Shown piece by piece: positions 1-64,000 of a stretch of DNA of 64,000 nucleotides. The position numbers and the translations under genes are program-made. Positions within the stretch are counted from its first letter, which is position 1, and each line of letters begins with the position of its first letter. The stretch is from Leucobacter sp. UT-8R-CII-1-4 (lineage in GTDB: Bacteria > Actinomycetota > Actinomycetes > Actinomycetales > Microbacteriaceae), in assembly GCF_030010235.1 (NCBI RefSeq), contig NZ_JASCRS010000004.1:1-64000 (forward strand), written 5' to 3'. Below the pieces are notes generated by a model. It was not told the origin of the DNA, ran no database searches, and was given only the letters and a program-made list of their open reading frames with translations.

Positions 1-8
1 TTAATAGT

Positions 9-127
9 GTTACGGTGGTTATAGCGTCAGGGAAACGCCCGGTTACATTCCGAACCCGGAAGCTAAGGCTGACAGCGCCGATGGTACTGCACTCGGGAGG
101 GTGTGGGAGAGTAGGACACCGCCGGAC
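9..127 (+). rRNA. rrf: 5S ribosomal RNA
   Basis: The sequence from GTTACGG to CCGGAC is a full-length actinobacterial 5S rRNA. It carries the conserved CCGAACCCGGAAG loop and the GATGGTACTGC segment, and the two ends pair to close helix I. The 23S gene would lie just upstream, outside the window. A strong terminator follows at once, so this is the end of an rRNA operon. The exact 3' end may be a few bases shorter. Confidence 0.95.
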
Positions 128-140
128 TCCTTTTCATAGA

Positions 141-177
141 AAGGGGGGCTGATCTTGGATCAGCCCCCCTTTTTTTT
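141..177 (+). terminator. Rho-independent terminator of the rRNA operon
   Basis: A perfect 12-bp G+C-rich stem (GGGGGGCTGATC with GATCAGCCCCCC) around a TTG loop is followed by about eight T residues. It stands 14 bases after the 5S gene and ends the rRNA transcript. Confidence 0.95.
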
Positions 178-247
178 ATGCCCAAAAACTGGGCGCATCA
201 AGCGCGTCAAGTTTGCCAGAGCCGAGCGCGCCAAGCGCTCCTCGCGC

Positions 248-871
248 CTATCGTGTGTGCGCTTGGGTGTATGCCTCCCAGATGCTCCCGCCGGTGTAGA
301 TGTGCCTGCTGAGGGCTTGCAGGCTCTCGCTGGCGTTGATCGCGATAGTGTTCTCTAGCTGTGCAAAGAGCGGGAGGTCTGAGAGCGAATCTCCGTATGC
401 GACGCATTCGCTCCACGAAAGTCCGTAGAGCTTCAGCCAAGTGGCAGTGATACTCACCTTCGATTCAGGCACCAGGATCAGCTCTGGGTTGGGATCTTTG
501 GCCAAGGGAAGCGCCGGAAACACGGATCCCGCGATGTGGTCAAAGCCGAACACGCTCATTCGATCTGCGAAGAAATTCGGGGTCATCGTGATCAAGGCAG
601 AGCGTTCGCCGCGTGCCCGGATGTCTTGAATGACCTCCGCAATGCCGCTGAGAAAAGGTGTGCCGTGCATCGCTTGCTCGACGGTCTCGTGCGAGAGTCC
701 GCGCCACAATTGACCGATGGCGTGAGCGAACTGCCTGGTGCCAATCTTTCCTGCGCCGAAGCTTCTCTCGAGCTCGGCGAGTTCAACGGTGGTGCCGGTG
801 ACCTTTGCTATTTCGAGGCTCGCGGTGGAGCCATGAATGAGCGTGCCGTCCAAATCAAAAACGTGAAGCAT
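248..871 (-). CDS. HAD-IB family phosphatase
   Basis: A 207-residue haloacid dehalogenase superfamily hydrolase, of the SerB-like IB type. Motif I DLDGT lies at residues 6-10 with the nucleophile Asp and the acid/base Asp. Motif II is the Thr of LITMTP near residue 95, and motif IV is GDSLSDLPLF near residue 163. The segment between motifs I and II is helical, as in the C1-cap group. Substrates of such proteins are small phosphomonoesters such as phosphoserine or glycerol phosphate; the specific one cannot be told. It is cytoplasmic and lies convergent to the rRNA operon end. Confidence 0.85.
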   Translation of the reverse strand: MLHVFDLDGTLIHGSTASLEIAKVTGTTVELAELERSFGAGKIGTRQFAHAIGQLWRGLSHETVEQAMHGTPFLSGIAEVIQDIRARGERSALITMTPNFFADRMSVFGFDHIAGSVFPALPLAKDPNPELILVPESKVSITATWLKLYGLSWSECVAYGDSLSDLPLFAQLENTIAINASESLQALSRHIYTGGSIWEAYTQAHTR

Positions 872-910
872 AGCCAGACAACTCTACGGCTTCTTGGCTT
901 CGAATGCGGT

Positions 911-1192
911 TTAGGCGAGTGAGAGAAACAACCTTTCGAGTTCGTCTTGATCGGCGTTATCTGGGTTGTCTGGGTTCTCTATGCACTCTTTGAGCGCCGT
1001 GGATATCACCAGGAAGCCGGCGCGATCAATCGCCTTTGACACTGCAGAGAGTTGGTGCACCACATCTCGGCAGGGGGCATCGTCGTCAATTGCGTCGATC
1101 ACGGCTGCAAGCTGCCCCTGCGCGCGACGGAGACGATTGCTGATCTTGCGCTTTGCTTCAAGATCTTTTGGGCTAGGCGCCTTATCGGGCAT
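911..1192 (-). CDS. CsoR/CstR-family repressor, probably a persulfide sensor
   Basis: A 93-residue all-helical DUF156 (CsoR) family repressor. The two family Cys are present at C41 (PCRDVV) and C70 (LKEC). In copper sensors a His sits four residues before the second Cys; here that position is Ala66. Loss of the His with retention of both Cys is the CstR pattern, in which the Cys pair reacts with persulfides instead of binding Cu(I). It is divergent from a thioredoxin and persulfide dioxygenase-rhodanese operon, with two near-identical operators in the shared gap, which agrees with a sulfur-sensing role. That it represses this operon is inference. A nickel or formaldehyde sensor is less likely because those carry other ligand sets. 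Confidence 0.85.
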   Translation of the reverse strand: MPDKAPSPKDLEAKRKISNRLRRAQGQLAAVIDAIDDDAPCRDVVHQLSAVSKAIDRAGFLVISTALKECIENPDNPDNADQDELERLFLSLA

Positions 1193-1222
1193 GAATGCTC
1201 CTTGTGTATTGGCCGATCTAAC

Positions 1223-1253
1223 TTGACATCAATGATACCCCCTAGGGTATTCT
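1223..1253 (+). promoter_or_regulatory. Promoter with first CstR/CsoR operator
   Basis: A consensus TTGACA (-35) is at 1223-1228 and a possible TATTCT (-10) at 1248-1253 with a long 19-bp spacer. The 16-bp sequence ATACCCCCTAGGGTAT (1235-1250), nearly symmetric with half-sites ATACCC and GGGTAT, fills the spacer. A repressor bound there would block RNA polymerase. The G-tract palindrome is typical of CsoR-family operators. Confidence 0.8.
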
Positions 1254-1262
1254 GTTTCATAG

Positions 1263-1278
1263 ATACCCCCTGGGGTAT
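1263..1278 (+). promoter_or_regulatory. Second CstR/CsoR operator
   Basis: ATACCCCCTGGGGTAT is a near copy of the operator 28 bp upstream and differs at one position. The tandem arrangement puts two tetramers close together, on about the same face of the helix, between the promoter and the first start codon at 1303. Confidence 0.8.
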
Positions 1279-1302
1279 AACTTGGACTTTAGGAGAACCT
1301 CA

Positions 1303-1488
1303 ATGTGCAGACCAACGAACTGCAAGACCTGTGGCAAAACCACCTGGGCGGGCTGCGGTCAGCACGTCGCTATGGTGAAAGCGAGCGTTCCCAGCTCGCA
1401 GTGGTGCAATGGCAAGCACAGCCAAGCCGAGATCGCGGCCGCTTCAGAATCGCGCCCCGGCTTTTTCGCACGTCTCTTCGGACGATAA
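1303..1488 (+). CDS. Small Cys-rich CxxC protein, first gene of the persulfide operon
   Basis: A 61-residue protein beginning MCRPTNCKTCGKTTW. Cys residues lie at positions 2, 7, 10, 18 and 35, so it may bind zinc or react with persulfide; neither is shown. The C-terminus is basic and aromatic (FFARLFGR). An upstream TTG would add seven residues, but the ATG at 1303 has AGGAGA seven bases before it, which decides the start. Similar small proteins with the same N-terminal motif are widespread in actinobacteria, from memory, with no assigned function. It overlaps in another frame with a longer spurious ORF that runs into trxA. Confidence 0.75.
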   Translation: MCRPTNCKTCGKTTWAGCGQHVAMVKASVPSSQWCNGKHSQAEIAAASESRPGFFARLFGR

Positions 1489-1502
1489 ACAAAGGAAGAA
1501 TC

Positions 1503-1877
1503 ATGGCAACAACCGACCTCACACTCGCAACATTCAATGACACCGTCGAGCGCGACGGGATCGCGATTGTAGATTTCTGGGCAGCTTGGTGCGGGCCGTG
1601 CCGATCCTTCGCGCCAACATATGAGCGCGCCTCAGAGCAGCACCCCGACATTGTGTTCGGCAAAGTCGATACAGAAGCCGAACAAGAACTCGCTGCCGGA
1701 TTCCGAATCACCTCAATTCCAACTCTCGCGATCTTCCGCGATGGCATCCTGCTCTACGCGCAGCCAGGAGCTCTCCCCGCAGGCCAGCTAGAACAGCTCA
1801 TTCAAGGCGCGAAAGAACTCGATATGGACGAAGTTCGCAAGCAGATCGACGAATCTGAACAGCCCGAAAAACAATAA
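1503..1877 (+). CDS. trxA: Thioredoxin
   Basis: A 124-residue thioredoxin fold protein with the canonical WCGPC redox motif (WAAWCGPCRSF, residues 27-37) and the cis-Pro segment TSIPTL. The C-terminus has an extra acidic helix of about 20 residues after the fold. It reduces disulfides and can reduce persulfides on protein thiols. The start ATG at 1503 has AAAGGAAG just upstream. It lies 14 bases after the small Cys-rich gene and 23 bases before the dioxygenase-rhodanese gene, so the three are one operon under the tandem operators. Confidence 0.93.
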   Translation: MATTDLTLATFNDTVERDGIAIVDFWAAWCGPCRSFAPTYERASEQHPDIVFGKVDTEAEQELAAGFRITSIPTLAIFRDGILLYAQPGALPAGQLEQLIQGAKELDMDEVRKQIDESEQPEKQ

Positions 1878-1900
1878 ACGCTAGAACCGGAGCCCACTAC

Positions 1901-3328
1901 ATGCTGCTTGAACGTATCTATGACGAAGACCTCGCCCAGGCGAGCTATCTGATTGCCTGCCAGTCAAATGGCGAGGCCATTGTGGTGGATCCGCGTCGCG
2001 ATATTCAGGTGTACCTTGACCTTGCCGCGAAGCACAACATTCGTATCGCTGCTGTTGCCGAGACCCACATTCATGCTGATTACCTCTCGGGCACCCGAGA
2101 GCTCGCCGCGCACACGGGCGCGACAATGTACGTGTCAGACGAGGGCGGCATTGACTGGAGCTATGGCGAAGGCTTCGCGCAAGCCACCCGAATGAAGCAC
2201 GGGCATCGTCTGCGGCTTGGCAACATCACGGTCGAAGCAGTGCACACACCCGGGCACACTCCGGAACACATGTCATTTCTGGTGACAGATGGCGCGCAAA
2301 GCGATACGCCGGGCTTTCTGCTGAGCGGCGATTTTGTCTTTGTTGGCGATGTTGGGCGACCGGATCTTCTCGACGAGGCTGCAGGGCACGTCGACACCCG
2401 CTTCACAGGTGCGAAGGATCTTTTTAAGAGCCTGCGCGATCAATTCTTGATACTGCCCGACTATGTCCAGGTGCTGCCGGCACACGGCTCCGGTTCGGCC
2501 TGCGGCAAAGCGCTTGGCGCAATTGCGGCAACAACAGTGGGCTATGAACGGAACTTCTCGTGGTGGGGAAAATATCTTCAGAACAATGACGAAGCTGGTT
2601 TTGTTGCAGAACTTCTCAACGGCCAACCCGACGCTCACGGCTATTTTGCGCGAATGAAATCTCAGAATAAGTCTGGCCCAGCGCTGATCGCTTCACCGGC
2701 TGAGCTAATTGAATTCGATGCTCCAAGCCTGCGGGTAGAACTCGCCAAAGAGCAGGCGATCTTGGTCGACACGAGGCACAACACTGAAGTACATGCGGGC
2801 ACGGTGCCGGGTGCACTGAACGTGCCTGGCCCAGCGAAATCGGCGAGCTACGCCTCATGGGTATACGATCCCGAGCGAGAGCAACTGCCGCTCGTCCTAT
2901 TTGTGCCGAGCAGAGCAATCGCAGAGGAAATGCGAGACCACCTGCTTCGCGTTGGCATTGACACAGTGAGAGGCTTCATTACCTCCCTCGACGGACTGCA
3001 ACTGTCTCAACCGCAGCTCGTCTCACCGCACGAGCTCGACAGCCTCGACCGAGTTATGCTGCTCGATGTGCGAAACAAGACAGAGTTCGCGGCGGGCCAT
3101 CTTCCAAAGGCAGCGCAACTGGCCGCAGGCCGAGCGCTATGGAATCTCGACCAGCTGCCCGAACCTGAGGCCGGCACGATCGTGAGCTACTGCCAAAGCG
3201 GAGTGCGCAATAGTGTCATCGCCAGCGCGCTCCGACGCGAAGGTTACGAGATCGTCGAGCTTGAGGGGAGCTATCAGGCTTGGCGCGATGCGGGGCTGGC
3301 AACCGCTCGATACACCGCCGCAGGGTGA
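1901..3328 (+). CDS. Persulfide dioxygenase-rhodanese fusion (CstB-like)
   Basis: A 475-residue fusion. Residues 1-240 are a metallo-beta-lactamase fold of the ETHE1/persulfide dioxygenase type: THIHADY at 55-61 supplies His and Asp ligands, HTPGHTPEHMS near 115 the next His, and GDFVFVGDVGRPDL near 148 the bridging Asp. Residues about 265-360 are a rhodanese fold with no active-site Cys (LFVPSRA in place of the Cys loop). Residues about 370-465 are a second rhodanese with the Cys loop YCQSGVRNS. This three-part layout with one dead and one live rhodanese is that of staphylococcal CstB, which oxidises low-molecular-weight persulfides to thiosulfate. It is cytoplasmic, Fe(II)-dependent by family, and repressed by the CstR-like protein by inference. 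Confidence 0.9.
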   Translation: MLLERIYDEDLAQASYLIACQSNGEAIVVDPRRDIQVYLDLAAKHNIRIAAVAETHIHADYLSGTRELAAHTGATMYVSDEGGIDWSYGEGFAQATRMKHGHRLRLGNITVEAVHTPGHTPEHMSFLVTDGAQSDTPGFLLSGDFVFVGDVGRPDLLDEAAGHVDTRFTGAKDLFKSLRDQFLILPDYVQVLPAHGSGSACGKALGAIAATTVGYERNFSWWGKYLQNNDEAGFVAELLNGQPDAHGYFARMKSQNKSGPALIASPAELIEFDAPSLRVELAKEQAILVDTRHNTEVHAGTVPGALNVPGPAKSASYASWVYDPEREQLPLVLFVPSRAIAEEMRDHLLRVGIDTVRGFITSLDGLQLSQPQLVSPHELDSLDRVMLLDVRNKTEFAAGHLPKAAQLAAGRALWNLDQLPEPEAGTIVSYCQSGVRNSVIASALRREGYEIVELEGSYQAWRDAGLATARYTAAG

Positions 3329-3332
3329 GCAT

Positions 3333-3391
3333 GAGAGGGCGCGAACGCGCGCAGCGATGGTTGAGTGAAATCAGCCGCTAAGCGCCCTCTC
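3333..3391. repeat. Inverted repeat between convergent genes
   Basis: GAGAGGGCGC (3333-3342) and GCGCCCTCTC (3382-3391) are perfect 10-bp inverted copies about 39 bases apart. The second arm lies inside the last codons of the minus-strand gene ending at 3378. It may act as a bidirectional transcription stop between the convergent genes, although no T tract follows and the loop is long. Confidence 0.45.
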
Positions 3392-3920
3392 GCTCGATCA
3401 GAAGAGCGGCGCGTTCCTTGAAATAGCGCGCGAGCGTCGGCGCGCCTTCGAGCGGTGCGCCAGCGCGCCATCGCACCCGCAGTTCACCGTTTGAGAAACC
3501 GACGGGAAGCCCCTCGTCGAGCTCATGCAACGAAGCTTCATCAAGGTGGATCGGCACCGCGTCGAAATTCACTGACTGCCCGAGCGCGTAACCTCCACGC
3601 AGCGCCGCCGCAGCGATGTCACGACGCTCCTCTCGTGAGAGTGATTGATACCCCAGACGACCTCGTTCAGCTGCGCGAGTCGAAGGCCCTGCAGCCCAAA
3701 GGGAATGGTCAACGCCAAGAAGCAGCGATCCTAGCCGCCAAACCTCGGCCAGCGGCCGCATCGTCGCAGGTCTTGGCAGCACGAGCAGGCGTTTGCCAGC
3801 GGGAACGTACTCAGCGAGCGCTTCGGGCCGAATGGAAGCCTGCTGAAGAAGCATTGCAGTCTCTTGCGCGACATGAAGGGCACTTGCATTCGCCTGGTTC
3901 TGCCCATCGAATTCACCCAT
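3378..3920 (-). CDS. Conserved hypothetical protein
   Basis: A 180-residue soluble protein with no signal peptide or membrane segment. I do not recognise a characterised domain. The middle contains LLVLPRPATMRPLAEVWRLG and the C-terminal half is rich in charged and aliphatic residues with ALGQSVNFDAVPIHLDE. The ATG at 3920 is divergent from the CYTH gene with a 64-bp gap. The composition and codon use are like those of the neighbours, which supports a real gene. Confidence 0.65.
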   Translation of the reverse strand: MGEFDGQNQANASALHVAQETAMLLQQASIRPEALAEYVPAGKRLLVLPRPATMRPLAEVWRLGSLLLGVDHSLWAAGPSTRAAERGRLGYQSLSREERRDIAAAALRGGYALGQSVNFDAVPIHLDEASLHELDEGLPVGFSNGELRVRWRAGAPLEGAPTLARYFKERAALLIEREGA

Positions 3921-3984
3921 GCAGTAAGTGTATTGGGGTCAGGTGTTTCTGGGAGCAATCAGCTTGCGCCTCTAAGCTGGTCGT

Positions 3985-4608
3985 GTGGAGAACAACGGAG
4001 CGATCGAAAGCTTTGAAATCGAGCGAAAATACGAAGTGTCTGAAGACACTTCGTTGCCCGACGTGGCGGCGTTTGCGACCGTGAACCTGCAGCCGGCAGA
4101 GACGCTGGAACACGAGCTTCACGCCAGCTATTTCGACACTCCCGCGGTCGAACTCGCAGCGCAACGGCTGGCCCTACGACATCGACTCGGTGGCAAAGAC
4201 GAAGGCTGGCATCTCAAAGCAAAGGGCGAAGACGGCGCCCGCGAACTGCTCTGGCCAAGCTCGGTGGAGATGCCGACCGGCCTGCGCGCTGAAGTGGCTG
4301 AGCGTATCGGCGAAGCCGCGATCCAGCGTTTGCAAACAATCGCAACGCTGCGCACCATTCGAGTGACCACGATGCTTTTCGACCAGGCGGGCAACGCTGT
4401 TGTTGAACTTGCCGATGACCGCGTCGAAGCGGTAAACGAACTTACCGGCAGACAGCAGGCTTGGCGTGAGTGGGAGGCTGAACTCATGCCTGACGCTGAT
4501 CCGACGCTACTCGACCAGATTGAACCGTTGCTCGTTGCCGTAGGCGCTCGCAGGGTTCGCGGAACTTCAAAAATTCAACGCACGATGAGCGCAGAGGGTG
4601 ACGCATAA
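3985..4608 (+). CDS. CYTH domain protein
   Basis: A 207-residue CYTH (CyaB/thiamine triphosphatase) family protein. The N-terminus has the defining ExExK motif in FEIERKYEV (residues 8-16), followed by the acidic and basic strands of the triphosphate tunnel (HLKAKGEDG, ELADDRVEA). Such enzymes hydrolyse inorganic triphosphate or organic triphosphates in the cytoplasm; the substrate here is unknown. The start is GTG at 3985 with no clear ribosome binding site. The stop overlaps the next start by one base, so the two genes are translationally coupled. Confidence 0.85.
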   Translation: MENNGAIESFEIERKYEVSEDTSLPDVAAFATVNLQPAETLEHELHASYFDTPAVELAAQRLALRHRLGGKDEGWHLKAKGEDGARELLWPSSVEMPTGLRAEVAERIGEAAIQRLQTIATLRTIRVTTMLFDQAGNAVVELADDRVEAVNELTGRQQAWREWEAELMPDADPTLLDQIEPLLVAVGARRVRGTSKIQRTMSAEGDA

Positions 4609-4823
4609 TGAACGCAGACAAGCGCGGAGCAAAAAAGAACAAACGGGGCAAGGGCGAAGAGGTTTCGCGCGAGGCTCGCCGTAAGCAGATCATTGTCGGC
4701 ATCGTAATGGGCATCATTGTCGGTGTGGTCATCAGCGCAATCACCACGTTTTGGTACTGGCTGCCAGCAGGCATCGCATTCGGGCTCGCCGTCGGCGCAA
4801 TTATGAAACCGCCTACCGAGTAG
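4608..4823 (+). CDS. Small membrane protein
   Basis: A 71-residue protein with a very basic N-terminus (about 30 residues, many Lys and Arg) and two transmembrane helices at roughly 28-46 and 49-64. It overlaps the CYTH gene in TAATG. No domain is recognised; a possible role in membrane organisation next to the CYTH enzyme is only a guess. Confidence 0.75.
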   Translation: MNADKRGAKKNKRGKGEEVSREARRKQIIVGIVMGIIVGVVISAITTFWYWLPAGIAFGLAVGAIMKPPTE

Positions 4824-4894
4824 ACGAGGCAGAAAAACGCCGCTATCTTCAGCGATGAGGGGCGGACCACCACGTAAGGAAGCAAAGGCGCATC

Positions 4895-6316
4895 ATGGAA
4901 CCCACCGTTTTCGAGAAGTATCCACCGGCTGAATCGGTTATCGACAGCTCACTCGCTGACACAAGACTCGGTTGCTACTGGATCGAGAGCATTGCCGATA
5001 CGGCGGCGCGGTACCCGGTGCTGCCAGGATCGCGTATCGCAGATGACGTTGTTGTGGGTGGCGGCTACGCAGGCCTATGGACAGCAATCAAGCTGAAAAC
5101 AGAACACCCGGATCGCCGGGTGGTGTTGCTTGAAGCCAAGCAGGTTGGCTGGGCTGCCTCAGGACGAAACGGCGGATTTTGCGAAGCCAGTATCACCCAC
5201 GGTGAGTCAAATGCCGAGTCGCGGTGGCCAAACGAAGTGGAAACCCTGCGACGCCTAGGCTACGAAAACCTGGATGCGATTGAGCGCTTTATCAACGAAC
5301 ACAAGCTTGACGTTGATTTTGAGCGCACCGGTCAGCTCTCCGTGGCAAACGAGCCCTATCAAGTGGAATGGGTGGGGGAGAATCCCGACCCGCATGTTGA
5401 AGCACTTAACGCAGAGCAGGTGCAGCAACGTATTGCCTCACCAACATTTCTCGCGGGTGAATTCTCGCCACGTGAAAACGCGAACGTGCACCCAGCAAAG
5501 CTTGCCGCAGAGCTGGCCCGTCATGCGCACGAGCTCGGTGTCGAAATCTATGAAAATACCCGAGTGCTGCGTCTCAGTGGCCAGAGCGACGAACCGTTGC
5601 AATTCGAGACGAATCGCGGCACTGTGAACGCTGAGCGTGCCGCGCTTTGCACGAACGTTTTCCCCTCTCTGCTGAAGCGTTACACCTTCCACACGGTTCC
5701 GGTGTATGACTATGTGCTGATGACCGAGCCGCTAACTGACGAACAATTGGCTGCGATCGGTTGGAGTGGGCGAGAAGGACTCGCCGATATGGCGAACCAA
5801 TTTCACTACTCGCGGCTCACGAAAGACAACCGGATTCTCTGGGGTGGGTACGACGCCGTGTACTTCACAGGTGGCCGTATCCGCGCTGAGTACGAAAATC
5901 GCATGGAAACTCACCGTCGACTGGCGAAGCACTTCTTCACGACCTTCCCGCAGCTCGAAGGCGTGAAGTTCACGCACCGTTGGGCCGGCGTGATTGACAC
6001 ATCAACTCGCTTCTGCGCGTTCTACGGGCAGGCGTTTGACGGTCGAGTGCAATATGTTGCGGGCTTCACCGGGCTCGGCGTTGGCGCCACCCATTTTGCG
6101 GCAGACGTGATGGTGGACAGGCTCGAGGGGCGAACCACCGAGCGAACCCAGCTTGAAATGGTGCGCGAAGTTCCGCTGCCGTTCCCGCCAGAGCCACTCG
6201 CTAGCATCGGCATCAATCTCACTCGCTGGTCACTCGACCGTGCCGACCACCAAGGCGGCAAACGGAACATTCTGCTGAAAACACTCGATGCGCTCGGCCT
6301 CGGTTTTGACTCATAA
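4895..6316 (+). CDS. FAD-dependent amine oxidoreductase (DAO/PuuB-type)
   Basis: A 473-residue DAO-superfamily flavoenzyme. The Rossmann FAD motif VVGGGYAGLWTA is near residue 52, followed by the EAKQVGWAASGRNGGF segment, which is typical of gamma-glutamylputrescine oxidase and related enzymes that oxidise primary or secondary amines. The C-terminal half has GYDAVYF and RWAGVID, and the GFTGLGVG segment that binds FAD. Length and layout fit the family. The ATG at 4895 has AAGGAAGCAAAGG upstream. A small cupin gene follows after 25 bases, as in many amine-utilisation units. Confidence 0.85.
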   Translation: MEPTVFEKYPPAESVIDSSLADTRLGCYWIESIADTAARYPVLPGSRIADDVVVGGGYAGLWTAIKLKTEHPDRRVVLLEAKQVGWAASGRNGGFCEASITHGESNAESRWPNEVETLRRLGYENLDAIERFINEHKLDVDFERTGQLSVANEPYQVEWVGENPDPHVEALNAEQVQQRIASPTFLAGEFSPRENANVHPAKLAAELARHAHELGVEIYENTRVLRLSGQSDEPLQFETNRGTVNAERAALCTNVFPSLLKRYTFHTVPVYDYVLMTEPLTDEQLAAIGWSGREGLADMANQFHYSRLTKDNRILWGGYDAVYFTGGRIRAEYENRMETHRRLAKHFFTTFPQLEGVKFTHRWAGVIDTSTRFCAFYGQAFDGRVQYVAGFTGLGVGATHFAADVMVDRLEGRTTERTQLEMVREVPLPFPPEPLASIGINLTRWSLDRADHQGGKRNILLKTLDALGLGFDS

Positions 6317-6341
6317 ACACACCACAACACAGGAGAACGCG

Positions 6342-6698
6342 ATGAACTACTTGCTGCCAGACGGCTTGAACGGTGTGGTGCACGGGCGCGGGGCGATCGT
6401 TCCGCTTGAAGCAGTGCCTGCTGAAGAGGTCGACTACGGAAACCCGCGCCAGGGAACGCTGGCCCTTGGCACTATCGGTGAGTGCGAGGCAGGCATCTGG
6501 GAGCTACGTGACGGGGCGGTGCTCGACACTGAGGTCGACGAGCTCTTCGTTGTAATTTCAGGTGGTGCGACAATCAAGCTGCTTGATGAGGGGCGAAGCG
6601 TCGACGTGAAGACCGGCGATGTGATGCGCTTGAACGCTGGGACTCGGACACGCTGGATTGTGAAAGATCACATTCGCAAGGTGTATCTCTCGGCGTAA
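6342..6698 (+). CDS. Cupin domain protein
   Basis: A 118-residue single-domain cupin. It contains GIWELRDGAVLDTEVDELFVVISGG and, near the C-terminus, KTGDVMRLNAGTRTRW, which correspond to cupin motifs 1 and 2. The metal-binding His residues are mostly replaced, which suggests a binding or folding role more than catalysis. The start ATG at 6342 has AGGAGA at 6331-6336. It is in the same operon as the FAD amine oxidase. Confidence 0.85.
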   Translation: MNYLLPDGLNGVVHGRGAIVPLEAVPAEEVDYGNPRQGTLALGTIGECEAGIWELRDGAVLDTEVDELFVVISGGATIKLLDEGRSVDVKTGDVMRLNAGTRTRWIVKDHIRKVYLSA

Positions 6699-6716
6699 CG
6701 TTGCCGCGACTTTTGG

Positions 6717-7694
6717 CTATCTAGCCTGTCGAAGTGGGTCGGAGCGTTCAAGCAGTGCTCGAGCGATGGCCTCATCGAGAACCAGATCGGTAACCAGGCC
6801 TGCCGCGAGTGCCCCAGCCAATGCTTTGGCCTTGCCCTCGCCGGCAGCCACGCAGACTCGACGTTTGACATGCGCGAGTTGGTGAAGGCTGGGACCACTT
6901 GCGCGCGCATTGAGTTTGATGTCTGCGCTTGTGCCATCTTCGCGGAAGAACACGGTGGCGACATCGCCGACCACGCGTTCGCTCTCGAGGGACTGGAGGT
7001 CCTCGTTCTCTAAATAGCCCTCAGCGTAAACGTGACTTGGCACGGGTGATTGTGCAGCACCAACGCTAAAAATGATCATGTCGAGTTTTGCTTGCAGATC
7101 AAGGATGCGCCGGGTGCTTCGCTCCTGCCAGAGTGCTGTTTTTGTGGCTGGGTTGTCGAAGAAAGCTGGCACCGGAAAGTGCTGCACCTGGGCTGTAAAT
7201 GCCCGACCAAATCGGCGCAGAATGTCGCTGGCGTAGGCAATGCCTGTGGTCCACATGTTGCCCGAACCGTTGAGCTGCACAAACACGGTGTCTGCGGTGT
7301 GGGTCGCGCTGAGCTTGCGGCTGATTGCAGCGAGCGTTGACCCCCAGGCGATACCGACAGTCATATGTGAACTCACCAGGCCAGCGAGAATCTCTGCGGC
7401 AAGCTGGGCCACCTGGTCAAGGCGTTCGCCTTCGCTTGCGTCTGCTCGAACACCGGCTACGTGGGAGTGCACCCCAAAACGTTCCCGCAGGGCCTCTTCG
7501 AGTCTGGCGACCTCATTAAAAGGGGAACGAACACGTATGTCGACGATGCCGGTGTCACGCGCATCTTGGAGAAGTCGTGACACTGTTGAGCGGGAGACAC
7601 GCATGCTGTCGGCGATCGCCTCCATCTTTTCACCGCGAAGGTAGTAAGCATTGGCGGCAGCCCACATTGCCTCATTGCGATCTGGCTCATTCAT
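6717..7694 (-). CDS. SorC/DeoR-type sugar-binding transcriptional regulator
   Basis: A 325-residue regulator. The N-terminal helix-turn-helix is at about 22-45 (MEAIADSMRVSRSTVSRLLQDA). The rest is the SorC effector domain, an isomerase-like fold that binds phosphorylated sugars (GIAWGSTLAAISR, VFVQLNGSG, VGAAQSP). It is divergent from glpD across a 65-bp gap that holds a perfect 16-bp palindrome, so control of glycerol-3-phosphate use is likely but inferred. Confidence 0.88.
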   Translation of the reverse strand: MNEPDRNEAMWAAANAYYLRGEKMEAIADSMRVSRSTVSRLLQDARDTGIVDIRVRSPFNEVARLEEALRERFGVHSHVAGVRADASEGERLDQVAQLAAEILAGLVSSHMTVGIAWGSTLAAISRKLSATHTADTVFVQLNGSGNMWTTGIAYASDILRRFGRAFTAQVQHFPVPAFFDNPATKTALWQERSTRRILDLQAKLDMIIFSVGAAQSPVPSHVYAEGYLENEDLQSLESERVVGDVATVFFREDGTSADIKLNARASGPSLHQLAHVKRRVCVAAGEGKAKALAGALAAGLVTDLVLDEAIARALLERSDPLRQAR

Positions 7695-7703
7695 AACTTA
7701 AGT

Positions 7704-7719
7704 GTGCACATATGTGCAC
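7704..7719. promoter_or_regulatory. Palindromic operator between SorC regulator and glpD
   Basis: GTGCACATATGTGCAC is a perfect 16-bp palindrome, 10 bp upstream of the regulator start and 41 bp upstream of the glpD start. Its position suits autoregulation and control of glpD. Confidence 0.7.
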
Positions 7720-7759
7720 GAGCCTTGCAACTCTTCTCGCGAGTTTTCACAATGGAACT

Positions 7760-9490
7760 ATGACTAATGCATCTTCTGCCCAAAGCTCGCTGCCCAGTCA
7801 GGCCGCAGCGGTCGCAGACCTTATGCAGCGACCGAACGCCCAAGTATTGATTCTTGGTGCTGGCATCAACGGAATCGCAACGTTCCGTGACCTCGCGCTG
7901 CAGGGGATCGACGTAGTGCTGGTTGATGCAGCCGATGTGATGAGCGGCGCATCTGCCGCATCAAGCCACATGATCCACGGCGGCGTTCGCTACCTCGAAA
8001 ACGGTGAATTTCGACTTGTGCGCGAGGCCGTACAAGAGCGAAATCGGCTCTTGCGCATCGCGCCGCACCTAGTGAAGCCACTAGAGACAACTATTCCGAT
8101 CTATTCGACATTCTCCGGGGTATTGTCAGCCCCCATGCGGTTTCTCATGCACGGTTCAAAAAAGAGCAAAGAACGCGGTGCCGCGCTCATCAAATTTGGG
8201 CTCACTCTCTACGACTCCTTCTCTCGCGACGGAGGCCGTGTGCCCCGACATCGCTTTCATGGACGCAAGAAGTCACTGCACGAATTCCCGCAACTTGACC
8301 CGAACGTCAAGTACACGGCGAGCTACTGGGACGCCTCGGCGCACAGCCCAGAACGTCTTGGTATAGACATGCTCCGCGATGCGATCACCGCCGGGAACGG
8401 TCGCGCGAGGGTTGCCAGCTATACCGCGGCAATCGGAACGCGCGATGGCGGAGTGCTACTATGTGACAACGTGCAGCAGACCGAAATTCTATTCAATGCA
8501 GACGTAGTCGTGAACGCGACAGGGCCCTGGGTTGAGCTTACGAACGAAGGATTCGGCGAACCCACCGCGTTCATGGGCGGCACAAAGGGCTCACACATCG
8601 TGCTGGACCACCCAGAATTGCTCGCTGCAACCAAGGGCCACGAAATCTTCTTCGAACACAATGACGGCAGGATCGTGCTGATCCACCCCCTGAACGGTCG
8701 CGTGCTGGTCGGCACAACCGACCTGGAGCACGACATGCGTGAGCCCGCCGAGTGCACCGAAGCCGAGATTGACTACTTCTTCGAACTGATCGCACACGTG
8801 TTCCCCGGTATTAAGGTCGGACGCCAAGACATTGTGCACTTGATGAGTGGCGTGCGACCCCTGCCACGTCACGTCGATCAAGCCCCAGGGTTTGTGTCAC
8901 GCGACTACCGGGTCGAACGCAGCGACTTCGCCGGCGCCAGCAAATCGATGCTGACCCTTATCGGAGGAAAGCTCACTACCTTTCGAGCATCAGCCGAAAC
9001 TATTACTGATCTGGTGCTGAGCGAACTTGGCGCGAGCCGCAACGTTTCCACCGCTGAGCTAGCAATTGGTGGCGGTAGAGATTTCCCAGCGAGTGACCGG
9101 GCGAAAGAACGTTGGATCGCAGCAGCAGCCTCCTCGATTCCGCGGGAGCGCCTTGCAATTCTGCTTGAACGATACGGCACACTCGCACTCGAAGTCGCAG
9201 ATGAGATTGAGCAAGGCCCAGACTCGCCGCTCGAATTTGTATCAGACTACTCACACGCTGAAATTGAGTACTTGACCAAAAACGAGTCTGTTGTGCACCT
9301 CACTGACCTGCTACGACGCCGCACAAACCTCGCATTCGTCGGAACTTCAGCGAGCGGTATCGCAGAAATCGCGAACATTATGGCTCCGATCCTCGCCTGG
9401 AACGAAGCGCAAATCGCAGCAGAAATTGCCGCAGCAGAACAGGAACTACTACCAAGAACACGTCTGGCGCTCGCCGCAGCCCCGCAGTGA
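7760..9490 (+). CDS. glpD: Glycerol-3-phosphate dehydrogenase, FAD-dependent
   Basis: A 576-residue FAD-dependent GlpD. The dinucleotide-binding motif ILGAGINGIATFRDLALQG is near the N-terminus, followed by SGASAASSHMIHGGVRYLE, a GlpD signature. GTKGSHIV, HPLNGRVLVGTTD and IGGKLTTFR are also characteristic. It oxidises glycerol-3-phosphate to dihydroxyacetone phosphate and passes electrons to the quinone pool at the membrane. An in-frame ATG at 7712 would start inside the operator palindrome; the ATG at 7760 is preferred, with the modest ribosome site GGAA. Confidence 0.92.
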   Translation: MTNASSAQSSLPSQAAAVADLMQRPNAQVLILGAGINGIATFRDLALQGIDVVLVDAADVMSGASAASSHMIHGGVRYLENGEFRLVREAVQERNRLLRIAPHLVKPLETTIPIYSTFSGVLSAPMRFLMHGSKKSKERGAALIKFGLTLYDSFSRDGGRVPRHRFHGRKKSLHEFPQLDPNVKYTASYWDASAHSPERLGIDMLRDAITAGNGRARVASYTAAIGTRDGGVLLCDNVQQTEILFNADVVVNATGPWVELTNEGFGEPTAFMGGTKGSHIVLDHPELLAATKGHEIFFEHNDGRIVLIHPLNGRVLVGTTDLEHDMREPAECTEAEIDYFFELIAHVFPGIKVGRQDIVHLMSGVRPLPRHVDQAPGFVSRDYRVERSDFAGASKSMLTLIGGKLTTFRASAETITDLVLSELGASRNVSTAELAIGGGRDFPASDRAKERWIAAAASSIPRERLAILLERYGTLALEVADEIEQGPDSPLEFVSDYSHAEIEYLTKNESVVHLTDLLRRRTNLAFVGTSASGIAEIANIMAPILAWNEAQIAAEIAAAEQELLPRTRLALAAAPQ

Positions 9491-9539
9491 CATAGAGTTC
9501 TCTGAGGAAACTTGTTTGAGAGAGCTCAGAGGAGAGCAA

Positions 9540-10922
9540 ATGGGCATGTCTTGGAAGCAGCACGGCGACGGCAAAACGGTCGCGCCTGATGCAATCGTCC
9601 TTCCAGAAGAGCGGCTGAGCTGGCCGAAGACCATCGGGTTTGGTGCGCAGCACGTAGTCGCGATGTTCGGTGCCACGTTCTTGGTGCCACTGCTGACCGG
9701 CTTCCCGCCGACCGCCACCCTGTTCTTCTCCGGCCTTGGCACCCTGCTCTTCTTGGTGCTTACCGGCAACCGCCTGCCAAGCTACCTCGGTTCATCGTTT
9801 GCGTTCCTTGCGCCCATCGGTGTGGCAACAGGGGTCGGCCTCGGCAGCGGCGACATGCCAAGCGCCGAAGGCTTCGCCCGAGCTTCGTTCGGCATTCTCG
9901 CCATCGGCGTACTGATGACGATTGTCGGCATTATTGTGCAGCGCTTCGGTACACGCTGGATCAACGCACTGATGCCACCGGTCGTCATGGGTGCAATTGT
10001 CGCCCTGATCGGATTCAACCTGGCGCCAGCAGTAAAGAACAACTGGAACGCCACCGCAAATTCGGGGTGGGTGGCGCTGATCACCATCGTGTCTGTGCTG
10101 CTGATCACCGTGATCTTCCGCGGAATTCTTGGCCGCCTCTCAATCGTGCTCGGCATGGGCGTTGGCTACCTTGCCGCCGTACTGATGGGAGAAGTGAACT
10201 TTGATGGTGTGCGCGACGCAGCCTGGATTGGCCTGCCAGACTTCCACCTGCCTGGCAACCCATTCTCTGATCCATCACTCTGGGGCCTGCTGCCAATGTT
10301 CTTGCCAGTAGTGCTTGTGCTGATTGCTGAAAACGTTGGTCACGTGAAGAGCGTTGGCCTCATGATCAACCGCGATCTTGACCCAGTCACCGGCCGGGCA
10401 CTACTTGCTGACGGTATTTCAACCATGCTCGCTGGTTTCGGCGGCGGCTCAGGCACGACCACCTATGGCGAGAACATCGGCGTGATGGCTGCGACCCGCG
10501 TCTACTCGACTGCCGCCTACTGGGCTGCCGGCATTATCGCGATGCTGCTTGGCTTCTCGCCAAAGGTTGGCGCGATTATCTTCTCGGTACCGGCCGGAGT
10601 GCTCGCCGGTGTCACCGTCGCGCTCTACGGCCTGATCGGTCTGATCGGTGTAAAGATCTGGATCGACAACAAAGTTGACTTCTCAAAGCCAATCAACCAG
10701 TTCACCGCTGCGGTTGCGCTGATTGTTGGTATCGCAGACTTCGGTCTCGTGCTTGGCTCGGAGTCGAGCCCAATTGTCTTCAACGGTATTGCGCTTGGCA
10801 CGCTAGCGGCGATCCTGGTGTACCACCTGATGGCTTGGGCCGCGCGAGTTCGTGGTCTCGGCGACGCTGTCAGTCCGATCGAGCCTGGGACCGGCTCGGT
10901 GAAGGTGCAAGAAGAGGCGTAA
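9540..10922 (+). CDS. Uracil/xanthine permease (NCS2 family)
   Basis: A 460-residue integral membrane nucleobase transporter with about 12-14 hydrophobic segments. Family marks are GFGAQHVVAMFGATFLVP at the N-terminus, ENVGHVKSVG (the conserved Glu near the substrate site) and GFGGGSGTTTYGENIGVMA. It imports uracil, xanthine or a related base with a proton. The ATG at 9540 sits five bases after AGAGGAG (9528-9534); a second ATG at 9546 is possible. The N-terminal extension visible in the open frame overlaps glpD and is not used. A strong terminator follows. Confidence 0.92.
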   Translation: MGMSWKQHGDGKTVAPDAIVLPEERLSWPKTIGFGAQHVVAMFGATFLVPLLTGFPPTATLFFSGLGTLLFLVLTGNRLPSYLGSSFAFLAPIGVATGVGLGSGDMPSAEGFARASFGILAIGVLMTIVGIIVQRFGTRWINALMPPVVMGAIVALIGFNLAPAVKNNWNATANSGWVALITIVSVLLITVIFRGILGRLSIVLGMGVGYLAAVLMGEVNFDGVRDAAWIGLPDFHLPGNPFSDPSLWGLLPMFLPVVLVLIAENVGHVKSVGLMINRDLDPVTGRALLADGISTMLAGFGGGSGTTTYGENIGVMAATRVYSTAAYWAAGIIAMLLGFSPKVGAIIFSVPAGVLAGVTVALYGLIGLIGVKIWIDNKVDFSKPINQFTAAVALIVGIADFGLVLGSESSPIVFNGIALGTLAAILVYHLMAWAARVRGLGDAVSPIEPGTGSVKVQEEA

Positions 10923-10934
10923 ACGCCAGATCTG

Positions 10935-10975
10935 GTAGTGCCCGGTTCGCATTGCGACCGGGCACTACCTTTTTC
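10935..10975 (+). terminator. Terminator of the permease gene
   Basis: GGTAGTGCCCGGT and ACCGGGCACTACC form a 13-bp stem around a 10-base loop, followed by TTTTT. Confidence 0.92.
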
Positions 10976-11038
10976 GCTATACTCCGGCGCGCCGAACAAT
11001 TTCCGCGGTTTCGGAGTTTCGCGTCGTAGGGTGACGGT

Positions 11039-14000
11039 GTGTGGAGTGTAGACCGGCGTCGTAAACAAGGCGCGAGTACCCAAGGGGCCGACGTGCCTCA
11101 ATCTAGCGGTGCACCCACGGCAGAGGGTGCCCTTGCTCCGAAGCTCGAAGATCCAGTGACCACACAAGAAACCACAGACCTGACGGCACCGCCGCAGGCT
11201 CCAGTTACCGCCGTCGATGCGTTCGCGGCGGAACATCAACAATGGCGAGAAGAACTCGCGGAAATCGGTGGACCGAGTTCGCTGACTCATTTTGATGATG
11301 AGCCAATGAATCGGATCGAACTGTCGACCACCCACCCGGGCGGAATGCCGCAGTTCATTACCGGCCAAAAGATTTTGCTCTCCGCCCTGATTCGTGATGA
11401 CGTGGCACTTCGTCAGGCACGAATCGCAGCGGGGAGAGTTACCGATAAGGCAACCGAAATGCGGGCCGTGCGCGGCCTTGAAACAGTGCACCTTGGCGTT
11501 GGCATTGCAAAGTGGCACTTTGAGGGTGAAGATTTTTGCGCACCTGTGCTGCTTCGCCCGCTCGCAATTCGCCGCTACGGTCGCGACTTTGAGCTGAAGC
11601 TCAAAAAGAATCCGATCGTCAACCGCGAACTATTGGCTACGCTGCGCGAACAATTCGGTTTGGTCATTGACGCGCGCACGCTGCTTGAGCTTTCGCAAAG
11701 CGAGGGCGTGTTTAAGCCGCAACCGGTGATTGATCGACTTCGCCAGATGGTTACCGGCGTGCCAGGGTTTGTGGTGCAGCCAAGACTCGTTGCTTCGTCA
11801 TTCTTGAATGTCTCGCAGCAGATGGTTGCCGATGCAAGACAGCTCGATACTCCGGTATTGCAGGCGGTCTGCGGCAGCGAAGTAGCGAAGCAGCAGATTG
11901 AGGCGTCGTATCGTCCGGTCACCGCTACCCACCCCAACCATCGCTCACCCGAAGCAGATCGACACCTCTACGACTCAGACCCTGAGCAAGACGATGTGCT
12001 GGCGCAGATTGGCGCCGGTCACTCGGTAGTGGTGCGCACGCTTCCCGGAACCGGTGGTACCCAGACCGTTGTGAGCGCGGTTGGTGAACTCGTTCGTGCC
12101 GGCAAGCGTGTCCTCGTCGTGTCGCCTCGACGCTCAACTCTCGACGGAATTTCACACCGCCTCAGCCGCGTTGGACTGAGCGGCCTTGCCGTGACCCCGC
12201 GACTCTTGCGCCGAAACTTGGTTGAAGCGATCAGCCGGAACGAAGCCGCAGCTCCCGGCTCGCAGCGCGAAATCGACGACGCACTGGTTCGTCTGCGCAG
12301 CGTACTACTGAGCTACGAAGAAGCGCTGGTCACCAAGGATCAGCGATTCGCCGTATCACCGCTTGAAGCACTTCGCGAGCTGAGCCGACTGGCTTTGCTG
12401 CCAGAGGCGCCCACTACGACGGTGCGCCTTGACGATAAGGCACTCGGCCAACTCACTCTCGATCGATCTTCGATAGCCGAAGACATCACTGAGGCAGCAC
12501 GCCTCGGCCAGTTTCAGTACGGTCCGAGTGATTCGCCGTGGTACGGGGTCGACTTTGCGACGACAGAAGCTGCGAGAAGCGCCTACGCGCTCGCGGTTGA
12601 CCTCGCCGAATCGCAACTGCCCCGACTTATTTCGCAGGCGAATCAGCTCATTGAGCAGACCGCGCTGCGCCCGTACGAGACCATCTCTGAACTCGGCGTT
12701 TACCTGCGCCTACTGATGGGCGTGCGCGACACCCTCGACCGCTTCTCACCGGAGGTCTTTGACCGCCCACTCGACGAAGTGATCGCTGCGCACGCGCCGC
12801 GAGGTGGCGAGGACATGTCAAATAGCAACCGCCGACGGATGCGCCGTCTCGCTCGCGAGTACGTGCGCCCGGGAGTGCACGTAAACGACATGTACACGCG
12901 TCTGATGCAGATTCAGCAGCAGCGTGTGCTCTGGCAGCGCTACAGCACGGTAGTTGGCGCGCCACCGGAGGTGCCACTGGGCATTGCTGATGTGGCAGCG
13001 GCGTTCCAAACGGCTTACCAAGATCTGGATGAACTTGATCGTGTGCTTGGCGTCACTCACGACAGTGAGCGTCTGCGCACCATGCCATTGCCAACGCTTG
13101 CTCGTCGCACCACCGATCTTGCTCGCGAAAGCGAGGTGCTTCAGAACATTCAGGAGCGCACCGCAATTGTGGAGCGTTTGCGTGCAGCCCACCTTGAGAC
13201 GCTGATTGACGACCTGTCGGCGCGACATGTTCCGGTCAGCCAGGTTGCCGCCGAACTTGAACAAGCCTGGTGGCAGTCGGCTCTTGAGCGCATGCTGCAG
13301 ACGAACGAGGCTCTGCTCAGTGCAAACACCTCGGTGATTGAGCGCCTTGAGGCAGACTTCCGCTTGGTTGACGACGCGCACGCCGGGGCCAGTGGTGCTG
13401 TGCTTGGCGGTCGGCTTGCTGATGCTTGGCGCATCGCCGTCGCCGATAACCGCGGTGAAGCGCTCGCCCTTCGCGAATTGCTGCGCAGCGGCGATTCTTC
13501 GTTGCTGCAGCTGGCCCAGCAGGCACCAACGCTGCTCGGTGCGCTCGCTCCTGTTTGGGTGCTTTCGCCTTACGAAGTTGCGAGCCTGCCTTCAGAATTG
13601 CGTTTTGATACCGTCGTACTCGTTGACGCCGGCGCTACAACGCTTGTCGAGAATGTGAGCGCAGTGCGTCGCGCGCAGCAGGTCGTCGCATTCGGCGACA
13701 CGGTCACGCAGACACCGTCACGTTTTGAGATTGCGGTGCGCAGTCTGCACGAAGAGTCGCAGTCTGCCAACGAGCCAGCCGCAGATCTGCACGACCGCAG
13801 CGCCTACGCGCAGTTGCGTTCAGTGCTGCCCGAGCTTTCACTGACGCGAAGCTACCGCGCAGGCGGCGAGGATCTGACCAATCTGGTCAACTCACGCTTC
13901 TATGGCGGCGATATTGAGTCGTTGCCGTGGGCTGGTACCTTCCTTGGACACTCGAGCCTCACGGTTGAGTTTGTGACTGACGGTCAGGGCCTACCAGATC

Positions 14001-14866
14001 CGCACACCGGCGCGGTCGAGAGCACCGACGCCGAGGTGAACCGTGTGGTCCAATTGGTGCTCCAGCACGCGGCCGAGCGCCCTCGTGAGTCGTTGATGGT
14101 GCTCACCGCGAGCACACGTCACTCTGTTCGCGTGCAGCAGGCTGTGTTGCAGGCCTTCTCGAAGCTGCCGCAGTACCGAGAGTTCTTGCTTGGTGAGCGG
14201 GCTGAACCGTTTGCCGTGCTGACGCTTGAGCAGGCTATGGCGCAGAGCCGCGATCGAGTGATCTTCTCGATCGGTTACGGTCGTACCCCGCACGGTCGCG
14301 TGCTTTCAAACTTTGGTTCGCTTGGCAAGCCCGGTGGCGAACGACTGATTGCGGTCGGCATGACTCGTGCTCGCCGCGGCATGACGATTGTTAGCTGCTT
14401 CAGGCCAGAGCACCTCGATACTGCGAGGATCAAGCACGGTGTGATCGAGCTTTCAGAGCTCTTGGCGCTTGAACACCCAGAGCCAGAGCAGGTTTCGCTA
14501 CCTTCTGAGCGTGATCCGCTGCTCGGTGAACTCGCTGATCAGCTTGAACGGCTCGGCCTGAAGGTTGCGCTTGATTATCGTGGCGCTATTCCGCTGGCTG
14601 CATCGCTTGGTGATCGCGCGATTGCGATTGACCTCGACTTTGCTGGGGCAGTGGAGCAGGGGCTTCGTAGCTCGCTGCGTCTGCGCCCCGCGGTGCTTCG
14701 ACGCCTCGGTTGGCACTACCATCGGGTGCACAGCTTTGACCTCTTCGCCGACCCGGAACGGGTTGCGTTGCGGGTAGCGAGCATTGTTGGTTACGATCCA
14801 GAAGCTGCTCAGGCGGGGGATCAGCCTGCCGCTGAGGGTGAAGCCGCAGCTGCACAACTGTTCTAA
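11039..14866 (+). CDS. Large degenerate superfamily 1 helicase-like protein with C-terminal nuclease-like domain
   Basis: A 1275-residue protein. Residues 1-55 are low-complexity. A helicase-like core follows, but Walker A reads LPGTGGTQT at 335-343, with Gly at the position of the catalytic Lys, and the Walker B site reads VLVDAGA near 865, without the DE pair. Motif VI, GMTRARRG near 1107, is intact. The segment between about 570 and 830 is helical. The last 90 residues (LGLKVALDYRGAIPLA to GWHYHRVHSFDLF) resemble the PD-(D/E)XK-type domain found at the end of some large SF1 helicases (MTES_1575 type), also without a clear catalytic set. Active ATP hydrolysis is doubtful; a structural or nucleic-acid-binding role is more likely. 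The start is GTG at 11039. Confidence 0.75.
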   Translation: MWSVDRRRKQGASTQGADVPQSSGAPTAEGALAPKLEDPVTTQETTDLTAPPQAPVTAVDAFAAEHQQWREELAEIGGPSSLTHFDDEPMNRIELSTTHPGGMPQFITGQKILLSALIRDDVALRQARIAAGRVTDKATEMRAVRGLETVHLGVGIAKWHFEGEDFCAPVLLRPLAIRRYGRDFELKLKKNPIVNRELLATLREQFGLVIDARTLLELSQSEGVFKPQPVIDRLRQMVTGVPGFVVQPRLVASSFLNVSQQMVADARQLDTPVLQAVCGSEVAKQQIEASYRPVTATHPNHRSPEADRHLYDSDPEQDDVLAQIGAGHSVVVRTLPGTGGTQTVVSAVGELVRAGKRVLVVSPRRSTLDGISHRLSRVGLSGLAVTPRLLRRNLVEAISRNEAAAPGSQREIDDALVRLRSVLLSYEEALVTKDQRFAVSPLEALRELSRLALLPEAPTTTVRLDDKALGQLTLDRSSIAEDITEAARLGQFQYGPSDSPWYGVDFATTEAARSAYALAVDLAESQLPRLISQANQLIEQTALRPYETISELGVYLRLLMGVRDTLDRFSPEVFDRPLDEVIAAHAPRGGEDMSNSNRRRMRRLAREYVRPGVHVNDMYTRLMQIQQQRVLWQRYSTVVGAPPEVPLGIADVAAAFQTAYQDLDELDRVLGVTHDSERLRTMPLPTLARRTTDLARESEVLQNIQERTAIVERLRAAHLETLIDDLSARHVPVSQVAAELEQAWWQSALERMLQTNEALLSANTSVIERLEADFRLVDDAHAGASGAVLGGRLADAWRIAVADNRGEALALRELLRSGDSSLLQLAQQAPTLLGALAPVWVLSPYEVASLPSELRFDTVVLVDAGATTLVENVSAVRRAQQVVAFGDTVTQTPSRFEIAVRSLHEESQSANEPAADLHDRSAYAQLRSVLPELSLTRSYRAGGEDLTNLVNSRFYGGDIESLPWAGTFLGHSSLTVEFVTDGQGLPDPHTGAVESTDAEVNRVVQLVLQHAAERPRESLMVLTASTRHSVRVQQAVLQAFSKLPQYREFLLGERAEPFAVLTLEQAMAQSRDRVIFSIGYGRTPHGRVLSNFGSLGKPGGERLIAVGMTRARRGMTIVSCFRPEHLDTARIKHGVIELSELLALEHPEPEQVSLPSERDPLLGELADQLERLGLKVALDYRGAIPLAASLGDRAIAIDLDFAGAVEQGLRSSLRLRPAVLRRLGWHYHRVHSFDLFADPERVALRVASIVGYDPEAAQAGDQPAAEGEAAAAQLF

Positions 14867-15072
14867 TGGCTGTGTCTTCTCGGAAGAACCGCCGGGTGAC
14901 GCAGGTGGATCCGCCGCTTGAGCGGGTTGCGCCGGTTGCGCCTGTCGATGCCAAGCAAGTTGAACCAGCCGATACTAAGCAGCCTCGGGTCGCTAAGAAG
15001 CGTATTCAAACTCGTGCGAATAACGAGAACGATGCACGCCTGCTGGCAGACCGCCCGCCACACTGGGGGTAG
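14866..15072 (+). CDS. Small hypothetical protein coupled to the helicase-like gene
   Basis: A 68-residue basic, Pro-rich, probably disordered protein ending in RLLADRPPHWG. It starts in a one-base TAATG overlap with the large upstream gene. The basic composition suggests nucleic acid contact, but no function is known to me. The overlap and the characteristic C-terminus support a real gene. Confidence 0.7.
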   Translation: MAVSSRKNRRVTQVDPPLERVAPVAPVDAKQVEPADTKQPRVAKKRIQTRANNENDARLLADRPPHWG

Positions 15073-15126
15073 CTTGCCTTCGAGGAGCCGCTAGATCGTG
15101 CGGCCGGGTGGGGTGACGGGCCTGGT

Positions 15127-16182
15127 CTACATTTTCTGCAGGTGCTCAAGCAACGCTGGGGGATGTTCAAAGGTTTTGTGGTCGAGCAGCTTCTTGGCTT
15201 CAGCGGAGTAACGGCCGCGCGAATCAAGCGGAACGCCAAGGCGTTTGCGGGCAGAAATCTGTGGCCACCGATCGACTACGGTGATTCGCGGAATGTGCTT
15301 GACCAGTTCGCGTTCGAACTCTGAGATTTGATCGAGCCCCGGTAGCCAGACCGAGAGTAAAAGGTTCGACCTCGCCACAATCGGTAGGGCGAGGCGAATG
15401 CCGGGAGACCGACGTACAAAACTTGCGAGTTTGGTGCTTTCGTCGGCGGGACAGTCGAGCCAGAAGTAGACGGCGGTCAACCCAAAATCAGTGACCGAAA
15501 AATCAATGCGCGGCATGAACCAGGTTGCCGATTGCATCAGGGCAATCTGGCGTTGCACGTGTGCGTGTGAGTGTCCGGTGATCCTGGCGATGTCAGCGGC
15601 AGATCGACGGGCGTCACGGGCGAGATGCCTGGCAATCTCAATCTGGGCGGGGTTCGGTGCGGCAGCAGCCGACGATCTTGCCGGTCGCAGGGCCGTCACC
15701 GCACGTATTTGTTGATCGCTCAAGCTACCGAGTCGAAACTCGGAGCCCTCAACCGAAATGCCGCTGACAAAGTTGACGAGTGCGCCCGCCACGCCATCAA
15801 CCACGATGATGTGTTCGTTCACAAAACGATCGACCGCGTAGAGGCTGTCAGCAAACACCATACAAACGAGGTCTTGAGCGCCGGCACAGGAGACGACGCT
15901 GTACACGTCGGGCATGCTCACGAGTTCCGCGATCACCTGTTCGCGCATGCCAGTAGTGCATCGAATCTCAACCATGCCAGCCTGCACGCTGAGTGGCCGA
16001 TTGAGCACAGCGGTAAGCGCGCTCGACCAGACAAGACCTGCTTCGGTGAGCGCATCCCACCGCCTTGAAAGCGTGCTCGCGGAGGTATGCAGAATCGGGG
16101 AGAGCTGCGCCCAGCCAGCTCGCGGATAAATTTGCAGCGCGGTTACGAGACTGCGATCCAACTCAGAAATCTCGTGTTTCAT
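15127..16182 (-). CDS. Tandem Lrp/AsnC-family regulator
   Basis: A 351-residue protein made of two Lrp modules in a row, about twice the usual length. The first helix-turn-helix is at residues 15-45 (WAQLSPILHTSASTLSRRWDAL), with a ligand domain to about 150. The second is near 180-205 (SAADIARITGHSHAHVQRQI), with a second ligand domain. Fused modules mimic the Lrp dimer. It is divergent from an amidohydrolase, amidase and MFS operon and probably controls it in response to a small organic ligand. Confidence 0.88.
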   Translation of the reverse strand: MKHEISELDRSLVTALQIYPRAGWAQLSPILHTSASTLSRRWDALTEAGLVWSSALTAVLNRPLSVQAGMVEIRCTTGMREQVIAELVSMPDVYSVVSCAGAQDLVCMVFADSLYAVDRFVNEHIIVVDGVAGALVNFVSGISVEGSEFRLGSLSDQQIRAVTALRPARSSAAAAPNPAQIEIARHLARDARRSAADIARITGHSHAHVQRQIALMQSATWFMPRIDFSVTDFGLTAVYFWLDCPADESTKLASFVRRSPGIRLALPIVARSNLLLSVWLPGLDQISEFERELVKHIPRITVVDRWPQISARKRLGVPLDSRGRYSAEAKKLLDHKTFEHPPALLEHLQKM

Positions 16183-16214
16183 GCATTCATGCTCGCCGAT
16201 TATTCAATTTCTTG

Positions 16215-16234
16215 CAAATATCTAAAAATATTGG
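16215..16234. promoter_or_regulatory. Candidate Lrp operator
   Basis: CAAATAT and ATATTGG are inverted 7-bp arms with one mismatch, separated by CTAAAA. This A+T-rich patch stands alone in the divergent gap between the Lrp regulator and the amidohydrolase gene. Confidence 0.5.
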
Positions 16235-16286
16235 TCGCATTCGCCTGCCGCTACCTACTCTCGGGATAAGCGATCAGAAAGGTTCA

Positions 16287-17588
16287 ATGATGACTATTGC
16301 GCGTGTTCCCCAGGTGCCAGCCTCAGAAACCCCCCTGCGTTTGCTCGGCGCACGCATCATTGACGGTACCGGTCGTGAACCCATCGAGCGCGGTGAAGTG
16401 CTGATCGAAAAGGGTGTCTTCAGCTACGTCGGCCCGCAGCGCGACGAAGAAATCGCCGGAGCCACAACCGTAGACCTCACCGGCAAGACGATCATGCCCG
16501 GCTTCTTCGACGTGCATGTGCACGTGAGCATGGGGCTTGAGACCGGTTTCCAGGCTATGGCCGCACAGTTTCCAGAAGAGCGCAATATTGGCACCGCTGC
16601 CACCCTGAGAGACACCCTCATGGCCGGAGTCACCACGATTCGCGACCTCGGCGGGCTCACCCCAGGCTTTCGCAATCTGATCGCGCGTGGCGCACTTGTC
16701 GGCCCGCGGGCTCACATGGCAATCAGTGTGCTCTCGCCAACCGGCGGCCACGCTGACATGCACATGCCAAACGGACTCTCGCTGATTCCGCAAGAAATGG
16801 CAGAAATGCGCCTGGTCGACACCGACGACGAAGTTCGGGTCACCGTACGCGAGCTGATTCGTACCGGCGCTGACGTGATCAAGGTGTGCACCACAGGCGG
16901 TGTCTCAAGCCCAAGCGATACCCCATCAGATTTGGGGGTGCCAGAGCATCACGTGCGTATCGCTGTCGAAGAGGGCCAGCGCCGCCAAGGCCAGCCTGTT
17001 ACTGCGCACGCACAGGGCTCAGCAGGCATCCTTGAGGCGATCAAGGGCGGCGTTGCAAGCGTTGAGCACGGCTACGAAATCGATGACGAGGGCATTGAGC
17101 TCATGCTCGAAAAAGGCACTTACCTAGTACCAACCCTGAGCTCGGCACTGCGGGTGCCAGATCCCGCGAAGGTGCCACCATTCCTCTACCAAAAGAAGGT
17201 GGTCTGGTCGAATATCGCCCGCGAACATGTGTCGCGCGCCATCAAGGCCGGAGTCAAGGTCGCTCTCGGCACCGACGCCGGAGTCTGCCCACACGGAACC
17301 AACCTCACTGAGCTCGGCCACATGGTCTCGCTCGGTATGAGCCCAATGGACGCAATCACCGCGGGCACCATGAACGCCGCGACCCTGTTGCGCGTAGAAG
17401 ATGCGCTCGGTTCGGTCGAAGAGGGCAAACTCGCCGACCTGGTGATCACCGACGTCGATCCACTCACCGAGATTGAGCGGCTCGCTGACCCCACCGAGAT
17501 TCGAGTGGTCGTGCAGGGCGGTCGCGTCGTCAAAGACAACGATGCTTGGCTGCCAGTACCGGTGGTACTGCCCGGTCTCGCTGGGTGA
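16287..17588 (+). CDS. Metal-dependent amidohydrolase
   Basis: A 433-residue amidohydrolase of the imidazolonepropionase/Xaa-Pro dipeptidase-like group. The metal motif is VHVH (H77 and H79), with a candidate carboxylated Lys in VIKVCTTGG, His residues in TAHAQG and SVEHGYE, and the Asp in LGTDAGVC. It hydrolyses C-N bonds of cyclic or N-acyl substrates in the cytoplasm. The ATG at 16287 (or 16290) follows AGAAAGG; the longer open frame overlaps the divergent regulator and is not used. It is the first gene of an operon with an amidase and a transporter. Confidence 0.88.
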   Translation: MMTIARVPQVPASETPLRLLGARIIDGTGREPIERGEVLIEKGVFSYVGPQRDEEIAGATTVDLTGKTIMPGFFDVHVHVSMGLETGFQAMAAQFPEERNIGTAATLRDTLMAGVTTIRDLGGLTPGFRNLIARGALVGPRAHMAISVLSPTGGHADMHMPNGLSLIPQEMAEMRLVDTDDEVRVTVRELIRTGADVIKVCTTGGVSSPSDTPSDLGVPEHHVRIAVEEGQRRQGQPVTAHAQGSAGILEAIKGGVASVEHGYEIDDEGIELMLEKGTYLVPTLSSALRVPDPAKVPPFLYQKKVVWSNIAREHVSRAIKAGVKVALGTDAGVCPHGTNLTELGHMVSLGMSPMDAITAGTMNAATLLRVEDALGSVEEGKLADLVITDVDPLTEIERLADPTEIRVVVQGGRVVKDNDAWLPVPVVLPGLAG

Positions 17589-19099
17589 CGAACGTGACAA
17601 TGCAAGACGTTGGATCAGTAGGCGCAGAAGCCTCAGCCGGCGAGGGCCGCGTTACCGCGCACCTCGAATCGCAGCTGGCCAAAACCGATCTGCTCGATAG
17701 CGCTTTTGGGGTTTACATTGCCCGACTAGACAATGAAGCGTTGCAGGCTGCCCGCACCCTCGATGCGGCAGCCGAGCGTGGCGAGCAGCTCCCCGCCCTT
17801 GCCGGGATGACGATCGCGGTGAAAGACCTGATTGCCGTGCGCGGTGCCGCCACGACCGCACAGAGCCTGGTGCACGAAGACCCATGGTTCGACGGGCAAG
17901 ACGCCCCAATCGTTGCTCAGCTTCGAACAGCCGGTGCGATTATTACCGGCAAAACCTCAATGGCAGAGCACGCCGCGGGCCGGATCGATCCAGCGAAACC
18001 TTTCCCTGTGCCACGAAACCCGTGGGACCCCAGCCGGTGGCCAGGCGGGTCGAGCTCAGGCTCGGCAATCGCTGTATCGCTCGGTCTTGCCGACGCTGCG
18101 CTCGGCAGCGACACCACGGGTTCGCTACGAATTCCGGCGGCCTTCTGCGGCATCACCGGGTTTCGGCCAAGCACCGGGCTGGTCAATGGCACCGGGTGCA
18201 TGGCCGCCAGCCCAACGCTTGACACGATGGGGCCAATGGCAAAGTCTGCACGCGATTGTGCGCGGGTGCTCTCAGTAATCGCCCCCATCGCGGAGCCCGA
18301 GTGGCGCGACAGCCTCGCAAACGTGCGGATCGGCGTGCCCAAAGCACTTATCGACAGTTGGGGCGACAAACTCGACAGTGAAATTCGTGAGGCGTTCGAA
18401 CGCTCACTCACAGAACTGCAGAATCTTGGTGCGACCATCGTCGATATCGAGCTGCCCGAATGGGATCTGCTCACTAGCGCAACCATGCTTATCACCGCCC
18501 AAGAACTCTTTGCGGGTCACGCCGAGACACTTCGTGCGCGCTGGATCGACTACGGCCGATCCTTCCGTCGAATTGCCGCAATTGGCGGCTTCGTGCCGGG
18601 AGAAAAGATTAGCGCCGTTCGCACCGCCCTCACCGGAGCATGTGGCGCGCTGCTCACAAGGTTGAACGATCTCGACGCGATCGCGATTCCGACTTGGGCG
18701 CAACCACCGGCTGCGTACGACGAGAGTCTCGAAATGGGTGGCGGTGAGCTGAACCTCACTGCAGCCTGGGCGGCCGCAGGCTTGCCATGTATCGCTACAC
18801 CGATGGGTCTCGACTCGCGGGGACTGCCAATGTCGCTGCAACTCGCCGGCAAGCCGGGCGACGACCTGCGAGTACTCGAAATCACGGATTGTTTTGAGCG
18901 ATCCAGCGCCAACCCATTGCCGGAACCACCGGAATGGACAGCAGAGATTGAAGCAGTGCCAGACCCCGACCAGGGAAAAACACTACTGACCCAAGAAGAG
19001 AGCGCAGCGCTCGCCGCGATGCTTGCCCCACTTGGAATCTCACCCGAACCGCACGACTTCGCGGCTATTCACGGAATGCTCAAGGCGCTCGGCGCCTAA
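17585..19099 (+). CDS. Amidase signature family hydrolase
   Basis: About 504 residues. The amidase signature triad is readable: Lys in IAVKDLIAV, and the Ser pair in the Gly/Ser-rich GGSSSGSAIAV and GSDTTGSLRIPAAFCG. It hydrolyses an amide to acid plus ammonia or amine. A GTG at 17585 overlaps the upstream stop (GTGA); GTG at 17594 and ATG at 17600 are alternatives. The C-terminal 60 residues (EWTAEIEAVPDPDQ onward) extend beyond the catalytic core. The amidohydrolase next to it suggests two-step breakdown of one amide substrate. Confidence 0.88.
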   Translation: MTNVTMQDVGSVGAEASAGEGRVTAHLESQLAKTDLLDSAFGVYIARLDNEALQAARTLDAAAERGEQLPALAGMTIAVKDLIAVRGAATTAQSLVHEDPWFDGQDAPIVAQLRTAGAIITGKTSMAEHAAGRIDPAKPFPVPRNPWDPSRWPGGSSSGSAIAVSLGLADAALGSDTTGSLRIPAAFCGITGFRPSTGLVNGTGCMAASPTLDTMGPMAKSARDCARVLSVIAPIAEPEWRDSLANVRIGVPKALIDSWGDKLDSEIREAFERSLTELQNLGATIVDIELPEWDLLTSATMLITAQELFAGHAETLRARWIDYGRSFRRIAAIGGFVPGEKISAVRTALTGACGALLTRLNDLDAIAIPTWAQPPAAYDESLEMGGGELNLTAAWAAAGLPCIATPMGLDSRGLPMSLQLAGKPGDDLRVLEITDCFERSSANPLPEPPEWTAEIEAVPDPDQGKTLLTQEESAALAAMLAPLGISPEPHDFAAIHGMLKALGA

Positions 19100-19155
19100 C
19101 TCGAAACTTTTACCCACCTCGGGCCCTACGCCCCAAGCCTCAAGGAAGAGCACAC

Positions 19156-20604
19156 ATGTCAGAACAACAGGTCACAGGCGCAAGCACCGGCGCCAAAACC
19201 TCAAACAAAACAGCGGGAGTCGCAACCATTGTCGGCTTTCTCTTTTTCGTCGAGATCAGCAGCGGCTTTTTGCAGGGTTATTACACGCCACTGTTTTCTG
19301 AGCTCACCACTCACTGGGGCGTAAGCGACGCTTCGATCACCTGGTTTGTGACTGTGCAGACCCTCGCTGCCGGTGTTTGTGTGCCGATTCTGGCGAAGCT
19401 CGGCGACATCTTTGGACACCGTCGTATTCTGAGAATCTCAGTGCTTGCGGTAGCGATCGGTTCGCTTATTGTCGCGGTTTCGCCCTCATACGAGCTGGCC
19501 CTGCTCGGCCGAGTGCTGGTTGGCCCACTCGCAGTATGGTTGCCGCTCGAAATCGCTATTGTGCATAGCCGACTCTCGCAGACCACTGCTCGCCGTGCCA
19601 TCGGCATGCTCGTCGCGAGTATCACACTTGGCGCTGTGCTCGGCTCGATCGCTGCCGGTTTGGTTGGCAGCAAGCTGCCAAATATGTCGCTCGTGCTCTT
19701 GGTTCCCGTTGGGCTGCTGGTGCTCTGCACCATTGCGGTGTTTGTAGCCGTCCCAGAATCTACTGAGCGTGCGAATCCCAAGATCGACACCATCGGTTTT
19801 GTTGGTCTCGGCCTCGTCATGCTGCTCATCATGGGCGGCCTACAGACCGCGAGCCGTGGTGGTCTCGCCCTTGCAACCACGCTCCTGATCGGTGGCGCTG
19901 TGCTCGTCTTCATCGCTTGGGTGTGGTGGGAGAAGCGTGCGAAGGCCCCGGCAATTGATATTTCGATTGTCACCAAACCACAGCTGTGGCCCGCCTATCT
20001 GATCTCATTCGTGCTCGGAATGCTGCTGCTTGGCGGTCAGACGATTCTGATGACTTTTGTGGGAGCCGACCCTGACAAGGTTGGGTACGGTTTTGGCTTC
20101 CCGCCGTCAAAGCTCGCGCTTGTCACCATTCTCGGTGTGCTGCCCGCCACAATCATTTCGTTCTTTATCGCAAACCTCGCGAAAAAGATCGGGCTGCTCG
20201 GTGTGCTGGCGACCGGCCTCGTGCTCTGCATTGCCGGAGCTGTAATGCTGGCAACGCTGAACGGGTCGTTGCCGATGATTTACGTTGCGATCATTCTGAA
20301 CGGTTTCGGCAGCGGTCTGCTGCTCGCTGGCCTGCCCGCGCTGATCGCAGAAGAATCGCCGGCAGATTCGACCGGTATCGCTACCGGCATTTACAACTCG
20401 CTGAAGACCCTTGGCGGGGCAATCTCGAGCGCCGTGTTCGGAATGGTGCTTGCGATCTTCACCATCGAGGGATCTGGCGCTTCAACGCAGACCGGCTATG
20501 TAGTGGTCTGGGCTATCGGCGGAGTCTCAGCAGTGCTTGCACTCTTGAGCTTGCTTACGATTCGTAAGGCACGCCCAGTGACGACGTTTGTCGAGTTGCC
20601 CTAG
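19156..20604 (+). CDS. MFS transporter
   Basis: A 482-residue major facilitator transporter with about 14 hydrophobic segments, as in the DHA2 group. The loop after helix 2 carries the family sequence KLGDIFGHRRILR. It starts at ATG 19156, preceded by AAGGAAGAG. As the third gene of the amidohydrolase-amidase operon it is likely to import the substrate or export a product. Confidence 0.87.
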   Translation: MSEQQVTGASTGAKTSNKTAGVATIVGFLFFVEISSGFLQGYYTPLFSELTTHWGVSDASITWFVTVQTLAAGVCVPILAKLGDIFGHRRILRISVLAVAIGSLIVAVSPSYELALLGRVLVGPLAVWLPLEIAIVHSRLSQTTARRAIGMLVASITLGAVLGSIAAGLVGSKLPNMSLVLLVPVGLLVLCTIAVFVAVPESTERANPKIDTIGFVGLGLVMLLIMGGLQTASRGGLALATTLLIGGAVLVFIAWVWWEKRAKAPAIDISIVTKPQLWPAYLISFVLGMLLLGGQTILMTFVGADPDKVGYGFGFPPSKLALVTILGVLPATIISFFIANLAKKIGLLGVLATGLVLCIAGAVMLATLNGSLPMIYVAIILNGFGSGLLLAGLPALIAEESPADSTGIATGIYNSLKTLGGAISSAVFGMVLAIFTIEGSGASTQTGYVVVWAIGGVSAVLALLSLLTIRKARPVTTFVELP

Positions 20605-20607
20605 CGC

Positions 20608-20811
20608 TTAGTTTGAGGAGCTTGGCTTGCTGTCCGAGCGTGAATCGGTGCGGTAGAAGCCCGAACCGTTGAACGTTACGCCGAGTGAGCCAAACACCTT
20701 GCGCAGATTGCCGCCGCACTCGGGGCATTCAGTGAGCGCGGCGTCGCTGAACTGCTGGTAGATGTCGAATGCGTGGTCACAGTCGGCGCAGCGATAAGCG
20801 TAGGTAGGCAC
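20608..20811 (-). CDS. FmdB family zinc ribbon protein
   Basis: A 67-residue protein with the FmdB pattern PTYAYRCADCDHAFD, then CPECGG; the four Cys form a zinc ribbon. The family role is unclear. GTG at 20811 gives the usual (M)PTYAYRC start; a TTG nine bases upstream is the other option. It is convergent with the MFS gene, three bases apart. Confidence 0.88.
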   Translation of the reverse strand: MPTYAYRCADCDHAFDIYQQFSDAALTECPECGGNLRKVFGSLGVTFNGSGFYRTDSRSDSKPSSSN

Positions 20812-20850
20812 AGTACTCAACCATACCCCGGTTCTGTACTAAGTATTCTC

Positions 20851-20889
20851 AGAGGGGCACACACCACAGCAAAGGGTGTGTGCCCCTCT
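20851..20889. terminator. Stem-loop, possible terminator
   Basis: AGAGGGGCACACACC and GGTGTGTGCCCCTCT form a perfect 15-bp stem with a 9-base loop. No T tract follows on either strand. It follows the minus-strand cyclo-ligase gene and probably ends or stabilises that transcript. Confidence 0.6.
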
Positions 20890-20909
20890 GCATTGCTGAA
20901 AACTGGGGC

Positions 20910-21485
20910 TCAGAAGCTCAGCGTGCGACTCGGCGTCACCGCGCCGTGCACCGGAGAGTCGTGCGGCTCTACCGGTACGCTCGGGAGCACCTCGTCGTCA
21001 AACACCACGGCCCAGACCGGAGGCACAGTGGTCATCGCCGAGAAGCAGCGGTCGAAATAGCCGCGGCCCCAGCCGAGCCGATTTCCGTGCTGATCAACCG
21101 CAGCCGCTGGAATCAGCATCAGGTCGACCTGCTCAATCGAGCGTGCTGGTAGCACTTCACCCACCGGTTCCTCAATGTCGAAAGCGCCAAGCACTGTCAT
21201 CTCATCAAGCGATCGGATCCAGTCAAGCTCGCCATCTTGCCGGGAAACAGGCAGCAGCACCTCGATGCCCTGCGCGCGAGCCCAGCGTAAAAAGGGCCGA
21301 GTGTCTGGCTCGGTTGCGGTCGCCAAGAAACACGAGATAGTGCGCGCGTCTAGCGCGAGCACAAGCGCTTTGAGCTGCGCGCAAAGTTCGGCTGCCGCGC
21401 TGGATCGGCGATCCTGCGCGCGCGCATTTCTTGAGGCGCGAATTACTGCACGTAATTCGCGCTTGCGCTCAGCCGTCTCGGTCAC
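20910..21485 (-). CDS. 5-formyltetrahydrofolate cyclo-ligase
   Basis: A 191-residue enzyme that uses ATP to convert 5-formyl-THF to 5,10-methenyl-THF. The N-terminal K/R-rich helix (AERKRELRAVIRASR) and the C-terminal LGWGRGYFDRCF, the family signature, are both present. The start is GTG at 21485, divergent from galU. In many actinobacteria the same gene lies next to galU, as here. Confidence 0.92.
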   Translation of the reverse strand: MTETAERKRELRAVIRASRNARAQDRRSSAAAELCAQLKALVLALDARTISCFLATATEPDTRPFLRWARAQGIEVLLPVSRQDGELDWIRSLDEMTVLGAFDIEEPVGEVLPARSIEQVDLMLIPAAAVDQHGNRLGWGRGYFDRCFSAMTTVPPVWAVVFDDEVLPSVPVEPHDSPVHGAVTPSRTLSF

Positions 21486-21556
21486 ACGGACATTGTATGT
21501 CGCGTGCAGCGCACGGCTCGGGAGTTCTACACCCCGGGGAGGATAAGCTACCGGCT

Positions 21557-22456
21557 ATGACGAATCAGACGTGCGCGGTAACAAAAGCCGTTATCCCTGC
21601 GGCAGGCCTAGGCACACGTTTTCTTCCTGCCACGAAGGCAATGCCGAAAGAGATGTTGCCCATCGTCGACAAGCCAGCTATTCAGTATGTCGTTGAAGAA
21701 GCAGTAGCTGCTGGTTTGCCAGACGTGCTGATCATTACTGGGCGCAACAAAGAGAATCTGATCAGTCACTTTGATAGCGTTCCTGAGCTTGAACAAACCC
21801 TGCAGAACAAGGGGGACAACTTCAGGCTTCGCCAGGTCATGGAAGCGAGTGAACTCGCTGACGTGCATTTCTTGCGGCAGGGCCAACCGCTCGGACTCGG
21901 CCACGCAGTCGGACGCGCTCGAAACCATGTGGGCAATGAATCGTTTGCGGTGCTGCTCGGTGACGACCTGATCGACGGGCGCGATCCGCTTCTGCGACGC
22001 ATGATCGAGGTGCATGATGCGCAGCAGGTTACTGTGGTGGCCCTGATGGAGGTTCCGCCTGAGCAGGTGAACCTTTACGGCTGCGCGGCGGTTGAACCCA
22101 CCGACGAAGCTGATGTGGTGCGGATCACGGGCCTGGTGGAAAAGCCGAATCCAGAAGACGCTCCCTCAAACCTCGCGGTGATTGGCCGCTACGTGCTGCG
22201 CCCCGAAATCTTCGACATCATCGAGGGGCTAGAACCGGGCCGCGGAGGAGAATACCAGCTGACCGACGCGCTCAACCATCTTGCACTCGGCGAGGGGGAG
22301 CGTCCTGTGCTTGGTGTGATTTTTGACGGTCGCCGCTACGACACCGGCGACCGGGCTGAGTGGATCAAAGCGAACCTATTGCTCGGAGTTGAGCATGAAG
22401 AGCTTGGTCCGGAGCTGCGTGAGTGGCTGGTCGGTTTCGTGAAGAGTCTGGCCTAG
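21557..22456 (+). CDS. galU: UTP-glucose-1-phosphate uridylyltransferase
   Basis: A 299-residue GalU. The nucleotide-binding motif GLGTRFLPATKAMPKEMLP is at about residues 16-35, then VDKPAIQYVVEEA and the Lys/Asp segments GEYQLTDAL and FDGRRYDTGD. It makes UDP-glucose for cell wall and teichoic-type polymers. ATG at 21557 gives the standard N-terminus; the upstream open frame overlaps the divergent gene. It is followed after six bases by the GNAT gene. Confidence 0.95.
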   Translation: MTNQTCAVTKAVIPAAGLGTRFLPATKAMPKEMLPIVDKPAIQYVVEEAVAAGLPDVLIITGRNKENLISHFDSVPELEQTLQNKGDNFRLRQVMEASELADVHFLRQGQPLGLGHAVGRARNHVGNESFAVLLGDDLIDGRDPLLRRMIEVHDAQQVTVVALMEVPPEQVNLYGCAAVEPTDEADVVRITGLVEKPNPEDAPSNLAVIGRYVLRPEIFDIIEGLEPGRGGEYQLTDALNHLALGEGERPVLGVIFDGRRYDTGDRAEWIKANLLLGVEHEELGPELREWLVGFVKSLA

Positions 22457-22462
22457 TTCGAC

Positions 22463-23080
22463 GTGAGCCCGCTGCCCTACGCGATTGAGATGCCGCCCGC
22501 TCGATACTTTAAGCGGATCGGTATTAGAGGGCTGCGCGCAAAAGATGCAGCGCCATTGCGTGCGCTACTCACCGAGAACCGCAGCTGGTTGCAGCCGTGG
22601 GAAGCCACCTACCCGAGTGGTGGCGGCGCCGTCCCCGGGTCGCAGCCACTCGGGCCCATGGTGCGAGCGTTGAACCGGCAACGAAGGCAGGGCGCCGGAG
22701 TCGCGTTTGTGATGCTCTACGACGACGAAGTCGTTGGTCAGCTCAGTTTGAGTGATATCAGCGGCGGAGCGCTTCGTTCGGCGTCGATCGGGTACTGGGT
22801 GTCGCAGCACGTAGCGGGTCGCGGTGTCACGCCGACCTCTGTTGCCCTTGCGATTGACTATGCCTTCACCGAGCTGCGTTTGCATCGAATCGAGATCTGT
22901 ATTCGGCCCGAAAATATCGCCTCGCTCAGGGTCGTCGAGAAGCTTGGTTTGAGGTTTGAGGGGCGCCGTGAGAAGTACATACATATCGACGGCAAGTGGT
23001 GTGACCACGACACTTTTGCGGTCACCGCAGAAGAAGTACCTGAAGGAATGCTCGCGCGTTTCGGCGCGCCGAACACCTGA
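22463..23080 (+). CDS. GNAT N-acetyltransferase, RimJ-like
   Basis: A 205-residue GNAT protein. The acetyl-CoA loop region is SQHVAGRGVTPTSVALAIDYAF, followed by HRIEICIRPENIASLRVVEKLGL, the RimJ/RimL signature. It probably acetylates protein N-termini or amino acid derivatives. The GTG start at 22463 lies close behind galU, and the next gene follows after 28 bases. Confidence 0.87.
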   Translation: MSPLPYAIEMPPARYFKRIGIRGLRAKDAAPLRALLTENRSWLQPWEATYPSGGGAVPGSQPLGPMVRALNRQRRQGAGVAFVMLYDDEVVGQLSLSDISGGALRSASIGYWVSQHVAGRGVTPTSVALAIDYAFTELRLHRIEICIRPENIASLRVVEKLGLRFEGRREKYIHIDGKWCDHDTFAVTAEEVPEGMLARFGAPNT

Positions 23081-23108
23081 GTGCGATTCCAGAACGTAGG
23101 GTGACCAC

Positions 23109-24110
23109 ATGGCAAGCGGTGTTTTTGGTGGTGGGTTGATCTTCGTGGTCGCCGCGCTGCTTTGGGCCGCCGTGCTGGTGCCAAGCTGGGTGCGACGTCG
23201 CGAATTTCGCGCAGCTGAGCAGAATGCTCTTCGTTTGCAGCGCACTCTTCGCGTGCTCGCAGAGACAGCTGAGGTGCCAACTGAAGTGCGAGTTGAGGCA
23301 ACGGCCCGCGAAGCACTGGCGCAGGAGCGCTTGCTGCGCACCGCACAAAAACGACAGGAAGCCGAACGTAAGGCCGCTTTGACTGAGGCACGCACCGAAC
23401 AGATCCAAGCTGAAATGCGCGCACAACAGATGAAGCGCAAGCAGTCTGCCGTGGTTCGTTCGGCGAAACTGCGACGGCCAGTGGTGCGCCGCGTTCGTTC
23501 GCTGGCAGCCCTCGTGCTGATGCTCTCACTTATGGCGGTGCTGATTGGCGCTGGCACGCTGATCGCTGGCCTCGGCCCTGCCGTGCTGGTTTCGGCGTTT
23601 GCCGCAGCAGTGGGCGCGCTAGGTGTGCTGGTATTGCTCGCCCCTGGCCGCGTCAAGCACGTCGAAATTGAAGCTGAGCGAGTTGCGCCGAAGGCCCGTC
23701 GCGCGCCAGTGGTTGCTGCTCCGGTTGCAGAAACGGTGGATCGCAGCGTCGAAGCTCACGCCGCCGCCCAGGCCGCAGCCGCCGCACGGATCGCGCGCGC
23801 AAAGGCTATGACCCGCGCACGCGCCGAGGGTGGCGCTGCCGCTATGCAGAACCAGCCAGAATCGATTCTCTTGGAGCGCAGCGAAACTGCAGCGGCTGTC
23901 TCTTCTGCTGCAGCAACTGTTGCGACCGCTGCTCCTGCTGCTCCCGCAGCGCCGAGTGCCGAGCAGATGGAGCACGTGAAAGCGCAGGCGCGCGCTGCTG
24001 CAGCAGAGGTTGCTGCGAGCGAGCGTCTGCGTCAGATGGGTGTAATCGGTGACACCAGTGATGGTGCTCTTGACCTCGACGCCGTGCTGAAGAACCGCCG
24101 CGCCGGCTAG
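23109..24110 (+). CDS. Membrane protein resembling SepX/GlpR division factors
   Basis: A 333-residue protein with one N-terminal transmembrane helix (about 7-25), a charged Glu/Arg/Ala-rich coiled segment at about 30-125, two hydrophobic helices at about 135-155 and 158-178, and a long Ala-rich cytoplasmic tail. This topology and its place after galU and a RimJ-like gene match, from memory, the actinobacterial SepX/GlpR proteins that help place FtsZ. The MoeA-like glp gene, which sits in this cluster in Corynebacterium, is not here. Assignment rests on topology and synteny, not on a search. Confidence 0.6.
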   Translation: MASGVFGGGLIFVVAALLWAAVLVPSWVRRREFRAAEQNALRLQRTLRVLAETAEVPTEVRVEATAREALAQERLLRTAQKRQEAERKAALTEARTEQIQAEMRAQQMKRKQSAVVRSAKLRRPVVRRVRSLAALVLMLSLMAVLIGAGTLIAGLGPAVLVSAFAAAVGALGVLVLLAPGRVKHVEIEAERVAPKARRAPVVAAPVAETVDRSVEAHAAAQAAAAARIARAKAMTRARAEGGAAAMQNQPESILLERSETAAAVSSAAATVATAAPAAPAAPSAEQMEHVKAQARAAAAEVAASERLRQMGVIGDTSDGALDLDAVLKNRRAG

Positions 24111-24283
24111 TTTCGCCGCAATCGGCCCGTTCGATCCGCTCGAAGTGATGATCTTTCGCGTTGACTTGACCTGCGTATCGCCCAAGCTGAGTCTCTCTCG
24201 GGAATGGCACAGCACCCTCCGTTAGTATTGGTGAGTCTTGCTCTAGCAAAGGTAAGGCGTCGTCGAGATTCGTAGGGTGAGCG

Positions 24284-24463
24284 ATGGATAACTGGTGGGT
24301 CAATGCGATCTGGTCGGTGACCCCGACCCTGTTGATCGGGATCTTCTTCTTCTTGGTGTTGCGGTTCATTCTTCGGGCCGATCGCACCGAGCGTCGCATC
24401 TACAAGGAGATGGAAGCTAAGGAGCGCGCACGCCTGGGGCTGCCGCCAAAATCGGATCAGTGA
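24284..24463 (+). CDS. Small membrane protein upstream of cardiolipin synthase
   Basis: A 59-residue protein (MDNWWVNAIWSVTPTLL to the C-terminal LGLPPKSDQ). One transmembrane helix spans about residues 10-30 and a charged cytoplasmic tail follows (RADRTERRIYKEMEAKERAR). It is short, and lies about 90 bp before cls on the same strand. The membrane/charge pattern and codon use support a real gene. Its function is unknown. Confidence 0.75.
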   Translation: MDNWWVNAIWSVTPTLLIGIFFFLVLRFILRADRTERRIYKEMEAKERARLGLPPKSDQ

Positions 24464-24557
24464 TCCTGCGTTAAATATCGAATGAGCAGAAGCCGCGGGC
24501 GAAACTCATTCTTAAGTCGAATGTCGTAAACTTCGCCGCACCTCTAGACTTGCTGGC

Positions 24558-26075
24558 ATGCACGACTTCCTTGCCATGCTTGGGCTGGCCGAGACGGGTT
24601 CTTTTTGGAGCTCAGTGAATTGGCCTTTCCTGTGGGCTGGTCTCGTGCTGGTGGTCGACAACATCATCAGAATCGTTGCGCTTTTCGTAGTGCCGAGAAA
24701 CCGCCGCCCAACCTCGGGCATGGCCTGGCTGATCACCATTTTCTGGTTGCCGGTTCCAGGCCTGATTCTGTTCTTACTTATTGGCGGCATTAGCCTGCCG
24801 AAAAAACGACGCGAGATGCAAGAACTCGCAACCGAGGTCGTCAGCGACATTGCAGACCGAGAACAAGCAAAACTCGGCACCGAGATTTCGCTACTCCCAG
24901 ACGGAATCTCAAATGCCGTGCAACTTGGTCGCTCGCTCGGCGCGCAGCCCATGGTGCGCGGCAACGCGACAAGCATCTGCATCGACTACGAAGAGTCGTT
25001 CGCCAGAATTGCCAGCGCAATTCGAGAGGCAAAAAACTACGTCTACGTTGAGTTCTACATTCTCGTGCACGACGACACAACGCATGACGTATTCGAGGCT
25101 ATGCGGGAAGCCATCGCCCGCGGTGTCGAAGTGCGAGTGCTCCTTGACCATATCTCAGCGGTGCGCAACCCAGGAGCGAAGCGCACCGCCCAGACGCTAG
25201 ACGAGATCGGTGCACGTTGGGCGTACCTACTGCCAATCAGGCCTTGGCGAGGCGAGTGGCAGCGCCCTGACCTGCGCAACCACCGCAAGCTGGTTGTCAT
25301 TGACGGCACCGTCGGCTTTATGGGCTCACAGAACCTCGTCGATTCGAGTTACAACAAAAAGGCAAACATTCGCCGGGGTCTGCACTGGCGCGACCTCATG
25401 GTGCGTGTTGACGGCCCAGCTGCACTCGGACTCGAAGCAGTCTTCTTAAGCGACTGGTTTGTTGAAACCGGTGAGGTTATGCCGCAGACCTTCGATAATG
25501 ATCTGCAAGTACATCTGCCGGGAAACGTTGACTGCCAGATCTTGCCGAGTGGTCCAGGCTTCGGTCGAGAGAACAACTTGCAAGTGTTTGTCTCACTGCT
25601 CTACACCGCGCAAGAACGAATCAGCATCACCAGCCCATACTTCATTCCAGAGAGCGCGATCATGCACGCGCTTCGAGCGGCTACCGCACGCGGTGTGCAG
25701 GTCGAACTCTTTGTCTCAGAGATTGGCGACCAGGCTGTTGTGTACCACGCGCAGCGCTCGTACTACGAAGAACTGTTCGACGCGGGCGTGCGTATCTTCA
25801 TGTATCGACCGCCGTACATCTTGCACTCTAAGCACTTCACCATCGACGACAAGATCGCAGTGGTCGGCTCATCGAACATGGACCAGCGCTCATTCAACCT
25901 CAATATGGAGGTGTCGATGGTTGTGTACGGCGAAAGCTTCGTGCGTGAACTTGATCAAGTTAACGCCCATTACCACGCGAACTCACGCGAGCTCACGGCT
26001 GAAGAATGGTCTAAGCAGCCGCTGCGCTCACAACTGCTTGATGGGCTCGCGAGACTCACTTCGGCGCTGCAATAA
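24558..26075 (+). CDS. cls: Cardiolipin synthase
   Basis: A 505-residue phospholipase D-superfamily enzyme with two N-terminal transmembrane helices. Both HKD motifs are present: HRKLVVIDGTVGFMGSQN near residue 240 and HSKHFTIDDKIAVVGSSNMD near 425. It joins two phosphatidylglycerol molecules into cardiolipin at the membrane. The start ATG at 24558 or the in-frame ATG at 24573 may be used. Confidence 0.93.
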   Translation: MHDFLAMLGLAETGSFWSSVNWPFLWAGLVLVVDNIIRIVALFVVPRNRRPTSGMAWLITIFWLPVPGLILFLLIGGISLPKKRREMQELATEVVSDIADREQAKLGTEISLLPDGISNAVQLGRSLGAQPMVRGNATSICIDYEESFARIASAIREAKNYVYVEFYILVHDDTTHDVFEAMREAIARGVEVRVLLDHISAVRNPGAKRTAQTLDEIGARWAYLLPIRPWRGEWQRPDLRNHRKLVVIDGTVGFMGSQNLVDSSYNKKANIRRGLHWRDLMVRVDGPAALGLEAVFLSDWFVETGEVMPQTFDNDLQVHLPGNVDCQILPSGPGFGRENNLQVFVSLLYTAQERISITSPYFIPESAIMHALRAATARGVQVELFVSEIGDQAVVYHAQRSYYEELFDAGVRIFMYRPPYILHSKHFTIDDKIAVVGSSNMDQRSFNLNMEVSMVVYGESFVRELDQVNAHYHANSRELTAEEWSKQPLRSQLLDGLARLTSALQ

Positions 26076-26095
26076 AGCCCGTAGGCTCGCCGACA

Positions 26096-26674
26096 CTAGA
26101 CCGCGGGGTGGGCAAGTCCAAGGCTGCGCGCAATGGGCGGGCCGTCGGTCGACTCTGTGAGCAACCACACCTCTGCGTTCAATACCCGGGGAATTTCAGT
26201 CTGGCAGAGCTCGGTAAGGCCGAGACGGAGCATTGCTCCGTGCGCAACCACGACCGCGTCCGGTGCTGTTGCAAGCAGGCGAGCAAACGCCTTGGCCGAT
26301 CGAATGGCTACCTCTGCGGTTGACTCCGCGCCCGGCACATTGAGCTCAGGCCAGCGGGTTTGAGCGTCGGCAACGAGCAAGCCTTCGGCCTCACCGAAAT
26401 GACGCTCGATGAGCGCCTCGTCGATGCTTGGCTCGGCCAAGCCAAGAGCACTGCCAATAATCTGTGAAGTTTCTACTGCTCGGCCGAGCGGAGAGCTGAC
26501 CACTGTTGCCCAGTCTGGTCGGTATTCACGAAGCAGCTCAGCCGCGGCGCGAGCCTGTGCCTGCCCGGTCTCGTTGAGCGGAATGTCTGTGCGCCCCTGC
26601 AGCCTGCGGTTAATGTTCCAATCGGTTTCGCCGTGGCGCACAAGCGCAATCGAGCGGGGCGTAGCTGCGGTCAT
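26096..26674 (-). CDS. Histidine phosphatase family protein
   Basis: A 192-residue phosphoglycerate mutase-like phosphatase. The catalytic RHGETDWN is at 13-20, followed by GRTDIPLNETG; the second His is in VVVAHGAMLR. Residues typical of the broad-specificity phosphatases are kept. It is convergent with cls. The substrate is not known. Confidence 0.9.
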   Translation of the reverse strand: MTAATPRSIALVRHGETDWNINRRLQGRTDIPLNETGQAQARAAAELLREYRPDWATVVSSPLGRAVETSQIIGSALGLAEPSIDEALIERHFGEAEGLLVADAQTRWPELNVPGAESTAEVAIRSAKAFARLLATAPDAVVVAHGAMLRLGLTELCQTEIPRVLNAEVWLLTESTDGPPIARSLGLAHPAV

Positions 26675-26735
26675 GGCTCCACGCTATCGGCTAGCGGTGG
26701 TTTGCTGAGATTCTCGCCCCGCTCGAATGCGCTGG

Positions 26736-26975
26736 CTACTTGGCTCGGCGATCCACCTCAAGCAACTCGCCAACCTCGCAATTGAGCACAGTGCAGATCG
26801 CGGTGAGCGTTGAGAACCTTATTGCTTTCGCGCGATCATTCTTGAGCACCGAAAGATTCACAATGCTCACCCCGACTCGCTCGCTGAGTTCGGTGAGGGT
26901 CATATTACGTTCGGCAAGTAGTTCATCGAGGCGACAGTGAATAGCGTGTGTCTCAATGGGTTCTGCGGGGGTCAT
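26736..26975 (-). CDS. Small HTH transcriptional regulator (Xre/YozG type)
   Basis: A 79-residue protein that is almost entirely a helix-turn-helix (LDELLAERNMTLTELSERVGVSIVNLSVLKNDRAKAI split over the two helices). It ends in GELLEVDRRAK. The start overlaps the stop of the DUF2975 gene upstream (ATGA). Such small Xre proteins commonly pair with DUF2975 membrane proteins, and it probably binds the TATCGATA sites ahead of the operon. Confidence 0.88.
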   Translation of the reverse strand: MTPAEPIETHAIHCRLDELLAERNMTLTELSERVGVSIVNLSVLKNDRAKAIRFSTLTAICTVLNCEVGELLEVDRRAK

Positions 26976-27622
26976 ACCAGGCCCTCAGTTTCGTGCTGCA
27001 AGCGGATCGCCCGGCGCAGGGCAACATCAATCAATCCTGACGCAGTGACCGCAAAAAGAAGAATCCAGTACCACGCCCACCATTCGGTGCCACCGCTTGT
27101 GCTGGCGCGTACATCCAGAGCCGCTTCAACGCCGTTCGCTGCCAGGTTCCAACATGCGAACGCGAGAAGGCCGCCGCCCAGAAGTGACCAGGTAAATGCT
27201 CGCATAGTGCGGCTGGTTGACATTGTGAAAAATCGGCCCTGTTGAAAAAGCCACGCAAAACGCACGACGCAGGCAATACCGGCGAGCGCGGTTAGTCCGG
27301 CCGCTCCGATAGCGATCACAAGGCAAATCATCGAGACAGTATTGAGGTCTGGCACGAGCACCTGAAGATGGCTGAGCGTGCCCTGCACAGTGGGAGTGGG
27401 TTGGGTGCTGTCTGTGCTGAAGCTCATGAGCCCCGTCGCGCTTGTCTCTTGCAGCTCGACCGGTAGGTTCCAGATGACGCCGTCAGGGACAAAGGTGCTC
27501 AAGTATTGCCGCACGGTGAGGTAGATCACCGAAACCGATGCGACCGCGCCCATCGCGAGGATGGCGATGGCGTCGGCTCGCACTTTGCGTGGGCTTGGTT
27601 CTTTTGGCAGTGGTGTAGACAT
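26972..27622 (-). CDS. DUF2975 membrane protein (second copy)
   Basis: A 216-residue protein with four transmembrane helices and the C-terminal DUF2975 ending ALRRAIRLQHETEGLV. It starts in a one-base overlap with the preceding gene and overlaps the HTH gene by four bases. It is a diverged tandem paralogue of the upstream gene with the same helix order. Function unknown; the family is thought to act with the small HTH protein. Confidence 0.8.
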   Translation of the reverse strand: MSTPLPKEPSPRKVRADAIAILAMGAVASVSVIYLTVRQYLSTFVPDGVIWNLPVELQETSATGLMSFSTDSTQPTPTVQGTLSHLQVLVPDLNTVSMICLVIAIGAAGLTALAGIACVVRFAWLFQQGRFFTMSTSRTMRAFTWSLLGGGLLAFACWNLAANGVEAALDVRASTSGGTEWWAWYWILLFAVTASGLIDVALRRAIRLQHETEGLV

Positions 27623-28278
27623 TAGATCAGCCCTTCGGTATCGCGCTGCATTCGTTCGCCCGCGGTAAATACTGTGATTACCACCCCGGCGGCAAAGGCG
27701 CCGATGAGGTAGATGGCCGGTTCAATTGAGACAACAGTGTTGTCGATTTCGTTGCCAGTTGCCCAGGCAAGCGCTCCGTTTGCGAGCATGGTGTTGCAGA
27801 GATTTGCGAATGAAAAGCCGAGGAGCCCGGTGAGTGAAGCGGCGACCACAAGTTTCGTGTTGCGCTTGCTGAAGATGCGGCCGCGCATGATCGACAGAGC
27901 GAGCAGCGTGAGGCAGATAGTGATCGCGGCGAGCGTGAGCGTGGTCAGGATCGGGCCTGTGACGCCTGCGACCACGGAGGTGAGTGGCAATTCGGTTGCC
28001 TGAATTTCTGCGGTGCTAATGGCTGCGGGCAGTACCTCCCCATTGCTCAGTGGGATCGCTGCGGTGATATCGACCATTTTGACCATGACGGGCGTGGGGC
28101 CCGGGCGCAGAATCTCGACAATACGAACTACTGAGAGAACTGCCGAGACTATGGTCAGGGCGCCACCCACGATGATCGAGAACCAAAACGCACCGCGATC
28201 GCCTTTGTCCGGCGTGTAGGCAGAGGTGTCTATGGCGGTGCTGGTGGGGGTGCTGGCCGCAGTGTTTGGGGCGCTCAT
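27622..28278 (-). CDS. DUF2975 membrane protein (first copy)
   Basis: A 218-residue protein with about four transmembrane helices and the ending GERMQRDTEGLI, the same terminal motif as its downstream paralogue. First gene of the three-gene unit; its ribosome site AAGGA overlaps the first half of the operator cluster just upstream. Confidence 0.8.
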   Translation of the reverse strand: MSAPNTAASTPTSTAIDTSAYTPDKGDRGAFWFSIIVGGALTIVSAVLSVVRIVEILRPGPTPVMVKMVDITAAIPLSNGEVLPAAISTAEIQATELPLTSVVAGVTGPILTTLTLAAITICLTLLALSIMRGRIFSKRNTKLVVAASLTGLLGFSFANLCNTMLANGALAWATGNEIDNTVVSIEPAIYLIGAFAAGVVITVFTAGERMQRDTEGLI

Positions 28279-28287
28279 AATCAGTTC

Positions 28288-28322
28288 CTTATCGATATTC
28301 GATATTATCGCTTATCGATAAG
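28288..28322. promoter_or_regulatory. Clustered TATCGATA operators of the DUF2975-HTH operon
   Basis: CTTATCGATA at 28288-28297 and the perfect palindrome CTTATCGATAAG at 28311-28322 lie 10-44 bases upstream of the DUF2975 start, with a further TCGATATTATCG between them. The first copy overlaps the ribosome binding site. The likely binder is the small HTH protein of the operon. Confidence 0.65.
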
Positions 28323-28448
28323 TATGCGGGTCGTAAGTTTTGGCTGTCAAGTCAGGTTTGTGAAATGTTTGCGTTCGGCGAGGGATCTGCCTTCGGTGAG
28401 AGAATTTGCCCGGCAGGGCCACTCCGAAGGGAGAACCTGGGCTGGCCG

Positions 28449-28547
28449 CAGTGCCGAAGCAGTGCCGAGCCAGTGCCGAACCAGTGTTGTGCCGGTGCCG
28501 AAGCAGTGCCGAACCAGTGTTGTGCCGGTGTCGCGTCAGCGCGCAGT
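28449..28547. repeat. 11-bp tandem repeat upstream of clpC
   Basis: About nine head-to-tail 11-bp units with consensus CAGTGCCGAAC, several of them degenerate, one helical turn each. A higher-order 33-bp unit is visible: 28471-28503 is repeated almost exactly at 28504-28536. It lies in the 379-bp gap before clpC that otherwise holds only the DUF2975 operators and the clpC leader. An open frame across it is an artefact of the repeat. Confidence 0.8.
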
Positions 28548-28619
28548 GCCGCGTGTGCTGTCACGCCTGCGGCGAACAACCACCCATAGGGCAGCTGCGG
28601 TGCGTAGTCTGTTGCTATC

Positions 28620-28644
28620 GGTCACGCGAACCGCATTCGTGACC
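28620..28644. promoter_or_regulatory. Inverted repeat in the clpC leader
   Basis: GGTCACG and CGTGACC are perfect 7-bp arms with an 11-bp spacer, ending four bases before the GGAGG ribosome site of clpC. The centre also has GCGAAC and TTCG elements resembling parts of ClgR boxes. Either an operator or an RNA hairpin that exposes or hides the ribosome site. Confidence 0.55.
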
Positions 28645-28657
28645 GCATGGAGGAAAG

Positions 28658-31183
<2,526 letters not shown>

Positions 31184-31200
31184 TTCGACGGTCATACAGG

Positions 31201-31230
31201 GGGCGGGTACCGGATCGGTGCCCGCCCTTT
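31201..31230 (+). terminator. Terminator of clpC
   Basis: GGGCGGGTACC pairs with GGTGCCCGCCC (11 bp with one G-U) around a five-base loop and is followed by TTT. It lies 17 bases after the clpC stop. Confidence 0.75.
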
Positions 31231-31270
31231 GTGTTTGTGCGCTCGAATCGCACACGGTTTAGCTAGGGTG

Positions 31271-31340
31271 CAGTGCAGTGCAGTGCAGTGCAGTGCAGTG
31301 CAGTGCAGTGCAGTGCAGTGCAGTTCAGTTCAGCTCAGAG
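31271..31340. repeat. CAGTG pentanucleotide microsatellite
   Basis: Ten perfect tandem copies of CAGTG at 31271-31320 are followed by four decayed copies (CAGTT, CAGTT, CAGCT, CAGAG). It lies in the 202-bp gap between clpC and argA, 45 bases before the argA start. Pure pentamer runs of this length tend to change copy number by slippage. Confidence 0.95.
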
Positions 31341-31385
31341 CGTGCGCCGCGCGAAGCACCTGTCTCAAAGTTGTAGGCTTGGCGC

Positions 31386-31910
31386 ATGACATCCGCAGCT
31401 TCCCAGGTTCGGGTGCGCCGCGCGCGCACCAGTGACGTCTCGGCAATGGTCGAGCTCATGGCGCCCCTGGTTGAGCGACGAATCTTGCTCGGTAAAGACC
31501 TCGTTGAACTCTATGGTGCAGTGCCCGAGTTCATGGTCGCGGTCGACTCGAACGATCGTGTCATCGGCTACGGTGCAGTGCACGTGATGTGGGAGAACCT
31601 AGGAGAAGTACGCACTCTTGGCGTTTCAGAAGAGTGGCTGGGTCGCGGTGTCGGTCACCTGCTGCTCGACTCGATTGAGCAGCAAGCACGCGAACTCGGC
31701 TTGACTCAGCTGTTCTGCCTGACATTTGAGGTCGACTTTTTTGAACGACATGGTTTTAGCGCTGTGTCTGAAGACACTCAGCTGGTTGCCGCCGAAGTGT
31801 ATGCCGAGCTCTTACGCTCGACAGACGAAGGTGTTGCCGAGTTCCTGGACCTTGCCAGGGTAAAGCCAAATACGCTCGGGAACACGCGCATGGTGAAGCG
31901 ACTCTCGTGA
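31386..31910 (+). CDS. argA: Amino-acid N-acetyltransferase (N-acetylglutamate synthase, short type)
   Basis: A 174-residue single GNAT domain protein of the short actinobacterial ArgA type. It contains EVRTLGVSEEWLGRGVGHLLLDSIEQQA (acetyl-CoA site) and the characteristic FCLTFEVDFFERHGF, as in GNAT-type N-acetylglutamate synthases. It would make N-acetylglutamate, the first step of arginine biosynthesis. The start ATG at 31386 lies just after the microsatellite. Confidence 0.85.
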   Translation: MTSAASQVRVRRARTSDVSAMVELMAPLVERRILLGKDLVELYGAVPEFMVAVDSNDRVIGYGAVHVMWENLGEVRTLGVSEEWLGRGVGHLLLDSIEQQARELGLTQLFCLTFEVDFFERHGFSAVSEDTQLVAAEVYAELLRSTDEGVAEFLDLARVKPNTLGNTRMVKRLS

Positions 31911-31967
31911 TTCCTAGGCGGTAGCCTGGCCCTAGCGCGACCTCAACGCGCCACGAAAGGCGGTCAC

Positions 31968-32594
31968 GTGTCTGGATGGAAAGAGCCGGTTGGTCCTGAA
32001 AAGAAGGCCGTCTACGTTCGTCGCCGTCTCATCGTGCTCGGCACCCTGCTGGCCGTAATCGTTTTTGTGGTGCTCGTGATCTGGAAACCCGGCTCCTCGG
32101 GTGGCGCAGCCTCTGCTCCAGAGGTCGAGCTACCGAAAGAAATTGTCGCCGCAGACAAAACACAAAACCCTCAGATCAAGGCTGGCGAGCTTCCAGCCTG
32201 CGCTGCTGGAGCGCTCAACGTGACGCCCCTACTCGACCGAGACAGTTATGCCGCAGGCGAGCTGCCGCTCCTGAGTCTTCGCGTAGAAAACATCGGTGAC
32301 GAGAAGTGCGAAGCGCAGCTTGGCACTTCGGGTATGACGTTTACCATCACGAGCGGATCGGACGAAGTGTGGCGATCCACCGATTGCCAGGTAAACCCAG
32401 ACTCTCGCACAGTGATTCTCGAGCCCAAAAAGCCGCTGGAAACCGAAGCCATCACCTGGGACCGCACGAGAAGCAGCCCCGAAAGCTGCGAGATCACTCG
32501 AGATCAGGTCGATGCTGACGGTGCGACGTACCACCTCAAGGTGAGCGCCGCAGGTGTACAGAGTTCTGGCACCTCGTCATTCTTGCTGTATTAA
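31968..32594 (+). CDS. Membrane-anchored extracellular protein, unknown
   Basis: A 208-residue protein with a basic cytoplasmic start (VYVRRR), one transmembrane helix at about 23-43 and an extracellular beta-rich domain with four Cys. The domain (YAAGELPLLSLRVENIGDEKCEAQLG, then WRSTDCQVNPDSRTV and SCEITRDQV) looks like an immunoglobulin-like fold. I do not recognise a function. The GTG start at 31968 follows AAAGGCGG. Confidence 0.75.
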   Translation: MSGWKEPVGPEKKAVYVRRRLIVLGTLLAVIVFVVLVIWKPGSSGGAASAPEVELPKEIVAADKTQNPQIKAGELPACAAGALNVTPLLDRDSYAAGELPLLSLRVENIGDEKCEAQLGTSGMTFTITSGSDEVWRSTDCQVNPDSRTVILEPKKPLETEAITWDRTRSSPESCEITRDQVDADGATYHLKVSAAGVQSSGTSSFLLY

Positions 32595-32701
32595 CGAAGC
32601 CGCGCCGAGCACTCCTCATTTCGACGTGCGAGCTGGTAGTTTGTCCCTTTTCTTTGACCAAACTATTCCGGTGTCGGGATCTGCCGAGTATCTTCTGAAG
32701 T

Positions 32702-32872
32702 ATGGAGAAAAAACGAGCATCAGAGACCGGTATTCGTGTCGAAATCAACGAGGGCGAAAACGAGGCAGTCGCGGTTGATGCGCTCGTAGACGACTTTCTT
32801 CATGGTGATATGAAGAAAGTGCTGAAAGATCTGCACGAACCAGCTGGCGAGGACGAAACAAGCGCAAAGTAG
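32702..32872 (+). CDS. Small acidic protein, putative
   Basis: A 56-residue acidic ORF starting MEKKRASETG and ending AGEDETSAK. It has no Cys or membrane segment. The ribosome site is weak. Codon use is like that of the neighbours and the gap would otherwise be long. It may be a real small protein, but I cannot confirm it. Confidence 0.4.
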   Translation: MEKKRASETGIRVEINEGENEAVAVDALVDDFLHGDMKKVLKDLHEPAGEDETSAK

Positions 32873-32964
32873 TTTGCTCTAGCTCCAGATAGCATGGAGG
32901 TACCTGCCGAGGTGCCTCCTGGCACTTTTCGGCGACGTGTCTACGCGCGCATAGGAGTGCTGCA

Positions 32965-34020
32965 ATGAATGCCGTCTCGGGCCCCAACCCTCGAAAGCTC
33001 ACGCGTGAAGAGGGTGATCAGCTCGCGCGCGCAAAAAATGCTGCGCTTTGGATTGGCCTGATTCTGCCGCTTCTCGCGGTGACGATCACGACCGTGCTGG
33101 TGATCATTTGGTTGCCGCGCCTGCCAGATCCGGCCGCTACCCACTGGAGCGGCATGGGTAAGCCCGATGGGTTCGGACCGCCGATTACTTATGTCTGGCT
33201 GAGCGTTGGCATTGGCTACGGTATGACCCTGCTGATGTGGCTAATGGTCTGGTTCACGGGACTCAAACCGAACGCGCCGATCTGGTCACCACTGCATCGT
33301 TTCATGGCGGCGTTTACTGCCGGGTTCGCGGTGTTCTTTAGCGTGAACAATGTGGCCTCTGTCGCGATGCAGCTCGACCTGTCAAGCGCGACCGAAGCGC
33401 CGGCCATTGGCGGATTGATGTTGCTGAGCTTCGCGACCTGGATTGTCGTTGGGCTGATTGCTTGGTTTGTGCAGCCGAATGTGAAGATTTCTGCAACCGC
33501 CGACGGCAGCGGAATAGAAGCTGAACCGCTTGCGAAAAATGAAAGAGTGCGCTGGACCGGTGTAACACGTCCTGGGCGGACATATTTCTGGGTGACCGGC
33601 GCAGCACTGGTGGTTGTTGCATTCAGTGCTGTACTGATGTTTATTTGGCCAACGGGAGTGGCGCCACGCGTGTTGACTATCGCCATCACCATCCTGATGC
33701 TGGTGTTCTGCACAATGTGTGCTGCGTTTCACGTTCGCATTGACGCGAACGGTTTGGAAGCGCGCTCGATTCTGGGCTGGCCCGTGTTTCGGGTTCCTGC
33801 CTCGGACATTGCTCGGGTTGAGTCTCGGCAGATCAACCCATTCGCTGAGTTTGGCGGTTGGGGCATTCGATGGATGCCGGGTCAGACCGCACTGGCCTTG
33901 CGCACCGGTGAGGGCCTGATCATCACACGCAAGAGTGGGCGCGTGTTTGCGATCACACTTGACGATTCAGAGCGCGCAGCAGCAACGCTCGCGTCGGCAA
34001 TGCAGGAGGCAACACGATGA
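32965..34020 (+). CDS. DUF1648 membrane protein
   Basis: A 351-residue protein with about six transmembrane helices. The N-terminal DUF1648 mark is WLPRLPDPAATHWSGMGKPD (residues about 49-68). A soluble domain with a PH-like strand pattern follows the last helices (GLEARSILGWPVFRVPASDIARVE). It overlaps the CPBP gene by four bases. Function unknown; the pair is a common membrane unit in actinobacteria. Confidence 0.85.
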   Translation: MNAVSGPNPRKLTREEGDQLARAKNAALWIGLILPLLAVTITTVLVIIWLPRLPDPAATHWSGMGKPDGFGPPITYVWLSVGIGYGMTLLMWLMVWFTGLKPNAPIWSPLHRFMAAFTAGFAVFFSVNNVASVAMQLDLSSATEAPAIGGLMLLSFATWIVVGLIAWFVQPNVKISATADGSGIEAEPLAKNERVRWTGVTRPGRTYFWVTGAALVVVAFSAVLMFIWPTGVAPRVLTIAITILMLVFCTMCAAFHVRIDANGLEARSILGWPVFRVPASDIARVESRQINPFAEFGGWGIRWMPGQTALALRTGEGLIITRKSGRVFAITLDDSERAAATLASAMQEATR

Positions 34021-34985
34021 GTAAGAAAACTCCACTCGCGGCAGTGATCGTGTTCATCGCCGTTGCGTTCGGGCTCGCCTGGCTGGTCGCATTGCCGCTC
34101 TGGCTGATGGACCGGAGCCTGCCAAGTTATTCCATCCTGTACGTCATCACGGCGAGCGCCATGATGATGACCCCTGCCATCGCGATGCTGGTCGCGGTGT
34201 TTGTGATGAAAACGCCGCGCACGGAACGCGCTCGTTTCTTGGGGCTTTGGCCGCTGCGGCCAGCAAAACGTGTGGTGTGGTTTATGGTGGCTGCGATCTT
34301 CGCACCAACCCTGCTCGCCCTATTCAGCCTGATGATCGCGGCGATGTTCGGCTGGGTGAAACTTGACCCGGTGCACTTCTCTGGATTCCAAGAGCTTTTG
34401 AACACGCAGCTTGCTGCACTCGACGAAAGCACTGCCGAACTGGCACGCTCCTCAATGCCGCCGGTCGGACTGCTTGTGGCGATGCAATTTCTGATGATCC
34501 CGTTCGGTGCGCTCTTCAACTCGATCTTGGCGTTTGGTGAAGAAATCGGTTGGCGCGGCTGGCTACAGCCAGCGCTCCGCCCTCTCGGGGTGTGGCCCTC
34601 GCTAATTGCTACCGGCGTGATCTGGGGGTTGTGGCACACCCCACTCATCCTGCTTGGGCACAACTTTCAACGCTATGACTGGACAGGTGTAGCGCTTATG
34701 GTCGGCGGCTGCGTCGCCTGGGGAATGTTCTTTGGCTGGTTGCGATTGCGCAGCGGATCGGTCTGGCCTGCGGTCATTGCACACGGATCTCTCAATGCTT
34801 CGGCCGGCATCGTCACAGTATTGGTGGCGGCCGGCGCAGATATTGACCCGATACTGACCAACCCACTCGGACCCTCGGGCTGGATTGCCCTGGGCCTCTT
34901 AGTGTTGGTGCTCGCGCTGCTCGGTCAGTTCAAGAAAGAACCCGAGCTGGCGCGGAAGATCGTGCCTACGATCCAAACCCAGTAG
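34017..34985 (+). CDS. CPBP family intramembrane glutamic endopeptidase
   Basis: A 322-residue Rce1/CPBP-type protein with about eight transmembrane helices. Motif 1 is GEEIGWRGWLQP (catalytic Glu pair), motif 2 GLWHTPLILLGH, motif 3 HGSLNASAG. Family members cleave or bind membrane peptides, and in bacteria some process bacteriocin or prenylated peptides. It starts within an ATGA overlap with the DUF1648 gene. Confidence 0.9.
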   Translation: MSKKTPLAAVIVFIAVAFGLAWLVALPLWLMDRSLPSYSILYVITASAMMMTPAIAMLVAVFVMKTPRTERARFLGLWPLRPAKRVVWFMVAAIFAPTLLALFSLMIAAMFGWVKLDPVHFSGFQELLNTQLAALDESTAELARSSMPPVGLLVAMQFLMIPFGALFNSILAFGEEIGWRGWLQPALRPLGVWPSLIATGVIWGLWHTPLILLGHNFQRYDWTGVALMVGGCVAWGMFFGWLRLRSGSVWPAVIAHGSLNASAGIVTVLVAAGADIDPILTNPLGPSGWIALGLLVLVLALLGQFKKEPELARKIVPTIQTQ

Positions 34986-34995
34986 ACGCAGTAAA

Positions 34996-35028
34996 CCCCG
35001 CCTGCTGAGACAAGCCAAGCAGGCGGGG
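34996..35028. terminator. Terminator between CPBP gene and luxS
   Basis: CCCCGCCTGCT and AGCAGGCGGGG form an 11-bp stem with an 11-base loop. On the minus strand TTT follows, so it ends luxS and may also serve the plus-strand gene. Confidence 0.75.
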
Positions 35029-35065
35029 CCGGGTGAATGCAGTCGGCTGAGTAGTTGTGGCCGGG

Positions 35066-35557
35066 CTAGACGACGACCGCGCGATCAAATGCATCAATGC
35101 TGATGCCCTGAGCCAGCACAAGCTTGCACCACTCGCGCGCCGAGTGCAGCGAATGATCACGGTAATTGCCGCAGCTCACCGCATCGGTTCCCGGGACATC
35201 TGCCCAGGTGATTCGCTCCGCGATGTCTGCAAGCGATTCCTTGATCGCAGTTGCGACCTCGAGGGGAGTGGCCTCGCCCCAAAGAATCAAGTGAAATCCG
35301 GTGCGGCAACCAAACGGAGAGATATCAATTACGCCGTCGAGTCTGGTGCGCAAAAGCCCGGCAATCGTGTGCTCAATAGTGTGCAGGCCTGCGGTAGGGA
35401 TTTCTCCCTTGTTCGGTTGCACCAAACGAATGTCGTAATTCGTGATGGCATCGCCCTTCGGGCCGTGCTCCACCGCGATTTTGCGCACGTACGGTGCCCG
35501 CACCTTTGTGTGGTCGAGTTGAAAACTCTCAACCTCAGCAAGTTCAACGTCGCCCAT
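35066..35557 (-). CDS. luxS: S-ribosylhomocysteine lyase
   Basis: A 163-residue LuxS. The zinc site is visible: HTIEH (residues about 57-61), then the Cys in [16 protein letters not shown]-like start ([10 protein letters not shown]) and [10 protein letters not shown] complete the family pattern. It splits S-ribosylhomocysteine into homocysteine and the AI-2 precursor DPD. An upstream GTG adds 13 residues, but ATG at 35557 has AAGGA six bases before it and gives the standard length. Methyl-cycle recycling is sufficient reason for its presence; signalling is not implied. Confidence 0.95.
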
Positions 35558-35665
35558 TGCTGAATCCTTCGTCTCGCCGGGCGCGGTCGTGCACACGAAG
35601 CCGATGCCCTTGTTGGTCAGTGTTGCCCCAACGCTACGCGATCCAACGCGCGAATCGAAGGAAAG

Positions 35666-35923
35666 TTACGCAGCGGTGCGAGTCAGCGAAATATTTGCGG
35701 TTGCGCTGCTGCTGCCACCGCGCTCGATGCGCACGTCCCAGCCGCGATTCGACAGGGTGTCGAGATCTTGGCTTGCGCCAGCGAGCGAGTCAGTCTCGAC
35801 CAGGTAGAGGGTGCGGCCTGCCGAGCGGTAGACGCTGCGGTGCTGTGCCCAGCCTGGAATGCGTGGCGATCCGTCGCCGAGCTCGTGGTACGGGGTGCGA
35901 AGTGTAGTGATGTTGTTTGTCAT
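35666..35923 (-). CDS. Small hypothetical protein
   Basis: An 85-residue soluble protein beginning MTNNITTLRTPYHELGD. AAAGGA precedes the ATG at 35923 at a good distance, so the longer open frame is not used. The ending WDVRIERGGSSSATANISLTRTAA suggests a beta-rich fold. No domain recognised. It lies between luxS and mtn but in its own transcription unit. Confidence 0.65.
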   Translation of the reverse strand: MTNNITTLRTPYHELGDGSPRIPGWAQHRSVYRSAGRTLYLVETDSLAGASQDLDTLSNRGWDVRIERGGSSSATANISLTRTAA

Positions 35924-35960
35924 GATGGTCCTTTCGAGGCGCAGTGTGCGCCGAATGTCA

Positions 35961-35980
35961 CGACCTGTGTATTGAGGTCG
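35961..35980. promoter_or_regulatory. Inverted repeat upstream of the small hypothetical gene
   Basis: CGACCT and AGGTCG are perfect 6-bp arms with an 8-bp spacer, 38 bases before the minus-strand start at 35923. Weak operator candidate. The rest of the gap to mtn (376 bp) holds the CRP-like site and the mtn leader; I see no riboswitch fold in it. Confidence 0.35.
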
Positions 35981-36060
35981 ATTCTGGATCGTCAATGCAT
36001 CGGGCGAGTGAATGCCGGGTTACGATCCGACTCGTCCCAGTGAAACTTCGGGAGAGCCAT

Positions 36061-36076
36061 TGTGACGAATGTCACG
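36061..36076. promoter_or_regulatory. CRP/GlxR-like site
   Basis: TGTGACGAATGTCACG matches TGTGA-N6-TCACA at nine of ten positions. It lies between the divergent small hypothetical gene and mtn, about 240 bases before the mtn start. Binding by a cAMP receptor protein is inference. Confidence 0.5.
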
Positions 36077-36299
36077 GCTGACTGTGTTGTCAGTGAGCAG
36101 GTGCTGATTGGAGTAGCTGGTATGCGTCCCTCGATGGACGACGCGCCAAAATCGCACGCTCAACCGTTCATCGTACAGGAATGTTTTCGAAATTGCTAGG
36201 ATGAATTGTTCTGGCCACCCTCTTCGGCTGGAAATTTCTAGATTTCAGAGGGCACGTTCTGATGCCAACTGTCAATGCTCGTGTCTCAGGAGGTGCCGG

Positions 36300-36869
36300 G
36301 TGACCGGATCAACGCTGCTCGTATTTGCTCACGCTGATGAAGCGGAATGCTTCATTGAAGCAGGGGTGCCGCATCTCATTACCGGCGTGGGCAAAATCAA
36401 CGCCACTCTGAACCTGACTCAGGCAATTCTTGAAGCAGGACCCGAAAACCTTGAACGCGTAGTAGTGCTCGGCACCGCAGGCGCAATCAGCGATGAGGCG
36501 CGCCTCGATACGGTCTACCAGGTTGACGCGGTAGTGCAGCACGACTACTCGCTGCCTTCGCCGAAGGTGATGCCTGCCGGGGCGATTATTGCGCCGAATA
36601 CTGCCGCTATCGCTACCGGCGACGTTTTTGTGCAGAACGATTCGCAACGCGAAAACATTGCGGCGCTCGGCGCAAGCATCGTTGACATGGAGAGCTACGC
36701 CTATGCCGTAGTTTGTGAAAAGCTGCGGGTGCCGTTGCAACTGTTCAAGGTGCCTTCTGACTTTGCCGACAGCTCAACTACTCAAGATGAGTGGGATGGC
36801 GTCGTGCTTTCAAAGAGCCGTCAGCTGTATGAATTTGTGGCGGAATTTATGCCTGAACTGTTACCGTGA
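36300..36869 (+). CDS. mtn: 5'-methylthioadenosine/S-adenosylhomocysteine nucleosidase
   Basis: A 189-residue nucleoside phosphorylase-fold protein. It has VGKINATLNLT, VVVLGTAGAI, GDVFVQN, then VDMESYAYA (the catalytic-site Met and Glu) and KVPSDFADSS, whose Asp protonates the base. MTAN hydrolyses SAH to S-ribosylhomocysteine, the LuxS substrate. GTG at 36300 follows a perfect AGGAGGT; an in-frame ATG at 36201 would add 33 unlikely residues. It is shorter than E. coli Mtn by about 40 residues. Confidence 0.85.
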   Translation: MTGSTLLVFAHADEAECFIEAGVPHLITGVGKINATLNLTQAILEAGPENLERVVVLGTAGAISDEARLDTVYQVDAVVQHDYSLPSPKVMPAGAIIAPNTAAIATGDVFVQNDSQRENIAALGASIVDMESYAYAVVCEKLRVPLQLFKVPSDFADSSTTQDEWDGVVLSKSRQLYEFVAEFMPELLP

Positions 36870-36872
36870 GGC

Positions 36873-37505
36873 ATGTCACAGATTCACGCGACCGGCACAC
36901 ACGACGCCCACTATCGCGCTGAGCGCGCGACCATCACCGCCTCAGTTTCGGTGGCCTCGAAAGATCGCGGCCGCAGCATCACAGACGCCACAACGCTGCA
37001 CAACTCGATCGCGCAGCGCGCCCAGCAGTTGCGAGACGCGGGCGACGCAACCTGGCATGCTGCCGATGCGCCAAGCACATGGGCTCGTAAGAGTTACGCA
37101 GAAGGTGCCGGACAGCAGGTTGTGATTGAACACGTCACTTCAAGCCGGGTCAGAATAAAGCTCTCAAACCTCGACCAGGTAGGGCCGCTGGTTGAAGAAC
37201 TCTCAGTAGCTGGCGCAGAGACCAGCGTGCACTGGTCTCTGACCGAGGCCTCGCGAAGACTCTGCGAGCGGCAAGCCAGACGTGCCGCCGTTGGTACCGC
37301 ACGCGAGATCGCCGAAGACTACGCCGAGGCGCTAGGCGAACAGATTGTTCGAGTGGTGAGCATCTCAGATGTGCTCGCGGCTGGTTTCGGTGGCCCACAG
37401 CCTCGCTTTGCGATGGCGGCAAGCTACGGCGGAGAATCTGCCGAAGTGAGCGTCGCCGAAATTACCGTGAGTGCGACCGTGCAGGGTGTGTTCGAGAGCG
37501 CTTAG
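36873..37505 (+). CDS. SIMPL (DUF541) domain protein
   Basis: A 210-residue SIMPL-domain protein. The repeated VSVASKDR, RVRIKLSNLDQVG and VAEITVSATVQGVFES strands are typical. It starts three bases after the mtn stop and has no signal peptide. Role unknown; related proteins bind or regulate others at the cell surface or in the cytoplasm. Confidence 0.8.
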   Translation: MSQIHATGTHDAHYRAERATITASVSVASKDRGRSITDATTLHNSIAQRAQQLRDAGDATWHAADAPSTWARKSYAEGAGQQVVIEHVTSSRVRIKLSNLDQVGPLVEELSVAGAETSVHWSLTEASRRLCERQARRAAVGTAREIAEDYAEALGEQIVRVVSISDVLAAGFGGPQPRFAMAASYGGESAEVSVAEITVSATVQGVFESA

Positions 37506-37537
37506 TCTCTAGGTTGCTTGGCTCGAGTGGCCTGTAC

Positions 37538-38071
37538 CTATTCGGCGTAGAAGTCCCCAAATAGGCTCGACCGGCGATGATGCGAAAGCAACAGACTTGT
37601 CTCGGTTAAGTCGACAAGGGGGATCGAGCTAATCGGATCAATCACGTTCTCTTGCAAACTATCTGAGTCCTGTGCGTATGCGTGCACGATGAGGTGGAAT
37701 GAGCCAGTTGTTTTCATAACTGACGTTATGTAGGGAATCTTCATCATGTCGAGCAAGGTGTTTTGAATCGCCTCGGGGCTTTGCACGCTCAGCCTGATGG
37801 AGACTGTTGCCTGAAGATTTAGGCCGAGTGCCTTTCGATTGATTCGGGTGTGAAACCCCTCAATCACATTCGATTTCAGCATCGAATTCACTCGATTCAG
37901 CGTGGTCGATGGGGCCGTATGAGTCGCGGATGCCAATTGCGCATTGTTGATCCTGGCTGAGTCCGCAAGAAGTATAAGAAGTTCATACTCCGCCTCAGTC
38001 AGCGCCTTTGAATCGAGAAGATAGTTTCGCAGATTGTTCACGAAGCTAATGATTTCACCAGTATTATCCAA
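37538..38071 (-). CDS. Lrp/AsnC-family transcriptional regulator
   Basis: A 177-residue Lrp-type regulator. An N-terminal extension of about 20 residues precedes the helix-turn-helix (INNAQLASATHTAPSTTLNRVNSM); the RAM ligand domain follows (TVSIRLSVQSPEAIQNTLLDM). It is divergent from an amino acid ABC transporter operon with a near-palindrome beside its start, and probably responds to an amino acid. Confidence 0.88.
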   Translation of the reverse strand: MDNTGEIISFVNNLRNYLLDSKALTEAEYELLILLADSARINNAQLASATHTAPSTTLNRVNSMLKSNVIEGFHTRINRKALGLNLQATVSIRLSVQSPEAIQNTLLDMMKIPYITSVMKTTGSFHLIVHAYAQDSDSLQENVIDPISSIPLVDLTETSLLLSHHRRSSLFGDFYAE

Positions 38072-38077
38072 AATCTA

Positions 38078-38096
38078 GATCATTTTATGAATAATC
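38078..38096. promoter_or_regulatory. Candidate Lrp operator
   Basis: GATCATT and AATAATC are inverted 7-bp arms with one mismatch around TTATG, 7-25 bases before the Lrp start, in an A+T-rich gap shared with the ABC transporter operon. Confidence 0.5.
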
Positions 38097-38198
38097 AGCA
38101 ACGTCAGATTGTTGTAGTGGAGTCTCGTGCGAGTTTTGGGGAAGAATTATGCAGATCCTGCAAATCTCCCAGGATATTGAACGGAAGGTAGAACCCCG

Positions 38199-39077
38199 AT
38201 GCACGGTACACACCGAAAGCGCTACCGCACGCCCCTCACAATCTCGCTAATTGCCGCTGCAGCATTGACGCTCAGCGCATGCGCAGCAAATCCAGCAGCG
38301 ACGCCGGGTGATGACGGCGATGCAACACTGCCAAGCTCCATTGCTGAATCAGGCGTATTGAAGGTCGGTACAGAGCCACTTGTCGGCATGCCATGGACTG
38401 CGCTTGAAGACAACACAAACGCGAATATCGGTATCGACCCCGATATTGCGCGGGCTCTGGGCGAAGAACTCGGACTCGAAGTGGAGTTCGTGAACCTGAG
38501 CTTCGACAGCCTGATCCCCAGCCTCGAAGCCGGGCGAATCGACATCATCATGTCGGACATGCTCGATACCGAAGAACGGCAAGGCGCAATCGACTTCGTT
38601 GATTACGTAATAGGTGGAGACGGTCTGATGGTCTCTGCCAGCTCCAAGCTGAACCCTGCATCGACCGATGAGCTCTGCGGAACAACTGTCGGTGTGCTGC
38701 GAGGCGCTGCCGCGCACATCACGATCGAGGAAGTGAAATGTGACAGTTCAGAGCCGATCGATCTGCAAGTTTTTCCTGACGTGAACGCTCTGGTTACGGC
38801 CCTCGATAGTGCTCGAATCGAAGTCGCTTCGGGCGATCCATCGACTTGGGGTTATATGGCCCTCCAAGAGCCTGAGAAATACCGCGCTGTAGGTCAAGTA
38901 TTCAACTCAGGACCCCTCGGCATCGGCGTAGCCAAGGACTCGCCAATGTCAGCGGTAATTAGTGAAGCGTTGAACGGGCTGATTGAGAGCGGTAAATACC
39001 AAGAAATTCTGACTAGCTACGGTATGGGTGAGTCGAGCTTCATGGCTGAAGCGGCAGTGAACATGGGTCAATCGTGA
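38199..39077 (+). CDS. Polar amino acid ABC transporter, substrate-binding lipoprotein
   Basis: A 292-residue type 3 solute-binding lipoprotein. The lipobox is LTLSAC at residues 23-28 after a basic start and hydrophobic core. The mature part has PWTALEDNTNANIGIDPDIARALG, VEFVNLSFDSLIPSLEAGRIDI and PLGIGVAKDSP, all family marks. It should bind an amino acid outside the membrane. Start ATG follows GGAAGGTAG. Overlaps the permease gene by four bases. Confidence 0.92.
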   Translation: MHGTHRKRYRTPLTISLIAAAALTLSACAANPAATPGDDGDATLPSSIAESGVLKVGTEPLVGMPWTALEDNTNANIGIDPDIARALGEELGLEVEFVNLSFDSLIPSLEAGRIDIIMSDMLDTEERQGAIDFVDYVIGGDGLMVSASSKLNPASTDELCGTTVGVLRGAAAHITIEEVKCDSSEPIDLQVFPDVNALVTALDSARIEVASGDPSTWGYMALQEPEKYRAVGQVFNSGPLGIGVAKDSPMSAVISEALNGLIESGKYQEILTSYGMGESSFMAEAAVNMGQS

Positions 39078-39988
39078 GCCACACAAAACTTCCGTCCGGC
39101 GTGATCAAGGAAGATTCGCCGGGCGGGACTCCCGCCCTTGCGAGTCTGACGATTCACGCCTCTCGCCGACCAGGATTTTGGATTGCTGGCAGTCTCTGCC
39201 TAGCGCTGGTTCTGCTCATCGGTTACACACTTATTACGAATGACCGATTCCGCTGGAATGTGGTGTTTTCATTCCTGTTCGATCCGCGAATTCTCGCCGG
39301 TCTTGGACTCACGCTCATGCTCACCTTTGTGTGCATGATCATTGCATTCTTGCTAGGCACATTGCTGGCTGTGATGGACTCCTCACACAACCCCTTCGTG
39401 CGCGGCATCGCGCAGACATATCTGTGGGTGTTTCGTGGCACTCCAGTGCTCGTGCAACTCCTATTGTGGTTTAACCTTGGCGCGCTCTTTCCTGTGATCG
39501 GTGTTCCGGGCACCGTTTTTGCGTGGTCCGCGAACGACCTGATTTCGCCGCTTAGCGCAGCTATCTTGGGTCTCGCCCTCAACGAAGCTGCCTACATGGC
39601 AGAAATCATTCGATCGGGGTTGAACTCGGTCGATGCCGGGCAACGCGAGGCTGCCCAAGCGCTTGGTATGAAGAGCACGCTGTCATTTCGACGGGTCGTA
39701 TTGCCGCAAGCAATGCGCGTGATCGTGCCGCCTGCCGGAAACGAAGCAATCTCGATGCTGAAGTACACGTCTCTCGTTTCTGTCATTGCACTGCCAGAAC
39801 TGCTCTACTCGGCTCAGCTCATTGCCTCAAAGAACTTTCAAATTATTCCGATGCTTCTGGTTGCAACCATTTGGTATCTGGCTACCACGAGCGTGCTGAG
39901 CGTGATCCAGCGGCGTATTGAGGTGCGTCTCTCGCGAGGTGTCGCGCGAACCGCGGTGCAGTCGAAGGCGAAAGGAAAGCGCACATGA
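39074..39988 (+). CDS. Polar amino acid ABC transporter permease
   Basis: A 304-residue HisM/HisQ-type permease with about five to six transmembrane helices. A hydrophobic N-terminal extension of about 75 residues precedes the domain. The EAA loop is [28 protein letters not shown]. It pairs with the ATPase that starts four bases before its stop. Confidence 0.92.
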
Positions 39989-40755
39989 GTGGTACTCCAA
40001 TTATTGAGGCACACGAAATTCGCAAAACTTTTGGGCACAACGAGGTGCTGAAGGGCATCAACTTTGAGCTCAAAGCAGGCGAAGTGGTGTGCATTATCGG
40101 GCCGTCAGGTTCGGGGAAGAGCACCTTCTTGCGCTGCCTAAACCACTTAGAGCAGCCAACGAGCGGTCTTGTCCGAGTGGGCGATGAAGTAATGGGATAC
40201 GCACTGCGTGGTTCCGAGTTGCACGCGATCCCGGAGCGCAAGATCGCCGGTCAGCGCACCAAAGTCGGCATGGTGTTTCAGAAGTTTCACCTCTTCGGTC
40301 ACATGACGGTCGAAGAAAACATTATCGAAGCGCCGGTTCGCGTTGAGGGAGTATCAAAGGCCGAAGCGATCACCCGAAGCAACGAGTTGCTTGAGCGAGT
40401 AGGGCTGCATGACAGAAAAGATGCATACCCCGCACAGCTCTCGGGAGGACAGCAACAACGAGTCGCGATCGCGCGAGCACTCGCAATGCGGCCCGACGTG
40501 ATGCTTTTTGACGAGCCCACCTCGGCACTCGACCCCGAACTGGTCGGCGAAGTGCTTGCGGTGATGCAAGACCTGGCCGAGCACAGCGGCATGTCAATGG
40601 TCGTGGTGACTCACGAAATTGGTTTTGCACGCGAGGTAGGTAGCCGCGTGGTCTTCATGGATGACGGCTGCATCGTGGAAGAGGGCACAAGTGCACAGGT
40701 GCTAAGCAACCCACAGCACGAAAGAACGAAGGCGTTTTTGTCACGCATCTTGTGA
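39985..40755 (+). CDS. Polar amino acid ABC transporter ATPase
   Basis: A 256-residue GlnQ/HisP-type ATPase. Walker [10 protein letters not shown] near residue 38, Q-loop QKFHLF, signature LSGGQQQR, Walker [14 protein letters not shown] and the switch VTHEIGFA are all intact. It powers the operon's importer. Confidence 0.95.
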
Positions 40756-40770
40756 GTTTGTCTAACAAAC
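40756..40770. promoter_or_regulatory. Palindrome before the ureohydrolase gene
   Basis: GTTTGT and ACAAAC are perfect 6-bp arms separated by CTA, immediately after the ATPase stop. It may be an operator for a separate promoter of the ureohydrolase gene in the 115-bp gap. Confidence 0.4.
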
Positions 40771-40870
40771 AGCCACACATTTTCTGATCCAGCTATAAGC
40801 CCAATCAATAAGGGCGCTATTTGGTGTACCCAAAATGCGCACCTCGACACGAAAAGAACGGAAGTAAGAC

Positions 40871-41797
40871 ATGAAGTTCGAAGAAAAAGACCTCCGATTT
40901 ATGGGAAGTCCAAAGCAAGAAGACACGAGCAAAGTCGACACTCCCTTTGCTTTTGTTGGCATTCCCTATGGGGTGCCCTACCACGCCGTCGATCTTGTTG
41001 CCTGTGCTGGTGCGGCCGACGCGGTGCGCCAGGTCACCTACGACATGGGCATCGCATTCAACTGGGACCACATGAACTTCGACACCGGCAAAGCAATATT
41101 TGCAGACGGTGTGCCGACTGTCACCGATTGCGGCGACGTGCAGACCGATTTCCGAAACTCCGAGCAAATCTGGGATGACGGGATGGACAAGATTCGCCCT
41201 CTGGTGCGTGCTGGAGTGGTGCCTCTTGTTGTTGGCGGCCTTGACTCTATTCCGCCGATTGTGGTTGGTGCCTTCGAAGGCGAAGGTAAAACCTACAACA
41301 TTCTGCACATTGATGCGCATCTGGACTTTCGTGAGGAACGCTACGGGGTGCCACGCGGATTCTCGAGTCCAATCAGGCGGATACGTGAGTTTAGCTGCGT
41401 GAACGAAGTCGTGCAGATCGGTCTGCGTTCGATGGGAAGCGCAAGGGTCAGTGACGTCGAGGAAGCCCGCGCAGCGGGCAACCGATTGGTGACGGCATGG
41501 GAACTGCACGAACAAGGCGCCACAGCCTTCCTCGACACACTTTCAAGTGATCTCCCGTGGATCATTACGATCGATTGTGACGGACTCGATCCCGCGATTG
41601 CTCCTGGAGTGGGCTGGCCAGAGCCAGGCGGGATTACTTTCATGGAAATCGGCACAATCGTGCGAGGCCTCGCAAAGCGCAACTCTGTGGCAGGGATGAT
41701 CTTCACGGAGTTTCAGCCTGCACTTGACGAACGCGGGATTACTGCGAAAACTATTGCGCGCTTGATGATGAATGTCATCGGAATTCAGGACAACTAG
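40871..41797 (+). CDS. Arginase/agmatinase-fold ureohydrolase with an altered metal site
   Basis: A 308-residue ureohydrolase-superfamily protein. DAHLD (148-152) and DCDGLDP (235-241) supply most metal ligands. The GG(D/E)HS motif, whose His binds Mn(A), reads GGLDS at 122-126, with Asp125 in the His place. HFDAH-type spacing is otherwise normal. The family hydrolyses arginine, agmatine, guanidinobutyrate, formiminoglutamate or guanidine. It follows the amino acid importer under an Lrp regulator, so a guanidino compound imported by that system is a reasonable substrate. AAGTAAG precedes the ATG. Confidence 0.85.
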   Translation: MKFEEKDLRFMGSPKQEDTSKVDTPFAFVGIPYGVPYHAVDLVACAGAADAVRQVTYDMGIAFNWDHMNFDTGKAIFADGVPTVTDCGDVQTDFRNSEQIWDDGMDKIRPLVRAGVVPLVVGGLDSIPPIVVGAFEGEGKTYNILHIDAHLDFREERYGVPRGFSSPIRRIREFSCVNEVVQIGLRSMGSARVSDVEEARAAGNRLVTAWELHEQGATAFLDTLSSDLPWIITIDCDGLDPAIAPGVGWPEPGGITFMEIGTIVRGLAKRNSVAGMIFTEFQPALDERGITAKTIARLMMNVIGIQDN

Positions 41798-41883
41798 CAC
41801 GCAAACAGATCGCGACACGCGGAAGCGGCCGGTTTTGCGGGCTTGATTAGTAATTCAAAGCCAAATCCCGTAAGCTTTTGGGC

Positions 41884-41972
41884 GGTGACGTGTCCGAGCG
41901 GCCGAAGGTGCAACACTCGAAATGTTGTGTAGGTAACCCCTACCGTGGGTTCAAATCCCACCGTCACCGCCA
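41884..41972 (+). tRNA. tRNA-Ser (anticodon CGA)
   Basis: A complete class II tRNA. The acceptor stem pairs GGTGACG with CGTCACC, followed by G and an encoded CCA. The anticodon stem-loop is CAACA CTCGAAA TGTTG with CGA at 34-36, read as serine (UCG). A long variable arm follows, then the T arm GTGGG TTCAAAT CCCAC. Confidence 0.97.
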
Positions 41973-41975
41973 GTA

Positions 41976-42025
41976 AGAACCCCCGAGAATCCTTGAGAAA
42001 TCAATGGAGTCCGGGGGTTCTTTTT
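41976..42025 (+). terminator. Terminator of tRNA-Ser
   Basis: AGAACCCCCG and CGGGGGTTCT form a 10-bp stem with a 26-base loop, then a T run. Confidence 0.85.
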
Positions 42026-42091
42026 GTGTGTGAGTAAAGGTGGATCAGCATTGCGCTCATGTCTTGCCCACATTTTTCGGAAACTCACCGC

Positions 42092-43306
42092 TTAGACGAG
42101 GTTTTCTCGCAGCCAGCCTTCGCCGACGACGGGGATCCCATACTTCCTGGCTTGCTGTGCCTTTCCCGAGCCAGAATCTGGGTCTGCTGACACCAGAACT
42201 TTGGTCTTTTTCGTGATTCGAGGGTGCGGCACAAAACCAGCAGCGATGAGCAACAACTCCCATTCAGTGCGTTCAATCTGCATGTCGCCGGTAAGAACTA
42301 TGTGGTCTCCCGGATCGAGCTTGAACTCTGTGGGTGCCCATTGTGTGGGTTGCGAATCAGAGCTGAATCGCTCGCTGTTCCAATCATCAGCCGGGATCGC
42401 GAGCGACTCTGAGACGGCGATTAGCTCGCCGAGTTCCTCTTGCGTGAGCACCCCGTCGGCCCAGGCCCGCTGCTGTAGCGCATCAAAGTACTTGCGGTTA
42501 AGCAAGTCGGCTTCGGTGCGTGAAATACCGAGTTCACCTGCAACAGCAATGAGTTCGGCCTGCTCGCTCGCAGAGATTGACCTGTCGATGAGCACGCGAT
42601 CCAGCGCATCTAAATAAGCAACTTCGGCGCCTTCTACTTTCACCTCAAGCGGTGGATCCGAAATTCTTTCGAGGAAGTGTTGCGGCTCGCTGAATGATTC
42701 GCCTCGAGCTTTCCAGGCAACACCACGTGTTGTGGGCGAGGGCAGTGGGAACCCGCGACCCATCTGACCCACCTCGGCCCAATACGCGGCCCACTCACTC
42801 ATCGTTCGCGTTGCGTCCATATAGGCGCTGAGCAGTTGGCCGGTTGCGAGTGAATCTGCTCCGGCTGTGTGTGCATTGACGAGGTCGACTCCGAAGTGTG
42901 CACAGCATGAATCGAGCGCCCCGCGCCCGGGTACTCCAAAACTCTGAGAGAGTTTCATGGTGCAGATATGCGGAAGGCTGTCGCCAAAATAGAGCCCTGA
43001 GCGGGAGAACTCAGCGATTAGGAATCGAAGATCGAACGAGGCGTTGTGCGCGACAAATGTGCGGTCGCGGAGGAGCGCCAGTAAATCCGGAGCGATATCT
43101 TCGAAAAGAGGTGCATCGATCAAGTCTGCGCCCCGAATGCCATGAATGTGCTGTGGCCCTAAGTCGCGCTGGGGATTAACGAGTGTTTCCCAATGCCCTG
43201 AAATTGACCCGTCATCTTCTACGTGAGTGACTCCGATTTCTATGACTCGGTGATTGTGTGACGGCAAAATACCGGTGGTCTCGAAATCAAGAACGGCGAA
43301 CGACAT
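42092..43306 (-). CDS. DEDDh exonuclease with C-terminal BRCT domain
   Basis: A 404-residue protein. Residues 1-170 are a DnaQ-like 3'-5' exonuclease with DFETTG (D7, E9), HNASFDLRFL and HTAGADSLAT supplying the DEDDh acids and His. A TerB-like helical middle follows (SASEQAELIAVAGELGISRTEADLL). The last about 85 residues are a BRCT domain (GDHIVLTGDMQIERTEWELLLIAAGF). It is a repair or proofreading-related nuclease, not the replicative epsilon subunit. ATG at 43306 has AGGAGA upstream; the longer open frame is not used. Confidence 0.9.
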   Translation of the reverse strand: MSFAVLDFETTGILPSHNHRVIEIGVTHVEDDGSISGHWETLVNPQRDLGPQHIHGIRGADLIDAPLFEDIAPDLLALLRDRTFVAHNASFDLRFLIAEFSRSGLYFGDSLPHICTMKLSQSFGVPGRGALDSCCAHFGVDLVNAHTAGADSLATGQLLSAYMDATRTMSEWAAYWAEVGQMGRGFPLPSPTTRGVAWKARGESFSEPQHFLERISDPPLEVKVEGAEVAYLDALDRVLIDRSISASEQAELIAVAGELGISRTEADLLNRKYFDALQQRAWADGVLTQEELGELIAVSESLAIPADDWNSERFSSDSQPTQWAPTEFKLDPGDHIVLTGDMQIERTEWELLLIAAGFVPHPRITKKTKVLVSADPDSGSGKAQQARKYGIPVVGEGWLRENLV

Positions 43307-43391
43307 ACCTGGCTCTCCTTTGCAGCGACAGACATTCAAGACTCTAGTCTCAATCCGCAGGGGGTGGCGCGAGCGTGGCGCGGGCCGGGAG

Positions 43392-44543
43392 TTAGCGGGT
43401 GAGCGCTGCGGCGGCACCTGCGATGGCGCGCTCGATGTTCTCGGGCGAAGTCGCGAAGTTGAAACGAATGTGGTGCGCAAATTGGGTGCCGCAGGCGCCG
43501 CCGGGCACTGTGGCGACACCGGCACGCTGCAGCAGGAACTCTGCGGGTGACACGTCGAGTTCGTAGTCGGCGAAGTTGATCCATGCGAGATATGTGGCCT
43601 GCGGCTCACGGTACTGCGCCAGCGGAAGTGATTCGTTGAGTTGCGCCGTGAGTAGCTTGCGATTCGAGTCGAAGCGCAGAATCAGCTCATCAAGCCAGGC
43701 CAGTCCCTCATCGCTGTACGCCGATGCGATCCCAATCGCGCCGAGTGGGCTGCCGCTGCGCACCGGGTGCCGATCCAGGCGATCCCAATGCCCGCGCAAC
43801 TGATCATTTGGAATGATTGCGTGTGCTGCCTTCAACCCCGGAAGGTTCCAGCCCTTTGAGGGTGAGATTGCCGTGATCGAGCGCTGTGCCGCCTCTGGCG
43901 AAATGGAGGCAAAAGGTATGTGCGTTGATCCAGCGTAGACAAGCGGGGCGTGAATCTCGTCGACAAATAGGTACGCGTCATGACGTTCGGCGAGCTCCGC
44001 GAGCTGCGTGAGTGTTTCGCGATCGAGTACTTCGCCGGTTGGGTTGTGTGGGTTGCATAGCAACACGATGGAGCCGGGGACGCGCAATGAATCTGCCAGA
44101 AGTTCAAGGTCGAAGCCATTTGGCATTGGTACCGAGACGACTTCGCGGTTCATACTTTCGCAGACACCCGGGAAGGGCGAGTACCAGGGGCTCGGAATGA
44201 TGACGGGTGTGTGCTGGGGGAAAATCTCAAGTGCGATGTGCAGGGCTGAGAGCACGTCGGGTGTTGCCCGCACCCAGCTGGTTGGAAACGTCCAGCCGAA
44301 TCGTGTGCGGTACAACTCGCTGCAGGCCTCGCTGGCGAGTTCGGCGAGGTTGTCGGGTAGGTAGCTGAGGAGGTCTTCTTGCACGGCGCGGGCAAGGCGC
44401 TCTTTGATGAATGTTGCTGTGCCGAAGTCGCTTTCGGCGATGCCGGCCCCGATTGCGCCCTGCTGCTCGGCCCATTTGCGGCCGTGGGGGAGCGCCTGGT
44501 CTGCTCGCAATCGCGAGAAAAACTCATCGGTACGGTTCGACAT
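43392..44543 (-). CDS. PatB/MalY-type aminotransferase, probable C-S lyase
   Basis: A 383-residue PLP fold type I enzyme. The Schiff-base Lys is in SPSKGWNLPGLK and the phosphate/aromatic site in CNPHNPTGEVLD. MalY/PatB proteins cleave cystathionine or cysteine conjugates to pyruvate, ammonia and a thiol. ATG at 44543 follows AGAGGG. It is divergent from a LysR gene, which probably controls it. Confidence 0.88.
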   Translation of the reverse strand: MSNRTDEFFSRLRADQALPHGRKWAEQQGAIGAGIAESDFGTATFIKERLARAVQEDLLSYLPDNLAELASEACSELYRTRFGWTFPTSWVRATPDVLSALHIALEIFPQHTPVIIPSPWYSPFPGVCESMNREVVSVPMPNGFDLELLADSLRVPGSIVLLCNPHNPTGEVLDRETLTQLAELAERHDAYLFVDEIHAPLVYAGSTHIPFASISPEAAQRSITAISPSKGWNLPGLKAAHAIIPNDQLRGHWDRLDRHPVRSGSPLGAIGIASAYSDEGLAWLDELILRFDSNRKLLTAQLNESLPLAQYREPQATYLAWINFADYELDVSPAEFLLQRAGVATVPGGACGTQFAHHIRFNFATSPENIERAIAGAAAALTR

Positions 44544-44610
44544 TTGCCCTCTGCTGTGAATTACGACGGAATACGGTCTAGCTTGAGCATGCATCAGCGT
44601 TTGCATAAGT

Positions 44611-44640
44611 TCAATAGGCAAAAAACTTGCTAGGTTATTA
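44611..44640. promoter_or_regulatory. Candidate LysR operator array
   Basis: TTGC at 44611, GCAA at 44628 and TTGC at 44637 give a TTGC-N13-GCAA-N5-TTGC series, and AAGTT/AACTT arms lie inside it. It lies 26-55 bases before the LysR start in the divergent gap with the C-S lyase gene, the usual place for LysR recognition and activation sites. Confidence 0.45.
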
Positions 44641-44665
44641 GGTTTTCTTATGTTAACTTCGTGCC

Positions 44666-45604
44666 ATGATCGAACTGAAGCAATTGCAGATGCTGGAGGC
44701 AATCAGCCAGCACGGCACGATCTCCGGTGCCGCGAAAGCCCTCGGTTACTCTCAACCCGCAATTTCGCAGCACATGGCGACGATCGAGCGCATGCTTGAA
44801 ACACCGGTGCTCGTTCGTAGCCGCTCCGGTGTGCATCTCACGGAGGCGGGCAAGCTGCTAGTTGACGCTGCCGGCCCGATTCTTGCTCAGGTTGGCCAGG
44901 TCATGTCTGAGGTTTCTGCGATTGCCGGGCTTCGCGCTGGCAAGGTGCGGGTGTCATGTTTTCCAAGCGCCGCATCTGTGTTGTTGCCCGGTGCGTTTGC
45001 GCACGTACGTGAGCGTCACCCGGGCCTATCGTTCGCGCTCGCTGAGCGTGATCCAGTTGGCGGTCTCGAGATGCTCAGGCGTGGGCAGTGCGACATTGCA
45101 ATCATTTTTGACTACGTCACGCCTGGGCTCGCGCAGCCCTCAAGCCGCCTAGAACTGCTGCCGAACGAGACAGCGGTGACGCTGCTCGAAGAGGAGATTA
45201 TGGTGGCATTGCCACCGACTCATGCGCGCGCAAAAGATCGCTGGATCGACATCGAGGTGCTTGAAGGTGAGCAGTGGATTGCTGGTTGCCCTGACTGCCG
45301 CACCCACCTTGTGGAGGCTTGCGAAATCGCCGGTTACCATCCGGACATCACCTTTGAAACTGACGACTATCTTGCGATGCAGGGACTGGTTGGTGCGGGT
45401 CTCGGCATCGCGCTGATTCCCGAGGTAGTGCTTGCCGCAGCGCGACACCAATACCCAATCGCTTTGCTGCCGACGCATCCGGTTTCAACGCGAGTGATCC
45501 GGGCGGTGACTACCGAATCGATGCTGCGTGTGCCTGGCATTGTGCCGACTATCGAAGCGTTGCAAGCTGCTGCAAAACAGCGCATTAGCGCCACACACGC
45601 GTAA
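44666..45604 (+). CDS. LysR-family transcriptional regulator
   Basis: A 312-residue LysR protein. The winged helix-turn-helix is at about 15-55 (AAKALGYSQPAISQHMATIERMLE). The C-terminal effector domain is of the periplasmic-binding fold. It lies between the divergent C-S lyase gene and the ABC transporter operon and could control either or both. Confidence 0.93.
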   Translation: MIELKQLQMLEAISQHGTISGAAKALGYSQPAISQHMATIERMLETPVLVRSRSGVHLTEAGKLLVDAAGPILAQVGQVMSEVSAIAGLRAGKVRVSCFPSAASVLLPGAFAHVRERHPGLSFALAERDPVGGLEMLRRGQCDIAIIFDYVTPGLAQPSSRLELLPNETAVTLLEEEIMVALPPTHARAKDRWIDIEVLEGEQWIAGCPDCRTHLVEACEIAGYHPDITFETDDYLAMQGLVGAGLGIALIPEVVLAAARHQYPIALLPTHPVSTRVIRAVTTESMLRVPGIVPTIEALQAAAKQRISATHA

Positions 45605-45619
45605 TTTTTCTCTTCATTA

Positions 45620-45632
45620 CGGACAATGTCCG
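45620..45632. promoter_or_regulatory. Palindrome after LysR gene
   Basis: CGGACA-A-TGTCCG is perfect with a single centre base, 16 bases after the LysR stop. It may be a weak terminator or an operator. Confidence 0.5.
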
Positions 45633-45645
45633 GCCGATTTAAGCA

Positions 45646-45660
45646 ATAAGCGCCGCTTAT
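45646..45660. promoter_or_regulatory. Palindrome before the ABC transporter operon
   Basis: ATAAGCG-C-CGCTTAT is a perfect 15-bp palindrome about 90 bases before the substrate-binding gene. The overlapping GCAATAAG (45643-45650) has an exact inverted copy CTTATTGC at 45688-45695, so two sites may be bound together. Confidence 0.6.
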
Positions 45661-45749
45661 GGGAGTATTAAGAAGTTTGCTATTGCTCTTATTGCAACGC
45701 GACTGACACTCTGGCCCTGAGTGCCTTTTCTATATCAATGATGGAGAAA

Positions 45750-46787
45750 ATGATGACTGTACGACGAAGTATTGTGGCGATAGCGCTCGCTGCCGTAACG
45801 GCCCTGACTCTCGGGGCTTGCGCGCCAACAGCAGGGCCAGCCGAAGGCTCAGACCCCGACGCGCCCACCAAGATCTCCTTCATGTATTCGCCATATGCCG
45901 ACTACGCAGGCTTCTTCGTAGCTCAGGAAAAGGGATACTTCGCCGAAGAGGGTCTCGAGGTTGAACTGATTGCCAAGGGTGGCAGCTCAGGTGAGACCTT
46001 CCAGCACGTCAGCACCGGCAACGTCACCGGTGGTGGCGCTTCATGGGGTGCTGGCCTCTTCAACGCAACCGCGGCAGGTGCGTCACTTGCCGTTGTCGGA
46101 GGCGTTTCGCGCATCCCCGAGAGCGGACCAAACCCTGCTCCGCTGATGGCATCTGAGGCTTCAGGCATCAAAGAACTGAAAGACCTCAAGGGCAAGAAAA
46201 TCGGTACGCCTGGCCAGACCGGGTTTGGTATCTACTCGATCTACCTCGCACTCGACTCGGTCGGTCTCACACTCGATGACGTCGAACTGGTAAACCTGGG
46301 CCCTGCCGAAATCATCCCAGCAATGGCGAACGGCTCGATCGACGCCAGCTGGACCATTGAGCCGATCTCAACCGCGCTCAAGAACGAAGGCATCGCGCAC
46401 GAGATCACTGACATCAGCTACCAGGCTGGCACCGAGCTCGGCATGATCATCTTCAACAATGAGTTCGCAAACAAGAACGAAGAAGCCATTGTTGGCTTCC
46501 TCACCGCTTACTTCCGTGCAGTCGGAGAGCTGAACGATGGCGGCTGGCAGGATCCAGAGATTCAGCAGATCGTCGCAGATTACACCGATCTGCCGGTCGA
46601 GACTCTCGGCTCAATCGCCCTCTCAGAAGCAGATGCCGCTGGCGAGATCGACTGGAAGAACGTTGTAGCCCAGGAGAAGTTCCTGCGCGGTCTCGGCGTG
46701 CTCGAATACCAGGGCGACCTCGACCTCAAAGAAATTGACCGCTCAGACCTGCGCGAGCAGGCAGTAGCAAAGCTCAAGGGAGAGTAA
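45750..46787 (+). CDS. NitT/TauT-type ABC transporter substrate-binding lipoprotein
   Basis: About 345 residues. The signal peptide ends in the lipobox LTLGAC. The mature protein begins ISFMYSPYADYAGFFVAQEKGYFAEEGLEVE, the NMT1/SsuA-like start, and contains GGVSRIPESGPN and KKIGTPGQTGFGIYS. Known relatives bind pyrimidine precursors, sulfonates, nitrate or aromatic acids. GGAG lies just before ATG 45750/45753. First gene of a six-gene operon. Confidence 0.9.
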   Translation: MMTVRRSIVAIALAAVTALTLGACAPTAGPAEGSDPDAPTKISFMYSPYADYAGFFVAQEKGYFAEEGLEVELIAKGGSSGETFQHVSTGNVTGGGASWGAGLFNATAAGASLAVVGGVSRIPESGPNPAPLMASEASGIKELKDLKGKKIGTPGQTGFGIYSIYLALDSVGLTLDDVELVNLGPAEIIPAMANGSIDASWTIEPISTALKNEGIAHEITDISYQAGTELGMIIFNNEFANKNEEAIVGFLTAYFRAVGELNDGGWQDPEIQQIVADYTDLPVETLGSIALSEADAAGEIDWKNVVAQEKFLRGLGVLEYQGDLDLKEIDRSDLREQAVAKLKGE

Positions 46788-46789
46788 CG

Positions 46790-47554
46790 ATGAGCGCGGT
46801 CTCTCTGGATGGTCTCTGGATGGCCTACCCAAATGCCGAGTCCGAGAACGGAATTCGAGTAGTGCTCGAAGACGTTTCACTCGAAATCGCTGAGGGTGAG
46901 TTTGTCTGTGTGCTCGGCCCGTCCGGGTGCGGAAAGAGCACGATCCTGAGGATCGTTGCTGGTCTTGAAAAACAGAGCCTCGGCACGGTAACCACCAAAA
47001 GCCGACCCTCTGTTGTCTTCCAAGAGCACGGTATCTTTCCGTGGCTCACGGTTGCTCAGAACGTTGCCTACCCGCTGAAACTGCGGGGAGTGCCAAAGGC
47101 TGAGCGCCGCGCAAAGGTTGATGAGCTGCTTGAGCTTGTCGGCCTGAGCGATTTCTCGAAGTACTATCCGGCTCAGATCTCGGGCGGCATGCGCCAGCGT
47201 GCGTCGGTCGCCCGAGCTCTTGCCGATGACGGCGATGTGCTGCTGATGGACGAACCATTTGGCGCACTCGATGAGCAGACCCGAGTCACTCTGCAGCAAG
47301 ATCTGCTCGACATTTGGGACCGCACCTCGAAAGCCGTAATGTTCATTACCCACAGCGTCGACGAGGCGCTGCTGCTTGCCGATCGGGTACTCGTCATGTC
47401 TACCCGCCCGGGCAAGATCATCGAAGAGGTGAAGATTCCCTTCGAGCGTCCGCGTGACCTCGCGAGTCTGCGCCGCGACCCTAGATACGCCGAAATCACC
47501 GCGCAGCTTTGGGCAGTGCTCGGCAGCGACGTTGCAGAAGAAGAGGTGGCGTAA
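46790..47554 (+). CDS. NitT/TauT-type ABC transporter ATPase
   Basis: A 254-residue SsuB/TauB-type ATPase. Walker A is GPSGCGKST near residue 42, Q-loop FQEHGIFPWL, Walker B VLLMDEPFGALDEQTR, switch THSVDEALLLADR. The ABC signature reads ISGGMRQR. It follows the binding protein by two bases. Confidence 0.95.
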   Translation: MSAVSLDGLWMAYPNAESENGIRVVLEDVSLEIAEGEFVCVLGPSGCGKSTILRIVAGLEKQSLGTVTTKSRPSVVFQEHGIFPWLTVAQNVAYPLKLRGVPKAERRAKVDELLELVGLSDFSKYYPAQISGGMRQRASVARALADDGDVLLMDEPFGALDEQTRVTLQQDLLDIWDRTSKAVMFITHSVDEALLLADRVLVMSTRPGKIIEEVKIPFERPRDLASLRRDPRYAEITAQLWAVLGSDVAEEEVA

Positions 47555-48396
47555 TGTCAAACACAGTCACGCAAGTTGCCACTGCAGAAGTCATCGACGC
47601 GAACACCGAAAAGCGACTGATTGCAGCGGTGAATGCCGCGCAGGGCTCAAAGTTCATTCGACGCATCGGGCCTTTCACCCCGGTTCTGCTGATTCTGATC
47701 TGGGAGATCTGTGGCCAGGTTGGTCTGCTTGACCAGCGCTTTTTCCCCGCGCCTTCAACGATTCTTGGCACTTTTGGCACGATGATCGCGAGCGGTCAGC
47801 TGCTCGCCGATATCAGCATCACGTTGACGCGTATCGGTATCGGGTTCTTGATGGGTGCGATTCCAGGCATCGTGCTGGGCCTGCTGCTCGGCTCGGTTCG
47901 CCCATTGCGCCAGCTACTTGAACCAATTTTCGCTTGCTTGCTGCCGATTCCAAAGATCGCGATCTTCCCGCTGTTGCTGCTGATCTTCGGTCTCGGCGAG
48001 ACGAGCAAGTACCTGATCGTAGCGATCGGCGTCTTCTTCTACCTGTTCTTCAACACCCTCACTGGCGTGATGCAGACACCCGCACTTTTCACTGACGTGG
48101 CGCGCGCGAACGGTGCAACCAAGTTGCAGACCCGTCTCACGGTGTCGCTGCCGTACGCGCTTCCTTCAATTTTCACCGGCATTAAGCTCGCTACCGGCGG
48201 CGCGTTTGTGATTATTGCTGCGGCCGAGTTCGTTGGTTCGCAAAGCGGTCTTGGTTACCTTATTTGGAGCGCCTGGTCAGCTTTTGCGGTCGCGAAAATG
48301 TATGTCGGTATCGTCACAATTTCGGTGCTTGGCTACGCCTTCAGCGTGCTCTGGGGCTGGATCGAGCGCAGGCTTGTGCCCTGGGTGAAGTACTAA
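47554..48396 (+). CDS. NitT/TauT-type ABC transporter permease
   Basis: A 280-residue SsuC-type permease with about six transmembrane helices and the EAA loop ARANGATKLQTRLTVSLPYALPS. ATG at 47554 overlaps the ATPase stop (TAATG). The longer open frame is not used. Confidence 0.95.
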   Translation: MSNTVTQVATAEVIDANTEKRLIAAVNAAQGSKFIRRIGPFTPVLLILIWEICGQVGLLDQRFFPAPSTILGTFGTMIASGQLLADISITLTRIGIGFLMGAIPGIVLGLLLGSVRPLRQLLEPIFACLLPIPKIAIFPLLLLIFGLGETSKYLIVAIGVFFYLFFNTLTGVMQTPALFTDVARANGATKLQTRLTVSLPYALPSIFTGIKLATGGAFVIIAAAEFVGSQSGLGYLIWSAWSAFAVAKMYVGIVTISVLGYAFSVLWGWIERRLVPWVKY

Positions 48397-49460
48397 TGTC
48401 CACTCACCCTGGCATCGAAGAGGCTACGCTTCGGCAGCTTGCGAGCGAGGTGTTTTCGCGGTGGATCACCCCTCGTGATCAGGCCACCGGCCGCGAGTTG
48501 GTGTGCGAAAGCGATGTTGCCCTGGCTGTGCGCTGGTTGGTGAGCGCTGAGCGGCTCGGGCTTGGCGCATTCGGTGCTGATTTGCTTGCGCGTGAAACAG
48601 TTCGGCTTGCTGGCCACCCCCTCAGCCGGCCGGAGCCGCATCGTGCTGCCGGCGCGGTCACTGCGATTGACGCGATTGACCTGCCAGGCCAGCTCGCGCT
48701 TGCTGCTGGTGTGCGTGTGTTGGGTGAGGGTGTTGCCGCAAACGGCATCTATGCAGTGAGTCTTGCGCATGTTGGCGCGCTTGGCGTGCTTGGCTTGGCT
48801 GCGAGTGAGCTTGCGGAGCAGGGCTACCTTGCGGTGTTCTGTGCGAACGCGCCAGCTATGGTTGCGCCGTGGGGTGGCACTGCGCCCGCCATCGGCACGA
48901 ATCCGCTTGCGATTGCTGCCCCACGCGCCGATCGGTCACCCTTGGTGATCGACTACGCAACATCACCAATCACTATGGCGGCGCTCAAGAAGGCTGCGGT
49001 TGCCGGGGCAGAGATTGCGGATCCTGGTGGCTTCACCGCTGAGGGTGCGGCTACCACCGTAGCGGCACAGGTGCGCACCATTGCGAGTGATAGCCGAATC
49101 TCTTCGCTCACAGGGTTGTCTATCGAATTGTTGGCCCGCGCCGCAGCTGGCGCAAAGACTTCGGCAGCTGGCGCGGCTGCCGCCGCTGATGCACCCAAGG
49201 GTGCGACGAACGGGCCGTCTGGTGTGCGAACTGGTCTACTGCTGGCCTTGGACCCACAGTTTTTTGGGACCGAGTTCTTCGCCGAAGATGTTGCTGAACT
49301 TGCAGCACAGTGGGCCGGTGCGGGCGGGCATGTGCCGGCACGTTTCGACGCACGCGAAAAGTTTGAACACGAGCAGCGGGGTCCGCTAGAAATAAGCTCT
49401 GCAACCCTCGCGACGCTACACGACTTCGTGACTGGTAACCAGGTATCTAACGAGAATTGA
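48396..49460 (+). CDS. Ldh/malate-type oxidoreductase, unusual
   Basis: A 354-residue member of the Ldh_2 family (NAD(P)-dependent oxidation of 2-hydroxy acids or reduction of keto acids). The core VAPWGGTAPAIGTNPLAIAAP is strongly conserved and the catalytic-type His appears in LAHVGALG. The N-terminal SHG motif reads AFG (GLGAFGADLL), and the C-terminal half has an Ala-rich insertion of about 25 residues. Activity may be altered. It is coupled to the permease by TAATG. Confidence 0.8.
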   Translation: MSTHPGIEEATLRQLASEVFSRWITPRDQATGRELVCESDVALAVRWLVSAERLGLGAFGADLLARETVRLAGHPLSRPEPHRAAGAVTAIDAIDLPGQLALAAGVRVLGEGVAANGIYAVSLAHVGALGVLGLAASELAEQGYLAVFCANAPAMVAPWGGTAPAIGTNPLAIAAPRADRSPLVIDYATSPITMAALKKAAVAGAEIADPGGFTAEGAATTVAAQVRTIASDSRISSLTGLSIELLARAAAGAKTSAAGAAAAADAPKGATNGPSGVRTGLLLALDPQFFGTEFFAEDVAELAAQWAGAGGHVPARFDAREKFEHEQRGPLEISSATLATLHDFVTGNQVSNEN

Positions 49461-49469
49461 GGCGAAGAC

Positions 49470-50810
49470 TTGACTTCTGATCGAGCACTCAAGATTACGG
49501 TGACTCCGAGCGATGCGGAGCTGTGGCAACGTCGTTCGATTCAAGTGTCGGGGGCAACGCCCGGTGCGGTGGTCACCGTAACATCGAGCACTCTGCGTGA
49601 CGGTGTCGTCTGGTCGAGCCAGGCGAGTTTCCTGTCTGGCCTCGACGGCGCAGTGAATCTCGATACCGAGGCGCCTGTCTCCGGCCGTTACCGCAACGCT
49701 GACGCAATGGGGCTGATTTGGTCGCAGCGAGCCGAGGGTGGTGGCCGAGCCAGACCGGAACCGTCTTCGGTTGCTGAGCCTTTAGTTACGAAGCTTGAGG
49801 CCTGGAGCGAGCCGGGCACCGGCGACTACGCGCAGCCGGGCCCCGGCGCAGTGACCGAGCGAGGCGAAGCCGAGTTGATCCAACGTTTGCACCCTGGCGG
49901 TGTGGAACGTGTTGAGGTCACTGAAGATGGTCTTGTGGGCACAGTGTTTGTGCCTGAGGGTGAGGGCCCCTTCCCGACGATTATTGTGATGAATGGCTCG
50001 GGCGGTGGCGTGAACGAGCTGCGCGCGGCGCAGTATGCCTCACGCGGCATTCAAGCTTTTGCGCTCGGATACTTCCGCGTGCCGGGACGCTCTGATTTCA
50101 TCTCACGCACCCCTATTGAGTACTTCGAGACCGCCATCGACTACGCCGCGCGAGAGTTGAACCCGCTCGGGGGCAAGCCGCTCGTGAGCGGCCAATCGCG
50201 CGGCGGCGAGCTCACCCTGCTACTTGCATCGCGTTTCCCAGAGAAGATCGCAGGCATTGTGGCTTTTGTGCCTGGTGCTTTCACCTTCGGCGCGCAGGGT
50301 GCCGCAGACCCTGCCGAGGGGTGGAGCGGGCCGACTTGGACTTGGCAAGACGAGCCGCTTGAGCACCTTTGGCACAACAATAGCGGAGTGTACTGGCAGC
50401 CTTGGGACGGTGAAATGCCAACGTATCCCGATCAAGACATATACATTGACGGGCTGCACGATCGCGAGCTGGCCAAAGCCAGTTTGATTCCGATTGAGCG
50501 GTTCAGTGGTCCCGTGGCCTGTGTCTCGGGGCTTGATGATCGGGCGTGGCCTTCAAGCATGGCCTCGCGTATGGCGCTCGGGGCGCTTGAGCGGGCCGGG
50601 CATACCGCGGAACGCCTGCACCTTGACTATGAGGCAGCCGGTCACGGTATCGCGGTGCCGTTTTTGCCGTCGACCAATATCGAAGTAAAGCATCCAGTTT
50701 CGGGTGCGCCGTATTCAAACGGGGGCACTCCGCTTGGTAATGCGCGGGCTTCGGAACAGTCGTTTGAAGAAGTGGTCGCCTTTGTGCGACGTTCGGCCGT
50801 CGGCTCGTAG
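49470..50810 (+). CDS. BAAT-type acyl-CoA thioesterase/acyltransferase-like hydrolase
   Basis: A 446-residue protein with an N-terminal BAAT/acyl-CoA thioester hydrolase beta domain and a C-terminal alpha/beta-hydrolase. The nucleophile is in VSGQSRGGEL, the Asp in GLDDRAWPS and the His in EAAGHGIAVPF, all in BAAT order. A TTG start at 49470 follows GAGGCGAAG. It lies nine bases after the Ldh-type gene. Confidence 0.82.
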   Translation: MTSDRALKITVTPSDAELWQRRSIQVSGATPGAVVTVTSSTLRDGVVWSSQASFLSGLDGAVNLDTEAPVSGRYRNADAMGLIWSQRAEGGGRARPEPSSVAEPLVTKLEAWSEPGTGDYAQPGPGAVTERGEAELIQRLHPGGVERVEVTEDGLVGTVFVPEGEGPFPTIIVMNGSGGGVNELRAAQYASRGIQAFALGYFRVPGRSDFISRTPIEYFETAIDYAARELNPLGGKPLVSGQSRGGELTLLLASRFPEKIAGIVAFVPGAFTFGAQGAADPAEGWSGPTWTWQDEPLEHLWHNNSGVYWQPWDGEMPTYPDQDIYIDGLHDRELAKASLIPIERFSGPVACVSGLDDRAWPSSMASRMALGALERAGHTAERLHLDYEAAGHGIAVPFLPSTNIEVKHPVSGAPYSNGGTPLGNARASEQSFEEVVAFVRRSAVGS

Positions 50811-50879
50811 CCGGCGCCAAAAGATGAGAGATTCTGGCAGTCAGCTTCTGCCTGCAGTACACACACGAAAGGGAGCACC

Positions 50880-51755
50880 ATGACAACAAATGAGCACCTC
50901 GAAGGGCAGTGGCGCGAGTGGCGTTACGCGCACGTCGCTGAAATGTTTCGACCATACGGCTGGACCGCTCTCGTAGCTCAGTACTGGCTGCACGAGGGTG
51001 ACAGTGGCCGTAGTTTCGAGATGCTGCCGGGCACCTGGGGTGTCGAAGGCGGCCGGGTCATGTTCACTCCACCTAGCGACGGCGCGAACCTTTCGGTCAA
51101 CGGCGAATACCCGCAGTCGCCTGTCGAGATTATTCCGGGCCGTAATATGACCTATGGTCACGGTGCGAGCCAGCCGGTGTATTTCGGCGAGAACGAGGTT
51201 GAGACCCTCGTTCGCTCAACTGACAACGGCGAAGAAATTTATGGTTTGCGTGTGCGCGATCCGAAGCAGGCTTCGAGCCTGGTGGAGGCGGGCATCACCG
51301 AATATCCTTACGATCCGGCTTGGCGTATTCCGGCACGTTTTGTTCCGACTGAGCGGATCGATGTTGAGGCGGTTACGGTCGAGACCGGTGTGCGCGAGGT
51401 AACCCCGCACATCGGCACGCTTGAGTTTGAGTACGACGGTAAGGCATACAGCGTGGTTGTGCTTGGGAAAGACACTGACGCGGGTAAAACTCAGGCGGTG
51501 GCGCATGTGCGTGACCGTACGAGTGGCCCAATTACCTATGGTGCAGGGCGCGTGATCGAGCTTGATTTTGTTGGCGAGGGCGAGGATCGCATTGACTTTA
51601 TCGATTTCAACTACGCGGCCGCGCTACCGTGTGCCTTCACGAATTTTGTGACCTGCCCGTTCCCTCCGGCTCAAAACAATCTCGATTTCGAGGTCGCCGC
51701 TGGTGAGAAGAAGCCGGTTGTGGAGATTGCGCGCACGCTAACGTTTTCAGCTTAA
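50880..51755 (+). CDS. DUF1684 domain protein
   Basis: A 291-residue DUF1684 protein. The C-terminal CAFTNFVTCPFPPAQNNLDF is the family signature. No secretion signal. Function unknown. It follows the BAAT gene by 69 bases with GAAAGGGAG before the ATG and closes the transporter operon, ahead of a two-way terminator. Confidence 0.85.
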   Translation: MTTNEHLEGQWREWRYAHVAEMFRPYGWTALVAQYWLHEGDSGRSFEMLPGTWGVEGGRVMFTPPSDGANLSVNGEYPQSPVEIIPGRNMTYGHGASQPVYFGENEVETLVRSTDNGEEIYGLRVRDPKQASSLVEAGITEYPYDPAWRIPARFVPTERIDVEAVTVETGVREVTPHIGTLEFEYDGKAYSVVVLGKDTDAGKTQAVAHVRDRTSGPITYGAGRVIELDFVGEGEDRIDFIDFNYAAALPCAFTNFVTCPFPPAQNNLDFEVAAGEKKPVVEIARTLTFSA

Positions 51756-51773
51756 GTTGGCGATCCCGCGCTA

Positions 51774-51825
51774 AAAAAATAGTGCACCGTGTGGCTCAGG
51801 TTGAGTACACGGCGCACTATTTTTG
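51774..51825. terminator. Bidirectional terminator
   Basis: AAAAATAGTGC-CCGTGT and ACACGG-GCACTATTTTT are arms of a long hairpin with A and T tracts on both sides. It serves both the DUF1684 operon and the minus-strand gene ending at 51837. Confidence 0.85.
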
Positions 51826-51836
51826 CGCTAAAACTT

Positions 51837-52154
51837 TTATTCGTGCGTCTCGGCAGGGGCCACAGTGTTGCTATCGGCGCCCGGGGTCTCGGCTGAGGCC
51901 TCGTCGGTTTTTGGTGCCGGGCATTTGAGGTGGGTTGGTTTGCCTGGGCCGCCGCGGTCGACGCGGTGGTCCTTCATTGGCTCATTGCATACCGGGCACT
52001 TGGGGTTTGGTGCTGGTACGTATGCGGGCTCGTTTGGATCGCCCAACTGTGAAGGGCCTTCGAACTGGTAGAGCAGGCGGCGCCAGGCCGACCAGATGCC
52101 AGGTTCGCCGTCCCAGGGGGTTGCATGCCAGAGTCTTCTTTTTCGTTCGCGCAC
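51837..52154 (-). CDS. Small protein with CPxC motifs
   Basis: A 105-residue protein with CPVCNEPMKDH and KCPAP, a probable single zinc site, and a basic N-terminus. The C-terminal 30 residues are acidic and disordered. The start is GTG at 52154, inside the OhrR operator region, so a leaderless transcript or a later start is possible. No known family recognised. Confidence 0.6.
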   Translation of the reverse strand: MRERKRRLWHATPWDGEPGIWSAWRRLLYQFEGPSQLGDPNEPAYVPAPNPKCPVCNEPMKDHRVDRGGPGKPTHLKCPAPKTDEASAETPGADSNTVAPAETHE

Positions 52155-52183
52155 AAACGAAATAATAGCATGTTTGTTTGTGC
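52141..52183. promoter_or_regulatory. OhrR-type operator region
   Basis: Two overlapping inverted repeats are readable: TTTCGTT-N8-AACGAAA (52141-52162) and GCACAAAC-N17-GTTTGTGC (52151-52183). Both are perfect and lie 24 bases before the MarR/OhrR start. They suit autorepression and control of the minus-strand gene. Confidence 0.7.
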
Positions 52184-52206
52184 ACTAACGAGATAGACTG
52201 ATCGTT

Positions 52207-52659
52207 ATGGAAAAGCTTCCCGATGATTTGCTGGAACTTGATCAGCAAGTGTGTTTTGCGCTCGCTGTGGCCAGCCGAAGCGTGATTGGGATCTACCGCC
52301 CCATTCTTGAACCTCTGGGCCTCACCCACCCGCAATACCTGGTCATGCTTGCGCTCTGGGGCGCAGCACCACTGCGCTTTCGCGAAATTGCCGAAATGCT
52401 CAGACTCGACCCCGCCACACTCTCTCCGCTGATTAAGCGACTAGAACACAATGGATGGATCGAGCGGCAGCCCGTCGACGGCGACGACCGCACCTTCTGT
52501 CTCGTACCAACCGAAGCAGGGCAGGCACTACGAGAAAAGGCACTCGCGGTGCCGCCAGCGGTAATCGCTCGCCTAGGAATGCCCATCGAACGGCTCATGG
52601 CCCTCCGCGATGAACTGAGCGCAGTGATCGCAGCAGTGGAAGACCCCAACGCAAGCTGA
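52207..52659 (+). CDS. MarR-family regulator of the OhrR type
   Basis: A 150-residue MarR protein of the organic-peroxide sensor group. The peroxidatic Cys is C16 in LDQQVCFALAVASR, followed by YRPILEPLGLTHPQYLVMLALW and the wing helix region RLDPATLSPLIKRLE. Two-Cys or one-Cys OhrR cannot be told. No ohr gene lies next to it here. Confidence 0.88.
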   Translation: MEKLPDDLLELDQQVCFALAVASRSVIGIYRPILEPLGLTHPQYLVMLALWGAAPLRFREIAEMLRLDPATLSPLIKRLEHNGWIERQPVDGDDRTFCLVPTEAGQALREKALAVPPAVIARLGMPIERLMALRDELSAVIAAVEDPNAS

Positions 52660-52712
52660 ATCAGACACGTGGCGTTAAGCGCCTTCATAGCCGGTGACGT
52701 TAGTCTCGCACT

Positions 52713-54224
52713 ATGGCACAGAAAACTGCGCAATTCCCATCAGCTAAGCACTACGCCCTTACTTGGGGTATCACCGACTCGTACGGTGGAATGACGGGTG
52801 CCCTGCTGCATCGTTCCCGTGCCTTTCGCAATCTTGCGGGAGTAAACGTTGAAGTGCTGACTCTCGACGACCGCGCCGACTATGCGGCGCTTGGTGAGCG
52901 CCTGCGCGAACGCGGCGAGCTGATCGACGGTTTGAGCATTCGCAACCTCTGGGACGACCTGCGCACCAGAAAAATTGCCGCACCCAAGTCTGAAGCCGCA
53001 CCAATCGAGGGTGCTGACAGGCTCAGTGCCGAAGCTAGCGATCGGGTGCTGGAGCGGCACGGTGTCGTCATATTGCGACAGCGACTAGACGAGGCAGGCG
53101 CGGTCATAGCGAGTGATCGTTACCGTGATGACGGCACGCTGCTTGAAACCGAGCGAGGCAAGGGCGACAAGTATCGAGTGGTGCTCTACAGCCCAAGCGG
53201 CCAAGCGATAAAGCAATGGACATCTCGCTGGAAACTTTACCGCTGGTGGCTTGACCGGGTCTTTGCGAAGAAGCTCAGCTACCTGATTGTCGACTCGAAA
53301 ACGAGTGCCCGCTTTATTCCGGGGTATCGGCGCGAGAATGTTGTCACGATGCACCTCGTGCACGCCTCGCATCGAGATGAATCCGGCAAGCCATCACTAC
53401 GCGCCTCCCGTGCCGAAGTGCTGAAGCGCTGCGGCGATTTTGACGCTGTCATCGTTTTGACCGAGCGGCAGCGCGCTGAACTTCTGAGCGACTTGGTGGA
53501 GCTGAACGTTGAGATGAACGGGCGCATTCGTGTGATCCCGAACAGTATCCATCTACCCGATGACGCCACAGATGCGGGACATGTGCGCGGTCGAGGCATC
53601 ATGCTGGCCACGCTCGACGCACGCAAACGTGTTGCAGACGCCATCGACGCTGTGGGCCTTGCGAAGCGTTCGGCTCCAGACCTCGAACTGCACGTCTACG
53701 GACAGGGTGCAAAGGCAGGTGCATTGCAAGCTCGGGTAAACAAAAAACGATTGCAAGACGTCATCACCTTGCACGGCTTCCAGCCAACTGCGAGGCAAAG
53801 ATTCACTGATGCCGACTTCAGCCTGCTCGCCTCAGAGTCAGAAGGCATGGGTCTGGTGCTGGTAGAGAGCATGGCGGTCGGGTGCATCCCGATCGCCTAC
53901 GATGTGCGCTACGGCCCTGGCGACATTATTCGAAGCGGCGTCGACGGATTCTTGGTTCCCGATGGGGACGTGAAAGCGATGGCTGAGCGAATTCTCGAAG
54001 TGCAGCAGATGCCGCTGGATCAGCTGTCCGCCATGCGTCGCCGAGCGATAGCGCGCGCCCAAGCGTTCTCAGACGAAGCCATTGTGCGTCTCTGGGCGAA
54101 TGAAATGCACGACGCATTTGACGCAAAGATGATGCGTGCCGTCGCCGATGGCCCGCTGATGCTTCGACTGCGTCGCCGGGCCGGTGTGCTGAAGCGGCGC
54201 GCGCTTCGCGCGCTCAACTCTTAG
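52713..54224 (+). CDS. Glycosyltransferase, group 1 (GT4)
   Basis: A 503-residue GT-B enzyme. The donor site motif is ESEGMGLVLVESMAVGC near 390-406. The N-terminal part (YGGMTGALLHRSRAF) and the overall length resemble poly(glycerol-phosphate) glucosyltransferases that decorate wall polymers. It is cytoplasmic or membrane-associated. The stop overlaps the stop of the convergent peptidase gene. Confidence 0.82.
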   Translation: MAQKTAQFPSAKHYALTWGITDSYGGMTGALLHRSRAFRNLAGVNVEVLTLDDRADYAALGERLRERGELIDGLSIRNLWDDLRTRKIAAPKSEAAPIEGADRLSAEASDRVLERHGVVILRQRLDEAGAVIASDRYRDDGTLLETERGKGDKYRVVLYSPSGQAIKQWTSRWKLYRWWLDRVFAKKLSYLIVDSKTSARFIPGYRRENVVTMHLVHASHRDESGKPSLRASRAEVLKRCGDFDAVIVLTERQRAELLSDLVELNVEMNGRIRVIPNSIHLPDDATDAGHVRGRGIMLATLDARKRVADAIDAVGLAKRSAPDLELHVYGQGAKAGALQARVNKKRLQDVITLHGFQPTARQRFTDADFSLLASESEGMGLVLVESMAVGCIPIAYDVRYGPGDIIRSGVDGFLVPDGDVKAMAERILEVQQMPLDQLSAMRRRAIARAQAFSDEAIVRLWANEMHDAFDAKMMRAVADGPLMLRLRRRAGVLKRRALRALNS

Positions 54225-54928
54225 ATTGAGTTCTTCGCGATGAAGGGCAGCGGATCCACCGGTTCACCATTGAGGCGCAGTACGAGGTGCAGGTGTGCGC
54301 CGAAGGACTGTCCCGTGTTGCCAACGCGACCGGCGATATCGCCGGCCTTCACCTGATCGCCAACCTCGTAAGAGTGCGAGCCGGTTTGCATGTGGCAGTA
54401 CAGGGTGGTGACGTCTTGGCCGTCAACCTTGTGCTGTACTTCAAGGCCGAAACCGCACCAGTCGTTGAACTGCGCTTTCAGAACTATGCCATCGCCAACG
54501 ATATTGATTGGTGTGCCCTCGCCGGGGTCGAGGTCTTGCGCGTTGTGGAAGCCCGCTACCGGAGCGCTGCGGTAGCCGAAGCCGTCGGTGAGGCGCACTT
54601 CTTGTTCGAATGGGTAACGAAGTTTGGTGTTGGTGAGCAGCCGCGAATCGAAGCGTCCGTTTGCCCCGATTGTCAGTGCCGGGAGCGCCTCTACGCCGAC
54701 CTCGCCAATGACCTCGAGCGTGCGGAGCCCTGGTTCCGAGACATCTGAGACGAGGTTTTGAGCCTGGATTGAGCCTGCAGCAGCTTCGTCGTTTCGCATG
54801 GTGAGGTTCGCGGGGAATGCGGCCAGGGCGAGTAGCCCTCCAACGCTGAAAAGTGCGCTACTGGCAATAATCGCCTTGCGTGCAGTTTTCAGGCGGCTTG
54901 CAAGATTTGAGGTTGTGGGGGGTTTCAC
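54221..54928 (-). CDS. M23 family cell-wall endopeptidase
   Basis: A 235-residue secreted M23 peptidase. One N-terminal hydrophobic segment (about 20-42) is a signal or anchor. The LytM domain has FHNAQDLDPGEGTPI (His and Asp ligands), YCHMQ and GAHLHL (last His). It should cleave peptide bridges of peptidoglycan in the wall. Confidence 0.9.
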   Translation of the reverse strand: MKPPTTSNLASRLKTARKAIIASSALFSVGGLLALAAFPANLTMRNDEAAAGSIQAQNLVSDVSEPGLRTLEVIGEVGVEALPALTIGANGRFDSRLLTNTKLRYPFEQEVRLTDGFGYRSAPVAGFHNAQDLDPGEGTPINIVGDGIVLKAQFNDWCGFGLEVQHKVDGQDVTTLYCHMQTGSHSYEVGDQVKAGDIAGRVGNTGQSFGAHLHLVLRLNGEPVDPLPFIAKNSI

Positions 54929-54991
54929 TAAGTTCTCCGGGATCAGACATTATGAGCGGTTTCCAGCGCAGCGGGGCTGCGAGTGGTGTGC

Positions 54992-55486
54992 TCAGGTCCG
55001 ACAGACCGAAAGTATGCGAATGCCAGGAGGTGATGGTGTGCGATTTGTGTCGTTGAGCGCAATTGCTGCTGAACGCAGTGCGTTGCGATTTGAGCGATCG
55101 CGTAGGCGTTGCATAAGCGGCGGTGCGAGTAGTGCGAGGGTGACCAGCATCGCTAGCGCGCAGAGCATGAGCAGAGTTGCGTCGTCTTGCGCTGGGGCTG
55201 GTGACGGGATCACGCATGGCTGTGCGCAGGCTGTTTGCGGCCCGCTGAGCAGCTCGGCATGGAGCGCTGAGCCAGCTACGAGTTCGCCGTTCTGTGGGGC
55301 GGTTACGCTTGCTGGGATAACGGCTGGCGCGCTGTTGCCAGTTGCGCCAGTGACGAATGAATGGGTTCCTAGGAAGCCAAACACGAGGGCTAGAACGACC
55401 CCGAGCGCCAGTGAAATGGCGGCAAATGGGGATTGGCGCAGGAGGTTGCGGTACTCAAAAGTACGCGGCTTGCCCTCCGTTATCAT
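54992..55486 (-). CDS. Hypothetical membrane protein
   Basis: A 164-residue protein with two transmembrane helices at about 22-45 and 105-125 and an extracellular loop with Cys-containing TACAQPC. The C-terminus is basic. No domain recognised. It lies between the M23 gene and the polymerase gene, same strand. Confidence 0.6.
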   Translation of the reverse strand: MITEGKPRTFEYRNLLRQSPFAAISLALGVVLALVFGFLGTHSFVTGATGNSAPAVIPASVTAPQNGELVAGSALHAELLSGPQTACAQPCVIPSPAPAQDDATLLMLCALAMLVTLALLAPPLMQRLRDRSNRNALRSAAIALNDTNRTPSPPGIRILSVCRT

Positions 55487-55548
55487 TTCGTTACCATACC
55501 ACGAAGGGTGCGGTAAGGGATAGTCCGAATACTTCCGGGGGAGTCTGG

Positions 55549-57306
55549 CTAGTCCTTGAGCGCGCGTTCCGAGACGCGCAAATCGAGTCGAAAATCAACG
55601 GGGGCCTCGCCGAAAAGCAGTTTTCCTGCTTTGGCGGCAGACTCAGTAATGGCTGTGCTTACCGCTTCAGCGTGTTCGGCAGGCGTGTGCACAATGACCT
55701 CATCATGCAAAAAGAAGGCCAGGTGAGGGTGGCGAGAAAAGACCGGCCCAGAGGCGAGTGCCTGCCCCTCGCTGATCGGCTCGAATTGCGTGAGGCGCAG
55801 GCGCAGTTCTGCCATCCAAGCGAGCGCCCACTCGGCTGCGGTGCCCTGCACAACAAAGTTTCTGGTGAACCTGCCAAACTCGCGTGCGGTTCGCCGGGCG
55901 ATCTCTTCGTCGCGTCGCGAAGCCTCGGGCATACTTGCCGCAGATTGCAGTTCCAGCCATTCGTCGGCAGGCGGCGGCGAGGTACGACCCAGCCAAGTAG
56001 AGACGAGCCCACCTTGCTCACCGACGGCTGCGGCCTGATCGACGAGGCGCATTGCCTGCGGGAAGGCCAGCCGCAAGCGTGGGACCAGTCGACCCGCGTC
56101 TCCTGTTGTCGAACCGTACATCGCTCCGAGCACGGCAATTTTGGCGTCTTGCCGTGAAGATACGGCCCCGCTCTCAACGATGCCTGCGTAGAGGTCTTTG
56201 CCTGCGCCTGCCGCCGCCATGGCGCGGTCACCCGACATTGCTGCCAGTACACGGGGCTCAAGCTGAGAAACATCGGCAGAGACAAGAAGCCAACCTGGGT
56301 CTGCGCAGAGCGCCGGTCTGAGCTGTCGAGGAATCTGTAGTGCGCCGCCGCCACTCGAAGCCCAACGACCGGTGACGACGCCGCCGGGAACGTATACCGG
56401 ACGGTATCTGCCGTCGTGCACCCACTCGTCAAGCCAGGCCCAACCGTTCGCGGTGAATAGTCGAGCCATTCTTTTGTATTCAAGCAGCAGCGGAACTACC
56501 GGGTGTTCGTGTTCGGCGAGCTCCCATTTAGATGTTGAAGAGACTTCAATGCCTGCCGCTCGCAGCGACCTGAGTAGCTTTGGCGGTGAATCTACGCTTG
56601 CTAGCGGATCGCCAAGCGCCTCTCGAATGGCAAGGGCAAGGGCCTGCATTCGCTCGGGCTTGCTGCCAAGCGGCGGTTTCTCGCCGAGTGAATCGGTCAA
56701 GATTCGATTGTGTTCTGTTTCGTCCCAGGGGACTCCTGCGTGTGTGAGCTCAGCGGCGATGAGCGCGCCGGCCGACTCTGCTGAGAGAAGTAGTGAGAGT
56801 CTGGCCGCGTTTTTTGCTGTGGCAAGCGCGGCACGTTGCCGCTCGAACTCAAGCATGGCGGCATCTAGCGTGGCCGGTGCTGTGCGGTGCCGCGGTCGCG
56901 CCTCAATGTCGAAGAGAGTCGGCTCGTTGTTGCTGTGGGTGCTGTCTGCGCTGTCGGCTGCGACTAGCCACTCGCTTGCGGCGAGTAATTCGGTTTTTGC
57001 TGAAACCGAGTCAGACGCTGCAAGAATCTGATGGCACAGTCGTAGGTCATAGCAGCGCTCTACGCGCACTCCTGCGTCGAGCAGCGCCGAATAGCGCGCT
57101 GCGGTGTCGTGCCAAACCCAGCGCCTTGGCCCTTCTCGTTCACACTCGGCAACATAGGAGGTAAATTCGGCCCAGCTAAGGCTCTTCGGTTCGGAGCGCT
57201 CGCCAGCAGCCGATATTTCGATCAGCTGGATTGCCCCACGATTTTCGTTTTCGTTTTTTGAGCCAACGATGCACCAAGTGGGAATGGGGGCATCGCTCAT
57301 AGTCAC
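55549..57306 (-). CDS. Bifunctional 3'-5' exonuclease/DNA polymerase
   Basis: A 585-residue family A polymerase-like protein, a stand-alone type common in actinobacteria. The palm motif A DVSQLEPRVLAAMSGD and motif C LHDEVIVHTP are intact; the N-terminal 180 residues have the shape of the exonuclease domain with weak acids. It probably takes part in DNA repair. ATG at 57306. Confidence 0.9.
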   Translation of the reverse strand: MTMSDAPIPTWCIVGSKNENENRGAIQLIEISAAGERSEPKSLSWAEFTSYVAECEREGPRRWVWHDTAARYSALLDAGVRVERCYDLRLCHQILAASDSVSAKTELLAASEWLVAADSADSTHSNNEPTLFDIEARPRHRTAPATLDAAMLEFERQRAALATAKNAARLSLLLSAESAGALIAAELTHAGVPWDETEHNRILTDSLGEKPPLGSKPERMQALALAIREALGDPLASVDSPPKLLRSLRAAGIEVSSTSKWELAEHEHPVVPLLLEYKRMARLFTANGWAWLDEWVHDGRYRPVYVPGGVVTGRWASSGGGALQIPRQLRPALCADPGWLLVSADVSQLEPRVLAAMSGDRAMAAAGAGKDLYAGIVESGAVSSRQDAKIAVLGAMYGSTTGDAGRLVPRLRLAFPQAMRLVDQAAAVGEQGGLVSTWLGRTSPPPADEWLELQSAASMPEASRRDEEIARRTAREFGRFTRNFVVQGTAAEWALAWMAELRLRLTQFEPISEGQALASGPVFSRHPHLAFFLHDEVIVHTPAEHAEAVSTAITESAAKAGKLLFGEAPVDFRLDLRVSERALKD

Positions 57307-57366
57307 AAGATAGTCGGTGCCGCCGACACTTCTGGTTTTGACGGGGTTGGCGCCCGATCCTGCGTG

Positions 57367-57975
57367 TTAAGCGAGTTGCATGGTGGTGAGGCAGGTCGGG
57401 TCATTCTGACCAGTAGTGACTATCTGCTCAGCGACGCCTTGTTCGCTCTTAACGCTCACCTTGAATTCGCCGTTGCGCGGCAGCCATACGCCCACAAATC
57501 CGTTGTCGGCGGTTGTGCGCTGTTCTGCGAGCACAACTTCGCCCGTTTTTGCATCTGTGATGTTCAGCTCAACTGGAACGTTTTGCATTTCACCAACGCA
57601 GGTGGTGAGGCTGTGGAAGCTGCAGGGGTGCGTTTGTGAAACGTAGGGTGCAATCGAGAGGTAAAAATCATCGCTCTCTACCGGCAGGAAGGTCTCATCG
57701 GCTTGGCCTGGCTGCAGCTGCACGCCGTTGGGCAGCACCGAGGCAATGAGGTCTTCTGGACGGTCTGCCAGGGGCAGTGTATCAAGCGCTTCGATCAGCT
57801 TTTTAGAATCAGCGGTATCGACGTTGAGGCTGCCGAGAATTTCATCGATGGATCGCTGCGATGAGGCTTCTGTGGAGGTGCTGCCTTGGTCTGTTGTCGC
57901 GTCCGTGCTGGAGCAGCCTGCGAGGCCGAGTGCGGCGAGCAGGGATAGTGCGACGGCGACTTTTTTGATACCCAT
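57367..57975 (-). CDS. cueP: CueP family metal-binding lipoprotein
   Basis: About 202 residues. The lipoprotein signal is AALGLAGCSS. The mature part has the CueP pattern PCSFHSLTTCVGE with two Cys and a His, and the C-terminal DPTCLTTMQL with the third Cys, as in periplasmic copper protein CueP. It should bind copper outside the membrane. ATG at 57975 lies in a CsoR-type palindrome; a GTG at 57993 would add six residues. A TACGAT (-10-like) just upstream suggests a leaderless transcript. Confidence 0.85.
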   Translation of the reverse strand: MGIKKVAVALSLLAALGLAGCSSTDATTDQGSTSTEASSQRSIDEILGSLNVDTADSKKLIEALDTLPLADRPEDLIASVLPNGVQLQPGQADETFLPVESDDFYLSIAPYVSQTHPCSFHSLTTCVGEMQNVPVELNITDAKTGEVVLAEQRTTADNGFVGVWLPRNGEFKVSVKSEQGVAEQIVTTGQNDPTCLTTMQLA

Positions 57976-57984
57976 AAGGGGTAT
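57968..57984. promoter_or_regulatory. CsoR-type operator overlapping the cueP start
   Basis: ATACCC-ATAAG-GGGTAT has the same half-sites as the two operators at 1235 and 1263, with a spacer one base longer. It overlaps the cueP start codon and the region just upstream. Confidence 0.6.
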
Positions 57985-58086
57985 CGTAACCACTTTCGGT
58001 GCGCCAATCCTGAGAAAGGACCGTTGAAACGAAGGGCGATCCTCGGCCCCATATATCGAGCAACGAAAAGCAGATCAGAAACGCTG

Positions 58087-59022
58087 TTAACGCGAAACTC
58101 GAGCGCGAATACGCCCGAAAAGCTGCACCAGCGCGACAACCACCAAGCCCCACGCGAGGCCAACAACAGCAGAGACAGCGCTATCAACCACCCAAATCAC
58201 GGCACCCGGAGCACCATGAATTGACTCGGTGATCGTGTGCAGCAAATCGAGCAGCCACGGCACGCCAACCTCGGCAAGGTTCACGACCAGAATGTGACCG
58301 CCGACCCAGAGCATCGCAACCACACCGACCACACTCAACGTGCGAAAAACCCAGGGCATCGCCTTAACTAGCCAAGTGCCGAAAACCTTGAGCGCACGAG
58401 GGCGGCGACGGCGCAGCCAGAAACCAGCATCATCCATCTTCACAAGAAGGGCTACCGAGCCGTACACTGCAACGGTCATCAGCAAAGCGACGACAATCAG
58501 TGTTGCCAGCCGCATGCCCCAGGAATCACTGTCAATATTTGCGAGCGAAATCAGCATGATCTCGGTAGAGAGCACCAGGTCGGTACGTACCGCACTCGCG
58601 ACAATCTGCTTCTCCGAGGTTTCGCTGCGTTCGACAACCTCTTCAACGCTGTGTTCTTCGCCGTGCCGAGAGGCGATCCAGTGCCACAGCTTTTCGGCGC
58701 CTTCAAACGCGAGATAGGTGCCGCCCAACAACAGCAACCACGGGAAGATCCACGGCGCCCACACGCTCAGCAGCAGAATCGCGACAATAATTATTGCCTT
58801 GTTCAGCAGAGAGCCGCGCGTAATCTTCCAGATGATCGGCAACTCACGCTTTGGGCTGATTCCCTGTACATACTGCGGTGTCACCGCGGCGTCATCAATC
58901 ACCACGCCGGCAGACTTCACTGAAGCTCGTGCCGCGCCCGCTACTACATCGTCGATCGATGCTGCCGCTGCTTTTGCAAGAACCGCAATGTCGTCGAGCA
59001 GGGCAAAGAAGCTTGAGCTCAT
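58087..59022 (-). CDS. DUF808 membrane protein
   Basis: A 311-residue DUF808 (YedI-like) protein with about six transmembrane helices. It starts MSSSFFALLDDIAVLAKAAAAS and has GTYLAFEGAEKLWHW, both family marks. The C-terminus is basic. Function unknown in the family. Confidence 0.9.
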   Translation of the reverse strand: MSSSFFALLDDIAVLAKAAAASIDDVVAGAARASVKSAGVVIDDAAVTPQYVQGISPKRELPIIWKITRGSLLNKAIIIVAILLLSVWAPWIFPWLLLLGGTYLAFEGAEKLWHWIASRHGEEHSVEEVVERSETSEKQIVASAVRTDLVLSTEIMLISLANIDSDSWGMRLATLIVVALLMTVAVYGSVALLVKMDDAGFWLRRRRPRALKVFGTWLVKAMPWVFRTLSVVGVVAMLWVGGHILVVNLAEVGVPWLLDLLHTITESIHGAPGAVIWVVDSAVSAVVGLAWGLVVVALVQLFGRIRARVSR

Positions 59023-59148
59023 GGGTGCCTCCGATTAGATGCGACGGGGGATCGCAAAGCCAGGTGTGCTTTTACTTTAGTTGGCGAAATCTTTGTGGGG
59101 GCTGTTGAAACTCAAAGAGATGTCGGTGGTGCGCGGTAGTGTCACAGC

Positions 59149-60501
59149 ATGGCAAAAAACAGCAGCCCATATGTGTGCTCAGAATGCGGTTGGCAGGCCC
59201 CAAAGTGGGTTGGCCGCTGTGGTGAGTGCCAACAGTGGGGCACGGTAGTTGAAGCGGGAGCGCCACGGGCGACTCTCGGCAAAACCGTGCGCGCGGCCGC
59301 GCCTGTGCAGGGGCGTGAAGCCCGACCAATCACCGAACTTGCAGCAGACTCCGCGGTGCACAGACCAAGTGGCATCGGCGAACTCGATCGTGTGCTCGGT
59401 GGCGGTATCGTGCCCGGCGCTGCCGTGCTGTTTTCTGGTGAGCCAGGGGTGGGCAAATCAACTCTCTTGCTCGATGTTGCTGCTCGAATCGCAAGCACGG
59501 GTGCTCGGGTGCTGTACGCGAGCGGCGAAGAGTCGACTGGTCAGGTGCGAATGCGGGCAGAACGCACCGGGGCACTCCACGACACCCTGTTCCTGGCCAG
59601 CGAGAATGATCTTGCGACAGTGCTCGGCCATATCGAGGCTGTGCAGCCGCAGCTCGTCATTGTCGACTCGGTGCAGACCCTCGCGAGCGATCAGGTTGAG
59701 GGCAGCGCGGGTGGCCCCGCTCAGGTGCGCGAAGTCGCGAGCGCACTTATTCGAGAGGCGAAAGCGCGCTCGCTGCCGGTGATTCTGGTGGGCCATGTCA
59801 CGAAAGACGGCAGTGTGGCGGGGCCTCGGCTACTTGAGCACCTCGTAGATGTGGTGTGCCATTTTGAGGGCGACCGGCAAAGTTCGCTGCGTTTCCTGCG
59901 GAGCTTGAAGAACCGATTCGGCCCGACCGACGAAATCGGCTGTTTCGAAATGACTAGCTCAGGTATTGCAGAGGTGCCTGACCCCTCCGGTTTGTTCCTG
60001 AGCCGAAGCAGCGAAGCGGTGAGCGGCACCTGCGCCACGGTGGCTATGGAGGGCAGGCGCGCACTGCCGGTCGAGGTGCAAGCGTTGGTAGCCGGCAGCG
60101 CCACGCCGAATCCACGCCGGGTGACTAGCGGTGTCGATTCCGCCAGGGTGGCAATGATTCTTGCGGTGCTTGAGCGTCGGGTTGGGGTGCGACTGCATGA
60201 CAAAGACGTGTATGTTTCCACCGTCGGCGGAGTGCGCCTCGTAGAGCCAGCAGCCGACCTAGCCATTGCGCTCGCAGTGATCTCTGCTGTTGCTGATCGA
60301 GCGCTGCCGCACGACCTCGCCGCCATCGGTGAGCTCAGCCTTGCCGGAGAGATTCGTCCGGTGGTTGGCGGCGCGCAACGGGCGAGTGAAGCAAACCGCC
60401 TCGGCTATCGACGGCTGATCGACGAGACGGCAGCAACCCTTGGCAACGCCCGCGCGCTTGCCTGGGAGGGCGTAAACACACGAGCCAACGCGAATTCATA
60501 G
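59149..60501 (+). CDS. radA: DNA repair protein RadA/Sms
   Basis: A 450-residue RadA. The N-terminal zinc finger is CSECGWQAPKWVGRCGEC, Walker A GEPGVGKST near residue 102, the RadA-specific KNRFGP near 252, and a Lon-like C-terminal domain follows. It helps branch migration in recombination. ATG 59149. Confidence 0.97.
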   Translation: MAKNSSPYVCSECGWQAPKWVGRCGECQQWGTVVEAGAPRATLGKTVRAAAPVQGREARPITELAADSAVHRPSGIGELDRVLGGGIVPGAAVLFSGEPGVGKSTLLLDVAARIASTGARVLYASGEESTGQVRMRAERTGALHDTLFLASENDLATVLGHIEAVQPQLVIVDSVQTLASDQVEGSAGGPAQVREVASALIREAKARSLPVILVGHVTKDGSVAGPRLLEHLVDVVCHFEGDRQSSLRFLRSLKNRFGPTDEIGCFEMTSSGIAEVPDPSGLFLSRSSEAVSGTCATVAMEGRRALPVEVQALVAGSATPNPRRVTSGVDSARVAMILAVLERRVGVRLHDKDVYVSTVGGVRLVEPAADLAIALAVISAVADRALPHDLAAIGELSLAGEIRPVVGGAQRASEANRLGYRRLIDETAATLGNARALAWEGVNTRANANS

Positions 60502-60638
60502 GGTGAGGGTCACAACGCAGTATTGCCTTATGTCGCATTTGTTTGTGCGAGGTATACGAGGTGTGTGTGGGCTGTGAGACCCCTATAAACCCTATGCAAT
60601 GGCACCGAGAAGCCGAAGGCGAGCTAGACTTTACGTTC

Positions 60639-62147
60639 GTGAGCAAGAACACGGTTGACGTAGCACTCATCGGCGGCGGAATTATGAGCGCCACTCTCGG
60701 CACCCTGATTAAGCAGGTGCAGCCGGATTGGACGATTCAGATTATCGAATCCCGCGAAGAGGTTGCGACAGAATCAAGCAACGCATGGAACAACGCTGGC
60801 ACTGGCCACGCTGCCCTCTGCGAACTGAACTACATGCCAGAAGCTGCCGACGGCAGCCTCAGCCCCAAAAAGGCGATCGAGATTAATGAGCAGTTTCAGC
60901 TCTCTCGCCAATGGTGGTCATCACTCGTAAAGCAGGGTGTGCTCGGCAATCCGCAGAGCTTCATCAATGCGACCCCGCACATGACCTTCGTACAGGGCGA
61001 GAACAACGTTGACTACCTGCGTCGCCGTTTCGAGGTGCTGAAGAACGAGCCGCTGTTCAGCGACATGGAGTTCAGCGAAGACCCTGAGAAGATCGCAGAA
61101 TGGGCTCCAATGCTCATCGAGCGCCGCTCAAAGGACGAAGTTTTTGCAGCGACCCGATCAACTAGCGGCACCGACGTCGACTTCGGCGAGGTCACCCGCC
61201 AGCTGATCGATCAGCTCGTAGAAGGTGGAGCCACTCTTGCGCTCGGCCAGGAGGCCACTAGCCTGCGCCGTGTCAAGAAAGACGGCACCTGGAACATCGG
61301 TATTCGCAACCGTGCAGGCTACGCAACCAGCGTTCTTAACGCTCGTTTTGTGTTTGTTGGCGCTGGCGGCGGCGCGCTTTCCCTGCTGCAGTCTTCGGGT
61401 ATCCCGGAGATCAAGGGTTACGGCGGCTTCCCAATCAGCGGCAAGTTCCTGCGCTGCGATAACCCGGAGGTTGTTCGCGAGCACCGCGCAAAGGTGTACG
61501 GCAAGGCAGCTGTGGGCGCGCCCCCAATGTCGGTTCCGCACCTCGATACTCGTATCGTCGACGGCAAGGCAAGCCTGCTCTTCGGCCCATACGCTGGCTT
61601 TAGCCCGAACTTCCTGAAGAAGGGTTCGTGGTGGGACCTGCCAGGTTCGGTGCGCCTGCACAACCTTGGCCCAATGCTGAAGGTTGGCCTGACCGAATTT
61701 TCACTTGAGAAGTACCTGCTGGGCGAGGTATTTGCGAGCCGCGAGAAGCAGCTTGAGGCTCTTCGCCAGTACATGCCTTCGGCTCGTGCCGAAGACTGGC
61801 GCATGATCACCGCTGGTCAGCGTGTGCAGGTCATGAAGAAGGACCCAAAGAAGGGCGGCGTACTGCAGTTCGGTACCGAGGTAATCACCGGTGGCGAGGG
61901 CACTATTGCTGGCCTACTCGGTGCTTCACCAGGCGCCTCGACTGCAGTTCACGCAATGCTCGATGTGATGAAGCAGTGCTTCCCAGAGAAGTTCGAGAAC
62001 GAGTGGAAGGCGGAGGTGCTTAAGCATATCCCTGCATACGGCACCGGGGTCAACCACGACGCCGCGGCAACTGCTGAAACACTTGCCACAACGGGCGCAG
62101 TGCTCGGTCTCACCGAGTCGGCTGATTCGGTAGCGATCGCTGAATAA
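60639..62147 (+). CDS. mqo: Malate:quinone oxidoreductase
   Basis: A 502-residue MQO. (M)SKNTVDVALIGGGIMSATLGTLI is the standard start with the FAD motif GGGIMSA; NAWNNAGTGHAALCELNY follows. It oxidises malate to oxaloacetate and reduces quinone at the membrane. GTG at 60639 is preferred over the ATG 96 bases earlier; no ribosome site precedes it, but TAGACT lies eight bases upstream, so the transcript may be leaderless. The mqo terminator lies within the next gene. Confidence 0.93.
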   Translation: MSKNTVDVALIGGGIMSATLGTLIKQVQPDWTIQIIESREEVATESSNAWNNAGTGHAALCELNYMPEAADGSLSPKKAIEINEQFQLSRQWWSSLVKQGVLGNPQSFINATPHMTFVQGENNVDYLRRRFEVLKNEPLFSDMEFSEDPEKIAEWAPMLIERRSKDEVFAATRSTSGTDVDFGEVTRQLIDQLVEGGATLALGQEATSLRRVKKDGTWNIGIRNRAGYATSVLNARFVFVGAGGGALSLLQSSGIPEIKGYGGFPISGKFLRCDNPEVVREHRAKVYGKAAVGAPPMSVPHLDTRIVDGKASLLFGPYAGFSPNFLKKGSWWDLPGSVRLHNLGPMLKVGLTEFSLEKYLLGEVFASREKQLEALRQYMPSARAEDWRMITAGQRVQVMKKDPKKGGVLQFGTEVITGGEGTIAGLLGASPGASTAVHAMLDVMKQCFPEKFENEWKAEVLKHIPAYGTGVNHDAAATAETLATTGAVLGLTESADSVAIAE

Positions 62148-62148
62148 A

Positions 62149-62598
62149 TTGTTTCTTCGAAAGCGGCGGCCCCTCGGGGTCGCCGCTTTTGTGTTGCTCC
62201 TGGGGCTCAGCGCTTGTGCGCCTGATGCGCCGGCAGATCCTGCGCCTTCTGAAACGGCGCCCTCTGAAACTGAACAGTCAGAGCGACTGTTGCACGCAGC
62301 ACCCAACGAAATCGACGCGCAAGCAATCGAGCAACTCTCGAGTATTGCGGCGCGCGATGCTGAGCTGCCGAGCGGTGCGAGCGCTGTCGACTGTTGGGCG
62401 CCGAGCGAACACGAAATCAACGCCGACGAGTTTCGGGTGATTTGCCGCGTGCATTTTGTGCAGGGCGAACAAGAGCGCTTTAAAGACATGATCTGTATCG
62501 GCGATCTCGCGCGCGACCCGGTGAGCGACTACTGCTATCAGTGGGCTTACTACAGCGATATGCCGAGCTTCGAGGATCATCAGGCTTACCGCGCCTAA
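62149..62598 (+). CDS. Small lipoprotein, unknown
   Basis: A 149-residue lipoprotein. TTG at 62149 gives a basic n-region, a hydrophobic core and the lipobox LGLSAC. The mature part is acidic with CW, C, C and YCY, so four or more Cys after the lipid Cys. No family recognised. Its first codons hold the mqo terminator hairpin. Confidence 0.65.
   Translation: MFLRKRRPLGVAAFVLLLGLSACAPDAPADPAPSETAPSETEQSERLLHAAPNEIDAQAIEQLSSIAARDAELPSGASAVDCWAPSEHEINADEFRVICRVHFVQGEQERFKDMICIGDLARDPVSDYCYQWAYYSDMPSFEDHQAYRA
62160..62190 (+). terminator. mqo terminator inside the lipoprotein signal-peptide codons
   Basis: AAAGCGGCG (62160-62168) pairs with CGCCGCTTT (62181-62189); a G-U and a CCCC/GGGG inner stem extend it to about 14 pairs with a two-base loop, and TTTT is at 62187-62190. 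It reads as a factor-independent terminator and also encodes Lys-Arg-Arg to Ala-Phe of the signal peptide. Confidence 0.75.
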
Positions 62599-62623
62599 GT
62601 ACAGGCAACAGTGCTCGGGCTGA

Positions 62624-62662
62624 TGGACCACTTGAGATGCTCGAACTCCTGCGCGTGGTCCA
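62624..62662. repeat. Inverted repeat before the BMP transporter
   Basis: TGGACCAC (62624-62631) and GTGGTCCA (62655-62662) are perfect 8-bp arms 23 bases apart, about 75 bases before the binding-protein start. Operator or RNA stem; no partner known. Confidence 0.5.
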
Positions 62663-62735
62663 TTGCAACAGCCTGATCCAGAATCGATTCATGGACCGCG
62701 CTTCGCGGTGCCAATCGAACGATGGAGCAGAATTC

Positions 62736-63839
62736 ATGCAGAACCCGGCAGCAATGACGCGCGACGGCCGCACTCTACGTTTTGGCCGACGGATCGCAGC
62801 TGTGCTGGTGACCGCTGGACTAGCTCTCGCTGCAAGCGGTTGTGCGGGGCGCGACAGTGCACCAAACAGCGACGCTACTACCGGAAAACCGGTCACCAGT
62901 TTTGCGATTGTGACTCCCGAGAAGGAGTCAGACCACGGCTGGAACCAGCAGGGACTTGTTGGTGCCCAAGCCGCAGCAAAAGAACTGGGCATTGAGTTTG
63001 AAGATCACTCGAACGTTGGCTATGACAACACCGAGACCATTCTGACGCAGGTTGCTCAGAGCGGTGTTGGCCTTGTGATTGCACACGCGAGTGGCTTCAA
63101 CGCCGCCGGTGCTCGCGTAGGCGCGCAGACCGGTGTGCCAACTCTCGTAGTTGATTTTGAAAACAACGTGCCCGGCAAAGTGGCAACTGCCATCCCACAG
63201 CCACAGCAGGGAGCCTACCTCGCTGGTGTAGCAGCAGCAATGAAGAGCCAGACCAAGAAAGTAGGCATTGTCGCGTCTGCCGAGAACCTGAACTGGTTCT
63301 TGATGGCCGGCGGTTTTGCACAGGGCGTCTACAGCGTTGATCCCGCGATTGAAATTGTGTTGGCCTATGTTGGGCCGGCAAACTACGGTGATTCGGCAGG
63401 CGGCACCAGCGTCACAAATCAGGTGATCGCCGCCGGTGCAGACGTGATCATGGGGATGGGTGATGGTGCGACCATCGGCTACCTACAGGCCATCGAAACC
63501 GCACAAACCGATTACCCAATCTCTTACATAGCTACGATCGGTGACGTGAGCGCTATCGTTTCGAACCCAGAAACTGTACTCACCTCGGTGCTCTGGAACT
63601 ACAAAGACACCTACGTTCAGGCCATCAAAGACATCGAGAATGGCAGCTTCGGCACAAAAAGCTACGAACTCACAGTGGCAAACGGCGGTCTCACACTGCA
63701 GCAGACCGCGAATTTGAGTGACGAGATTCAGACCGCTGTCGCCGACGCCACTGCGGCCATTGCCGACGGCAAAATTGAGGTCGCTTACACTGCCGACAAG
63801 GCCGCCGTGCAGCAGCTGATCGACGCGCACAAGGGGTAA
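62736..63839 (+). CDS. BMP-family ABC transporter substrate-binding lipoprotein
   Basis: A 367-residue BMP (basic membrane protein)-type binding protein of the nucleoside/simple sugar importers. The lipobox is LAASGC near residue 35. The domain has ESDHGWNQQGLVGAQAAAKELG, DFENNVPGKVATA and QGAYLAGVAAAM. GGAG precedes ATG 62736. The ATPase gene follows and is cut by the window edge. Confidence 0.9.
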   Translation: MQNPAAMTRDGRTLRFGRRIAAVLVTAGLALAASGCAGRDSAPNSDATTGKPVTSFAIVTPEKESDHGWNQQGLVGAQAAAKELGIEFEDHSNVGYDNTETILTQVAQSGVGLVIAHASGFNAAGARVGAQTGVPTLVVDFENNVPGKVATAIPQPQQGAYLAGVAAAMKSQTKKVGIVASAENLNWFLMAGGFAQGVYSVDPAIEIVLAYVGPANYGDSAGGTSVTNQVIAAGADVIMGMGDGATIGYLQAIETAQTDYPISYIATIGDVSAIVSNPETVLTSVLWNYKDTYVQAIKDIENGSFGTKSYELTVANGGLTLQQTANLSDEIQTAVADATAAIADGKIEVAYTADKAAVQQLIDAHKG

Positions 63840-63843
63840 CGAA

Positions 63844-64000
63844 CTGGCCGCAACATTCGCTGAGGGGTCAGCGCCCGCCTTGCGGGTCACGGACCTCAGC
63901 AAACGATTTGGCGAGGTCGCAGCAAATGAGCAGGTGTCGCTCGAGGTGTGGCCCGGCGAAGTGCACTGTCTGCTGGGTGAAAACGGGGCTGGCAAATCAA
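63844..64000 (+). CDS. ABC transporter ATPase, 5' end only
   Basis: The frame encodes LRVTDLSKRFGEVAANEQVS and then a Walker A LLGENGAGKS cut by the window end. It is the ATPase partner of the BMP protein. No ATG, GTG or TTG lies in frame close to the upstream stop: CTG at 63844 follows AAGGGG by seven bases, and TTG at 63880 is the other candidate. The start is uncertain. Confidence 0.7.
   Translation, partial: MAATFAEGSAPALRVTDLSKRFGEVAANEQVSLEVWPGEVHCLLGENGAGKS

Follow-up and report, generated by a model that had tools for sequence, protein, structure and literature searches.

A conserved six-gene import operon of Leucobacter, possibly for organosulfur scavenging, includes an Ldh_2-fold protein lacking both family histidines

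The B. subtilis yxe cluster has an importer. As described in PMC9706529, this cluster for S-(2-succino)cysteine, an example of the organosulfur clusters built on LLM monooxygenases, also includes small processing enzymes. The locus described here, at 45753-51755 of a window of 64,000 nucleotides from Leucobacter sp. UT-8R-CII-1-4 (contig NZ_JASCRS010000004.1, positions 1 to 64,000), resembles such clusters in combining an importer with small processing enzymes, and relatives of its DUF1684 protein occur in LLM-containing clusters. Unlike yxe-type clusters, however, none of its six genes encodes an LLM monooxygenase, a flavin reductase, an acetyltransferase or an M20 deacetylase, and it has a hydrolase, an Ldh_2-like protein and a DUF1684 protein instead. 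Similarly, it shares with SsuABC/TauABC a three-part ABC importer with an NMT1/SsuA-class binding protein, and these systems are among the nearest NCBIfam models; its scores nevertheless fall under all the cutoffs, and it is without SsuD, SsuE and TauD.

The six genes form a real operon, arranged head to tail on the + strand in the order importer trio, Ldh_2-like protein, BAAT/ACOT-type hydrolase and DUF1684 protein, and all six products score above the gathering score in a Pfam-A search (Table 1). The binding protein and ATPase genes are 2 nt apart, the ATPase stop and permease start share TAATG (47552-47556), as do the permease stop and the start of the Ldh_2-like gene (48394-48398), 9 nt separate the latter gene from the BAAT-type start, and 69 nt, with a likely ribosome-binding site, precede the DUF1684 gene. 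The translationally coupled operon described by a first-pass annotation from the letters alone is thus confirmed by the six + strand genes and their TAATG overlaps. Further ATG codons upstream of the binding protein lie at 45738 and 45750, while its orthologs favor the start at 45753. The strong terminator hairpin 3' of the operon is absent from the listing of the consensus scan, and a promoter scan gave no result.

Table 1. Features of the operon and of the region just upstream of it
Feature	Coordinates	Strand	Evidence
PatB-type C-S lyase family protein, divergent from LysR	43392..44534	-	NCBIfam C_S_lyase_PatB 236 bits, below cutoff 340
LysR-type regulator, just upstream	44666..45604	+	Pfam LysR
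Palindrome ATAAGCGCCGCTTAT, T-N11-A type, candidate LysR site	45646..45660		only exact copy in genome
NMT1/SsuA-like substrate-binding lipoprotein	45753..46787	+	Pfam PF09084 (NMT1/THI5) 103.6 bits
ABC importer ATPase	46790..47554	+	Pfam ABC_tran 99.2 bits
ABC importer permease	47554..48396	+	Pfam BPD_transp_1 83.9 bits
Ldh_2-fold protein without two family histidines	48396..49460	+	Pfam Ldh_2 122.5 bits
BAAT / type I acyl-CoA thioesterase-like hydrolase, TTG start 49470	49470..50810	+	Bile_Hydr_Trans 68.3 + BAAT_C 87.7 bits
DUF1684 protein, C251-x7-C259	50880..51755	+	Pfam PF07920 113.2 bits vs gathering score 25
Terminator hairpin 3' of operon	51766..51832	+	RNA fold -35.7 kcal/mol, z -6.54 (strong)

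The complete set in the same order, for which the first-pass annotation had proposed searching other genomes, was found in 20 of the 23 genomes having a close relative, contig ends cutting the other three. The array is therefore not a chance one, and its carriers belong to Leucobacter, Agromyces, Microbacterium, Bifidobacterium, Burkholderiales and one other. These searches report matches of at least 45 bits against genes called with a simple in-house caller, and records present twice were counted once (L024=L049, L026=L046, L027=L058, L028=L048, L029=L050, L032=L053, L033=L055, L054=L102). Binding protein orthologs are 55-64% identical, except those of L043 (42%) and L057 (52%). The copy in the window probably arrived by a separate acquisition. 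The LysR-type protein likely regulates it; the best match in other genomes of the genus is only 37% identical. Whether the PatB-type protein belongs to the system is uncertain. At the same 45-bit threshold neither protein had a match in the stretches fetched around the nine other complete operons of the genus, and both were for this reason rejected as core parts. LysR sites follow a T-N11-A rule, to which the palindrome ATAAGCGCCGCTTAT conforms; with two mismatches allowed, its frequency in the genome is no higher than that of the reversed control pattern, and we rejected it as the mark of a wider regulon.

The Ldh_2 family fold is retained in the AlphaFold2 model of the fourth product (pLDDT 82.7), with which all 27 PDB matches at E<=0.001 in a structure search fall in the Ldh_2 family. 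The protein has this fold and the GTNP motif in common with the L-sulfolactate dehydrogenase-like (Ldh_2) oxidoreductases, such as AllD, but differs from them at the catalytic positions. In 18/18 aligned copies xFG replaces SHG and (V/A)GA(L/M)G replaces STHFG, placing Phe and Ala at the positions of AllD His44 and His116; the AllD Arg48 position is also replaced, and the conserved lysine is absent at the Lys224 position. The two histidines are described as invariant across the Ldh_2 superfamily, and the AllD variants H116A and R48A as inactive, in PMC3527362. The altered SHG motif noticed in the first-pass annotation was therefore correct but understated, the second family histidine being lost as well, and the oxidation step that it assigned to the Ldh-type protein appears unlikely from these alignments; we rejected it on the replacement of both histidines. 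That the protein still works as a dehydrogenase, its catalytic residues having moved elsewhere, is also distinctly unlikely: T168, P170 and D186, which by the 1vbi alignment and spacing match three AllD cofactor-site residues (Thr156, Pro158 and Asp174), are invariant in the 18 sequences, but the loss of the histidines and of the Arg48 and Lys224 positions, the inactive AllD variants, the faster divergence of the copies (mean identity 49.7%, against 67-76% for the neighbor genes) and the splitting of the L103 copy across two frames all argue against it.

The fifth product fits the two-domain Bile_Hydr_Trans plus BAAT_C architecture with Ser-Asp-His that characterizes type I acyl-CoA thioesterases and BAAT, and ACOT4 and ACOT2 are its sole PDB relatives at E<=0.01. 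Alignment to human ACOT4 places the triad at S243, D356/D357 and H392, and these residues are invariant in 11 aligned sequences, bearing out the full Ser-Asp-His set claimed earlier; the accompanying proposal of hydrolysis by this enzyme stays plausible. In contrast to ACOT2 and ACOT4, the protein is bacterial and lies in an import operon without an acyl-CoA-forming gene.

The last gene encodes the only DUF1684 match in the genome, a family with a match in 173/396 genomes of the order. Its C-terminal domain resembles the haloarchaeal DUF1684 proteins (2lnu, 2lok, 4dlh, 4fj4; HVO_1043), and HVO_1043 likewise has Cx7C; the window protein differs in its predicted beta-rich N-terminal region and its place in an uptake operon. 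C251 and C259 are invariant in 11 aligned sequences, and the Cx7C pair is present in 25/33 wider family members and missing in 8/33. The poor model (mean pLDDT 51) gave no structure match at E<=0.001; the high-probability hits were all other DUF1684 structures, and there was a very weak hint of FHA. A halophile DUF1684 protein is assigned to a thiol-relay group in PMC9426492, and the one paper naming the family that our searches turned up reports no tested function for it.

The surroundings of DUF1684 genes in genomes of the order point toward sulfur. Within five genes, an LLM monooxygenase was found at 12/33 loci versus 0/20 controls (Fisher p 0.0013), or, by a broader LLM profile, at 12/33 versus 1/20 (p 0.009). 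As the neighbor families were chosen after the first 14 loci, and the seed proteins came from those and related loci, the first batch cannot serve as an independent test; a second batch of 20 loci, fetched after the families had been chosen, gave 7/20 versus 0/20 (p 0.004) and, by the broader profile, 7/20 versus 1/20 (p 0.022). Counted by genus with the narrower search, the figures are 9/20 versus 0/15, species not being independent. ABC ATPases (14/33 versus 2/20) and peptide-type binding proteins (7/33 versus 0) were also found nearby, as were MetQ (3/33 versus 0, not significant) and SufS and SufU (2/33), while 10/33 loci had none of the families sought. These counts cover the 33 of 34 loci that could be placed; the controls are 20 stretches picked by hand from the same genome set. 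The dropped locus, L105, looks like another MetN/MetI/MetQ-DUF1684 array.

A second association comes from the promoter region, where TGACCGAATGTGAC is a candidate regulator-binding site of the Leucobacter operons. The exact site is present in 8/13 regions (leaving out six site-less regions as well as L052, which is nearly identical to L051) and, within two mismatches, in 14/20 regions, all included; the window copy and five others are without the TGAC site, and a looser form also occurs elsewhere in genome G013. The strict form TGACCRAATRTGAC has 9 copies in the 54 genomes of the genus, against 0 for its reversed control. Of these, five precede the operon. The remaining four are found at a single further intergenic region, where a TIGR04028-type importer follows (its families checked in one locus, L124). 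By gene make-up rather than sequence comparison, the apparent C. glutamicum counterpart of this importer is cg2674-cg2678, in the McbR sulfur regulon; PMC2807442 marks these genes McbR.

Altogether, we tentatively favor a model, whose chances we put at just short of even, whereby the operon is an organosulfur scavenging system. In our model, a small organic sulfur compound would enter through the importer. The BAAT-type hydrolase would break an acyl (thio)ester or amide bond, either in the compound itself or in something derived from it, and the DUF1684 cysteines would receive or protect the released thiol; a fused BAAT-DUF1684 protein in Agromyces soli fits such a hand-over. The Ldh_2-like protein would have lost the known 2-hydroxyacid chemistry and might be a ligand-binding partner or have a new activity, and the product would supply cysteine or methionine in hosts mostly without PAPS/APS reductase. 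The import-then-processing logic proposed earlier is supported as a conserved operon and, in line with the view that no recognized pathway is involved, literature searches gave, among the matches listed, no known pathway that uses this combination of genes. The organic acid or amide suggested as substrate is possible, but the DUF1684 neighborhoods and the promoter site favor an organic sulfur compound. We note that LLM enzymes act on non-sulfur compounds too, and that the operon has no direct tie to sulfur.

The importer itself is of the sulfonate/taurine/nitrate class, judging from its sequence. Its binding protein scores 104.8 bits against NCBIfam SsuA_fam (cutoff 163.5), its permease 125.8 against SsuC, the best model (cutoff 347), and its ATPase falls below cutoff for its best models, SaoA, NtrCD and the taurine ATPase (213.4 versus 357 for the last), placing no subunit in SsuABC/TauABC by equivalog or subfamily cutoffs. 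A special case of the organosulfur model, in which sulfonates or taurine derivatives are imported and the BAAT-type protein is an N-acyl-taurine or similar amidase, draws on these nearest models, on the presence of TauA among the binding protein's PDB relatives and on two Bordetella in which a BAAT homolog follows an SfnB-like/SsuE/SsuD/MetN-/MetQ-like/Mop cluster (families checked in L066, L065 compared by gene starts, from listed matches with E<=1e-10). The Bordetella arrangement also counts in favor of the organosulfur model as a whole. We regard the special case as quite improbable, given that every importer score is below cutoff, that THI5-type and nitrate-type proteins score similarly and that the operon holds no sulfonate monooxygenase or dioxygenase. 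Salvage of a thiamine precursor (pyrimidine), as with other NMT1/THI5-like binding proteins, would agree with the NMT1/THI5 Pfam match of the binding protein and the THI13/THI5 structures among its PDB relatives, yet no known thiamine enzyme is encoded by the six genes, and an Rfam search of 44400-52300 found nothing at gathering score and hence no TPP riboswitch; this explanation is highly improbable. On the same search, riboswitch control, and with it simple thiamine or SAM control, was rejected.

A stronger competitor, which we still consider somewhat unlikely, is carbon or nitrogen catabolism, in which the BAAT-type enzyme hydrolyzes an organic acid, ester or amide after its import and its activation elsewhere; this explanation equals the first-pass view minus the oxidation step. 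Relatives of the BAAT-type protein in Bordetella/Achromobacter, 38-43% identical to it, adjoin an NMT1-type importer, an AMP-binding CoA ligase, a 4HBT thioesterase and an MDR reductase at 8/8 loci (families assigned by Pfam in L059, relatives of whose proteins were found in all eight), suggesting acyl-CoA chemistry, and the neighborhood of the L044 operon includes a CoA-transferase III gene as well as a TctC binding protein. However, no ligase or CoA-transferase gene lies between the operon genes in complete copies, and the DUF1684 and promoter-site associations point elsewhere.

Under the organosulfur model, it is tempting to speculate that an ex-dehydrogenase pseudoenzyme (or new enzyme), the BAAT-type hydrolase and the DUF1684 protein act together to release sulfur independently of a monooxygenase, although we hold this particular mechanism to be unlikely. 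A PAPS/APS reductase scores over cutoff in only 2/54 Leucobacter genomes and in 0/11 operon carriers; its absence is genus-wide and so does not track the operon. The Ldh_2-like protein shows cleanly how a dehydrogenase fold can outlast its catalytic residues, from Leucobacter to Burkholderiales, and the BAAT-type hydrolase is a bacterial member placed in a defined genetic setting. Finally, if the monooxygenase-free route is true, thiol capture in organosulfur scavenging would be the first metabolic role of DUF1684, and tying this widespread family to organic sulfur would make it testable.

Taken together, our data describe a conserved and uncharacterised operon (the literature searches made found no published description of the six-gene set) whose most likely reading, put forward tentatively, is the uptake and processing of organosulfur compounds; its substrate, the reaction of its hydrolase and the roles of its Ldh_2-like and DUF1684 proteins are what we infer. 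The first three genes specify an importer (NMT1/SsuA-like binding protein, ABC ATPase and permease, in that order), and the next three an Ldh_2-family protein, a hydrolase of the BAAT/acyl-CoA-thioesterase family and a protein of the DUF1684 family; all six exceed their Pfam gathering scores. TAATG overlaps join ATPase to permease and permease to Ldh_2 gene, the latter bearing out the translational coupling of importer and Ldh-type gene described in the first-pass annotation. Because a hairpin (-35.7 kcal/mol, z -6.5 by RNA folding) stands 3' of the last gene, that for DUF1684, the six genes are likely to form a single transcript. Between the LysR gene and the operon lies a 15-base palindrome, the sole exact copy in the genome.

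Features in the window and in loci fetched from other genomes (L-numbers)
Feature	Location	Strand	Remarks
Six-gene operon	45753-51755	+	
LysR gene	upstream of operon	+ (same as operon)	Pfam
PatB-type gene			divergent from LysR
CsoR/FrmR-type repressor, thioredoxin, metallo-beta-lactamase-rhodanese protein	911-3328		we take these to resemble persulfide-handling genes
Polar amino acid type ABC importer (SBP_bac_3 binding protein), then arginase-family ureohydrolase	38199-41797		
Distant BAAT homologue (30%) adjoining ATPase and permease	L037:8307-11205		another Leucobacter; ATPase and permease resemble the window importer
BAAT-DUF1684 fusion	L045:7992-10238		Agromyces soli
Ldh_2-like gene split between two frames	L103:8744-9885		genome G328; operon otherwise intact
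Ligase-cluster loci (eight)	L059-L062, L064-L067		Bordetella/Achromobacter

Of 120 related genomes searched, 11 carry a close relative of the BAAT protein, the window genome being one of them; in the ten others identity is 61-66% at 555 bits or more, and the remaining matches reach at most 203 bits. Scanning a genome collection for BAAT gave 26 named loci: 18 from Leucobacter, Agromyces, Microbacterium, Bifidobacterium psychraerophilum and Burkholderiales bins, and eight more distant ones (38-43% identity) from Bordetella/Achromobacter. Several genus genomes coincide with records of named Leucobacter; with each genome counted once, there are 23 close-type carriers. The search for the same gene order proposed earlier found all six genes in order in 20 of these 23: ten Leucobacter, counting the window, three each of Agromyces (one of them with the fusion) and Microbacterium, one Bifidobacterium (with an inserted GntR/FCD gene), L044, L043 (where the contig end truncates DUF1684) and G328 (with the frame-broken Ldh_2-like gene). 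In L024, L042 and L056 contig ends cut the operon and the visible genes keep the order. The Burkholderiales carriers L042-L044 are metagenome bins, in which a binning error is possible. Among 396 genomes of the order searched, the three with DUF1684 matches of 490 bits or more are also the three with Ldh_2-like matches of 180 bits or more, and the runners-up score 154 and 109 bits, respectively. The A. soli fusion is in frame, 748 residues long and contains all three Pfam domains; in A. mediolanus BAAT and DUF1684 are two genes.

In a tree of five concatenated proteins, the window copy groups with that of G328 (support 0.935), the pair adjoins the two Burkholderiales copies included (0.998), and the other Leucobacter copies form their own clade apart from it. 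None of the window flanking genes used as queries was found in the surroundings of the remaining Leucobacter operons, and the promoter site of those operons is absent from the window copy. Separate acquisition of the window copy is the simplest reading.

The predicted structure of the Ldh_2-like protein (pLDDT 82.7) matches the Ldh_2 family alone at E<=0.001. For the family enzyme AllD of E. coli, PMC3527362 calls His44 and His116 invariant in the family and gives the H116A and R48A mutants as inactive. Aligned with solved relatives, 18 of 18 copies from Actinobacteria and Burkholderiales carry xFG in place of SHG, in line with the altered motif noted earlier, and (V/A)GA(L/M)G in place of STHFG; the two frames of a nineteenth copy, L103, read likewise. 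By alignment the Arg48 position is Leu or Met, GTNP and a later Asp are retained in all 18, and no lysine is conserved at the fourth cofactor position. The 18 copies share on average 49.7% identity in pairwise comparison, versus 67-76% for each of the five remaining operon proteins (19 copies). With the family histidines and other AllD-site residues replaced, this conserved protein would be unable to use the known mechanism, and may be either a pseudoenzyme or the bearer of a new activity.

DUF1684 relatives with structures are haloarchaeal and uncharacterised. PMC9426492 assigns Haloferax HVO_1043 to a thiol-relay group because of its Cx7C motif. The window protein has Cx7C at C251/C259, invariant in 11 sequences; the pair is present in 25 of 33 wider family members, and the eight without it retain the second cysteine. 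We sampled a further 34 DUF1684 loci from the order (14 + 20; 33 placed) and 20 control stretches. An LLM monooxygenase lies within five genes of DUF1684 in 12/33 loci versus 0/20 controls (by genus, 9/20 versus 0/15), an ABC ATPase nearby in 14/33 versus 2/20, a peptide-type binding protein in 7/33 versus 0, MetQ in 3/33 versus 0 (by itself not a significant difference), SufS and SufU in 2/33 and NMT1 in 1/33; 10 of the 33 loci have no member of any family sought in their vicinity. Because these families were picked after the first batch had been viewed, the LLM count was repeated on the second batch alone, giving 7/20 versus 0/20 (p 0.004); a broader LLM profile gave 7/20 versus 1/20 (p 0.022), and 12/33 versus 1/20 over all loci (p 0.009). 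Among the examples checked with family models are NtaA/DmoA-type LLM enzymes, SufS- and SufU-type proteins in L107, an NlpA/NIL-ATPase (MetQ/MetN-type) importer adjoining DUF1684 in L104 and an Rrf2 regulator in L164, for which CymR is the best-scoring equivalog model, below cutoff.

The sequence TGACNNAATNTGAC, with up to two mismatches, is found in 14 of 20 upstream regions (nine Leucobacter, three Microbacterium, two Agromyces) and not upstream in the window, L054, L057, L043, L044 or L103; it is exact in 8 of the 13 regions counted out of the 14, and in 0 shuffled sequences. The stricter TGACCRAATRTGAC has nine copies in 54 genus genomes (reversed control pattern, 0), five preceding the operon and four separating a peptide-type importer from a flavoprotein gene. 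By family models, TIGR04028, a TIGR04029/TIGR04030 fusion protein and PF13454 flank it in genome G029 (locus L124), and G025, G008 and G042 have the same gene starts around it; a match to a looser pattern in G013 is located elsewhere. By gene make-up, not sequence, the TIGR04028-type importer is likened to C. glutamicum cg2674-cg2678, tabulated in PMC2807442 as McbR targets comprising a carboxymuconolactone decarboxylase-like protein, a duplicated ATPase, a permease and a binding protein. TIGR04028 and TIGR04030 each exceed cutoff in 1 of 14 control genomes, and neither does so in the window genome; C. glutamicum is one of the control genomes that gave some match. At L151, a PF13454 protein (29.5% identical) adjoins a DUF1684-LLM cluster.

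Among solved structures, the hydrolase matches the type I acyl-CoA thioesterases ACOT4 and ACOT2 alone at E<=0.01, and its Ser243, Asp356/357 and His392 align with ACOT4 residues, confirming the full Ser-Asp-His set previously reported. Alternatively, the operon may serve catabolism of an organic acid, ester or amide, as a carbon or nitrogen source, through acyl-CoA chemistry. The main support for such catabolism is a CoA-ligase cluster adjoining BAAT in 8/8 Bordetella/Achromobacter loci (NMT1-type binding protein, AMP-binding CoA ligase, 4HBT thioesterase, MDR reductase), on the BAAT strand in six and on the opposite strand in B. ansorpii and B. genomosp. 13. In these two species the BAAT relative comes after an SsuE/SsuD-bearing cluster on the same strand, which also encodes a Mop protein together with SfnB-like and MetN/MetQ-like proteins that score below cutoff; at L066, family models place both SsuE and SsuD over cutoff.

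As to the sulfur physiology of the hosts, a PAPS/APS reductase family match over cutoff was obtained for 2 of 54 genomes of the genus and for 0 of 11 carriers (the window genome has a completeness rating of 93%), in a search positive in 14/14 control genomes. Absence of the reductase does not separate carriers from non-carriers. Because this reductase is mostly absent, the genus Leucobacter probably needs reduced or organic sulfur.
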